This document shows positions 1 to 64,000 of a stretch of DNA of 64,000 nucleotides, in pieces; position 1 is the first letter of the stretch; each line of letters begins with the position of its first letter. Source of the DNA: Deuterostichococcus epilithicus (taxonomy: Eukaryota; Chlorophyta; Trebouxiophyceae; Prasiolales; Stichococcaceae); contig JAVTLE010000014.1 in NCBI GenBank assembly GCA_033439295.1, positions 310,001 through 374,000 of the forward strand, read 5' to 3'. Under the pieces are notes generated by a model. The model worked only from the letters and a program-made list of their open reading frames with translations, did not search any database and had not been told where the DNA came from. The position numbers and the translations under genes were made by a program.

Positions 1-2
1 CG

Positions 3-182
3 CTGTGCGTGCTGGGGCCGGCCGTCAAGAGCATGACGCGGGCGCAGCAGGAGGCTGGAGCCAGCTCGGCCAAGGAGCAGCTGCAGCTGGAGATGCAGGA
101 TGCGGAGCGCCTTCTGCAGAGGGCCGAGGACCGGGCGCGGCGCCTGCGAGACCCGGTCGATTACCCCGGCGTGCCGGAGTAG
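3..182 (+). CDS. C-terminal exon of an unidentified gene
   Basis: The frame beginning at base 3 is open to a TAG at 180-182 and gives 59 residues. After a short hydrophobic start it becomes a charged, Gln/Glu/Arg-rich stretch (roughly residues 12-48) that looks like an amphipathic helix or coiled coil, and it ends in DPVDYPGVPE. The upstream part of the gene lies outside the window. I do not recognise the family. The frame is chosen because it gives a helix-like composition and a clean stop followed by non-coding-looking sequence; the two other forward frames give low-complexity Ala/Gly/Arg translations. Confidence 0.45.
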   Translation: MCVLGPAVKSMTRAQQEAGASSAKEQLQLEMQDAERLLQRAEDRARRLRDPVDYPGVPE

Positions 183-599
183 GCGGAGCCAGCGGGCAGG
201 GCCGGCACTGGCGGCAGCCGGAGGCGCGGGCGTGCAGGAGCCGACGTCCGATGGCATGGCGGCGTCGGGCGGGTCAGACAACTCTGACAACTTGCCCGCA
301 TGCTGGATGTAATGGGTAAGCTGCTTCAAAGGTGTCCTGCGGATATGGAGTGTGATTGGCTCTTAAATTCCGCCTCGTGTTGGTGGGAACTTTGGCGGTG
401 ATTAGGATGACTAACAGCCGATTCCATTCAGCTTCCTCAATTGCACATTTGGATGTGTTTGATGTGCAATAGCTAGCCCTAGCCCAGCCCCGTTTTGGTT
501 CCTGCCATCATCTCTCAATTCCGGATAGATAAAACAGCATTTTCCCGTGTCGACGTTCCAGTACAGTTCCAAGGCCAATCCACTCCGAGCAGAGGCACC
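183..599 (+). promoter_or_regulatory. Intergenic region and presumed caleosin promoter
   Basis: About 0.4 kb between the preceding stop and the caleosin start. It is less GC-rich than the flanking exons around 330-470. I see no clear TATA box or named motif. The caleosin frame is open upstream of the ATG at 600 to about 495 but without an earlier in-frame ATG. Confidence 0.3.
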
Positions 600-1472
600 A
601 TGTACAAAGACGTCGAGAGCATCGTGCCGGAGGTGCCCATCACAAAGCAGCGCCCGCCGCCCCCAGTGAATGTCCTTGAAGAAAATCTCGGAGATGCCGG
701 ACAGCCTCGCGCCAACCGAGCAGCCACCGTGGACCGGCCCGAGGGCAGCCCGGACAGGTCAGACGGCAAAGGGATGGAATCGTTGCGAGAAATGTAGCCT
801 TGTTCACTGATCGAGCTTTGTAGGCAATTTGACCCTCAAATATGTCTTCATTGCGTTCTGTCAACTGATGGTTGTTCAGGTAAGCATCGGGGATGTGGAG
901 CCGCTGCCGCTGGCATGCAAGACGCCGGCTTCACATGCACATACTGCCACTGATCTGATGGTGTCATACTGTCAAGTGATTTTGCATAACACTATTGGCT
1001 ACATCGTAACAGGCCGCGCAACCGGACGGTACTGCAGCAGCATGTGGACTTCTTCGACCGAGGCGGAGGCATCATCTACCCGTTGGACACCTACGCAGGT
1101 CCACACTGGAACGATCTCCATAGTGGTCTCCTACTGCCGTGGCTTATGGGGTCGACCAGGGCCTGCATGCAAATGAAGTTGCATGTGTATGGCTCCGGAT
1201 CAGGTCCTGACCGCAGGGTGGGCAATCCCTGCAGAGGCTCTGGTAGCCGAGAATGTCGACTCTTGTGTGCTAAACGTGCCGCAGGCTTCCGGAAGATCGG
1301 CTTCAACCCCATCGTCTCCTTCCTGGCGATGCCCGTCATTCACGGCCCCTTCTCCTGGCTGACGCAGAGCAGCTGGCTGCCAGACCCGTGGTTCGGCATC
1401 AACACGAACAACATCCACCAGTGGGCCCTTGCAGCTGCCGAAATGTTCTTGAAAGTTGCTGTGCACCTGAAT

Positions 1473-1519
<47 letters not shown>

Positions 1520-2797
1520 CACTGCTGTTTGAGCAGGTGCCGCCATGCGGCGCGGCGCCGTTCCAGCCGTCGGTGGCGCAAGGCCAATGCGAGGGTGCAT
1601 GCTGCTCGTCACCGATCGTGCAGGAGTCGTCCAGCCAAGGGAAAAATGACAGTGCATGGTGCGTCTAGGCGATGCACATGCATACGACCTACCCAGCCGA
1701 GCTCACATGTGCACCACCTCGGCTGGGTTCACAGGCGGGCAGGCACATTCAGCACTGCAGGGTCACCGCTCACGGCTGCTCCCTCCACTCATGACGGCAG
1801 GTTTGCCTGCGCGCAGGAGCAAGCATGGCAGCGACAGCGAGACATATGACACGGAGGGCCGCATGGTGCCGCAGAAGCTGGAGGAGTTCTTCAGCAAGTG
1901 AGCGCACCGCATCCCTGTGCTGCCTCCGCCCTGCCCCGGTACCCTTGTCTCTGTTGAGATCCGTCACCGTGGGCACGACAAGCAGCAAACTCTGAAACGA
2001 TTGAGATCTGATCCAGTCTCTGCCAATCACCGCAGGCACGACAAGGACAATGATGGGAAGATGAGTTTCGAGGAGGTGTGGGCGGCTACTGAGACGAATG
2101 CCAACAGTTTCGATGTCTTCGGGAGGGCCGCCTCAAAGCTGGAGTGGGTGTTCACCTGGTGCGCTCGCCTGTAAAGGGTTTAGGGTTTAGGGCTGCTCGC
2201 AGGGTCTCTCTTGTCTTGCGTCATGGATGCACCCATGGCTGGGCTGTCGTCCTGCAAGCCAGTGGCCGGCGACGCAGCCACAGGGGTTCGGCAGCATCGA
2301 GATCGAGAGCCGGGCACCTGGTTGACGAGAAGACAAGTGGCAGTCCTGTCTGCTGTGCTCAGACTCGGGTGTCGGCACCCTACAGGCCAGACTTTTCCTT
2401 CAGGGCATGACATGCTGTGTCCGCCTCGGTAGGTGGCTGCTGAAGGACGAGCAGGGCTTCCTGAGCAAGGAGGCGGTGCGCACCTGCATCGACGGCAGCA
2501 TCTTCTACCGCCTGGCCGCTGAGAACGAGAAGAAGAAGGTAAGAGTCAGAAGAGGTCGACATTGCGCTCAGGTAGTTGTAGTGGGTGACTGCATGCATTG
2601 CTGATATATGTGGTGATTCCAAATGGCGCCTGCACCACCCGCATTATCAGCCGGCGCTTCTGCCTTCCGGCGACTCGCCAGGGCAGCATACTGCCAGGCA
2701 GCTCTTCTGCGCCTGTCCCTGTCGTGCTTGCATGACTGACCGCCGATCCTGTGCGCTCTGCTTGCAGGCCGACAGGCGCAAACGCCATGCGCAGTGA
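600..2797 (+). CDS. Caleosin (lipid-droplet peroxygenase family)
   Basis: Caleosins are haem peroxygenases that sit on lipid droplets and the ER. Seven exons (600-757, 1013-1098, 1285-1420, 1817-1897, 2036-2158, 2433-2538, 2768-2797) join with consistent phases into 239 residues, the usual family length. Both family histidines are present: His63 (LQQHVDFFD) and His126 (NNIHQSKHGSDS). A proline-rich hydrophobic segment at about 88-118 fits the membrane hairpin. The EF-hand that normally follows the first His is degenerate here (DRGGGIIYPLD: one residue short and lacking the usual acidic positions). A canonical EF loop occurs instead at 156-167 (DKDNDGKMSFEE). The C-terminus is lysine/arginine-rich. 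Intron 3 holds a (CAG)15 tract. The family call is firm; calcium use is inference. Confidence 0.93.
1474..1518 (+). repeat. (CAG)15 microsatellite in caleosin intron 3
   Basis: Fifteen uninterrupted CAG units inside the intron 1421-1816. The tract is non-coding in the spliced model. It creates long poly-Gln, poly-Ser, poly-Ala and poly-Leu shadow frames on both strands. Confidence 0.9.
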
Positions 2798-3686
2798 GCG
2801 CCCACAGAAATTCGAGGCGGGCCAACAGCGGCGGATCCTGTGGAGACGCTTGGCGCAGCTGATGCGTGGTTCCCATCCGATGGCGCTGCTGCGTGAGGCT
2901 GTTTTAGGATAGCGCGCTGCCACTTCCTTGGCACCTGCGCTTGGCGGCACGCTGTGCAACCGCATCGGCGCGATGTCAGGGCACATGCAGATTGCCAGGC
3001 TGTAGGGACATGTGAAACTCCGAGTCTTGTACATTTAGGTGTATTCTCTGAAGAACAGGGTCAGGACCGCTCAGGAGCAACTTGGTCAGCAGTGTGGCCC
3101 CCAGAACATGGGCATCTGTACAATGTTCTTTGGCAGCGGCAGAAACACCGTGCAATGATGGTTGGCAGTGCTGCATAGCAGCACAGTCCATAGTTGAAGG
3201 TTTGTGCAGCTTGCGTCAGCAGTATACTCATTGATTGAAGAGGACTTGAGTCTGGCAGGATTTGGTGACTCTGCAGAGTTTTCGAAGTTTACAGAGTTGG
3301 AGACGCCGCTTCGGCGCATGGGTTGAGATATCCATGAGCCTGCCTGTATGCAACGATGTTGCCAGAGGTGCAGAGGTCTGTGCCGGCACTGCACATTTGA
3401 ACAAAGTCTTGCACAACCTCGCACATTTGGCTGCGCTAATTACCAATTAGTATTGTGTTCGTCAAGTCGTGCGATGCATGCTGTGCTAGATCAACATAGC
3501 ATCGATGCAACTCAGGATGAGGGTCTCATTGTCAGGCAATGATCTAGGATCTTCATCCGCGACTTTGTGCCCCACGCTGTCCTGCAGTGTAGATTTGTCT
3601 TGGTTCCACTCACTCTCAACCACCATCAACACCCGCTGCAAGAGCTTTTGGGTTGACCGCAGCAGGGGAGACGCACACTCGCCACC
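2798..3686. other. Intergenic region, no gene seen
   Basis: About 0.9 kb between the caleosin stop and the next start. Only short shadow frames without family resemblance are present. It should hold the caleosin 3' UTR and the promoter of the downstream gene, which begins in a strong Kozak-like context (gccaccATG at 3681-3689). Confidence 0.4.
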
Positions 3687-6000
3687 ATGCCGTCCATGCC
3701 TAGCAAGGGGCCGCTTAGCATCCAAGGAGGCGGCCAGCTGCGGGCCCTGGAGGATGCACATGATGCACCGACGCTGCGGCTGCGCATCGTGAATGCGACC
3801 AGCGCCATCAGCCCTGGTGCATATGACTCCTATCACGCGCATGGTGTCCCTCAGCCTTGCTCGTCGGTGTTGGCGAAGCTGCGGCTGATGTGACAAAAAT
3901 TTTAGGATCAAGTCTGGCGTCAAGATTCCCTGACCGACACAACCATGCAGCATCTTCGACTGTGTCAGATGTTGAGCGAATCCCTTGTCGAATTTCTCAC
4001 CTTCAGGCCCCGCGCTGGTGCACCCCGGCAGCTGCGAGGCGTGGGCGCCCTTTATGCAGCAGGTCTGCCTGGCGACGCTCGCCGGCGGCTCTGACTGTGT
4101 CGCGACGGTCAGCGCCTCCGCTTGACTGACTTGACTCGATCTGCAAAGACCGTTTGTGCTGCGTCAGCTCGAACCCTATTGCACAGCACAATGCTACAGC
4201 TCCATCATGTGCATCCGCTGGCCCTGCAGATTCAACTTCAGTCCAACTGCCCGAGCTTGTGGCACGCCGAGTAGTGCAGCTGCCACACGCTGCAGGTTCG
4301 AGCCGACGAGCGGGTGGCGCCGGGCTGCCTGGAGGTGGACTTGCCCTTGCAGCACAGTTTGCACCTGTGCCCTGGCGAGTCTTACGACTTCAGGTGTGGT
4401 CGTCAGGACTTTAGTCGAGAAGCACTTGCGGTTCATCAGAGTTCCTGGACTGTGTGCCGCCGTCTGGCTGCTGATGTGCTGTTGATCAGCTGCTTCGGGT
4501 GCTGCCTCTGCTGCCCTGTGCACCCTGGCGAGTCGTTTCACTTCGGTGCGACAATTGACCAGGATCTTCACACCACCGGCAAATGAGCCCTTCGTGCTGA
4601 CCGACCTGGAGGCGGAAGTGCGGCTGCTGGACCCTGGCGAAACACCCACCGAGCTGCAGGCACGAGACTTGTTCTGTGAGAAAGCTGTTGCACGATCTCG
4701 ACAGGCTGAGCACCCGGATTGGAAATGCCTTGCGGTTCCAACTGACAGCTAGATTGAAGGGTCGACACAGCACAGATGCTACAGGCTGCAATGCCGCCGC
4801 CGCCGCCGCCACCGTCACCACCGCTGCTGCTGCTGTGATGGCAGTGCAGCCGCAAGGCGGAAGCCTACGGCATCTTGAGCGCCAATGCAGCAGCGCGACG
4901 TTGCAGCGATTCTCTTGGCGCCGCCCGCTACCGCAAGTGAGCCAGCGGCACCTGGCGCAAACGGTCCCAGCGCAGGGCTCCGCAAAATTGTCGGCTGCAC
5001 CTCCAAGGTGCCGCCCCCTGTCGCAGGTGGACGAGCGGCTGTTGGCACAGGCTCTGGTCAAGCAGCACCTCGGCCGCGTGCTGGCCGTCAGCCAGCTGCT
5101 GGTGATGGACTGGCGGGGGGTGCCGGTCGTTGCACGCATCACAGCGGCCAACACCCTGGACGCCACTGGTCAGGAGGTGGGGCTTTTGTACTTTAATCCT
5201 CATAGGGTATAAACCAATGGCAGCAGCAGTCCGCAGTGGTGGGGACCCCAGCAATGTTCATGAGGAACCAGCGGCAGCGGCCGCCCCAGAGTCGCTCCCC
5301 TCATCAGCTGCTGGCGCCTGTAGTGCTGGCGACTTGCGCGGCAGGATGCGCATTGGGCAGCAGAAGCTGCATGGCAGGGTATTGTCGGCGCTGCTTGGGC
5401 AGCCATATTTTACTGCTGTGCGACGCTCCGACTCGGGACCCTGGGGACTTCCGGCACACTGGGCGCCGCCATGTGACGAGGCGGCATACGCTCCACTGCC
5501 TCACGCCCCGCATGGGGGCATGCCATCACGTCGGCAGCTGCACAGCATGAGGACCTGGCCCCAGTAACAGGACCGTCTGCGCACCACACGCATCGTCGTC
5601 GAGGCGTTGCCAAGGTGTCCTACCCGTGGTTGGCATGGCTGCAGGAGGCGGTGGCGTACCACTGCTTCCGGGGCCAACTGGCGCCCGACACCGCGGTGCT
5701 ACTAACGGAGCCGCCGGTAGGCGCGGCCGCGCAGCGCGCAGCCATGGCCAGCCTGTCGCTTGGCGGCAGGAGCCAAGGTGAGAGCGACGATGCCAGCTTG
5801 GGAAGCCACAGCATCTGTCATCAACGACACGTACAGATGTTGTACGCTGCCCGAGCAGGGGGAACCTGGCAGCACATGCCTACTCTTTCAACCCACTGGT
5901 GCAGCGTGCTATAGGCATGCACTTTGCTGCCTGCTGATGATGCTGCTGAGTGGTCGTTGGAACATGCAACTGCTGCAGGAGATGCGACTGCTAGTGCTGT

Positions 6001-6042
<42 letters not shown>

Positions 6043-8390
6043 GCGGCCAGACAGCGACCACGTGAGCAACAGCAATGGGAGTGACACTGACGGCAGGACT
6101 GGCGGCGGCAGCCTGACGCTCATCAACAAACAGCCGCGCACATCGCAGGCGCCGTCGGCAAACATTGTCGACGTGTACACAAACGATGGCGAGGTGAGGC
6201 ACAGTCTGTAAGAGAAGGGTAAGAGAAGGCCAAACAGGAAGTACTGCTGTGTCCAGCTGCCACGAAACTGCTAGTGCTGCAGCCGGCACACAGGCTATGC
6301 AAATATCAGCATCTTTATGGCTCTCCTTAGTCGCCGAGTGTTGATCGGCCTCCACAGAACGCCTTAGTTAACGAGCTGCCTCCCATTGCTGGCGGTGCTA
6401 CGATGACGACATGGTCTGCCATCCGCCCCAGGTGTTTCCGGTCAAACGCAAGCTGCTGCGTCCATGCATCGCGCTGACTGGGGCGGTACGGTCTGACGAG
6501 CAGAAGCTTATCAGCGTGCACGTGGACGTGGGAACCCTAATTTTCGACAGGTGAGCGCCGCAAGAGACCCCTGGAGGCGCACACGGCTGAGCTGGCATGC
6601 TAGCTACCGCCAGCCTATATGCAGACGGGCAGCATGAACCGCCTGCAAGCTTGCCCTAGTTTGCCAACTTCCGTTTTCCTGTGAGGTTGCTACTCATCCT
6701 CCTGGAGGCTCAGAGACGCTGGGGCACGCCAGCCTGGAAAGGCACCACCAGCCTGGATCTTTGCAGTGCCACCTGCTTGTGACTACATCTGCAGGGTGCT
6801 GATCTTCCTGGAGGCGCAAGCACAGGGCCAGCCGACGCCCGACTTTGCGGTGCACCTCGCTGAGGAGCTGCTGCCAGCGGCGCGCACCCTTGGCCTGCGC
6901 TCCCTGGAGGTGTGTAGTAAAGCCTACAAGCTAGCTGGCAAGCGTAGCTCCTTGCGATGCCTTGCGATAGGGCAAGGACCATTGCGCATTGAGGTGGGGT
7001 AGCCGACCAGCGCCGCTCCCTGGAGGCGCACCCACGGCGATCGGTTTGGGGCAGAAGCCATGGCCAAAACCTCCAAAACCCCCAAAAGCCAAAAACCCCA
7101 AAAGCCAAATCCTGAAGCCCAAACCCTAAAACCGAAAAACCGCGACGCGAGAAGAGGTGTTGCGTGCGAGCACTGTACGTGAACTGGCGTTTGTCCGCCG
7201 ACGCTCCCTGGAAGTGCGCCGGCAACCAGCGACAAGGCCAGCTCCTGCATCCGACATGCTGCAGCAGCACTTGGGACGTGGCCGTGCAGCAAGTTGCTGT
7301 CGCTGTCTGAGCAGGTGCACGTTGGCCTGGAAGAAGGCGTCCTAGACTTGATGCGACGCGGCCTGAGCACGTGTCCCAATCGTGACTGCAGGACGTGTGC
7401 GCCGCCAAGCTGGGCAACAGCAAGTCGCGGCTGCGGGTGTACGCCTTCGACGAGGTGCGGGCCGCCAACGCCGCGGGCAACTGCTGGCTCATCCTGGACG
7501 GTATGCCCTCCAAGCCCATGCGTCTGCAACCATCTCCGTGCGCAGTGCAGCGCCATGTGCTGCTGACCGTCGAACCCGCAGCATGTAAGCCCGGGGGACC
7601 GCTTGGTAGGCCTGGTCTTGAACGCAAGATGGTACGCTTTGGGAATACCATTGAAGGTCCTCCACCGTGGTGGGACCGCTCGAGCACTAAGCATTCATTG
7701 TGGACTGCAGGCATGATCCTGGACGTGACGCGCTGGCTGCCGGAGCACCCGGGCGGCAGCAGCATCATCCCGGCGCAGGCGCTGAACCTGGAATGCTCGC
7801 GCTTCTTCGAGGTGCGCCGGCGTGCCCGGCCCTGTGTACTGCTCCTGAGGTGCAGGTTTAGGATTTTGCGGCCTTGTCTCGTGGACCTGCAGGGTGCGTC
7901 TGTTTCTGTGGGGCAGTCCGCCGAGAACTGTGTGCGTGCTTTCCTCGTGCGCCGCTTCATGTCTGCCTCTGCTCACATTTCAATCCTATTGCAGCGCATG
8001 TCAGCAGCATATAAATATATGGCCCCTCTTCACCCTTCGGTCAATGCGACGCAGGTGTACCATGTCAGCCGCGAGTCGTTCCTGTACATCAAGGTTCGCC
8101 TCAGCCACAATGTTCTAATACTATTACCTTAGTAAGGTGCACATCCGCCGCATGAAGCCAGCTATCCTGCCCAGCGCCGTGGTCTCCATACCTGCTCACA
8201 GGCACATCCTTAATGCAGATGCAAGGGCCTCTTGGACGTGCAGGAGTTTTACATCGGGGAGCTGGCGCCGGAGGACGTGGGGCTGGTGCCGTGCGAGGAG
8301 CGGCCTTCGGACGACTTCCTGCAGCAGCTGCGCGAGTACACGCCCTACCGACTGCGGCCGGAGGCCCCAAAGGCCTTCAAGAGCTTCTGA
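3687..8390 (+). CDS. Cdc48/NSF-N-like + BTB/SKP1-like + cytochrome b5 domain protein
   Basis: Thirteen exons join in phase: 3687-3816, 4007-4107, 4296-4393, 4563-4659, 5027-5176, 5645-5777, 5979-6193, 6432-6550, 6795-6909, 7392-7500, 7711-7811, 8055-8093, 8244-8390, giving 517 residues. Residues about 1-230 resemble the double-psi barrel N domain of NSF/Cdc48 (weak, by eye). An in-frame poly-Gln tract of 13 follows in exon 7. Next comes a SKP1/BTB-like stretch (DVYTNDGEVFPVKRKLL to LLPAARTLGLRSLEDVC), then a cytochrome b5 domain with the haem-ligand motif EHPGG in exon 11 and a candidate second ligand in YHVSRESF of exon 12. The 4660-5026 intron works only as GC-AG, so that junction is the least certain. 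Function unknown; a haem-regulated adaptor or ubiquitin-pathway role is speculation. Confidence 0.72.
6002..6040 (+). repeat. (CAG)13 tract coding poly-glutamine
   Basis: Thirteen pure CAG codons in exon 7 of the b5-domain gene, in frame between the barrel-like N-terminal part and the BTB-like part. Unlike the caleosin tract it lies in coding sequence, so its length may vary the linker. Confidence 0.85.
7064..7140. repeat. Degenerate telomere-like CCCTAAA/CCCCAAAA tract
   Basis: A run of imperfect units (ccaaaacc, cccaaaag, ccctaaa) in the intron 6910-7391. It resembles the plant and green-algal telomere repeat TTTAGGG read on the opposite strand, but is too irregular to be a telomere. Confidence 0.55.
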
Positions 8391-8827
8391 TAGCAGCCAG
8401 TTGAATATGGCAGCTGTCGGTACGGAACTTCTTGCACGCCGCCAGTCTGCTGCAGTCAGCAGATGCAGTGATGTTGTGGAGTTGGGCGAGATTGCACATT
8501 GCGAAATCGTTCGGTTAGACGGATGAATTTTGGCTTGCCCATTGCGCTCTTAAAGACGTAGCGGCAGCCAGAGCTGCCAACATCACAACGGTGTTAAGTC
8601 TCCTCCCCACGTACATTGTCGGGGTCTTGCAAGGATGATGCAACAGCACAAGGGCTGACTTCCCAAGTCCGGCATCCGCAACTGGCCAAACCATGGTCCA
8701 ATAGCATGTGTGTCGTGACAGCCGAGTTGCCGAAATATGGCGGCGTCCGCCCGCCAGTTGCTCAGAATCACAGCTGCACTTGAGCGCCCAAAGCGTCATC
8801 CCAGCTGTCAAAAGCGCCCAGAGCAAA
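8391..8827. other. Convergent 3' flank between the b5-domain gene and SmD1
   Basis: About 0.44 kb between two convergent stop codons, so it should carry both 3' UTRs. No additional gene or clear terminator-like structure seen. Confidence 0.4.
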
Positions 8828-9824
8828 CTACCGGCGGCCGCGACCCCGACCGCGTCCACGGCCCCTGCCCCGGGCCATGCCTACGCGGTGCAACGACAAA
8901 GCTCGTCATGTCTCTGCAGAAGCCCATGGGTGTAGCAGAAGTCAGTACACGATGCAGGGGCGTCCCTGGCGGAACGAAACGCAAGTCGAAATAGCAGCGA
9001 GGTTGCGCGACTGTAAACAACCCCAGTGCCCATGAAGTGGATGACGTTCGAGAATATTTGATGCAGGTCATCCAAACAGCACAAGGGAGCGCTCCAGTGC
9101 GTTGTGTGTTCTGCTGCTGCAAATTGTCAGATGCTAAAGTAAGAAGCGACGGCTTACCGACACGCTCGGGGCGCTTGGGGCGGGTCTTCGGCTGGTCCAG
9201 GTCCACGAGCAGCGTGTCCAGGTTCAGTGTGTCGGGCAGGATGTAGTACCTGCCGAGCACAAGAATCATGGTGTTAAGAGCTTGACTTACTGCGGCACAG
9301 CGCAGACCAGTCGCTGTTAGCTGGCGAGCAGCAAAGCCTTCCTTGCCGCAGAGGACTGCGCACTGGTGCATCCCCCACCTGATGTTGTTGCCGCGCACGC
9401 TCATTTGGTCCACCGAAATGGGGTTCTTGCCCTTCGGCGTGATCTTCACCGTCCGCAGGTGCGTATTCATTGCGACATCAACGCCTGCGGCAAAGTGTGG
9501 GCACGCTCGTCCATATATGACAGGCATGTAGCGGGAACTCCTACAAGTCCCATTCATGAAGCGCAAAAGGCATCCTTAGGCAGGCGTGGGCACCTGAAAC
9601 AGTTCCCTGAATGACGGTGCCGTTCTTCAGCTCAATTTGGACGGTCTCGTTGGACAGCTTCATCAGGAACCTGCGCCAAACGTAGCAGACGATCGATGTT
9701 GTCCTGCTATCCTCGTCGCAAGCCTCGATGCACAGCGTTCGCTGCCATCGAGCAGGAGCGGACTGCAACTATGAGTGCAGAAAGAATGCCATGACTGTCA
9801 CGCTGACCTGACGAGCTTGACCAT
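8828..9824 (-). CDS. SmD1: Small nuclear ribonucleoprotein SmD1
   Basis: Core Sm-ring subunit of spliceosomal U snRNPs. Five exons on the minus strand (9824-9808, 9670-9594, 9484-9379, 9249-9158, 8880-8828) join in phase into 114 residues. The start [16 protein letters not shown], the Sm1 region ([15 protein letters not shown]), the Sm2 region ([14 protein letters not shown]) and a C-terminal run of alternating Arg-Gly are all diagnostic of SmD1. The tail is shorter than in animals. The first exon is only 17 bases. The gene is divergent from HPPD, with about 0.5 kb between the two starts. All four introns use GT-AG. Confidence 0.96.
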
Positions 9825-10324
9825 CGTGACCGCCGCCCTGGATGTCTGCCGTCAAGGCTTGATGAGCCGGGCAGGCGACCACCCCCAAGACCCGGTCCCG
9901 AGCAGCGATCTTTTCGGGCTGATGCAGCTTGTTTGGTCGGCTCACAGCACGTCAAACTGCGCGGCGGCCTCCAGTTGGATCCAGTGACGCTGTGACGGCG
10001 ATGTGTCGCGGCAAGAACTTAACATGGGCAAGGCTGGGCGAGGGTGCTTGCTGTCGAGCCGAAGGCTGCCAACATTGCCCACTGCTTTCTGCGACAAAGC
10101 AGCGATTCCCATCCAGGGCGGGTGGAGATGGATGGAGACAAGATGGGGAATCACAGCACGCTGCTGGATTCCTGCAGGTCCTTGCTGACGTGGTCAGATG
10201 CAGGGCAGATGCACGTGATCATAAGCATTATGAAGTGCACCAGTGCCATCGCTGCACAAATGGCATCGTACCGTCTCGGAGCTCTTCATTCACGTAGTTG
10301 GTTTCTGCAGCTGCTCGCAAGCAC
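9825..10324. promoter_or_regulatory. Bidirectional promoter region, SmD1 / HPPD
   Basis: Exactly 500 bases lie between the SmD1 start (minus) and the chosen HPPD start (plus). Both 5' UTRs and promoters must fit here. No TATA-like element stands out. Confidence 0.45.
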
Positions 10325-13300
10325 ATGTTTCCGGCCTCCCTGCTACAACGCCCACTCGGCTTACGCTCATTGACTCGCCTCGCCGGCTCGTCAGTCCGCC
10401 CGGCAGCCCAGCTCAACCACAGCAGACTCTTTGCAGCCGCCTCGCAAGCCTCAGTAGCCGCAGCGTCGCCACGCATGGGTCGCGGCGGCGACGGGCAGGA
10501 GCATGTAGTCAACAGCGCCGGTGTGCCAGAGTCTATAGGCCAGGAGGTACGCTCTGTTGGCCTGCACTCTTCAGCTCGCGTGTTTGGGATCCTCGCAGAA
10601 TTTCGGCGTCCGGGTCGCCCATTGCAATCAGGATATGCACGCATCCTGCCCGTGGTGCGCCGCACGTCCCTGGCGCAGGTGCACCATGGAGGCTGCGAGC
10701 CTTGGAAACAAGCAGCCCTCCCACAGACAAGGGTAATACTACTGCAACATGCAGGTGGAGAAGCCTGTGAGACACAACCCCCGCAGCGACAAGTTTGGTG
10801 TGCAGCGCTTTCACCATGTGGAGTTCTGGACGGCAGACGCCACGGCCAGCGCCAAGAGGTGGGTCGGCAGCGCGTAGGTCATGTTCGTGCCATGACAAGT
10901 TTCAAACCCGTCACACAAATTTTCAGGTGCTTCTTGCAACGTCTGCGCCAGCAGTGGTGCTCCCAGATTCATCTGCTTCATTTGCCTTCATCTGCATCTT
11001 GTTCGATTGCAGCACCTAGACGGCCAAGCAGATGCTTTGCTATGCGGGCCCCTCTGGAGCAGCAACTGCTTGGCATGTCTCTGCAGTCCCATTCCATCAA
11101 CGGCAGTCACGCTGCCAACCCCGCCGCCAGTCAATCCACCGTAGATCACTTGCGGCGACCCCGGTGGCAGCATCTGGAGCAGTGTCGAGTTGACAAGATC
11201 TCTTGACCGGCAGCCGCTGTGTTGATGCAATCAAGACGCATGCCTTATTCCCACCTCGCCGCAGGTTCTCCTGGGGCCTGGGCATGCCGATGGTAGCCAA
11301 GTCCGACCAGTCGACACGAAACTCCACTTTTGCCAGCTACGTGCTGCGCTCCGGGGAGCTGGTCTTTGCGCTAACGGCGCCCTACTCGCGCGCCAATGTC
11401 AAGGGCGGTGCGCCGCCGCCGGTGCCCTGGTTCGACCAGGAAGAGGCGTACAAGTTCCTCAACCAACACGGCCTGGCCGTGCGCGCCATCGGTACGTTTA
11501 TATAAACTCCTGAATTAGCTACTAAAGCTAGCGTGCCATGCCAAATGTTGCCGACGACGTCTGTGTTTGACGTATGCTTCCCTCTTGCGTTGCATCGGAT
11601 CCAGAAGTGGTCAGAATGCCACTTTGCTGTTTTGGGCCCGCTGCCAGTATGACGAACTCAATTGCATTTACGGCACAGTTCTGACGAGGTTCTCAGCTCG
11701 CCATAGTTAGGGCCTGTCTTCTTTGGGCTTGTAAAAAGTGCTTAGTGTGTGAGGGCTCTCTGATATGTGGAAGCTGCGCCCAAGGCGGCCTTCTGGGGTG
11801 GTCATGGTTTCGCTGCGGGCCGTGGCGCGGCCTCCTGAACTTCAAATGCCCAGCTTCTTCCTGCAGATACTCTTTCAATGTGCACCTCCGCTCCTGAGGA
11901 CGTGCGGATGCAACCGCTGTGCTGCTCCACACTCAGTGTGCTCATGTGTGCCGAATCTCCTCCGCCACCTAGGCATCAGGGTCGACGACGCAAGGCAGGC
12001 GTACGAGACCGCCACCGCAAACGGCGCGGAGGGCGTGCTGCCGCCGACGCAGCTGCGGGATGAGAACGGCGGCGGCGCCTCGGTGGTGTCCGAGATCCGC
12101 GCTTACGGGGACTGCGTGCTGCGCTTCGTCAGCGGCGACTACCAGGCGCGCCTTCTATGGGCGGGACAGGGTCTTTTAGGGATTTTCGTTTTGTAGGGAT
12201 TTTTGGACTTTCAGGGAAAGGGTGTTGTGACGCAGCCGGAGGACGCTCAGACGTGGACGGCTGCATGGGGTCATGCGTGGCTGCATTGACAATGGTGTGG
12301 CAGTGGCGGGAGCGTGCATGCCCTCCGCGCACGGTGTGCAGCGCTGTGCCGATGCAGCTGCCTTGTGCAGCTGGGTGCAGCCAGAAGGTACTTTGTCGTT
12401 GCAGCGGAGATCAGGTGACCCGTTCTGCGGAGCAGGACCGCTTGTTGATAAGCCCCGTGGATGCGGTGAGACCTTGCTTGTGATAAGCCCTGTGGATGCG
12501 GTGAGACCTTGCTTGTGTGGGACCTGTGCTTCAGACTCGGACCAGCGTTTAGGTCTTCCAGCATCGCAGTGCCTTGGGGTCGTTCGGTGTTCGACCGGCC
12601 GGCGCACAGACAACACTTGAAAATGCAGCGTGCAGACTGTATCGCGCCCAGGAGGGAAACGCCCCGTCCGCGCTGTCGCCAATGCGCTTCAGCCCCCTTG
12701 TGTCTTTCGCCACAGGGCCCCTACCTGCCGAACTTCGAGGCGGTGGACAGCCGGCAGGAGTCGTACGGGCTGCGACGGCTGGACCACGCGGTCGGCAACG
12801 TGCACAAAATGGCGGAGACCGTGAACTACCTGCGCGCCGCGACGGGGTTCCACCCCTTTGCGGAGTTTACCACCGAGGACGTGGGCACCGTTGACTCGGG
12901 TGAGGGGTCCAGGGTTTTGTGTGGGGTCCCGGCGCCTTTCGGCGGCTGCGCAGGACGAGGGCATGTGCTCGCTTGTAAGCTGTGCAGTCGCCGGCGCAGC
13001 AGTGTCTCACGCACATGTGCGGGCTGGCCTTTCTCTGCCCCATGTACGCCGGCGCTGTAACAGCCGCATGGCGGCGGCATGGTCTGCATAGTGACGGCTG
13101 GTTAGTTTCGCGCAGGCCTGTACCAGTCAGGCCTGTACAAGCGCTGGCCAGCTGGTCACCTGCTGCGCCGTTCAATTCACCCACAGTCCTGCCGCGCGGA
13201 TCATGTCGCACGAGCTGCTGCCAGCCTGCCAAACTCCTCCGTGGGTTGCTTGAAGATGAAGGCTCGCCGTTGGATGCGTGCGCAGGGCTGAACAGCCAGG

Positions 13301-14818
13301 TGCTGGCCAGCAACAACGAGATGGTCATCCTGCCCGTCAACGAGCCCACCTTCGGCACGCCGCGCAAGAGCCAGATCCAGACGTACCTGGAACAAAACGA
13401 GGTGCGCAAAAGCGACTGGATTGGCAGTAGAGTCCAGAAGCAGACAACATGTGACCAAGGGAACTCGAGTCTGTTGCTGTCAGTGTCTGTTGCTGCTAAC
13501 GCAGTTGCATTGATCATTTGCTGGAAGTCATTGCTTTGGACATCAAGTTGCGGACCTGTCAACCTCAGTCCATGCTGCTACCATGCAGGGCCCGGGGCTG
13601 CAGCACCTGGCGCTCAAAACGGACGACATCGTGGCGACGCTGCGGAAGATGCGGCGCGTGTCCGATTGCGGCGGCTTCGACTTCATGCCGCCGCTGGACA
13701 AAGCCTACTACGAGTCCGTCCCCTCCCGTCCAAGATGCCTGCACATCTGATGCAGCGTCCCGTAACAATGCACTATTTAAAGGCCTGGCTGTCTCCAGCA
13801 GGGTGCACGCGTCGATGTTATGGAGCGTCGTGGACTCGCTCATTTTTCGTGATTCAAAGGTAGGCAGCGGGCACCGCCCTGACAGAGAGGTGCAACCCGA
13901 CGCAATGCAGGAAGCTGCCGTCCAAGATTGGGGACGCGCTGACGCCGCAGCAGTACAAGGATATCGAGCAGCTGGGCATCCTGGCCGACAAAGACGACCA
14001 GGTGCTTCCTGCTTCCTTCCCTCCTCGCTTGCGTTCCTGGGTCTGCATATAGTGCGCCGCGGTGGCTGTTCCTCGGCAAGACAATGAGTGCGGTGGCTGC
14101 GCCTGGTGGTTGGTGCGCTGGTGCAGGATGGTGTCGCAACAGAATAATCTCCAGCATCTCCTCGTTCCTGGCAGTGACCAGCTTCCCTGCTGCAGGGCAT
14201 CCTACTGCAGATATTCAGCAAGCCGCTGTCAGACCGGCCAACAGTCTTCATCGAGATCATCCAGCGCATCGGCTGCGAGCATGAGGTGCACCTCTAATTC
14301 GTCCTTGTGCTTTTGATGCTGTTGTTGTCTTTGCGACTGTCACAGGTGCTTGATGGCGGCCGCTCAGCATGCTGTAAGACACCGTGCCGCTGCTCGATGC
14401 TCCATCACCACAGTCTATTGCCGCCGCCGGGTGAGTGCCACTCAGAGAGTCTGCTCAACATGAAATTCCGGTTTGCGTGGTTAGGTGACGGGCCCCGATG
14501 GCCAGACGCGCATAGAGCAGGCGGGCGGCTGCGGCGGATTCGGCAAGGGCAACTTCACGGCACTTTTCAAGTCCATCGAGGTAAGTCCTCGTGCCAAACT
14601 GTTCAGGGTGTGCGTGTAGGTAATGTGCCTCCGTCAGGTAGTCAAGTGTTTCAGGGCTTTACAATGCGCACCCTTCGCCTGGGACGAAAGTTGAAGCGCG
14701 AAGGGTGCGCATTGTAGAGCAATACGCTGTGTAAGCATGGTCGGACGGTCGAATGCATCTGTCTGACACGTTGGCGCTGTGTTGTCTGCAGGACTATGAG
14801 AAGACGCTGGACATCTGA
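10325..14818 (+). CDS. HPPD: 4-hydroxyphenylpyruvate dioxygenase
   Basis: Converts 4-hydroxyphenylpyruvate to homogentisate, the precursor of tocopherols and plastoquinone. Eleven exons (10325-10546, 10755-10858, 11265-11491, 11973-12145, 12716-12899, 13286-13401, 13589-13713, 13911-14001, 14196-14285, 14485-14580, 14792-14818) join in phase into 484 residues. The three iron ligands are visible in [20 protein letters not shown] and FIEIIQRIG. The family C-terminus [11 protein letters not shown]...[14 protein letters not shown] is present. The first 50 or so residues are Arg/Ser/Ala-rich with almost no acids, like an organelle targeting peptide. Intron 4 needs a GC donor at 12146. Exon 7 ends at GA|GTCCGT, the only choice that keeps frame. 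The exact start is uncertain (an in-frame ATG also occurs at 10475). Confidence 0.95.
12446..12515 (+). repeat. Two 35-bp tandem units in HPPD intron 4
   Basis: Units 12446-12480 and 12481-12515 differ at a single base. Each contains a donor-like gcg|gtgaga, so the repeat duplicates a cryptic 5' splice site inside the intron. Confidence 0.85.
14660..14716. repeat. Perfect 19-bp inverted repeat in HPPD intron 10
   Basis: Left arm 14660-14678 and right arm 14698-14716 are exact reverse complements, separated by 19 bases. The intron transcript can fold into a strong hairpin about 75 bases before the last exon. No flanking target duplication was recognised. Confidence 0.85.
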
Positions 14819-16405
14819 GAGCGCGAGCAGTGTGAGCGGCGCAGAGCGAGATTACGGCCTCGAGACCAGTGCACGAGCTTGTGTGTGAGACACCGATGAG
14901 TGGGTCTGCACATCCGTCTATCACCTCGATTAGTTCCTGATGAGTGAAGATGCCATCAGATGATTCTTCCTATCATGTCTCTTCTGCTGGGGGCACTGCG
15001 AACGTATGCTTGACTAACCGTGGGGTGCATTTTGTACTGAAAACAAACTGCTGCGCATCTTGCTGTTTCGAGGCCTAGATACTCTGGTGCACTCCACCGC
15101 ACGCAAGCACCATGACGATGGTGTATAATGCCAGACTGGCGTACGGTAGCGCCCCTAGCAGTGCAATTAAGATTGCACCATCTACTGGTCCGGAATCAGT
15201 TGCGCTTCCGTCTGCATTATACGTGAAAACTTCGCTGTCCGTCCGATCTGTCTATCCTCTCGCTCTCACAGCTATCCTGCAACCATTTAGGAGTGATGCC
15301 GCGCGCGCCGTTCAGAATGGAGCTATACCTCCAAAACTTTTCACCATCAATCTGTTCAGTCTAACCATACAGGACTAATAGGCACGGCCCCGCCTGACTA
15401 TGGTGCTCGCTAGATTTCGTTCACGCTGCAAGTTCGCAGACTACAGCAGTGCGTCATGTACTGCCAGTGTGTGCCATGCTGGGTGCAAGCCTGCCAGTGC
15501 AGCGGTCTTTCAAGGCAGCAGATGAGCATCAGTCATGCACAGTGGCCATGCACGCGGTTCACTTGCCTGCTTGAGGCTGTTCATCGCAACGCCATTCCAG
15601 CCATGGGGTCCCCCAGCGAATCACCCGCTGTGTGCCTGGAGGACCGTCCTGATGCAAACTTGATCCATGTGGCATCAGACTTCGTTCCCTGGTGGAATTA
15701 TGCATCTTGCATACTGCAAAGCGAGTGCAGCCACCAGGACACCTTCAACTGCGTGGCGCTGGCACAGATCTGAAACACAATGGCCGTATGCGTTCCCAGC
15801 TCGCCCCATGTCTTGATGATGTGCAAGGGTTGGTCTGCTGCACCAGATATGACTGCCAGACGCTGCCGTTCCCCCACGCTGGTCAGATGACCACGGGGCC
15901 CGGCCGGAATCACCAGTGGCACGGGACCTCGGTGGTCTGGCGCCTGCATGATGATGAGCGCTTCCGAGCCTTCGAGCTTCGGCAAACTCAGCGCGCACAC
16001 GAAGATCGAAGCACCCATTCTCATCTAGCAGCAGCGTGATCGTCTGGCTGCCCAGCAAAATGCGCGGTCCTGTACGGCTTCCCGTTTGCAAACATCATAC
16101 CTGCGACTGTCCCCCAGAGTGCAAGCAGGCTCAGTTTGGTAACAACCTCCGATTGCGTGCACAAGCGACCAGTCAGTCAATGAATCAGCTCGATGGCAGT
16201 GATACAAGAGACTACGGTTGAGACGTTGCCTTCGCGTGAATTTGGCTGGAGTGTCGTAAAGTTTCAAACTCGCAACCCGTTAGGGTTTTAAGGGGTTGGG
16301 CACAGAAACCCCCGGCCGGTCAAGCAATTGACGAGCGTTTGCATCCAGAAACGAAAGGGTCTGTGTGCATTGATTTCAAAGGGTCTGTAGTGCTCTTGTA
16401 TTGCA
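14819..16405. other. Intergenic region, no confident gene
   Basis: About 1.6 kb between HPPD and the TPR/CS gene. It contains a less GC-rich patch near 15000-15380 with an 88-residue open frame (15112-15378) lacking family resemblance. Around 16270-16310 there is a TTTAGGG-like fragment (gttagggttttaagggg). Confidence 0.4.
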
Positions 16406-19400
16406 ATGGCAATGCAAGCGGTGCTGAAAGCGATTGAGAAAGCCAAGCGTCACGAGACTCGGGGCCTCCAAGACTCGGTGTCGCACCTTATGTAGCGAGC
16501 CCCTCATTGCCCTCCTCGTCCTGCAACGGACAGCTGTCATATCCTACGGCTCGCATGGTCCAGGCAGCGAGCCCGGGGCTCAGGTAAAGTCTGCTTGGGG
16601 GCGCTCGAATGCCATGCACAGCGTAGTAGTCAGCTCACCATCCTGCACTGGAGATGTCAGTAGCCCAGTGTTTTGTGCTAACGGTGCAGCCTGATACGCT
16701 TGGAACATCTCAAGAAGCGAGGAGATGCAGCGCTGAAGGAGGGCGATCTTCGGGTCGCCTGGAGCAGGTCTGCTTGCCGCAGTGACACGCTGGCCCTAGG
16801 GCTGCATCACAAGTCTCCTTTCACCATCATCAGGTTCTTCAAGATCAGTCCCATGCTGCCGGCCGCGCAGCTGCTGCAGGCCGTCACAGGGGTTTCATAC
16901 TGCCGCTGCCGTCAGTCGGCCCCAACCCCAGGGCCCAAACCCCAAATGTTGCAAGCGGTGGCATGATGCTGCAGCGACCAAGCTTTCGATACAGACAGCG
17001 CAGTCCTTTCAAGAGGCTTCTGAAAGTCTGCAAGTGTACAGATCCATGTGTTGGTGCACCGCAGCTACACAGCGGCGCTGGCCGCGGCGCCGAACCTCCA
17101 TCCCGCCTGCCCCCGCATCCTGGCCAACCGCGCGTTGGCGTACACGAAGGCCGGCCGCTTCGAGGATGCGCTGCGCGATGCGGACGCGGCAGCGGCAGCG
17201 GCACCGGCCTGGGACAAGAGCCACTGGCGGCGCGGCGGCGCGCTTGCGGGCCTGAAGCGGGCGCCGGCCGCCGTCGATGCATACCACCGTGCCTGGCAGC
17301 TCAGCAAGGGTGAGCAGCTGCGCAAGGATCGTCCGACCAAGTCATATGTGCTGCGGTGTGTGTGCTCGGAGCCTACAACAGGCGCGAGGCGGCGTTGCAG
17401 CTTGCAGAGCACCGTTGGTGTGCACATTTTGACAGCTGTTTCGAAGGGGGCGCAAACAGCAGGCGAAAGAGGCCTTCTCATGACAAGGTGAAGTACTGCG
17501 AAGCTCATGTGCAGGATGTACAATCCGAATCATGTCCAATGAGGCGGTGGCTCTTCCCACCTGCGCAGGCGACGCCGCGTGCCAAAAGGCGGTGTGGACA
17601 CAGGTGCAGCGCCTCATGCGCGAGCAGCTGGCCGATGGCATCATTGCGCTGCTGCACCGGCTGGAGCAGGAGGTGCGACCGCCGCGGTGTTGCCCAGGGC
17701 CGCGCATCGCCTGCTGCACCTGACTGCCCCTTGGCCCTCGAACATAAATCAGCACAGGGCTTATGTTTTGGCGCTGGAGCTGCCGGTGACAGGCGCGCCA
17801 TCTGAGCTACAGCAGCTGGATATGCGGACACTGCTGCACTGCTCCCTTGCCAAAGCAGTCTCGCAAAGCACAGCGCCATGTCTGAACGTAGTGAAGCAAG
17901 ACTAACATATGCAACTGTGTCTGCTGCCACTGCAGGGTGTCATCGCTGCTGCCGAGGAAGAGGAGGTTTTGCCAGGGGAGCAGCGCGAGGCCTGGTTCAC
18001 GATCCTGCGCGCCGCTCACAAGGGCGCGCCGCGCCCCGGCCCCTTCTATGGCAGGTGCGGCCTGGCGACAAAGCGGATCACGGTTTCCGGCAGATGTGAG
18101 TCCCCACCCTGCTGCACGTCTGCAGTCGTTCTGATCCGGTACAGGGGTGGCAGGTGTCAAGCACATTGCTTACCCCCCGCAAGCTCACATCGTGACCATG
18201 CCCAGGGCAGGCAGCCTCTGACGAGCCCATCACGAGGTGACATGCGACATCGACCTGATCTGCGGCCGGGCAGGTACAACAGATGGCTGCTGCACGGCCT
18301 GACGCCGGCCGAGGCGTACAGCCAGCGGGCGGCGGCGCACAACGCGGCAAAGGCGTTCCTGCAGGGCCGGGCGGATGCCGCCGCGGCCCTGCGGCTGCTG
18401 CGGGCGCGCAGGGACACGGCTCCAATGGTGATTTGGGTGATTTTGACACTACAGCAACCCGGTGCCCTGCTGTCTAGAAAGGAGGTGCTGCAGGGGGCGC
18501 TGTGCGACGCTATGGCAACTGCATGGCCGATCGTGCAGGGCAGGCAACGCTTGCGGTGTGCTGTCATGCCCGCTGAGCGGGAGAGCGAATCTGAGGAGCG
18601 TTGCGCCTGAGTCGGATCCAGTCTGTGCACTCATACGTCCATGCTGCAATATGAGGCGGACGAGCAGGGCCACCAGCAGAGCGTGGCGGTCGCTGAGCTG
18701 CACCTGGGCCTGGCGCTGGCGGCGGAGCCGGAGCATGCGGACCGTGACGCCTATGGCGCTGCCAAGGTGCGACGATGCAATCGTCTTTGGAACTTCGTTC
18801 AAGGCATGAAGCAGCTCTCCGAGATGGCAGGGGTCGCGGCGACAGGTTACTCAGGGGCCTCGCCCTGTGACCATAGGTTTGCAGTGTTGTGCCCGCCGCC
18901 GCATAGCACCCATCACGGCCGCGGGATGAAGCAACCGAGCAGGTGCACTGGGACCTCGATGCTGGCTGTGCAGGCGTTTATGCGGGGGCTGGAGGCGGAA
19001 CCAGACAACGCTGAGCTTCGGGGCGCCCTGGAGGATGTCAGCAGGACGCTGACCCTGGAACAGATCTCGCAGGCAAGCCAAAACCCCGCCAGCATCGCCC
19101 CTTGTACTGTGCTGTCAGAAAGCTTGCATTGGCCACAATCATCCGACTGCAGTCGCCCGTTAAGGTGCAATTGCACACCCTACATGGCCATGCAGGTCGA
19201 TGTCGTGTTTCAATCTGCTGCAGAAGGTGCTGCGGGCCTAACCACCGCACCAGTGATGCCGCAGGCATACCTCATGCTGGAGGTCATCCTCGCATGCTTA
19301 CTTCCTTCACAGCTGTGCAGGCTCGGGAGGAGCTGCTGCTCAGTGGCTGTGTCTCCTCCGGTGGTGCTGGCTCGCCTGAAAATGGGGGGGGTGCATACAG

Positions 19401-22400
19401 GCTGGAAATCTCACTCAGCTTCCCAGAGGTATAGAACGTTCACTTCCCACTCGCTTCTGGCACACCCCTGTCGCAGACACATCAGGCAGTCGCTACCTGA
19501 TAGCCGCCGTGGCCGCCTAGATATGGCACTCTGGAAGGACTGCTTGCGCTTTGCTTTGTGCCGGAGCACCACCATGCACTGCCTCTAAGTACAAGGCACG
19601 CATATTGCTTGTGTCACGATGGCTGGCTGGGATGCCTGAACTTGCAGGCCGCTCCAAGCGCCTTCACTCACGAGGCGCGACAACTGCTGCGGACCAGCCT
19701 CGCCGCAGCGGCAGGCGTGCAGCTGCCGGCAGTTACCCTCGAGCGAATACTGGGCAGCGGCAATTGTGGGCAGCCGGGGCTGACGGTCGAACTGCACGTG
19801 CGGCTGCGTGGGAACAGGGCAGCCGGGGAACGGCTAATTGCAAGCCTGCAGGTATGGATGAGCGGCGAAGCAGCTCTTGAAAAAGACGCCTGTAGGAGAC
19901 AAGGTTCTTGTCATGCCACGTCTCGGTGCGACCTACCATGCTCATGGGCAACGCACCTGCCTTCTAAAATTTGGCCTACCTGCATCCTGGCGAACCAAGG
20001 CGGCTGAAGGTCCCCTTCTGCTGGCTCGCTGCTGTGCATTCGAGCCTATACAACTTTTGTCACTGCTCGGCGCCGATTAGGATGACTTAGCAGGAGCGAC
20101 AGGCGGCACCGCAATGGCGACGGTGCTGGGCAGCAAACCTGATGCTGCGGGGCTGCGCACACGGATGGTCGACCTGGCGGCTGCTGCAGAGGCTAAGCGG
20201 CAGGTAGAAGCAGATGCTTGCCTGGCGGCGGATGCAGACTGCTCGGCTGTAGAACAGGCAGACCGGCGGCTTGTCCAGGTGTGAGATCACCATGGACGGA
20301 GGCGCTGACAAGTCCTCAAGCTTAAGGATCACCTGCACCATGTCGGGCTTGTATGCTGGGGACAGTGTTTTCAGACGTGCTGCACAACTGCGTACGCCCT
20401 AGGATTCTCCACATGCCAGCAGAAGCTGCCCTCCTCACGCACTCCTCATGTGTCGCACGCTGATGCCTGCTGTTGCATTCGCATGCATCCCAGCACATTC
20501 TGACACACATCAAACCTGCTGCAACTTACCAATAATGTCATGTTGCTTCGCACAGAGGCCGCGGCCGAAGCTGGAGCTGGCTCTGCCCTACGCTGCCTAC
20601 AGGTTGACCCGCGCTGACGGCGCCCCACTGGAGCGCACTGACAAGCACCCTTTTTGCATGTCCAGGCAAGTTTGCGAGCAGCTGTCGATCCTCCTCACGG
20701 CCTGTGGTAACCACGCAAGCGGGAGCGGTGTGCGCCGCTGAGGCTGCAGCCGGTCTGCACAGCTGGACCGCCCTGGTAGGCAGCAGTGCATCATGCATGT
20801 CGAGTCGGTGAGTACTGACGGACCGGTACTGCTGCAGGGTGTACTACGACGCGGCGGAGCGGCCAGAGGAGATCTGGGCAGAGACTTCCAACGGCGCTTG
20901 CCGCTGGCGGCAGACCGGCTCCGAGGTCAAGATCATCGCCCTCGAGGTGAGCAGACGAAATATTATGCATTCTGCAGGTAACCCCTGCAAGGGGCCTGCC
21001 TGGCAACCCTCCTTCGCCTGTGCCGCGTCACGAGCTCCGCACCATCCAATGGCGAATGCCAGAAGCAGCCTGATGCTGGCTGATGTGAGCATGATGCCGC
21101 AACGCAGGTTCCTGCGGATCTGCCACCGCGCGACCTGCATGTGACCATGGACCCCTACATCCTGAGAGGTGCACGCTCTGTTATCCGTATGCTACTTGCA
21201 AGTGCTGCCAGACAACATCCCTGCCAAAGTTCCTCAGGCGCATGTCCGGCGTGAGGTCGAGCTACGACGCGGGGCCTGCCGGCTCGTGCCAGGCCGGCGC
21301 CAGGCCTGCGAGTGCGGGCCCACGACCCACGCCAGCGCGTCTCGTATCGTGCGCAAGGCTGCCTGGGGCCCCTACTGGCCTGACATTCCCTGATCACAAG
21401 CTACTCCCAGATTATGCTTCACCAGTTCGCATCCTGGCTGCTTGACCTGCGCTAATACTGTCCGCCTGCTGTCTCCATAGTCGAAAACAGGCAGACAGGG
21501 CAGGTGTACCTTGCGGGCGAGCTGGAGCGCGGCATCGTGCCGGCGCAGAGCGTGTGGATGCACGGCGGCGGCGCCGGCGAGGACGGCTGTCTGCTCCTGC
21601 TGCAGAAGATGAACCTGGAGCTGCTGAGAAGGTGCTTTCGTGCCTGCTGAACGTGAACGAAGGGCTCCAACAGGAAAGTGCTGTTGCAGCAGGACGACAT
21701 GCACGCATTGCAGCTGCACAGATGTTGCAATCAGGTCATGCATGGCCAATCGAGCCGGAGGCGCCATATCTGCTCCTTGTGCCTCCTGCGCTTCAATTGG
21801 AGATACGCATGGCCTGCTCCTCGGCTGCGCAGGCACTGGATGCATTCAGAGATGTGGTGGCCGCGCCTTTTCGCTGGCGGCCCCGCAGTGGAATGGGACG
21901 ACTATGAGAAAGACTACAGCGACTTACCGCGGCCGGTGCTGGCTGTTCACCAGGTGATGACTCCGCTTGTGGCTTGGACATCACAATGCAACGCAATGTT
22001 GTGGAAAGGGTGCCGACGTCTCCCTTGAAATGGTAGCAGGGCTCTGGCGCGCTTGCGCTGTCAAGCAATGCAGCAAAGGACAAGGAGCCAGTGTGCTGCC
22101 GTAGACCTGATGCAGTTGCATGGCGCATCATGTCCCCGTGCACGGTACCGCGCTGCTGAAGGCGATGTTGACAGGCCTCTGCCTAAGGGTGACGTTCAGG
22201 GTCTTTGCAACAGCCTGCCGGACTAGAACTATACAAGTGCCGACGCTGATGATGCAGGCAGCAGAGGCGCTGCGAGATGTCGACCGGCAGCTGGAAGCGG
22301 GAGAGAAAAGCCGCCGGGAACGCCTTCAGGTGATCAACATTCTGCTGAAGACACTCTGGCCATGAACGAAACGCAACATTACACATACACCATGATGTTG

Positions 22401-22606
22401 TTGTGGTGCATCCTCGCCGGAACGAGACTTTATGGCAATACAATCTGCCGGCTGCTTGTTCTTTGGTGCAACCTGCGCAGAGCACCATCAACATAAGAGT
22501 GGTTCTGCAGGAAGCGGATGATCTGAGAAGGCGCACAAGGCAGGAGAGGCTGCGGCAGCTGCGCGCCGCGGCTGCAAAGCCTTGGGCTGGTCTGCCCGGC
22601 AACTGA
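16406..22606 (+). CDS. TPR protein with a C-terminal NudC-type CS domain
   Basis: Eighteen exons join in phase to 740 residues: 16406-16479, 16690-16753, 17042-17309, 17569-17672, 17936-18054, 18274-18427, 18656-18766, 18974-19072, 19321-19428, 19648-19851, 20081-20278, 20556-20665, 20838-20946, 21108-21168, 21481-21631, 21833-21953, 22258-22329, 22511-22606. The N-terminal part has TPR-like helices (LANRALAYTKAGRFEDALRD). The middle (about 320-500) is Ala-rich and unassigned. A CS domain follows (CRWRQTGSEVKIIALEVP to LLLLQKMNLELLRR) with the NudC-style WWPRLF and DYEKDYSDLP tail, then a charged coiled coil. CS/TPR proteins act as Hsp90-type co-chaperones; that role is inference. Introns 8 and 12 need GC donors (19073 and 20666). 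Exon 12 has an alternative GT donor at 20603 in the same phase. Confidence 0.8.
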
Positions 22607-23590
22607 AGTCGGTGTCTGGGAGAAGAGCTGCTTCGGGCCACCGTGGGGGTTTACGTCGTGCAGACTGATACTATCTGCACGCAACCGTCGACGGCCTCTT
22701 CTGAGTACAACTTGCCGTGCGTTTTCCCGCCGGAGAATCTCCCAAACCATCATCTCTAATTTTTTCGTCATTCTTCACCGAGGACACTGCCAGCTTCCTT
22801 GCTTCAGAGTCTTAAATAAGAATGCATAGCGCATGAAAGACGCTGCGCACACCGACAAGGGACGGTGGTTCAAAACCGACTTTGTCCTTCCGTCGGCCCC
22901 AGTTCACTCTCTAGGCGAACTGCAACGATCTGTCAAAGAGGCTTTCTGTGCACTCTGTCGTTGCATTGCCTCTTTTTCAGAGTTGCCTGACCTGCTGGTC
23001 TTGCAAAGGTGAATAACTGCCTGCCACCCTTATTCCCCCCCAGATTTTCGCAAGACGGTCACGCCAAGGAGTTTTCCTGTGCCTCCAGCACATAGCATGC
23101 CTTGGGAGGATGTGCGTATGATGATGGGGGAAAAGCTGTGATAGCGTGAACATGCAGCAGCGGCAGCGGGCACTGGTCCTGCAGGGACGGAGCTCGACGG
23201 TTGCACGATACGCTCAGAGTTGCGGCACACGGAAGCTCAAGCGAGGACGTCAGCTTTGCGTGTGAACCCCTCATCCACAGACTGAATGCCGAGATGGCAG
23301 CCCCGTGCAAAGCGTTCGTCGTTGGTGGAACCGCTTCGAGCCCTTGCTGGAGCAGCAGCATAATGTCGTGCCACGGCGCAGCACGCCAGCTGCGCCCAGG
23401 CCTGCAGCGACGCGTCAGAAAGGAATCTGGCTGCAGCGCAACACAGATGGCACAGCCTCATTCACGCACGCGGTGGCACGCGGACGGGAGGCAGCGATGC
23501 TGTGCCTCACCACCCCCACCCGCGCCGGACACCCCCGATTGCGACGCAGCCGTATTTCCCCGCCCAGCTGAGGAGGCCAGGCTTGCGTAG
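22607..23590. other. Region between the CS-domain gene and the P-loop gene
   Basis: About 1 kb. The first part holds the 3' flank of the CS gene. From 23201 an open frame runs in the same frame as the P-loop exon but stops at TAG 23588-23590, immediately before it. It may contain upstream exon(s) of the P-loop gene, but I could not choose between frames. Confidence 0.3.
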
Positions 23591-26326
23591 CCGCTGCAAG
23601 CGCCACCGGATGGCGTTGTTGTGGTGTATGGCCCGGCGGGCTGCGGCAAGCGGAACTTGCTAAGCCACGTCCTTGCTGGCCGGCATGGCGACGGCGCTCT
23701 GGTGCTGTGGCTGAGTCCCGGCCAGAAATGGAGCGCCGCGAGCTTTCTGAACCTCCTGGACGCCCGCCTGAGACAGCTGGCAGGCCTGCCGCTGCTCCTG
23801 GACGCCCGCCTGAGACGGCTGGCAGGCCTGCCACCGCCGCCGCTGCGGAGCTTCGAACCCTGGCCGGGGAGCCGGGCATGGTACGCCATCCGCAGGGCGG
23901 CGGCGCAGTGGCTCGGCGGCCAGCAGCCGGCGCTGCGCGGTGTGAAAGACCTGCGGCTGGCGCTGGATTTCGAGTGCACCGTGCGCGGCGGCCGGGCCGC
24001 TGCCCCCGCCATGGACGTACTGGCTGGGTTCCTTGGGCAGCTGGAGAACTTCCGTCTGCCCGAAAGGTATGATTCGCCGCCTGCTGGACTGTTGCCACCT
24101 GCCGTCTGCTAGGGTCGTGTCAGGGTTTGTGCATTGCCGTGCATGCAGCCTGCAATTGAAGATGTGCCATCGCCCGGCAGCGAGACTGCTGTGCACATGC
24201 TGAAGAGCATGGACAACAAGCATCTCCAGCTGAAATGGAATACATCGCATGCGTGCCAACACCAACAGCACTGCCTGATCTGGCAGCGGCTCTTCAAGCA
24301 TCAACTCCTGCAGCTGAACGTCGTGTGTACCTTGGCAGCAGGTGTTGCGACACAGATGGTGCGTGGGCGCTGCAGCGTCCTCTCTTGGTGCTCGAGGACG
24401 CTGCGAAGCTGCTGTCAGAGTGGTTTCCGCAGCAGCCGTCAGAGGCCAGGCGCTTTCTCGAGTGAGTGCGGCGAGCGTCTCTACTCCAGTGCCAAAACGT
24501 CTCCTGCCAGTGGCCACCGTCCGCCATTATGGAAAGCGCGGAGAATGTAAACATGCGGCACGTCAGCATGTCCAGCAGCGTCACCGTGCTTGGTGGCATC
24601 AGTGCGCGAGCGCTGTGCGGCCCTTTCAGGTCTCAGACACAAGCCCAAAGCAGCTCGCAGAACATTGCATGCCAATGGGTTATATATCTGTCTGACTCAT
24701 GGGCACTGCGTAGGTGCCTAGAGTCCGTCTCGCACGGCGCTGCCCACGTCCTGCTGGTGACCTGCAATGCGCAGCTCGTGCACTGGCTTCCTGATGTGCG
24801 ATCTTTTGATTGGGAGGAGGCAAGCGGCATGTATGCATGTCATGGGCTGGCCCCAGCATACGCAGCCGGCGCCAGCATTGCACGGCATGTCTCATCCTGG
24901 CAATGCTCCCTGCAACGGCATCGACAGGCAACTGAAGACGCCATACTCGCCTGCGGAGCACACATGCTTGACGCATGCCGCAGGCCTGGGCGGCAAACCA
25001 TTCACGGTCCTGGGGTTAGGTGACCTGGAGGATGAGGCGGCAGCACGCTCGTTTTTAAACTTTGAGCTGGCGCAGAAGCGCGACCAGTACGGCCGTACCT
25101 CACCCAAGGCCCCTGTGCCCGATGCCGACTGGCGCAGCATCTACGAGGTGACGGCTGCTGCATGCATGGTGACGGTGCCTTCCCAGGTTCCCCTCCCTTC
25201 GCGTGCGGGGTGCAGCCAGAACTGTATCACGATCCTCTGTGTTGAATGCCTGACTCGGGGGGAGACTGTTCATGTCCAGCAGCCTCCTCGCCATGTGCTC
25301 CAGTACCAGTGAACTGAACCCATCGCCTTGGCATCAGCTCCGTTGCTTAGGTGACTTGCCGCTATGTACTTTGCATGGTGCAGGTCGCTGGGCGCAACCC
25401 CGCATGCCTTGTCTCTTGCTGTGTGGCATGGGCAGCACCTCCAGGCGTGCGCCGAGGTGGGTCAGCTCCGTCCCAGCAGCAGCATGTTGGCCTGCTGCAT
25501 CTGTCGTTTCCACTTGCTCCCTGCACCACAGCGGCAACTGCGCAGGACATTGCTTTAATTTGTCGTGCTGTACGCCCTCTCGCGCACCTGGCCACATGTG
25601 TGCGGAGGTCATGCAAGTGAAGTGGTGTGTCGTGGATGTGCACCGAATCGCAGCTCAGTTGAATAATCAAAGTTGAGTTGGTCTCTAACTGCCAAGCAGG
25701 AGTGAGGAGTTTTGTCGCCGATGCAAACCTCTTCCTGGGGATTGCAGCGTCAGCCTGGGCGGGCAAGCGGCGGGGCCACCCATCAGCTGCGGACGCCTGC
25801 ACGGCCATCGACGCTGTGGCGGCGTCTCCAGCCGGCAGCGTCCCATGCTCCGTGCTGTTGCCGCAGCTGTCCGCAGGTCAGGTGAGCGCACGTCCAGCAC
25901 TCAGCACTCGAAATTCCGGCACACGTGCAGACCTTTCGTGCGGATGTGCCGCCGTCCGCACTTTTCCGCCAGCCGCCAATAAAGGTGCTGTGGTCCCCGA
26001 GCAGGCTGCAGAAGTTTCGGGTACACAATATTCGATGCAAGGGGCGAGTGCTTGCACACAATGCCGTGGATGAACATGCAGGGCGCAGCCTGCGAGCATC
26101 TGTCAGTGCAACCGTGTCAGGTGCCTCCTCTCCTGGCATGCAGGAGTCGCTGACCAACCTGCTGGAGGTGGCCGACCTGTACCTGACTCTGCAGCTACCT
26201 TGCGACAGCAGCGGCAACTGCGACACTGCCCCGGCAAGCGCGCTCATTGCAGCCTCTGGCCCACGGCAGCTCTGTGCAATGCGGGAGGGGAAGTTTCATG
26301 GCTCAATGAGGCATCAGAATCGTTGA
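23591..26326 (+). CDS. P-loop ATPase, Arch_ATPase/STAND-like (partly resolved)
   Basis: The exon 23591-24066 follows a TAG that can serve as acceptor. It encodes a clear Walker A motif (VVVYGPAGCGKRNLL) near its start, followed by LDARLRQLAGLP repeated twice. Later plausible exons near 24313-24461 (PLLVLEDAAKLLSEWFPQQ), 24717-24830 (HVLLVTCNAQLVHWLPD), 24985-25149 (FTVLGLGDLEDEAAARSFL) and 25381-25468 read like the later parts of an archaeal-type ATPase module: Walker B-like strand, helix, arginine region. A possible last exon at 26144-26326 is the weakest. I could not make all exon phases agree, and the 5' end is unknown, so the span and exon list are approximate. Substrate and role are unknown. 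Confidence 0.45.
23753..23836 (+). repeat. 42-bp tandem duplication in coding sequence
   Basis: Units 23753-23794 and 23795-23836 are nearly identical. The second copy adds 14 residues in frame, so LLDARLRQLAGLP is followed by LLDARLRRLAGLP. It lies soon after the Walker A motif of the P-loop gene and looks recent. Confidence 0.85.
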
Positions 26327-28557
26327 GAACAGAGATTGCGTGCTGTCAGTTGCCGTACATGCAGTGTTGCGACGGCGGAGAGTTTTTAATTTCACTTGCT
26401 GCCGCCGCCATCTATCTAGGTAGATCCGAGACTTGGTCAATGTTGCCATTCTTGTGTTTACAGCTTCTGCAGCTTTGAGACTGCCTACCTCACTCCCACA
26501 GCATGAACTATCAGATCTGCGCCATTTATAGCAACCACATTCCTGCTGCCGTCACGAGCGCCCATATGGGTACCCAGCACCGGTGCTGCTGCTGCTTCGG
26601 CGGCAAGGGGCTTGCAGCATGCCAGCGCGCTGCGGCAGCACACCTGCATGACAGTATTCGGGAACCAGCAGAAAAATCGTTGTCAAACGAGCTCGTCAAC
26701 GATATTGGCATTGAAGCTAGTCAAAGCAGGACGAGTGAACTTTGACCCAATGCACAGTCTAGGGTCAATCAGCCGGGTCGCCATGGCCCGTTTGCTCAGC
26801 CGAACACGCAAGCTCCCCAAAGCCAGATTGGCGTATCGAGTGCATTCAGTGCTATCAAGTCCACCTCAGGGTGGGATTCTAGGAGGGCACGCCAGCAAGC
26901 CTATGCCCATGTTGTGCGCCCCTCCCACAAACCATGCAGCCTTGTCACTCCCGGTCTTCACGAACTGGGCAGCGGCATCAGTGACGTGGTCGACCCGAAA
27001 AAGCAGCCGCAGCGGCACTGGGCCAGCTGGAGGTGTGGGATGCCCAGGAACCGCAGCACCCGTACTGCCGTGCGGCATCGGCCACCACGGGTGCCGAAGG
27101 CCGCCGGCCTCGCCAGGCTCGCGTTGCAGACGGTGCTGGCGCTGCCATAAGACTCCGCTGGCAGCACATCCCTGCCGCGCCGCTGCCGCCGCCATATGGT
27201 GTGCACGCTCGTGAGCTCGAAGGAGAGCCCCCAGCGGCGCAGCGCTGAGCCAGCCGCCAGGGTGGCGCCGCCAATGCTCTCTGCTCTGCCGCCGCGGCAG
27301 TGGACAGTGCAACGATGGCGCAGCGGGCGTTGGGGCCGGCAGCACCTGGCGCAACGTCGTTGGCGCCGGCGCCGACGCCGCTGAAGTTGCCGCAGTGCTG
27401 CCAGCCCTTCGATGCCCGCGATGTTGGCACGGGGTGCTCCAAGCTTCCACAGCCAGAAGGCGCTGCTGAGGCGGCACGAGCTGCCAGCTGCGGCGCCCGG
27501 GCGCCGCTTCGTCCTCTGTCAGCTGTTGTCAGGGATGCAAGGTCTGACTTTGAGAGTCTGGGGCGGCTGACGCTTCTGCCTCACTAGGATGCGGTGGCGA
27601 GCGTGCCGTCCGGCCTGCCAGTAGCCACCGGGCGGGCGGGCGGGCTTTGCTGCGCAGGCTGCCGCTGCGCGCCCGGGAGCTCCTGAGGAAGGCACACGAC
27701 ACAGTGGCGTCACACATTTCAGCGGCTGCAGCATCGCAGCCTGCAAGCTGGGCGATCCGAAACGATCTGTAAGATGGCGGATCCAGTGGATCATCTTGCG
27801 GACAGGCAGAATCACGGCGCACCGCATGCCGCAGTTGTATTCTGTTGTGACTCCAGGGGACGGCAGTTTGTGCTGGGGCGCAGGTGCCAGGGCGGCATGA
27901 CGAAAGCTGTGGGCTGCTTCTCAGCAACATCCGCGGCGCAAGTTTCATCGACAGAAAGCAGCTTGATATGTGGCGGTTCTCATGGTGAAGGCACGTGTCT
28001 GCGACACACTCAGGGCACCAGCAAGGTCGGTCGGCTAGGCACAGTGCACAACCCTACCTGGCTGTGCCAAACATAGACGGCAACATGCTGGAGCAGGTGC
28101 TCGAGTGCTGCCAATCTATGGTGCAGATGCTGCGCCGCGCTCGGCAAAGCACATCTATGTCAAAAGAGTCAATAAGCACAAATTAGGCTGGAAACTCTTC
28201 CAGCGCTGGCAACCGTGAAGACAGGAACAGTTGCAGCCACGATCCATGCGCATGCTTCCGAAGTGCCAGGACCGAATAGCTCATTAACAAGGGAGTATTA
28301 CTAGTAGTCGCTATGGGTATGCAAGACTCCGCATCTGCGGCAGTCTGTGGACTATTGACGTCTGTTTGCAAACTGATACGAATGCTTTGAAATTGTTCCC
28401 ATCTGACTAGTAGGAGCCTTTCGTCATAGTCTGCTATGCAGCCGCCTGTAATTCCGCTGCTAACCTTGGCAGGCAGGGTTTTGACACCTTCCATCTCGCC
28501 CGCACAAAGGCTGTCTCATAACAGGCGGAGCGAACGAAGACCCGCTTCAAACCAATC
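26327..28557. other. Unresolved region with possible exons
   Basis: About 2.2 kb. Two plus-strand stretches look possibly coding: 27010-27247 (frame containing ALGQLEVWDAQEPQHPYCR) and 28042-28186 (frame containing NIDGNMLEQVLECCQSMVQ, ending at a TAG). I could not connect them into a gene or name a family. The minus strand has long GC-biased frames that look like shadows. Confidence 0.25.
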
Positions 28558-29905
28558 ATGGCATCTGGCAGAGCCCTGCGCCTCCACGAGCTGCCGGAGG
28601 AGGTGCTCCTCTCCGTTCTCAGGCTGACCTCCCCAGGAAGGCAAGTGAGGGCTGATGATGACCTGCTTGGCACCGCATCAGTCACCGAGTTGCATCAGTA
28701 ACTGTACGGTTGTGATGGCTGTCGCAGATTGAAGCATTGAATGATGTCCTCGCAGATGTCGTCATCTGCCGCTGGTGAACCTGCGCTTTGCGGCGCTTTG
28801 CAGCCAGTCGATGTGCCTGTGGGAGGATTTGACGCTTTGCTTCTCCTACAGAACTGCTGCAGCAGGATCTCCAATTGAGTTACCGAGCGACATGATACCA
28901 GTGCACGCTCGGTGGCACCGGCTTCTGTCTTGGCTGCCGCCTTGGATTGGCCACCTGACATCAATTAACTGACTGCAGCGCAACTGGTGGGGCAGCATTC
29001 CTGATTTGCACAGCATGTATGCGCCAGCACACAACATTGTCATGGTGCAACCATCAAACTCATCAGAAAGGCTGAGCTTGTAGTCTGACGTTGACGCGGT
29101 GCCTATTCATGCTTCACAGTGGCGGCCGCTTCAAGACCTTCCTTGGATTGGTGATCAGCCCGCCAACGCTCTCATTGCGGTGCACAAGGCGCTGCTGCTA
29201 CTTTCTGGGCGATCAGCGCTGACACGGCTCACCCTGGACAGCTGCCTCGGTGGAACCCTCGCCCTTGCCAGCTCGCTGCCGCAGCTGAGGGTTCTGCACT
29301 CCGCTTACGTCAGCTGCGTGTCAGACAACGACTTTGCGGTCGCACTATCGAGAGTGCCGATACTGGAGTCTCTGACGCTGCAGTGGCGAAACCACACGGA
29401 GGAAAGCGCTCTGCAGCACGGCTATATCAGCAGCTTTCCTGATGCAGTCTGCGACTGCCGAAGCCTGATGCACTTGAGGCTTTTTGGAGAGGTGGAGGAG
29501 AAGGAATTTGACAGGCTGGCTCCAAGCATCGGCAGCCTGCAGCTGCTTCAGAGGCTGGAGCTGCTCTGCTGCGGTTCAAAGGTGGCACTGCCGGGCGCTG
29601 GCGGCCTGCACAGCCTCGCTTCACTGACGCTGTGGAACATCGAGGGCGCAGGTGTCGCTGATGCGTTGCCTCACAGCATGAGCGCCCTCACACCGCTGAC
29701 GCGCCTGGCGACGAACAGCAGCCGTTTGCCTGATGAGGCTCTTGGCAGCCTGGAGTGCCTGCGGTATGCGCGTCTTGAGGGGTCGACCTTGCACGCTGGC
29801 GACCTGCAGCTGTGCCGCCTCACCGCACTCACGCGCCTGCGCGTCAATTGGAGAGACGGCGCGATTGCCGATGCTGTTATGGGCCATGACGATGATGACA
29901 TGTAG
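28558..29905 (+). CDS. F-box / leucine-rich repeat protein, possibly decaying
   Basis: Exon 1 (28558-28640) starts with MASGRALRLHELPEEVLLSVL, a typical F-box start. It continues in phase into 28756 (CRHLPLVNLRFAALCSQSM) only through a GC donor (AAG|GCAAGT) at 28641. The C-terminal part (to TAG 29903-29905) carries leucine-rich repeats such as LTRLTLDSCLGGTLALASSLPQL and LQRLELL. The frame between them is continuous but has TGA at 28970-28972 and TAG at 29081-29083. A GT-AG intron at 28901-29083 would remove both and keep phase, giving 349 residues. It would also delete an LRR-like segment (HARWHRLLSWLPPWIGHL), so a pseudogene is equally possible. F-box proteins are substrate receptors of SCF ubiquitin ligases. 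Confidence 0.6.
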
Positions 29906-30611
29906 CTGTGTTGCCATGTGCAAAATGCTGCTGCGATTTTATTAGACGACGTGCTTCCAATTAGGTGAGGAGGACGAGGATGGCATGAGACCTCAAGTCC
30001 TACAATTTGCATGTCCGGCACACACTGTTTACCACAAGAAAATGCACGTGTGCTGTGCCAAGCCTCGCCTTGTCCTTGCCTGCCGTCTCTACCAAGCCCG
30101 TCTGCATTTCCACTCAAGTGTCACATGGGTTTGAAGCAGTGTAGCGATAGTCGCGGCCCGCATATGCGGCAGCATCATAACCTGCACTGGTACCAGCAGG
30201 AGGAGCGCTGAAGGCTGCCGCAGGTCAACATTATGGTGTCTGGCACACCCCTGCGGCTGCAGGACGGAGCTGCCAAAAGAGCAGCAATTCTCCGGCCTTG
30301 CGCTTGTACATATCTCACAAGCAGACAAGTGAGGGCTGCTTTGGCCCTTCACTCGGCGCCGCATAAACCGTCCATGGTAATCATCAGCACGATGGCCCTT
30401 TCTGAACGCTTGCACAGATCATCTAGATGTCTTTGCAAACCAAGCATTTGGCCAACCCACTTCGCAGAATAGCTCCTTCACGATGGAAGTCCTTTGCTGC
30501 TCATCAGTCGCTTGTCAGCTACACAGTTGCGTCATGTTTGCCAATATCCACCCTGTTGCACTCGCCAGCCTTGCCACTGTCGAAGGTGGGGCTCGGCACG
30601 CCAAGCCGCCA
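29906..30611. other. Convergent 3' region, F-box gene / DBR1
   Basis: About 0.7 kb between convergent stops. No further gene recognised. Confidence 0.4.
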
Positions 30612-33600
30612 TCACTCGGACAGCTCGATTTCCTCCGGATTCGCCACCGCCGCCGGCATTGCGGGTGCTGCTGCCGCCCTTGGTGGCGGCNGCGCCGACA
30701 ACAGCCTGCGCTNCCCGCCGGGCAGCAGCGGCTGCATCAGCGCCCCCTGCTGGGCGTTGAAGCTAACGCCGCCGCCCGGCGCCGACGCCGCTGCGGCCGA
30801 GCCGCTGCCGAACGCCGCTGCGCCGCCAGTTGCGGCGCTCGGCCCCGCGCTCGGCCGCTGCTGTTGCTGCGGCTGCTGCTGCCGCTCGTGCTCCCGCGCC
30901 GCCGCCTCGCTCGCGGCGGCACCGGGCCCCGGGTCTCCCTCCGGCACCTCATCCGCCGCGAGGCCGCCAACAGCGTCTTCACCATCGGAGACGACATCGT
31001 CGATGTCGATCTCCTCGGGGTTGGCGGCCGCTGCCTCCGTCTCGTCGCTCAGCTGAATCTCCTCCGGATTGGGTGCTGGCGCTGCGGAAGGAAAGAGGGG
31101 AGTGAGGTGCATGGCACCATGGTGCTCCAGTGCAAAGCGTCTCCTGCCCTGGCAACTCTGGCCACGTGAGTTTCAGCAGCCTCGCGCCCTCATCAAGCAG
31201 AGCACATGTGCAACAGGGTCGCCAGCAGGATCCTCAGGCGGCGGTTGGCCAGCTTTGCGCCGCTGCCAGGGCTGAAGCCCCAGCTTACCACGTCTGTAAA
31301 GGAGGATGCACTGGTTCAGAGCTCGAGGGCACACCAGCAGCAGTTGCGGAGGATCCACCGCCGCCGCCGCCAAGGGGCGCCAGCCCGGGCGCCGCAGGAT
31401 CCAAGTTGTACGGCAGCCCCAGCATCGCCAGGAATGCCACCGTCTGCGGGTTGCGCGGGCTGGACTGCGGCATGCGGCCCTGTAGTGGAAGCAGAGCACG
31501 ACGAGTTTCTGGATTCTGCGTCAGAACCCCTTTTCAGCAGCAGTGACGGCTGGATCCCACTGCTGTCTTCAAACACAGCAGGACAGCCGGCAACTTCAGG
31601 TTTTGAGCCAACCCTGCACACACCATGATGCCTCACCCGCTGCATGGCGGGGTTGCCAGGATCATAGCCCGGCGCTGTCGGCACGAAGTTGGCGGGAATG
31701 CGAGGACCGCCCGCCTCTTTCAGTGCTCCTCGCACGAACTCCAGGTCTGCGGCGGACGGCCCGTGCCGCGCCCCGCCCATGCCTGCGCGCCAGCACTGGC
31801 GATCCTTCACATGATATAATCCAATTTTCAATCGAAGAATGGGCTGCAAGTGCAGCCGGCCCACCGGATGCTTCAGATCTCCGCTGCCGACTGCGCGTGA
31901 CGTGCTCAAAGGCTGGTGGTTCGTAAGCTTGCCAGCAGGGTGCTGAGGCAGGGGACACTGCGCAGGAGTGCATAACCGGCCGCGGCGTCTTGCTGTGCCA
32001 GGCCGCACGCCTTGCGCGGACGTTTCCGAGGCAGCTGATGGTAGAAAGCTTTTTCCTTAATCCGCACCCGGCAGCGGCTTGGCGCGGCGGCCGAGGGACA
32101 TGAGGTGATGCGTGCCGCGCAGCACAGCCAGCCACTCCTCGTCATAGTGCAGCTCCTTCGGCCCCCTGGCCTCCGGAAAGTCCACCACCTGTGCACACAT
32201 GATGCAGAACAAACCGTGGTGGCGTATGTGCGAATGAAGCGCCGTGTGCCGCCGTGTGCCAGGCGAGATGGTCCAGCTCCTCCGGGCCAGGAGGCCCGTG
32301 GCTTCCAAAGAGAGACCGCATGGGTGGTTGCCACCGCGAGAGGGTTGCTCAACGACGAGGACCCTCGTCACATCATGTGCAGCATGCCCGATTGCTCCAG
32401 GCGGGAAGCGGACCAGCAGAGGGTTGCACGATGGTTGTGCACGATGGTGCGGTACAGGCGGCCTGGCTGACATACGTTGGGGGAGAGCTGCAAAATCAGG
32501 CTCGCCTGGAGGAAGCCGCGCCGCGGCAGGCACTTGTCCAGCGCCAGAAACTTTGTTGCCCGCTGACCCACCAGCTGCGACGGCTGCTGCTGCTGCTGCT
32601 GCTGCTGGTCCTGATGCGGGGCTGCCGACGAGCCGCCGCCACCGCCGCCAGTGGGCCCAGCTGCATGCCGGAACAGCGCAGCGTACTTGACATGGAGGTG
32701 CGCCGAGAACCAGTACTCCGGCTGCAGCTCCCGCAGCAGCATCTCCGCCGGCGGGCTGCCCAGGCTGTTGTCGTTGATCTGCGGCGTGATGAGGCATTGC
32801 AGGTCAGAGGCAGCAGAACGGCATGCAGCACCCCTACTGGCGGGCTGCCCAGGCTGTAGAAGCTGGTCATTGATCACTAAATTGCATCGTGACAGCCATT
32901 CCCAGCCTTGAAGGCAGCACCAAGCGCAGGAGGACTTTCCAAGTACTCTTGCAGCTGCCGCCTAAGCTTGAGATTCTGTGCCCACCTCGTTCTTCAGGAA
33001 GCTCTTGGCACGCAGCAGGCCATGCAGATCGCCGTGGCGCGCGATGCCGCGCGGCCAGTCGTGACTCAGCCCAATGTCCAGCGGGCGCTTGAGCTGCGAT
33101 CAGGTGGCAGGAAGGGGGCATCAGGCAGCAGGCGGCAGGTACCACTACGCTGAACAAAGGCCGAATCGGGTCTTGACGCAACAAGAGCCTCCAGGCGCCG
33201 GGTTGGCATGCCGTCGTCGCCGCGCGGGCTGCAGCGCATGCGCCGCGGCTGTCGCGCTAGGCAACACAGCAACAAACCAAGCCGAGCAGAGTCTGTGAGC
33301 CAGCCGCGCGCCTGAGCGCTAGCGATGTCCACCATGCTCCACGACGCCCAAGCTCCATGAACATCTGTTGAGATTTCTGCAAGACTACAGCGTGGCTCCT
33401 CACCTGCGCCAGGCGATACACATCCAGCTCCCGCACATGGTATGCCGACCGCATGCTGCCATCGGTGTAGGGCGGCATCTCGTGGTGGCCCTGCGGCATT
33501 GCACAGCAACAAAGTGTTTGGTCGGAGTGTCTGCTTCGCCATATGACTGAGTCTTGCATGCGAGAAGTGTGAAAGGGTGCTGCTTGCCAGCATGCTGCCA

Positions 33601-34723
33601 GCAACCTAGGACTGGTTCTAATCGAGGCCTGCGCCACTGCTGGAACGCACACAGCATCCAGCTGAACCGGCTGAACTCGCCTCCCGGAAGTGGCGCGCAT
33701 TGAAGATGCCGGACAGTCCCGCGATGCGGACGCCCGCAAAGTTGACGACGCCGGCGGCGCCCAGGTAGTAGATGTTGGGGGCTACCCAGCCGCCATAGTG
33801 CAGCTCCCACAGGTGGTTGGCCGCCTCGTGGTTGCCGCCGACTGCGAGCGAAGCAGGCTTGGGGGTTAGAGTTCAGGGTTGCACAGGTGTCGGCGTTCGA
33901 GACCCTCAGAGTCGCACACGGCATGCAGCTCTTCGTCATTGCCGCTGCGTGGGCGTCAGAGAGCTGCAGAAGCAGCAGGCTCGACACTCCGCGGCTGCCA
34001 CACGCCAGACATGGGGCGCGCGGGCCCTCGCTGCCGGGGCGCATCGGCTTGGCGGAAATGCAAGTTTCAGGAACCACCGTCACAGACAGCAGCTGCCGCC
34101 CCCGAGGCAGGCCGGCTCACCAAAGATGGTGGGGAAGGGCGCGCGGGCGGCGCCGGTGTAGTAGCGCCAGAAGGACTTCAGGTCGCGGTATTTTGCCGGG
34201 CACGCCATGGTCTCCAGGTCGTCCTTGTTGCGCACTGCCTGCAGAACAGCAGCAAAATGACAGTAGCTGGTGATGTGTGGTGATCTTCTGTTGTCATGGA
34301 CGAGATGCGCCAAAGCAGACGGCATGCTTGAGATGAAAGTGGTGAGCTGACCAAAGCTGGAGAGACGAAGGCAAGTTTGACAGCCGGGCGCAGGTGGGCT
34401 GGAAGTGGCTGCACGGGACGAGGCTGATAAGCTGAGCAAGGCGGCTCAATTCAGCAAGATAGCTGGAACTGGCGAAGCTAACAAGCAGGCAACTGGAGAG
34501 GCATCCTTGTCTTCCCTTGCAAGGTTGGCACTGCTTTGGTCTGACAGCATGCCTGAAAATCGCCGCAGCAGATGAGGAGGTCGATGGTGCGATTCTCTGC
34601 CACCTCCATCGCCTGCAGCGTCGCATATATCTTGTCCAGGTCGCCGTGGCAGCAGCCCTCCACCGCGATCTGTATGCAGCCACATCGCAGGTGTCTCTCG
34701 TGTTTCATGAAGGGTCGAGGCAT
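30612..34723 (-). CDS. DBR1: Lariat debranching enzyme
   Basis: Hydrolyses the 2'-5' bond of excised intron lariats. Ten minus-strand exons (34723-34553, 34238-34121, 33841-33681, 33490-33404, 33093-32986, 32778-32506, 32188-32068, 31782-31637, 31464-31335, 31081-30612) join in phase to 594 residues. The metallophosphoesterase motifs are all present: [31 protein letters not shown] and [11 protein letters not shown], as are the DBR1 marks [13 protein letters not shown] and GLSGIF. A poly-Gln run of 8 sits after the last metal motif. The C-terminal tail is acidic, with NPEEI three times ([27 protein letters not shown]). Introns 1, 3 and 6 need GC donors. The N-terminus is uncertain: residues before IAVEGCCHG are unlike other DBR1 starts. 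Two Ns (30691, 30713) fall in the last exon. Confidence 0.93.
32839..32857. repeat. 19-bp exact echo of DBR1 exon 6 edge
   Basis: Bases 32839-32857, in the intron just upstream (minus strand) of exon 6, repeat exactly 32750-32768 inside that exon. The flanking bases are similar but diverged. Confidence 0.7.
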
Positions 34724-34869
34724 TACTCAGATGCGCAACACCAGAGAGATTCCCAACGGCTGCAAGGACCTCCAGGAAACAGCGGCTTTGGGTGTTGCAG
34801 GTTTTCGAATTCATCCTGAATCGAAGCTGCACAAGGCAGGAGACAGCAGCACTCGCCGTGACGCCATCC

Positions 34870-35174
34870 TTCATGCTGGTAAGCTTCCTGCGGTGGCGGC
34901 GCCACTCGGTGTTGCCGAGCTTCGGCGCCTTGCCACCTTTCTTGAGCTTCGGCTTCGGTAGCTTCGGCAGCGACCTCTGCAGCACCTCACCGGCTGCGCG
35001 GCCCCAGGGATTGCTGAGCGGGCTGGCGTCCCACTTGGCAGTGCGGGCGTTGCTGCCGAGTGACGGTTTGCCCGCAAAAGCAGCAAGCTCCAAGCGGGAT
35101 CCTACTTTAGCTGGGGTAGGGAGACCGCCGAAGGCTAGGCACTGCCACGTTCGCGCCCGCAGCAAGCGCTGCAT
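34870..35174 (-). CDS. Candidate small minus-strand exon with targeting-like N-terminus
   Basis: From ATG 35174 the minus strand reads MQRLLRARTWQCLAFGGL, then a basic stretch (LPKPKLKKGGKAPK) and GNTEWRRHRRKLTSMKDG near 34870. The composition suggests a real protein, perhaps organelle-targeted. No donor or downstream exon could be fixed, and the open frame runs on into DBR1 exon 1 in a different frame. It may be a separate small gene, an N-terminal exon of DBR1, or a chance frame. Confidence 0.25.
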
Positions 35175-35982
35175 CTACTAGCTGCACGCGGCGCCAGCGG
35201 CATCAGGACGCCGCCGTCAGGTATTCCCTCAAATGCTTCAGCAAGTACTGACAGATCTGTTGCACAGAAGTGGATCACTCAGTCGGTCCGGCTCGAATCC
35301 AGCTGCTTGGTCAGCGTGCGTGCCAAGGATCCGAAATGCGGGAAGGGCTCTCTTGGTATCGTACTCAGAGACGTCAGTCGGTTTGACAGTGTTCCAGAAG
35401 CCACCGGATCGATGCTTAACTAGCTAGCTTGTAAAAGATCTAACTGAAAAATGCCGCTGAGCGCTCAGCGCTGCCTGTGCAAAACGTTTGCAGATGCCGG
35501 AAGGCCGCCCTGCACTGTGCTGCATCTCGGCGGCTCGCCCAAGCAAAATGAGGTGTGCAGCGTGCATTTCCGTGTCTGCCTCGCGCATTCAAGACGTATG
35601 AAAATGGCATTCGGATTGTGCATTCGCAGCCGTTCCGAGGGCTGCGCACCTGTGCGATTTCACGCATAGGGCCGTGCTTTGAAGAGCTTCAGTCTCACGT
35701 CAAGTCCACATTGGCGTAGCGATTACCGCAAGAAGATTGGTTTCAGATAGCGGTCCCCCTTGGCGGCTTGACGCTGCATAGGCCACAGTTTTTCTGCATG
35801 CTGGTGCGCTTGACAGTAAAGTACACCCCGGCCTTGGGGCAAATAGCAAACGAAGCTCGCCGTTAGGCGCTGTGTGCTCAGTAGCGCAAGCCGCGCACAA
35901 GCCTCGGGACGAGATAGCCACCTGAGGCGCCGGCCGCAGCACCAACACAGCAAGACAAGGCCGCCGCCAGCGGGCGGCCGCC
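35175..35982. promoter_or_regulatory. Upstream region of RPF2, divergent from DBR1
   Basis: The DBR1 and RPF2 starts are divergent, about 1.26 kb apart. The part next to RPF2 (35300-35980) shows no convincing gene on either strand and should contain the RPF2 promoter. RPF2 starts in a good context (ggccgccATG). Confidence 0.4.
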
Positions 35983-38900
35983 ATGGTCAAAAAGGAGCGG
36001 GAAGTGAAGGGCAAGCAGTACAGGGCAAAATCCGCGGGCAGCAAGAACGACGGGCCGGCGCCCAAGCCTAAGCCCAAATCGCGGCGCGCGCGCCGCATCG
36101 TTGAGGCCCGGGAACCCAAGCTGGTAAAGCTGCTGGAAACCCTCTGCTGGCTGTCAGCTGCTCATTCCCACATGCTTCTGGTCAGCAACTGCAGACGCGA
36201 ACTGCTTGCTGGCTTCACACGCAAGCACCTGTCCCCATCGGTGAGCTGCATGTACATGATGCTGTCGCCGCTTCTGCAGTGTTGGCCCCGTCTGGCTGGC
36301 ATGCGACTGCAGCACCGACTGCCAGCTTGGAAAAAGTCCTCTCCGCACCATGTCTGCGACACACTGCTGTCGGTCGCATTCTCAGAGACTCGATCGATCG
36401 ACTTCTATCCCATCACTGCAGGTAAGGGACCCCAAATATGTGCAAACAGTGGTCGCAGTCGCCCACTCGCCTCGTGCTCCTCTTGCAGGTAGAGGACCCC
36501 AAAAAGGCGCTGCTGCTGTATGGCGGACGCACCAGCCAGACGGTGAAGGATGTGCTGGCCGACTTCGGCAAGCTCAAAGGGGTGAGTGTTTGAGTTTCTG
36601 AGCGCGGCTGTGACAGTCGTGTCAACGAGCTTGTGCACGGTGTTGAACCTGTACTTCCAGCGGTCAGTGTGCCTGACCTCGGCGCCTGAGCTGGCCCACA
36701 ACCCCTTGGTGCCGGATGCTGTTGTTGCATTTGGCAATCCGCACCATTAGGCTGACGGCGCTGAGGCAGCAGCAAGTGCAGGCGAAGATCAATTCGTCAG
36801 AAATTTCTATCTATATCTATCTATCCTGACTTGAGACCACACACTGCCGTGCCCTGTTGCCTGTCGCCAGCTCCATGCAATGTCCACGGTGTACGCCGGC
36901 TTCCTCTACTGGTCCTGACCTGCACGCCTGAATATGATAATGGCTCGTCAGCAGATGCAGATGCAGATGCAGACACAGATGCATGGTGTTGACGCTCGTG
37001 CACTCTGACGCTGTGGGGCGGAAAAGGTGGAAGCATTGTTTCTGTCTGCCTGGCACGGTGCCGCATGATGTCAGTCGCTGTGACGCCCACAGAAGAGTTT
37101 CCGCATCAGGTTGGCGTAACAGCAGCCGCAGCGCATGCGTTCGAGGGTCGGATCCCGGATGACACCTTCACGCACACCCTCAGCACAGCATGTGCTTTGA
37201 GATCTACTTGCGTGTCCTTCCGCAGCTGCAGGCGGTGAAGCTGAAGCGGAGGAACGGGGAGGTGCAGCCATTTGAGGCAGGCGGTTGACGTCTCGAACAT
37301 CATTCATCCCTTCGTGTGCAACGACCGTGTGCCGACCGCCTGCTGGTGCCCTGCGCAGCTGGAGGCGGTCAAGCTGACGCGGAAGAACGGGGAGGTGAAA
37401 CCATTCGAGGCGGGCGGCGAGGGACAGCTGGAACATCTGGCGCGGCGCGCCGATGCCGCGCTGTTCGCAATGGGCTCCAGCACCAAGAAGCGGCCCAACA
37501 ACCTGACGATGGGTGCGGCCAAAGCGCCGCCGTCCAGGCTTGAGCACTGACACTTGAAACAGATGCACATTACTGACGCGTCAACATTCGAGCACCGAAC
37601 ATGTGCAGTGAGGCCAGGCCCGCAGCCACACCTTGGATGAGCACCTGCAAGTCCGCCACCTGTGCTCGCGACCAGATGGGCATCTCGGAAAGCGGACAGC
37701 ATGCGCTGTGGGCACGTGCTCACCATGTCGTTGCTCCCACCCTGGGTGATGCTGCTCAGCGGCCAGGAGCTGCGCGTGGGCGACCACAGGTACATGACGA
37801 AATCAGCAATACTAATGCCACCCTTGGTACACATATACCCTCCCCGTTCCGTGCAGGGCAGCCCTTCATAGGGCGGCTACCTGACATGCTGGAGTCGGGC
37901 GTGGACGGATGCAGGCATGGGGGCACAATTTGGTAGGTGCAACACACTCAACGTATCGGGCGTGTCCTGCAGGGCGCTTTTTCGACGGGCGACTTTTCGA
38001 TCTGCTGGAGCTGGGTGTGGACAGGTACACAAGCATCCGGGAGTTTGGGCGCGCCGCTGAGGTCCAGATCGGCAACAAGGTGAGACCTTCTGCAGGAGGC
38101 CCGAATCCTGTTTTCGTGTGGCAGTCATGGCTTGAGTTCTTACAGGGACAGGGCTGCGGCAGTATGTAGCAACCAATGAAAAATCCTGAAGAGAACCACT
38201 CGTGGAACAGGATCTGCCAGGATTTCTGTGACACCTGTCGCAATGTATGCTTTCGTCGCAAACCAGGCTCATAGCTGCAGGGCGACGTACCACCTGCGGC
38301 CGCATGGCTGACTGAGCTGACGATTTCCAGAACAAGGACAGCCACCTTGGAGCAGCATGTGTCGCTGAAATAAGCATGTCGTTGTGTGATGCCACCACGC
38401 AGCCGGCCATTGTCTTTGCGGGGGAGCTGTTCGAGAAGGAAGAGGCCCTGGGGCAGGCCAGGGGGCTGCTGCTCGATTTCTTCCGTGGGCGGCAGATCAA
38501 CAATCTCGCCTTGAAGGTGGGTCACACGGCTGGCCGACGTGCCACTGAGCGGCGGAATGGCGTCAGCCAAGGTTCTGTCGAAGAGATGATACTATGTTGC
38601 TGCAGATTCCTGGCATCAGCTGCATTCCAGTGCACGCTGCAAAGCAGTGGAGGCTGCCGCTGTGGAGTGCTATGGCAGCCTGGCAGTGGCAGGCAGAGTT
38701 GTTCATAGGCACAGTTGGTATCCGATGCTGAGCGGCAGGCGCTGATCCTGCCGCCTGCCGCAACGCTCGAGCTGGAGCATGGCTGATCATCAGCATCAGC
38801 TGCTGCTCGTCGTGTAGCCACTGGGCCTGCCGTTGAAATCACCTCGTTTCTGACCGCATAGAAGGATTGCGTCAGGGTGGCTCCATTGAGCCTCGCATGC

Positions 38901-40611
38901 AAAAGCTGCATGCACTGACCTGTACCCGGCATCCAGGCCACTCGTGGAGCCTGGTTACCGGGCAGGACAACTTAGTGCATGCAGCTTACTGGCGACAAGC
39001 GAAGCACCGCAGATCAATCGCTGCTCCTGCCCCGTTCGTTCATCCTGAATCGCAAGGTTCCCCACGCCTCGACTCGACACACTACATGCACTTCACCGAG
39101 CACATGCCCAGCTGCTGCAGGGTCTGAACCTGCTGGGCGTCAGAATGGCGCATTTGTGAGACACTATACTTAGGTGATACGTATTGTAGCTGGCAATCGA
39201 AATCGCTTGCGTCCTTGTTTCATGCTCCAGGGGCTGGACCGGGTGATGTGCATCAGCGCGGCGGACGCGTCAACACTATTGCTGCGCCAGTTCCGTATCC
39301 GCCTGAAGAAGACTGGTACCAAGGTGATTGACTGGGTCAATTTTGTATCCGAATCATAACCACTGGTACCAAGGTGGTCGACTGGGTCAGCATCCAGCTC
39401 ACAGGCGCTTTGCAGTCAGGACCAAGGTACTGCAGCCGGATTTAGGAGAGGCACTGGGACGAGCTTGCCGTTTACTTTTTTCAGGCTCACTGCAAATGAG
39501 CTCCCGAACAGTTCTATCCGTATCAAATGCTGCCGCGCATGGAGCTCGTCGAGATCAGGTCTTTGTAGGATAGAGCCGGCCTCGAGCGCTCTTCTGACCA
39601 TCGTCCGAAGGCCTCTGTGGTGTCGCAGGTGCCCCGTGTGGAGCTCACGGAGATGGGGCCGCGGCTGGACTTGAGCGTGCGGCGGCGGCGGGAGGCGCCG
39701 TCTGACCTGGCCAAGGAGGCGCTGCGGCAGCCCAAGCTCACGGGCAAGAAGGTGAGCTGGGCACCCTGCAGGGCAATCTGCCGCAGCACCGATAGTTGGG
39801 CGTCTTACACTGCCTTGAAAGCGCACGATATTCTTGATGTCGTGATGGTCGCACGGCCACTACAGGCAGGCATGGCAGCAGCTCTTGTACATCGTACAAA
39901 TCTCAGTCAGTGTGGCACTTGTGCAAAGCTCCTGAGGGGCAAGGAAGTCACAGGGAGCAGGTTGCTGGTTGACAAGAATCAGTGTGCGAGTCCTCATAAA
40001 AGCATGGCGGCTGCCCGACGCCTTGCATATGTGGCAACTTCATCTGCCCTGCCCTCGCCTGCAGGAAAAGAATGTGGGCTCTGACGAGCTGGCGGGCAAG
40101 GTGGGCCGCATATACATGCCGGCTCAGGACGTGGGCTCCATGGCGCTCCACAAGATGAAGGTAAGAGCCGGTGCAGACGATGCATTGCAAAGGCCGTCTC
40201 AGTAACACGAAATTCATCCGTGGCTTGCTGCCATGTGCAGCCGCCCTCTCGCTCACACAGCAAGTGCCAGCACCCCCCACCCCGCCATCACCAACACACC
40301 ACGCACACCATGTGCGAGGTGTGGGGTGCGGCAATGGCAGTGCTTGATGCCGAAAGGGTCTGCTTCCTACATCACCGTCATGCCGGCCAGCAGGAATGGC
40401 ATCACGCAGTGGCTCGTCGATCTCACCTGTAGACATGTGCGATTGGGTGGGTGTTCCGCTGCAGGGCCTCAAGCGGGAGCGGCGGGACGCGGCCGGCGAC
40501 GCTAAGGCGGCCAAGGTGGCCAAGAAGGGCGGGCGGTCCCAGCTGGCGGCGGACGCCGCGGAGGAGGTCGAGGGCGGTGCAGCAGAGGAGGTCGACATGA
40601 CCGACATCTGA
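35983..40611 (+). CDS. RPF2: Ribosome production factor 2 (Brix-domain protein)
   Basis: RPF2 acts with RRS1 to bring 5S RNP into pre-60S particles in the nucleolus. Nine exons (35983-36123, 36489-36581, 37359-37512, 37973-38079, 38403-38516, 39231-39323, 39629-39751, 40065-40160, 40465-40611) join in phase to 355 residues. After a lysine-rich start (KSRRARRIVEAREPKL) the Brix domain runs through LLLYGGRTSQTVKDVL, RPNNLTMGRFFDGRLFDLLE, PAIVFAGELFEKEE, DRVMCISAADASTLLLRQF and VPRVELTEMGPRLDLSVRR. The tail is charged and ends EEVDMTDI. All introns are GT-AG. Introns 1, 2, 3 and 6 carry degenerate copies of the adjacent exon edge. Confidence 0.96.
36806..36827. repeat. TCTA/TATC microsatellite in RPF2 intron 2
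   Basis: Short imperfect tetranucleotide repeat (tctatctatatctatctatc). A second short repeat of cagatg units lies nearby at about 36953-36982. Confidence 0.7.
37221..37284 (+). repeat. Echo of RPF2 exon 3 start in intron 2
   Basis: This 64-base segment matches 37354-37417 (acceptor plus first 59 bases of exon 3) at 56 of 64 positions without gaps. It includes the acceptor-like cgcag and reads LQAVKLKRRNGEVQPFEAGG against LEAVKLTRKNGEVKPFEAGG in the real exon, then hits a TGA with no donor. It is therefore a truncated duplicate exon rather than a usable alternative. Confidence 0.88.
37853..37919 (+). repeat. Echo of RPF2 exon 4 start in intron 3
   Basis: Resembles 37969-38036 (gcaggg acceptor through gctggag...gtggac). 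More diverged than the exon 3 echo and with small gaps. Confidence 0.7.
39311..39389 (+). repeat. Duplicated exon 6 / donor junction in RPF2
   Basis: 39311-39339 (end of exon 6 plus donor) and 39361-39389 match at 26 of 29 positions. The second copy preserves a donor-like ccaag|gtggtc, giving a possible downstream 5' splice site. Confidence 0.85.
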
Positions 40612-42438
40612 GGCTGAGCTTGTAGCGTGCTGGTGGCACTACAGAGGCTGCTGTAGACTGCACCCAGGCTGAGCGGCGAGAGTGTGCCGCCGGCGAAGGG
40701 CGGCTTCGAGCGCCGCGCAGGCAGGGCTGCTGTGATTTCAGTCGCGGCGCGGCCGATGCGCTGTGCTGCCCTGAAGCAGCAAGCCAGCGGCTGCGAGCTC
40801 GATGACGACCGCAGTTGCAGGGCGTTGCAGTGGCGTGGAAGCTTTGAATACTGGAACATGGACAGCGCCTGCATCAATCTCAACGGATATCTACGACAAG
40901 GACATCATCACCCATGATGACAGCAGAGCACCCAAATTGCAGCTCTGCTACTTCAGCGTCGACACTGGACCTGACGATGTGGGGCAGCAGTGAAGAGGTC
41001 CCTGTCATCAATTTTCAATGTGAACCCGTACCCGCGGAGTGTTCGTCGGTGAGATGTGCAGCATGCTTGTCACGTCATGAGCATGTACATAGTCGTATGC
41101 ATGATCTGCGCCCTGCGCAGCAGCTGCAGTGCACACGACCACTGGCGGCTAGCAGATGAAAAACTCGTTACTTCATGCGTGCGGTTGCAAACACCAACTG
41201 TCGTGAAGCGGGCTTGCTCTTTCTCCCTTGGATTGCCACTGGGAAGCGCAAGGCATGTGTATCGATCTTGCTCAACCTCTGCTGAGTTTAACCACTGGCT
41301 GCTACGGTCCGTTTGACTTCGGCTGCAGCCTCCGAAAGGGAATGTTATCCAGGACTAGTACGGCGAGGAAGCCAAGCAGCATCACAGCCCAGTCCAAACC
41401 AACATCGCTCATCCACCTATGGCTGCAAAGCAAAGAAATCCTAACGAATTCGTAAAGAAGACTGGAGAGTTTGACAGGTGGGCCACAACTCACCACGACC
41501 GCTGGCATCAGTCGTAGCTGCTACTGCCCAAATATTTGTGGCAGCAGCCTCCGCTGCAGGGAAGGCCATCCCGACAGTATCAGTACGCCAATGTAGCAGA
41601 CCAGCAACACAGACCACTCCAAGGCGTTTTCGCGCAAACTACCCTGCAGGAAGCAGGATCCGAATCAGCTGACACGCTCGTACCGAAGACTGGACAATTA
41701 GACAGGAGGGCCGAAGTCCATCAGCAAAGCGCACAACCGCCCTAACTTATTGCGCTGTCTCCATTTCATGCACGCACCACCCATTTGATCCTTGTAGGCG
41801 GATCATCCTCACGTCCAGGGCGCCTCGCGCAGAGAGCAGTGCTGGGTCGGTGGTTGCAAGCACGGAAAACCTTCCTGATCAACAAACAAAGGCATGAGCA
41901 CAGGACCTGTCAGCTCGTGCACACAAGGTGATGCACCACCAGCGCCATCTGGTGTACCTCGAGAAGTTGCTGAACGAAATTCCAGCCTGACCAGTTGGCA
42001 TTCGATGTCTCGATGATCGGTTGGATCGTGGGCTGTGTTGTGTGGCTGCCGTCATAGGGACGACCCGAGTGCCTGCCTGACATGACTGCTGCATGGTCAA
42101 GCAGTGTCCAGGGTAGATTTCTGCTCTATTGATCTTGATATACGAATTGGAGGGGAGAAGACTGTGAGGGGGCTCGGCGCTGTAGCGAATTGAGGGTGGG
42201 GTTCCGGAAAAAGGGTGGGATTTCGGAGGGGGCCTGGTAAGAGTCAAACCCCCGTTGATCAGAACCAGCTTTATTGGCCACAAAAGCCGGCGGCATCGGA
42301 CATGGCTGCACGCTCGAGCTACTCAAACAGCAGCTCTGCCATACGCCGGCACTCGAGCTGGTCCTGAATAATCCTGAGCACGCTGGGCCTCTGATTGCAG
42401 CTGCTCCAGCTGCAGTCGCTCCAACCCGCAGCAATGTG
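40612..42438. other. Convergent intergenic region, no gene seen
   Basis: About 1.8 kb between the RPF2 and propeller-gene stops. Less GC-rich around 41300-41760. Only short frames without family resemblance. Confidence 0.4.
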
Positions 42439-45400
42439 TCACCCCGAGACTGCCTTGGGCACCAGCCGCTCAAAGTCAGTGCGCATGCCCTCGAACGACT
42501 GCGCGCCCGGCCCCGGTTGCGGCGGCGTCAGCGCTAGCCCAAAGCCCTCCCACGGCGCGCCCTCGCCTCCGCCGCCCTCNGAGGTCGGGCCATCTGCGCC
42601 CGACTGGGCGTCGCCGTCGCCGCCGCCGCCGGGGCTGCGGCCAGGCTGCTGCCGCCGCCTGCCGGAGTAGTAGAGCCGGTAGCGTCCCGCGGCCATGGGC
42701 ACCGCCGAGGGGCCGCCGATTTCACCGTCCCAGGCGCCCTCCTCCTTTGATCCCTCCAGCAGCGGCCTGCAGTGGGGAGCCGGCCCAGCTCAGAGGTGCT
42801 GGGTGGGTGCACGCGACGGCAGTGCATCAGGCCAGAGATCTTGCCTCCGACATGGTTTTTGCAGAAGCGGTGATCAAGGAGCTGAAGCAAACTGCTGCCA
42901 CGACTGCTGCGGCAGCGGGGTGAGCACAACAGACGCTCTGCACGTCGCACCCGCGCTCGCAGCTGCCGGCTGTCTCAAGAGAGGCGAGCGGCAGCGTCTT
43001 GCCGCATGGGGTGCCTACAGCAGCGTCGCTATAAAGCGGGCACACCTGTCGAGGCGCTGCCAGCCGCTGATACCGTCTTGCGAGGCCGCCAGGCCAATGG
43101 AACGCGTGCCATTGGCCGCCACCGCCTCATAGAACATGAGGTAGCGCTGGCAGTCGCCGTCCTTGACGACATGCACGTTTAGCGCGCCCTGCAGACAAGA
43201 GGCGAATCTAGCTGTCATGTAGCAGGCAGTCACGCCAAGTTGGGTGCCTGTGATGATGGCCACCGCCCTCGCAACCCCTGAGGTGGCGCCTGAAACCTTG
43301 CCCACGTGCAGCGCCCCTGCACATTGAGCTATACGGGGTGGACGAGTGTTGTGCTGGGCCCTACACCCCGGTGGGTGCTGTCGCCTGGTGGGCTACCCAC
43401 CATGCAAGTTGATGACAGGCTCGTCTGGACGGCCGACTTGACTTGAACAGCGTCACACCTGGGCGTCGTGGTCCGTCTCAGCCTGGCCGCCCTCGAAGAT
43501 GGGGCCCTGCTTGCGCCACCGCAGAGCGTCGCTGCTGGTGGCGAAGCCCACCACGTAGCGCCGGCGGCCGCCGTCCCAGGTGTGGTAGAACATTCGGTAG
43601 TCGGTGGGCGACGCCACGACCACCTGCGGCGATGCTCGCCCTGTACGTGAGTGCTCGACCAGCATATCGCCGCATTTACATTTCTGAGGAAGCACAGGAA
43701 GGGACTGGTACAGGCCGTGCAGCACATGCGCCATGGCGGCGCTCTCCGCCGTGCGGGTTCCTGCTGACGCCTCGCCAGGCCTGCGACGATTGCAACCTGC
43801 AGGACTGATACGGCACTGGTCGTCGCCATGGCACAGCTGCGACTCTCGTACCCCACCCGTCGTAAGGAGGCAGGTGCCAAGCCTCAGACGCCACCTCTGC
43901 ACAGCTGGTCTTCAGAGACTGAAGGAGACGTGTTTCCAGTCTCCTGAGCCTCCCCTCACCTGTGGTGCGGCGACAAAGGCGGCGTCCCAGTCGCTCTCGT
44001 CGCCAACGTCGAATAGGGCACCCGAGTGGTGCTCCCCCTCAATGCGCGCCCAATTGCGGCCGTCCTGGCTCATCGCCAGCCCCGGCCGCGTGCTGCAGAG
44101 GCAGACACACTGAGACACTGTCGTCTCGCCAGCTCCTGAACCGCAGTGTACATGAGGTGATGTCATGCTCGCCTGGGTTGTCGCCAAGCCACATGCTGTG
44201 CTGCTCGTCAGCGGCGCAAACTCTTCAAGTAATGTCATGGGTCCGGAATATTTGTTGGTGTGGTGTGTGGGTTTGTGGGTAGGGAGCATCCGAACATGGC
44301 CGATCTGTAAGGAGAAAGGACACCAAGCTTCACTCACGTGAGGCTCTCGACCTCGGCGCCGTCAGCAAACCCAGGCAAGCCAGCCGGCGCCGCCGCGCGG
44401 TTGAAGTCGCCGCCCGCGTAAAACATCCAGTACACCCCCACGCCGGTGTTGACCACCGCGCTGCTGAGCATCTGCGGGTGCCCACAATGGGGATGAGCTC
44501 ACTGTGCCTCGATTGCAGGAGGCACACAACACGAAACATAAAGGGTTGAGTCAGCCAGTAGGCATTGCCCCGGCCTGGCTCGTTGCAGCTGCCAGCCGCA
44601 GGGCTGCACAGCGGTGCCCCTGCGCCGCGAGCCGAGGCTGTGTTTGCGGCCGCAGCCTCGCCCAAAGCCCCCACCGCCGTCACTTCTGCCTCAAAGGCAA
44701 CGACTCGGCATTTAAACGAGACAGCCCGCAGTATCGTCTTCAACACGCTCCAGGCTGCTGCAGATGTGCAGATCAAAGCAAATCAGCCAGCCAAGCTCAC
44801 CTGCACGTCTGACACCGACACGTGCGCCGTGTCCAGCGTCCACCAGTCCTCCGTGTTGGGCGTCAAGACACGTCCCACCTCCTCCAGCCCCGCGCGCCCG
44901 GCCACCTGCCCCGCGCCGCGCGCCCAGGAGATGCCGTCCGTGGACGTCGCCAGGCCTGCGGCATGCACGCGCAACTGCTGAAGGTGAAATTTGCTACAGA
45001 ATGTACAGTGAAGGGTGAGGACAACCTTACCGTCGCTGGGTGTGCGCAGCTCTCGCTCTCAGCGCTGCCGCCAGGCGCTGCGCCATTGCAGCCGCGCGCT
45101 GTACACAGCCGCTGCACACCCCGCCTGCGGCTGCCAGCTGCGACGCCGGCGCGCCTGGACTGTCGCTGGACGCCGGTCAGGCCAAACGCGGCGCCCTGCT
45201 GCCGGGCTCAGGCGCCCACTGTGGCACAAGCCGCACACGCACAGGCGCCACACCTGCAAAACCTGCGCCGGGCGAGATGGCGTCGCGGTCCGGGTCGGCC
45301 TCCCCCCGCCCGGAGTACCACATGCACCAGCGCTGCTCGTCGTCGCGCAGGAAGCAGCGCACGATCGGCCGCCCGAGGGCTGCGGCGTCCCAGGCGCCGG

Positions 45401-46103
45401 GGGAGCCCCGCTGGAAGACCAGGCCCGGCTGCGCGCTGCGGGGGCAGCAGGCACACGGTGGTGGGCACGGGGTCGCACGCCCATGCATTGGCGTGGGGGT
45501 CAGCACGTCAGGAGGCCCGGCTTGCGGAATGCAGGCGAGGGGTGCGGAGCTTTCTCTCGAGAGGAAGACCCGCCACAAGTCCCTCAGGGAAATGCAGCCA
45601 CTCCTAGGGGTGATGGCAGAGGTTTGTTGATGGCATGAGATTGCAATAATTGAATACGATCTCGATGCACGGCTGCCGGGCGAACCTGCGGTCGGGCTCA
45701 GGCGGCGCAGGGATGGCAGCCGCCGCTATCTCGTCCTCCGACATGGACAGCACCGAGCCGCTGTCCGCCTGTGCGTCTGATTGCGCCTGCCGCAGGGTTG
45801 CAACAAGTAAGCAAGTGCACTTGTAATGTGATGGCCGCAAACGTGATGTGGATGATGCATGGAGTGTCTCGACGGTGCTGCATCGTCCATCCGTCAGGCT
45901 GGCACACGCAACTGCAAGGTGCTAGCGCCACTCACTGAGCATCGCTGGCCGCAGTAGCGACTGCGGCGTGGCAGCGCATGCGTCGGCACCGCAGACGGCT
46001 GAGGGCGACGGCTGCACGATTGTACAGCGCCGTCGCATTGCGGATCAGATTTAGGGCTGCACAGCGCAACTCGCCTAGCCGTTGTATGAGCATGCATGAG
46101 CAT
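42439..46103 (-). CDS. Five-bladed propeller protein, arabinanase/levansucrase/invertase fold
   Basis: Nine minus-strand exons (46103-45936, 45786-45686, 45435-45263, 44955-44801, 44471-44338, 44092-43960, 43623-43459, 43188-43046, 42766-42439) join in phase to 499 residues. Five repeats share an aromatic strand and an A-x-S-x-D-G-x-x-W-like turn: WCMWYSGRG/GLATSTDGISW, YWMFYAGGD/GLAMSQDGRNW, YRMFYHTWD/GFATSSDALRW, YLMFYEAVA/GLAASQDGISGW and YRLYYSGRR. This is the pattern of GH32/43/62/68-clan propellers; blades largely map to separate exons. The first exon is rich in Arg, Ser and Ala with few acids, so plastid targeting is possible. I cannot name catalytic residues or substrate. One N lies at 42580. 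The start is the first in-frame ATG. Confidence 0.78.
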
Positions 46104-46595
46104 GGCGCGCAGCTCTCCCACACAAATGCTAGTGCGACTTTGGCCGAAATCCCGCGCCGAAAATGCGGCTGCAACAGAATACCGGCCAATCTCGATCGCT
46201 AATTCGCGAATTAAAAATTTCCTGAAAGCTTAGTTTGTGGGATGGAGGAGTGTTGCCTGCGGTGCACGAAGTAACAAGGCCGCCGCCCAGCCAGCTGATG
46301 TGCGCGGGATGGAAGGCTGAAGAGAATGTGCTGTCTGAACAGCAATATCACTTGCATGCGGCTGCACTATTGTGTGCCAACGGTGCGATTGCGTAACCCG
46401 ATAAGCTTGCAATATGTAGTTCCTCTGAGCAGATCCAGTAGAGATCACACTCGCACGACAGTCCACGCAGCGCCTACGGAAGCCCGCTGCAAGCAGTCAG
46501 GCACTCGCTAGGTCTTGACTCGGTGTCGTGTGCATTCCTGCTGCACGGTCTGCACACGGCCGGGGCACTGCGACTGAAGGGAGGCCGCAGCAGCC
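46104..46595. promoter_or_regulatory. Bidirectional promoter region, propeller gene / photodecarboxylase
   Basis: 492 bases separate the two divergent starts. It includes an AT-rich patch at about 46195-46235, the likeliest core promoter area. No named element recognised. Confidence 0.45.
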
Positions 46596-53061
<6,466 letters not shown>

Positions 53062-54070
53062 GCGGAGTCGCAGCGAAATGCGCCGCCAGCTGGGCGAGGC
53101 GTCATGGGCGCCGCCCGGCGCTGTCGGAGCCGGCGCAGCGCCGGCGGCAGCGGGTGGAGCATCGGGTGACGCACACGCATGGAGGGGCGGCGCTGCGGAG
53201 TCCGCTGTCGAGGAAGTGAAGCACGTTACTTGGTTCAGCGTGCTCACAAAGGGGCTGTCTGCGGCCGGTGGGCGGGCGGCTGTTTGAAAGAGCGTTGCAG
53301 CTTTCTGCATGCAGGAATGAGAGTGCTGGCGTCAAACGGGGCCCGCCCTGAATGTGCCTCAAAATTACTCAAACATACCAGTTATGGCGCCTGCGGTGCC
53401 ATCACTACTGGGGACAAACACAATTGAGAATCGTCTCTTGGTCGCATTCTTCGTCAAGGAAGCTCTTGATTACACACCAGGGGGCCGCGCTGGGTCTTGG
53501 GGATGGTAGGGGACGAGAGTTGTCAGGCGTGTGTGGTAGCCGTGCAGCCAGCAAAGGTCTTCTCGTCCCGGTTTTGGGGTCGCCACTGTTTTTGGCTTCT
53601 GTTTGAGCGGCATCGGCCTCTGTGTGATCATTGCTGGGAACATATATTCACAAATGTCGCAACGATGACGTACAAAATCTCGATGTGCTCAAACTGAGGT
53701 TCCAAGTGAGGCCACATAAGGTTGTCATGTGCTGTCCTTCGAACTGCATCGCGAAGCATGCAGGTGCCCGAAAGGGAGCTGCGGCGGGTGGTGGTGTACA
53801 ACGAGCGAGGTCCTGTGACCCATCCTACAGACGGTGTGCTGTACACGCTGAGCCACTATCCATGAATCTGGCAAACTACCCGCTCTACTCGCACTGAAAC
53901 TAGCCGCCTTGGAGCCACAGAACACCCCGCACGCCTCCGCCAATGCCAGGCAGGAGTCGAGCAAGATTGCGCCCCTGCTCCACACGGGAGAGGCCGGCTT
54001 CGCCACCTATATGACGTGGGCATTCGACGACGTGACGCTGCTCCCTGCTGCTGCCCGCGCTGGCTGCTGC
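53062..54070. other. Convergent 3' region, FAP / UspA-like gene
   Basis: About 1 kb between the two stop codons. No gene recognised. Confidence 0.4.
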
Positions 54071-55843
54071 TCAGGGCAGCAGCATAATAGGGCACGGCAC
54101 AAACTCCTGCATACCGTCGGAACACGCCACGCGTCAGCGCCGCAGTGCCTGTGTATGTCACAGCCTCATGCACAGCGATGCTTGAACCCCAGCAGACCGC
54201 GCCAGCAACTGTACCGCAGCCCGCACTGCTGGGGCAGAGGAGGCACATGCCTCCAAAGCAGCGCATGTCAGTGTGCCACAGTCTGGCGCAGCTTCGGTGG
54301 CAGCAGCACACCAGGCTGCCATGGGGACTGGGGCAACATGTCATTCCTGACTGCAGTACACGCGTTCCGGCATCCAAACTGCTACGCACGGCAAGCTCTG
54401 GCATCGACGGCGTTGGCATGCACTGCCTGGGTGCAGGGCGTCCGCAGGTCGGCCTTGCCGGGTGCGCTCTAGTGCTGCAGGGTTCAGGGTCCGTGAAGTT
54501 CGTTCGGGGGCACGCACGGCGAGCAGGTTGGCGTCGACGGCTTTGGCATGCACCGCATCGGCGGAGAGGACCAAGAGGTCGGCACCGCGGGCGTCGGCCA
54601 CCTCGCCGCAGGCGGCGCTGGCGTTGGGCGGCGCCACCTGGTCCAGCACCTCAAAGTCGCGGCAGCCGCCGCCGTGCAGTTGCCTGGAGGTGCAGCCACA
54701 GCAAGGGAGTTTTGGGAGGACAACACCAGGTTGCAGCGGGGTGTCCCGTGTTGGCACCTGGCGGTCGCGGCAACCGGTGCCGCGTGCAATGCAAGCCAGC
54801 TCGATCCAGATCCAGCACCACGGAGAGCCGCCGCCGTGCTGCAGAGTGTGATGACTGACGCCGCAGGGCGTGAGCCAGACGACTCCATGCACAAAGCTGC
54901 GGAGCAGAGCGACATGCCTGCACGCCAGGCGGCTGCGCGGCCATGTTTGTGAGGAGAGGCTGTCGATGAGGTGCCTGCCAGGCAGCAGGGACTACAACTA
55001 CACGAACCAAAGCGGAACGGCACAGTGGTGCGCAAAGGGCGCCACACCGAAATTGCCTCCCTTGTGTCCCGCCGCACAGCCTCCGCTGCCGAGAATGGCT
55101 CTTCAGTTTCGGTCGGAATGAGGACAGCTTTCGCCGTGTGCCAAGCCCTACTCCGAGCTGCTGAGCGTGCAGCGAGCCTTCTGCATCAAGTTTGCTGTCC
55201 CAGGTCTGGTCCGAGGCCAGAGCTTAGGTTTCGATCGCTCTGAAGGGTTCGTGATCCGAACACTTTGGACATTGATGAGCGAGCAATGCGTGACGCAAGC
55301 TCACGGCCTTCTGAATGATGTCCTCACCTGCAGGCATGGTCGCCAACCTGGGACTCTGTAGAACGGGGCATGAAGCAAACCGCAAAAGGCAGCGGGCTCC
55401 AAGCCGCCGGCAAAGCCAGGTGTGTGGCCCCACTTTGCTCGTACGTTCCAGGTATGCGTGTGCTCATCTACGAGGCAAAACATTCGAAGGGCAGCCCGGA
55501 GACAGACACTCACTCTGTGAGGACCTTCATGCGGATGTTGGAGTCGCTGCCGTCCTGCTGCTTCTCGTCCACCAGCAGCACCGTCATGCGCCCAGCCGAC
55601 GCGCCCACCAGGCTCGCCGCCATCTGCGTCGCCTGCAGACTAAGCAACAAGCCTCGGAACCAGAGTAAAACGTGTCCATCATGCACCTAATAGTCCGCGC
55701 TAAGCGCAATTTTCTGTGCATGCTGACAAGCACTGCACGATGCTAGGCACCTGCTTGCTGCCGTCCGACATGTAGGGGTTGTTGTCCAGAATGGCCAGCA
55801 TCACATGCTTCCAGGCCGTTGCTGGCACGCGGCCGGCTTCTAC
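54071..55843 (-). CDS. UspA-like (adenine nucleotide alpha-hydrolase fold) protein, 5' end missing
   Basis: Four minus-strand exons (55843-55751, 55632-55514, 54683-54518, 54106-54071) join in phase into 137 residues. They read TAWKHVMLAILDNNPYMSDG, then SAGRMTVLLVDEKQQDGSDS, then CGEVADARGADLLVLSADAV and VDANLLAEFVPCPIMLLP. This is the order seen in the plant UspA-like proteins annotated as adenine nucleotide alpha-hydrolase-like, ending in the usual hydrophobic strand with proline. The first listed exon begins in phase 0 after an acceptor and has no ATG, so at least one upstream exon is missing from the model. The final exon is only 36 bases. Confidence 0.8.
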
Positions 55844-57142
55844 CTGCGGTACACAGTCAGCATGTCCGTCAATCAGTTAAGCGCTGACCATGGCACACGC
55901 CACGCCGTTGGCAGTCCAATCCTGTCATTGATTGTGAAAAAACAGAGGTCTAAATGCAAAGTCTGAAGCAGTGATGCCCTGAACTCGGAGCCGCTGCAGC
56001 ACATTCGACATGCACGGGTGGCAAACTTGCAAGATACGTCTGGAAATGAGGGCACGGTATCGAAAGATGTATGTCACCTCGCTACTGTTCCCCGATGCAT
56101 CCGCCCGGCAATGTAGCATGCGCTTTCGCTGCGTGCGACCTGCATTTGCGCAAGAAATCCAGCTCAGCACAGTTTCTGAAACCGCATCGCTGTGCCCGGC
56201 AGACAACATGCAAGCCGTGACCAGTCGAGCACGACAAATAGCCTTCAACCTGGTTCGAACAGCATGAAGAGCAACTCAGGATTGTCGTGCCTCATCTCGG
56301 AAGTTATTGTACCTGGCCTCGGCCGAGTGCAGGCTAGGGAGGTCGCTGCATGCGGCGTGCCAGCTGCACGACATCGGGACGCCATGCTGCACTGCTGCAT
56401 GATCTATAGGCGCTGATAGATGGTCTCGAATGTTCGTCGGACGGGGAGGGCCGCTGTCAGTAGTGGCCGCGATGGGCGCCCTCCGCGAAGCACGCCGCAA
56501 TCCTGACGGCCCCCAGAGCAATCGCGAGCCTACAGATGCGATGCATGCGTGAACATTCTAGAAGATGACGCGCAAATCGCAAAAAGTGCTTGCGTGTCGG
56601 AAGCCTTCCTTCCCCTTTCTGAGTTGAAAGGCTGCTCGCCTTTCAACCTCAACTGGAAGGCTGCCCAAGACATGCTTCCCATCACCAGCACACCTGGCGG
56701 TCCCACAGCAACCCTGCAAAAGGCATATCTGTCGGACTCGCAAGACTCGTAGCCAGTCCTCAGTGTTGCTGATGACCCACAAGGCTCACCACCCACGCGG
56801 ACACCCGCTTCGGCGGGCCACAAAACCCGGGGCAGGGTTTCACAGCACCTGTGGCATTCTCCTCCTGCGTCTCTTTCCGCACACCCACAGACGGCAATGC
56901 TGCAAAGTACAGTTGATATGTCGTGTGCGCTGATCAGCTGCTGGCTGGACCGTCGGCGAAGGCAGCTTGTATAAGCCAGCCTCCATCGAACTGCCGGGGT
57001 GGTGCCCACCCCAGAGGCACCATCAAATTCTTGGCCGCGGCGACTCTGCGCGCCTCGAGCGCCGGCAGCGCGACTATCGGCAAGCGGATTCAAAGTGGGT
57101 TGACAAGGTGCGTCTTGTCGTGGCATTCGGCTTGCGCCATTC
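55844..57142. other. Region upstream of the UspA-like gene and downstream of SUVH
   Basis: About 1.3 kb. It must hold the first exon and promoter of the UspA-like gene (minus strand) and the 3' UTR of the SUVH gene. I could not pick the missing first exon. Confidence 0.35.
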
Positions 57143-60100
57143 TCAGGCGCTGGCGGCCTGCGCCGCCGACACGCAGGAGGCGGCGCCGCAGTGGCACTGG
57201 CCCTTCAGCGTCTGCTGCACGTACTGGATGCCGTAGTCGAAGCTGCGCCCAGGCGTGCCAATCGTCATCAGGATTGATGACGGGGCAGACTTCTGGAGGG
57301 GATGCGCTGTCCTCTGCAGGGGCGCCGCAATGGTGGCAAGAGTGGCGGGGGCTGCACTGGCAGATCTGCGCTGAGTGCTCCGGCCAGAAACACCGAGGCA
57401 AGGAGCGGCCCTCGCTGGGATCGAACCTCTGCAATGCAGAGGCCCGGATGAACAGTCACAGTCATTCGTCAAGGAGATCCCGCACGTGAGCGGCGTGAAG
57501 GGTGGGATGTTAGAGTTGGCGAAGAACGCCATGTAGGGCAGGTCCTCGTCGTGGTGGCGGCTCAGCACCGGCTGCACGAACAAGTTGGGGTCGCAGCAGT
57601 GGTTGACGAAGCGGGCGACGCCGCCACAGGGACCCGCATCCACGATCCACTTCGGCAGCGGCTGGTTCCGGGGGTCGCTGCACGCGCCAGACAGCATGTA
57701 AAGCGCCCACTGCATGGCATGGTCGCGAAGCTCGAACGGCACACGAGAATTGCCGCCATGCAACTCATTGCGCAGAACACAAAGCCAGTGATGAGGCATC
57801 GACGTTTTCAGGCGCGCTTGGCAGCACAGAAAGTCCCTTGCGCCGCTGCCACACCATCCATCGCGCAAATCGCGCAGCCAACAGTGAGGCATCGGTGTCC
57901 TCAAGCGCGCTAGGGTCACACCGGAAAACCGCACACCAAGGCAGCTGCGCCCGCCGGATCGGAGGGGTCGCCACCTGTCCAGCGCGTCGTCGGGCAGCCG
58001 CCGGCCGGCGGCATCGAAGTCGGTGCGGGGGCACAGGTCTAGTAGGTAGGAGGTGGCCGCCGTGGGCATCGCCTCCGCGTCCGAGCAGACCATTACCTGA
58101 ACGCGGCACCACCAGCTTCATTTGGTCGTACTGCTACCATTCCGCAAACATGCACAGGGATGTTCCCGAGGTACGAGGTGGCCGGTGTGGGCATCGCCTC
58201 TGCCTCCGAACAGGCTACGACCTTCGCAATGCCTCAGCGCCTTGATTGAGCAAATGATCACTGTCGAACACGAGCATGCAAACACCAGGTGCATTCCTGC
58301 AACGATGTGACACACAGCCCTTCCCTGGGCCTGCATGGGCGCATTCGAGCAGAACGGTCCAGCATGGCCCTCGACAAGCCGCCGATGCTGTGAGGGTTTG
58401 CCATCCGTCCTCTGGGGTCACCACTGTTCTCTGGTGCGCTTTGCACCCTGAGCGCCGCTCGGACCTCACCGTGCCGTAGTAGATGGCCACGAATGCGCCC
58501 GAGGGAATAGTGTCCCAGGAGGTGAGGCCCCAGCCGCAGTGCCGTGTGTGCTCCAGCTGCAGCCGGAAGCGCAACCCCTGCGGCCGAGCGCCACACACGT
58601 TGAGCCCAGCCGGCTTGCCTGTCCTTGCACCTGCCATGAGTTCCGGGAGCCGCACGGAGCAGCTGTGTGCAGGAACCAGCAGGCGGGCGATCGGTTGACG
58701 GTCGGGTGCCTACAGCGGGCACCTGCTGCGAGAGGCGCTGGGGGCAGCCGCCGCCATCCGGGCAGGCTGTGTTCCAGGGGCCGCACTCGTACACGATGCG
58801 CTGGCAGTCCACCAGCGTCGGCGGCTTGTTGCCTGCGGGGCAGGGGCAGGAAAGGCGCCAGCTGAGGTGCTTCGCGCGTGCAGGAACAAACCCATCTGTT
58901 GGGTTGTTGGATCCCCGTCGCGCCCGCGTCGGCTTTGCACGGGAGGGCTGCGCAGGAGCGCTGCTGTGCGGGAGGGCGGTCGCCCCACGAGCGGGTGATC
59001 GCAGTGTTAATTTGGGCACCAGCGGGCGGCCTGCGCCATTGTCAAGGTGTCAGGGGAACAGCGGGACATGCGCAAGGAGGGAGCCGGACGCGGGCGCACC
59101 CTTGTTGGGCATGTAGGGCAGTTTGCCGCGGTTGAGCACCTTGAGCCAGGCGTGTGGGTCCTTGCCGCGGTACTGCGCGGGCACCACAGGCGCCGGCGGC
59201 CTGCGAGCCATCAGAACGCCTGTCAGCTGCCTCTTTCGGCCAGGGTGTGCCATGGCAGCTGGCTCTGCCACAAATCGTGCACAGCCTGCCCCACTTGACC
59301 ATCACGGCAGACGCTCGAGTGCGTGGATGTCGCCGCAAAGGCTGCCCTGCCACAGCGCGGTGCCCTGCTTGCGGGACGCGCACCAGCTGACGCCGGGAGG
59401 CAGCTCCATGTCCGTGATGTACCGCGCTGTTGGCCGCCACTGTTGCCTGCGGGTGATGGGAGAGCAGATATCGGTTTGGAAGCCGGCATGCATCAACACA
59501 CGACATCAAGTTGCGCGCTTAATGGCGGCAGCCGCTCAGGAGCAGCAACATGGCACCCTTTGCACGCAGCATCACACAATCCGGGCATCACGGTGGCAGC
59601 TCCGGCATCACGGACGAGCTTTGACGCGTCACAATCGAGGCACGAGCCAGCACGATGCGCAGCGGCAGCACTCACGGGCGGGGGTGTGCGGCAACGCCGC
59701 GGCACTGCGCCTGCGACGGCATGCGCGCCAGGTCGGAGCACGGCGGCGGCTGGTGGTCCACCTCGTTGCACGCTGGCACCTGCGATGAACCCATAGAGTA
59801 TTCAGTACTGTGGAATACAGAGTCTACAGTAAGATCAGCGTGTGGGATGTGATGTGCGACGTGCACAGAGCCCAGCCGGCAGGGATGCTGCGGAGGAGGT
59901 GTACAGAAAGATTGGTGCTGCGTTCGTGCCAGCAGGGTGCGTGCAGGCACCACGAGGGTGCTCTTCGGCACATGCAAGGCACCACCGGGGGTTTCTCAAG
60001 CCGGCCAAAGGAATGCAAGCATCCCTTGCGCATGCTCGCGCCACCCCCGGTGATGCCTGAGCAAACATGTGCGGCGTTCCTGCTGACACAAAATCGGCAG

Positions 60101-63100
60101 CTGAGGCGTGTTTGGTTTGTGAGGTGTGGAGGCGCACCGGGATCCTCTCCAGGCCGCCAGAGATGTCGGTGTCGATAATGCCGGGGCGGCTGAGTGCGCT
60201 GAGGTTGCGCGGCGCGCTGCCGCCGCCGAACTGCACCGCCCGGGTCAGCAGCGGCCCCTGCATCGCAGATCAGGAGGCTGTCGCTGCAGAGGACAGACCA
60301 CCGTTGATGATGGTGCCTCGTTCCGCTGGACAGCACTTGGGACCGACACCAAAAAGGCAGCCCAGGATGGAGTCGCAAGCTTGCGACACATCATGCATAA
60401 CAGCAGCTCACTGGCAGGCACTCGAAGGGAGAGGGCAAGAGACACGACTGGCTCACACAAGAGGAACGCCAAGCTGCAACTTCTGTCACACACAAGAGGA
60501 ACGCCAAGATGCAACTTTTCCTACCTGGCCAGGCCGCCGTCGTAGGAGGTACTTGAGGACGCTGAAGCCTTCCTTGCCCTTTTCTTGCGTGTACTTGACC
60601 TGGCGGCAAACAATGTTGCAGGCTGACGCCACTGGTCTTACTTGAAGCCCGCTGAATTCATTGCAGCTGCCCAGGACGCTTGCAAGCCAGCAGCCGCAAG
60701 GATCGGGCAGAAACACACTGGCAGCGCCTGACGCCAGCCGGTGTTCCAGACTCCCAGGTTCGCCTGGAAAGCAGGTGGGGCAGCGGTGCCAGTGGTCTAC
60801 TATGAGTGAGTAGCGCTCGCCATCAGCTATCGCATTGGACCCTGGGCGTCATTGCTGGCAGCAGCCCCCTAGCACCTTGCGACCTTGCCGCGATTGACAG
60901 CGGCACTTCCCCCCAAAGTCTGTCGTGTGCCAGGGCACCTGAGCTCGACCACTAGGTTTGTTTCCCCACAAAACCGCAACATGACTGATACTAGTGTGCG
61001 ATGCAGGGCGCCGCAGCCGCACCACGTCGTAGAGGCCATCGTACACGAACACGTGGCCGTACATGGTGTCCTTGTCCGCGTTGTTGCGGGTCACGCGCAC
61101 CGGGATGCCCAGCCGCATGTTGCCTACCTGCACCAGTTTTTATTTTTATTACCTGTTACATTATCGCCAGGAATGGTTTTCATTTTCTTAGTGAGGGGAC
61201 AGTGTCTATATCATCAACATTACTATCAGTATCATAATCCATTGAAGAATAGGGGAAGAAATGCTGGAGGTGCTGCTGACAAGAGGACGTGGAGCAGGAC
61301 AAGCATCATCGGGACAACCCAGGCGAGCGAGGGTCGCCGCCAGCAGCGCTTCGGCCGTGCTCGGTGTCGGGGTGGGGTGCACTGCTTCAATATGGATTGC
61401 GCGGTGGGTGTCACGAGCACTGTGGCTGAACCTGGTGGCTGGAGGCTTGGGGGCCTTGTGCGCTAGCCTCCAGGCACACGTTCCACACGGTGCTCGTGCG
61501 ACATGCAACCCATGTGACGCACACAGCCCATCTCCAGCCAGACGGGCATGAAGCCATGATCAGCCAGCGGCGCAGGGCTGCACAGGCTGCTGGGGCATGC
61601 ACTGCGGGCAGCAGCTGCGGTGCTGACTGGCATGGCCGGTGACTTGCGAATGCCCTGTACGCCCTCACGCCACAGGAGCAAACCGAAGCAGAAGGGGGAG
61701 GGCTGCAGGGTTCAGGGTTCAGGGTTTGAAGGGGTGTGCTACGCACCAATGCCAGGTTGCCGAACTTGAGGATCTGGTCCGCGACCTGGTTCTTCTTGCC
61801 CAGCAGGTCGTTGGCGCCCTGGCCTGCGGGTGCAGGTTGGGAATTTGTTTGAACAGCCAGCAAGCAGGCGCTGCATGAGACTGTAACCCTCCTCAGCCAC
61901 CCTATACCCAATCTCGGGCGTGCCATGGCGCCAGTCGCTGGGCAAGGCTGTGTAGCCAGTGTTCAGCCGGCAGACGGCAGGTGTGTGGGGCCCTTTGTCG
62001 AGCTGCGGCGCAGCCGCTCGAGTGGGCCGCTTGTCGGCGCGGGCGGCTGGCCCTGAGTGCTCAATCGTGCTGTGAGGGACATGCATCCACAGTGCTGTCT
62101 CACAACATGTCTGCTGGAGCCGAGAAGGATGATCAACGTCCCACGGCTCGTCGCCGCGGTTGTGGTTGTCGCAGCACCCCGCCACCATGACGCTTGCGGC
62201 TGTCAGACGCCACATGATTGTGTGATATGAAACTTGTACCTCAAAAAGGCGCACCGGTGTACCACAGCTCGTTGCCGCGGTCGTGGTTGTCGGCGTAGCA
62301 GCCGGACACCATGACAGAAGTCGCGAAGGACACGTCGCGCGCCAGGCGGAACAGCTCCTTGCTGGCGCCGCTGACAAAGTCGATGCCCGCCAGCGGCGGG
62401 AAGTGCAGATTGCAGCACGCAATCTCCGCGCGCGTGTAGAACCTGCGGCGGAGAGCAGTCGGCTTCGAGACACGTCTGCGGCCGGGCTCGGGCTTCGACT
62501 GCGAGGCACTGCACAGCAGAAACAAGCGGCACCCAGTGCTGTCCGCTCCCAGACCGCTACCAGGCCCGCCGCAGCGCCTCGCATCCCAGGGAGAAACAAC
62601 GGCAACATCCCCTGAGGAACGGAGAACCCTCACTTGCCCGCCACGGCGACGCCGGGGAAGTGGCCGACCACCTTGCCGACCGTCAGCGCCAGGCCCGCCT
62701 CCTTCATCATGGTCTGGGCCACGCGGTCCGGCCGCTGGCTCATGGCCTTGCCGTCGGAGTGCTTTTTGTCCTTGCAGCGCGCCGCCTCGCTCTCCTGCGC
62801 CTGCGGAGGCACGAGAGACAAGCGGATGTGACGCACAGCACCACGCAGCAACACAGCAGCATCGCAGCACGGCTTGTCGTCGGGGTGCTTCTCGTCCCTG
62901 CAGCGCGCCGCCCCGCTCTCCTGCGCCTGCAGCGGCACAGACACAAGCAACTGCGCCGCACGGCACCGCAACATGGCCTGTCGTCGCGGTGCCCCTTGTC
63001 CCTGCAGCGGCGACCAGCCCTCACGCGCCTGCGCCGACCAGAGGAGGCGACGCGGCCGGAATTCCGACAGCAGGAATGCAGCGTTCCAAGGACTTGTCAT

Positions 63101-63731
63101 CACAGAGCCTTGGGATATTGTCAGAGGTGTGAACTTCCTGTTGTCGGAACCGAGCGCTTATCGTCCTTGCAGCGCCCCGCCTTTGCTCTGCTGCGCCCGC
63201 CGTGGCACAGACGCCAGGCATGTTGACATCGTGACATGGCCTGCCGCATGTGTCACACTTGTGCTACACAGTGCCCCGAAGTTCCCTGCTGTCTGGCTGT
63301 GGCTCCGGGCAGCTGGCCTGTAGTGCGCCCTCTCTGCAGCCCGCACGTTGAACTGCCCTCTCCAGAATGCGGATGCCGCCGGCAGCACCAGCACGATGGA
63401 TGCATGATGAGTCTGCAGGGTTGGCACAAGGTCTTCGATGTGGGCTTCCTGGGAGGACGGCGCACCTGGCGGTACACTGTTCTTCGTCGTTGCGCCGGCG
63501 CTCATGCACCGCGCCCACTTTGGAGGGCGGCAGCACGACAATAATGGTTTTCAGGGTTTAGGAGGAAGGTTTCAGGTTTAGGAGTCTGATTGAACACACC
63601 AGCCGGTACTTGTTGTAGTAGTTGCGCTGGCACTCGTGCAGCGCATCCACCTTGGTGGGCGCCAGGTCCTGCTGCAGGTTGACCGGCAGGCCGCAGGCGC
63701 GCCACGGCTCGGCGCCGGGCGTATACACTGT
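57143..63731 (-). CDS. SUVH-type histone H3K9 methyltransferase (SRA, pre-SET, SET, post-SET), 5' partial
   Basis: Fifteen minus-strand exons join in phase to 612 residues: 63731-63600, 62800-62634, 62442-62255, 61823-61747, 61127-61026, 60599-60525, 60257-60138, 59779-59676, 59446-59306, 59200-59100, 58832-58723, 58577-58470, 58096-57975, 57677-57486, 57242-57143. SRA domain: GHFPGVAVAGKFYTRAEI, HFPPLAGIDF, QGANDLLGKKNQVADQ and YGHVFVYDGLYD. Pre-SET: IIDTDISGGLERIP, YECGPWNTACP. SET: CGWGLTSWDTIPSG, FVNHCCDPNLFVQPV and the FDYG tyrosine. Post-SET: CHCGAASC. SRA-SET proteins bind methylated CpG/CHH DNA and methylate H3K9, linking DNA methylation to silencing. The first listed exon has no ATG and begins after an acceptor; further 5' exons may lie beyond 64000. 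The 62801-63599 intron holds tandem copies of exon 2's start. Confidence 0.92.
57771..57914. repeat. Intronic tandem duplication in the SUVH gene
   Basis: 57771-57821 and 57872-57914 share cgcag, (gt)gaggcatcg and caggcgcgct-like blocks with a roughly 100-base period, within the intron 57678-57974. Confidence 0.6.
58045..58215. repeat. Echo of the start of SUVH exon 58096-57975
   Basis: 58045-58090 lies in the exon; 58170-58215 lies in the intron just upstream on the minus strand. They match at about 39 of 46 bases. The copy still reads in frame as SEAEAMPTPATSYLG, against SDAEAMPTAATSYLL in the exon. Confidence 0.82.
60454..60520. repeat. Tandem pair with 35-bp period after SUVH exon 60599-60525
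   Basis: 60454-60486 and 60489-60520 share cacacaagaggaacgccaag and a following tgcaactt, with one or two differences. They lie in the intron directly next to the donor of the preceding exon. Confidence 0.8.
61706..61733. repeat. TTTAGGG-like tract (gttcaggg units) in SUVH intron
   Basis: Three imperfect heptamer units (cagggtt cagggtt cagggttt). Similar fragments lie in the introns at 63550-63583, 2173-2192 and 51546-51561. Confidence 0.6.
62752..63213. repeat. Four tandem degenerate copies of a SUVH exon start
   Basis: The start of exon 62800-62634 (minus strand: acceptor then AQESEAARCKDKKHSDGKA) recurs upstream at about 62878-62930, 62980-63033 and 63154-63213. Copies 2 and 3 keep an AG acceptor, 126 and 102 bases apart, both multiples of three. 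The minus-strand frame is open from copy 3 to the exon (copy 2 reads AQESGAARCRDEKHPDDKP). Copy 4 is more diverged. Confidence 0.85.
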
Positions 63732-64000
63732 CTGCGCACGACAGCACGGAGCGCGGGTGTGGATGTTTAGAGATGTTCAGGGAAGAAACGTGTGTATCAT
63801 CCGGACGATGCAGCGTGCATGCAGCAGCTAGGAATATGGTGGGGCTGACAGCCTCACAGAGCTGGGGCCTGCAGGCTTCGGCATCATCGACTGCCTGATA
63901 TGCCTGGAAGGAGGTGGCAAGGCAGCGGGTTGGCCGAGGCAAATTGCTGTGCAGTTCCGGACTGGGTTGTCAGCTCCTAGTTTCCCAGCTGTTCGTAGCA
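63732..64000. other. Presumed SUVH intron or 5' region
   Basis: Upstream (minus strand) of the first recognised SUVH exon. No clear exon with an ATG could be chosen before the window ends. Confidence 0.3.

Follow-up and report, generated by a model that had tools for sequence, protein, structure and literature searches.

Copies of exon edges in adjoining introns of the alga Deuterostichococcus epilithicus suggest intron growth by short tandem duplications

Exon-edge copies in the RPF2 gene

The window analyzed here is a stretch of 64,000 nucleotides of the D. epilithicus assembly GCA_033439295.1 (contig JAVTLE010000014.1, positions 310,001 to 374,000), and coordinates refer to it. Its plus strand contains an RPF2 gene with a Brix domain at 35983 to 40611, the final end being taken from the gene model. 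The nine exons are located at 35983 to 36123, 36489 to 36581, 37359 to 37512, 37973 to 38079, 38403 to 38516, 39231 to 39323, 39629 to 39751, 40065 to 40160, and 40465 to 40611, and the introns between them are 304 to 777 bp long. The gene was identified by its match to the Brix domain in Pfam (E value of 4e-35) and by its top PDB matches (E value of 7e-64), annotated as RPF2 or ribosome production factor 2 homolog. The PDB alignment covers residues 30 to 312 and touches all nine exons.

For each of the eight introns, both flanking exon edges were locally aligned with that intron and with 375 other introns of the same genome, with no correction of P values for the 16 tests. Six edges had a copy in their own intron, all on the plus strand and spread over five of the eight introns. 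Intron 1 contains a copy of the acceptor and head of exon 2 at 36417 to 36443 (source at 36484 to 36510, 67 bp apart), which reads AG|GTAAG; 1 of the 375 null introns matched equally well (uncorrected P of 0.003). None of the 375 did so for the copies of the exon 3 acceptor and head in intron 2 (37221 to 37284; source at 37354 to 37417, 133 bp apart, 56 of 64 bases identical), the exon 4 acceptor and head in intron 3 (37852 to 37913; source at 37968 to 38029, 116 bp apart, 62 gap-free bases), the exon 6 acceptor and head in intron 5 (39115 to 39167; source at 39225 to 39279, 110 bp apart), and the exon 6 tail and donor in intron 6 (39345 to 39382; source at 39295 to 39332, 50 bp apart). The weakest of the six is a copy of the exon 7 head, also in intron 6 (39531 to 39588; source at 39630 to 39687, 99 bp apart; uncorrected P of 0.016). 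The remaining 10 of the 16 edges gave P values of at least 0.23 against the null introns, and this alignment found no copy at either edge of introns 4, 7, and 8.

A sequence-only reading of the gene had listed four copies, namely, the exon 2 acceptor region in intron 1, 64 bases of exon 3 in intron 2, a worn exon 4 start in intron 3, and a second exon 6 end with its donor in intron 6. All four are real, but the count was too low, since the copies in intron 5 and of the exon 7 head had been missed. A whole-genome DNA search that skipped very common words found no match to exon 3 other than the exon itself and its copy in intron 2; thus, this copy is not a dispersed repeat.

Exon-edge copying across the genome

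Further copies, referred to below as relics, lie elsewhere in the window. Exon heads are copied on the minus strand at 32825 to 32857, in a predicted gene (source at 32736 to 32768, 89 bp apart), and at 58169 to 58213 (source at 58044 to 58088, 125 bp apart). Relics of exon tails with their donors are found at 48894 to 48950 on the plus strand (source at 48803 to 48861, 91 bp apart) and at 54384 to 54426 on the minus strand (source at 54512 to 54556, 128 bp apart). Exon-tail relics occupy 51853 to 51884 on the plus strand (source at 51745 to 51776, 108 bp apart) and, on the minus strand, 62138 to 62191 (source at 62259 to 62315, 121 bp apart) and 63463 to 63533 (source at 63597 to 63665, 134 bp apart). 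An array at 62873 to 63208 on the minus strand consists of two or three extra unit copies of an exon edge near 62741 to 62812; here the intron part matches too, as in a full tandem duplication.

RPF2 is not peculiar in this respect, as exon-edge copying is genome-wide. Of 673 exon edges in the first 224 kb, 46 had a copy in the adjacent intron, whereas the reverse complement gave 11 of 673. The held-out sequence, searched up to 190 bases into the intron, had copies at 9 of 205 edges (8 of them distinct), with copy-to-source distances of 83 to 155 bp, as opposed to 2 of 205 in the reverse-complement control. Exon heads matched the zone of their own intron in 21 of 298 cases and other introns in 4 of 1481; the far zone of their own intron gave 2 of 104 and the reverse complement 4 of 298. 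For exon tails, the respective counts were 11 of 304, 5 of 1510, 0 of 101, and 0 of 304. The copies are thus specific to adjoining introns, as had been proposed from RPF2. Relics cluster by gene. L029 to L032 added four BLAST pairs (65, 589, 607, and 846 bp apart), none of which involved an exon edge at one of the usual distances, and the edge test yielded two copies there.

The copies are predominantly direct and close to their sources. In a count that did not extend to the last 4 kb of the window, same-strand pairs numbered 37 within 300 bp, 1 at 300 to 600 bp, and 7 farther apart; there were 4 inverted pairs in total, and a Markov control gave 2 pairs. A set of 52 local repeat pairs, which includes the last 4 kb, had 40 pairs with one exonic copy and the other mainly outside exons, 6 that touched no predicted exon, and 6 in which both copies were exonic by the model, some of these being protein repeats. 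The copy-to-source distance was narrowly distributed, lying between 82 and 139 bp in 34 of the 52 pairs (a few from one array). A lag scan made without gene models peaked at 80 to 140 bp, with a smaller class below 40 bp, against a flat Markov control, and spacings within arrays were nearly equal (e.g., 90/90 and 123/124).

Intron length and the proposed mechanism

The median length of relic-bearing introns was 368 bp (n = 45), as opposed to 250.5 bp (n = 384) for relic-free introns. The difference of 117.5 bp (95% confidence interval, 82 to 183) matches the copy-to-source distance within error. Subtracting that distance brought the relic introns to 263.5 bp (P of 0.59 versus relic-free introns), whereas subtracting the relic alone left 328.5 bp (P of 1e-4); the median of a zone-proportional null was 264 bp. 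Within relic genes, the difference was 104 bp (confidence interval, 67 to 170). Its size varied with the cut, from 76 to 86 bp among introns of at least 200 to 250 bp up to 174 bp at scores of at least 32, which counts against an explanation by tandem duplication.

Introns that grew through local tandem duplication across a splice junction would be expected to carry extra length of about one copy-to-source distance, as relic-bearing introns do. Judging from sequence comparisons, we consider it probable (at roughly 0.65) that short tandem duplications across splice junctions lengthen introns and strand exon edges within them. A unit of about 120 bp (mostly about 80 to 140 bp) spanning an exon-intron junction would be duplicated in tandem, so that two copies of the junction are present. 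Splicing would stay with the copy that preserves the message, i.e., the downstream acceptor in the case of an exon head and the upstream donor in that of an exon tail. The exon edge left unused would be turned into intron, the intron would grow by one unit, and the stranded edge would then decay. One such duplication probably lies behind each copy, with the splice sites used as described. Only 6 exon-free pairs among 52 are few for a process blind to exons, which again counts against this mechanism. A bolder version strikes us as doubtful: a duplication process of nearly fixed length (about 120 bp), past or present, that leaves lasting products only around splice junctions; there, conversion or use in splicing would actively keep the stranded exon edge and its splice site like the working copy, while the rest of the unit dissolves. 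If true, intron growth would be driven by a size-locked engine that places copies of exon edges in introns.

Intron gain or growth by local tandem duplication had been suggested from RPF2 alone. Growth is borne out by the specificity for adjacent introns and by the extra length, but there is no sign of gain. No RPF2 copy starts at the donor, as the AGGT model of Rogers needs, and introns of 304 to 777 bp far exceed the distances of 50 to 133 bp between repeats; gain in RPF2 is therefore unsupported.

Extent of homology and decay of the relics

Most pairs show no match in the intron half, which counts against duplication of the whole unit. Among pairs up to 300 bp apart, the intron half matched at a P value of <0.05 in 14 of 42 rows, and in an anchored extension, from which 3 abutting full-unit pairs had been set aside, 3 of 31 pairs ran on into the intron. 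Whole units are duplicated at L013 9780 (68 bp apart, aligned over 67), L022 8827 (three copies), and window position 62747. In 20 acceptor-type and 11 donor-type pairs that mapped 12 bases or less from the edge, intron-side identity reached the background level no more than about 12 bases from the acceptor and 6 to 12 bases from the donor.

These short matches suit an alternative that we regard as unlikely, in which a polymerase engaged in break repair or fork restart would copy 30 to 75 bases of a nearby exon edge, together with unrelated filler, into the intron, so that the intron flank was never duplicated. Homology indeed ends on both sides in most pairs, and the spacers and outer flanks of relics other than that of RPF2 exon 3 matched other places in 264 kb only weakly, with no hit above 33.7 bits (one L026 flank matched three places). 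However, such patches do not account for the near absence of inverted copies, the nearly equal array spacings, the role of exon edges as the main source, or the fact that in most pairs homology stops close to the splice consensus. The extra intron length, moreover, fits the whole distance and not the relic.

Simulations, mismatch profiles, and stop counts were based on 34 pairs up to 160 bp apart, without L021 (a glycine-rich protein repeat) and exon-free pairs. At most 8 intron bases were aligned in 76% of these pairs, whereas a neutral simulation that assumed uniform ages gave 24%. A simulated old burst (ages of 0.3 to 0.5) reproduced the exon-limited share (73 to 84%) but gave an identity of about 76.5% versus the observed 83.8%. 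Neutral decay of a full unit was therefore rejected, since uniform ages miss the short exon-limited matches and a single old age gives the wrong identity. In the best fit, judged by eye, relics change at 0.15 to 0.25 of the intron rate; LHC paralogues were too diverged to gauge that rate. The suggestion that the process is ongoing finds no support in the near-identical pairs, with 1 of 34 exon-edge pairs at an identity of at least 95%, over 22 bases. Uniform-age simulations yield just two to four or so, and a single pair is thus still compatible with ongoing duplication.

Relic decay shows little coding constraint. In 41 pairs up to 300 bp apart, mismatches between exon and relic at the three codon positions numbered 71/543, 79/540, and 108/531 (0.13, 0.15, and 0.20), and 33 of 36 gaps in the whole alignments, intron included, were not multiples of three. 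In the exon part, donor-type relics have 12 gaps, 10 of which break the frame, and the 22 acceptor-type pairs have no gap at all. One in-frame stop was found in relics versus 5.4 expected under wholly random changes. The gap-free acceptor-type relics and the shortage of stops are mild hints of constraint.

The confinement of frame-breaking gaps to donor-type relics lowers the case for tandem duplication with free decay and raises that for relics retained as duplicated splice sites, which would serve alternative or unproductive splicing while the surrounding intron diverges freely. This possibility, which we rate as quite improbable, also agrees with a relic core better conserved than its flanks, with two relic acceptors, one in L022 and the other in the RPF2 intron 2 copy, whose scores lie at the 94th percentile of genuine acceptors, and with a mismatch of 0.091 in the splice consensus versus about 0.15 in the exon part, although alignments ending there favor matches. 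Against it, the codon-position pattern and single-change codons suit a free relic. Of 22 acceptor-type copies, moreover, 12 have an AG precisely where the mapping places it, and allowing a shift adds a few; by a rough estimate, neutral decay would leave about as many. Distances, judged by eye, are not enriched for multiples of three, and frame-preserving alternative splice sites were rejected on this ground.

After a tandem duplication, local gene conversion or slippage might also have carried exon sequence over to the relic, preserving only what selection fixes in the working copy. This would account for a preserved core made of exon edge and splice consensus, for mismatches that are flat along the exon part, and for the scant codon constraint. 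We rate this route as very improbable; we saw no direct sign of it, and conversion is not known to be efficient between repeats of 30 to 70 bp that lie just about 120 bp apart. Chance similarity or low complexity is negligible as an explanation of the set, as had been argued for RPF2: taken singly, the copies in intron 1 and of the exon 7 head are weak and may still be chance, but shuffled, non-adjacent, and reverse-complement controls all oppose it, and four of the six RPF2 copies had no equal among the null introns.

Several other readings were rejected. Copying from spliced mRNA is opposed by the flanks preceding the relics: among 22 acceptor-type relics, no more than 3 have a flank that matches the preceding exon's end at a P value of <0.05, which is barely above chance. 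A purely exonic duplicated unit fits few pairs, the match running deeper into the exon in 3 of 31 at a P value of <0.05, RPF2 intron 2 among them. Mutually exclusive or duplicated whole exons disagree with the partial copies, the mismatches by codon position, and the frame-breaking gaps of donor-type relics.

Comparison with known systems

Intron growth and the length of small duplications are usually inferred from single recent cases. With about 7% of tested exon edges (against the reverse-complement background given above) carrying a footprint at a characteristic distance, the alga would allow junction-spanning duplications to be measured in bulk, including their size spectrum, tolerance, and decay. 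It also offers a quantitative test, namely, that carrier introns be longer by the copy-to-source distance, as observed here.

In the potato RdRp gene, a tandem duplication over an intron-exon boundary, comprising an intron tail and an exon head, created a new intron (Ma, Lan and Niu 2016, PMC4974935). As described there, the boundary-crossing segment brings splice signals and part of the upstream exon copy turned intronic, which resembles the events proposed here. Unlike that single recent case, the alga has many events, mostly old, in lengthened introns, with narrowly spaced copies whose intron part is usually unrecognizable. The tandem genomic duplication model of intron gain (Rogers 1989; ATP2A1/ATP2A2, Hellsten 2011), as outlined in PMC4974935 and PMC3443670, likewise derives duplicate splice sites from local tandem duplication, and Table 1 of PMC3443670 gives 188 such gains in several species. 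The new intron of that model, however, is one exonic unit between two AGGT copies, a layout seen in no RPF2 copy; the motif itself occurs only in the intron 1 copy.

Small tandem duplications arise from the repair of protruding-end breaks through Pol alpha-primase/CST, according to the relevant part of PMC8355091, which also cites paired nicks in plants. The algal copies are similarly direct, short range, and non-dispersed; the spacing of 80 to 140 bp and the restriction to exon edges are features not met in that part of the account. Introners, the subject of PMC9860276, would also alter intron content genome-wide but consist of dispersed related copies, whereas the RPF2 exon 3 copy is kin only to its own exon.

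Exon-edge copies in RPF2

The gene at 35983-40611 was identified as RPF2 by its Brix domain and by its best PDB matches, which are named RPF2 or ribosome production factor 2 homolog. RPF2 is single copy, because all eight matches of a protein search of the genome (E up to 10) fell inside it. The genome comprises 46.8 Mb in 21 contigs, the window being part of contig C12. With 39 exon-level matches to PF00504 it has genes for light-harvesting proteins, so it belongs to a photosynthetic eukaryote, probably an alga judging by gene style.

The 16 edges of the eight RPF2 introns were each aligned to their own intron, with 375 further introns from this genome serving as the null. Six edges stood out: the heads of exons 2, 3, 4, 6 and 7, whose copies lie 67, 133, 116, 110 and 99 bp from their sources, and the tail of exon 6, with a distance of 50 bp. 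Four of these copies outscored every one of the 375 null introns; those of exons 2 and 7 had p values of 0.003 and 0.016, both before correction for 16 tests. The remaining ten edges gave p ≥ 0.23 against their own intron. Thus, the four intron copies described in the sequence-only reading are all present, the two strongest being visible by BLAST, and two more accompany them.

At 36415-36424 the intron 1 copy reads CAG/GTAAG, with acceptor and donor back to back, and a 67-base tail intron would follow; the layout resembles that of recursive splice sites. Intron 2, the longest in the gene, holds short simple repeats at 36808-36826 and 36952-36984 (tcta and cagatg types, judged by eye). Just 3' of RPF2, at 41321-41712, non-coding direct repeats lie 219-228 apart, about twice the usual distance.

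Exon-edge copies across the genome

Exon-edge copies are not special to RPF2. Beyond the window, we sampled 160 kb from 16 other places and later added 40 kb, so that the main tests cover 264 kb of the 46.8 Mb. Genes in this sequence are unannotated predictions of a simple exon-intron model self-trained on the sample, which recovered 9/9 RPF2 exons and predicted two extra. Its median exon and intron lengths were 111 and 254, and about 10% of its predicted introns start with GC instead of GT.

Local direct repeats, found independently of gene models, are strongly over-represented. Pairs on the same strand numbered 37 within 300 bp, one at 300-600 and seven farther apart, against a total of four inverted pairs; a Markov control yielded two pairs. 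Fifty-two pairs were separated by less than 1000; of these, 40 link a predicted-exon stretch with a mainly non-exonic one, 6 involve no exon and 6 are exonic on both sides. Exon heads matched their own intron zone in 21/298 cases, compared with 4/1481 for other introns, 2/104 for the far zone of the same intron and 4/298 for the reverse complement. The corresponding values for exon tails were 11/304, 5/1510, 0/101 and 0/304. The excess of own-intron matches stands against the shuffled and non-adjacent controls proposed alongside the original observation; an earlier version of the edge test, controlled with shuffled introns, had the same outcome. In held-out sequence, 9/205 edges carried a copy (8 distinct, since loci L002 and L004 overlap) versus 2 for the reverse complement.

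A permutation test showed the copies to be unevenly spread, whether they were grouped by 10-kb bin (p = 0.0002) or by predicted gene (p = 0.001). Other Brix-domain loci carried them at 4/12 (L001), 2/5 (L002) and 0/13 (L003) edges, and two light-harvesting loci (L033 and L034) at 0/49. Relic density may thus differ between genes, this contrast of loci being suggestive only. Between light-harvesting genes of L033, direct and inverted repeats form a dense array at 4641-6045.

Spacing and intron length

The distance between copy and source was 82-139 in 34 of the 52 pairs and 161-300 in 9; several of the latter are second copies in arrays, and not every pair is independent of the others. Without any gene model, a lag scan gave the same peak plus a smaller class below 40 bp, and the peak held after correction for the intron available at each distance. 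Held-out distances were 83, 100, 102, 104, 104, 132, 138 and 155. We know of no process that would predict this spacing, and a search of open-licence papers returned none.

Introns with a copy had a median length of 368 (n = 45) versus 250.5 (n = 384) without, an excess of 117.5 (95% CI, 82-183) that matches the copy distance. Whole-unit duplication would be expected to leave such an excess. Subtracting each event's own distance brought the carriers to 263.5, not distinguishable from the length of introns lacking a relic (p = 0.59), while subtracting the copied part alone left 328.5 (p = 1e-4). The excess was 76-86 among introns of at least 200-250, 120-174 at stricter scores and 104 (CI, 67-170) within copy-bearing genes. 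Were matches simply proportional to searchable intron, the expected median would be 264.

Decay of the relics

Mismatches between exon and relic, counted by codon position, numbered 71/543, 79/540 and 108/531. Of the codons differing by one change, 59 were silent and 89 non-silent (random expectation, 36 and 112), a pattern that fits a freely changing relic combined with silent changes in the exon. Ten of 12 exon-part gaps in donor-type relics (exon tail plus donor) break the frame. We read the relics as largely unconstrained, although the lack of gaps in acceptor-type relics (exon head plus acceptor) and a deficit of in-frame stops (one, versus 5.4 expected were all changes random) count against this. 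Among BLAST-found relics of the 224-kb sample, none of 22 acceptor-type relics had exon-part gaps and 7/12 donor-type relics had 12; gaps are present in held-out acceptor-type relics. Only 1/34 pairs reached 95% identity, over 22 bases; thus, a continuing process, as the sequence-only reading supposed, is not demonstrated.

The intron half of the unit

Under plain tandem duplication of a unit of about 120 bp across the splice junction, the intron half would match too, at about twice the relic divergence. In most events it has no match. It matched in L013 at 9780 (68 apart), in L022 at 8827 (three copies) and in the window at 62747-63208 (three or four copies), and at p < 0.05 in 14/42 rows overall. 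On the acceptor side, identity fell from about 0.8 in the exon to background within about 12 bases; on the donor side, it started at 0.5-0.7 and had reached background 6-12 bases beyond the donor. Homology ran on into the intron in only 3/31 non-abutting pairs.

Pairs with at most 8 aligned intron bases made up 76%, versus 24% when neutral decay was simulated with uniform ages. Simulating one old age (0.3-0.5) instead yielded 73-84% exon-limited pairs, but an identity of about 76.5% rather than the 83.8% seen. The fit, judged by eye, was best with relics evolving 0.15-0.25 times as fast as the intron. Template-switch patches and exon-to-relic conversion are candidate explanations of the unmatched half. 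Use of the relic splice sites could also account for it. Yet mismatch stays level at about 0.15 throughout the relic's exon portion, is 0.09 within the splice consensus, and AG stands at the mapped place in only 12/22 acceptor-type relics; these observations speak against strong selection for the splice site.

Relation to known systems

Tandem duplication is a well-accepted source of new introns, with 188 events in one review table (PMC3443670); in its usual form, an exonic unit containing AGGT yields an entire intron. That layout is absent from the RPF2 introns. Small tandem duplications are also known products of break repair (PMC8355091). A genome-wide, size-restricted series of duplications lengthening existing introns was not found in searches of open-licence literature. 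The closest case found is in potato, where a duplication likewise crossed an intron-exon boundary, but made a new intron (PMC4974935).
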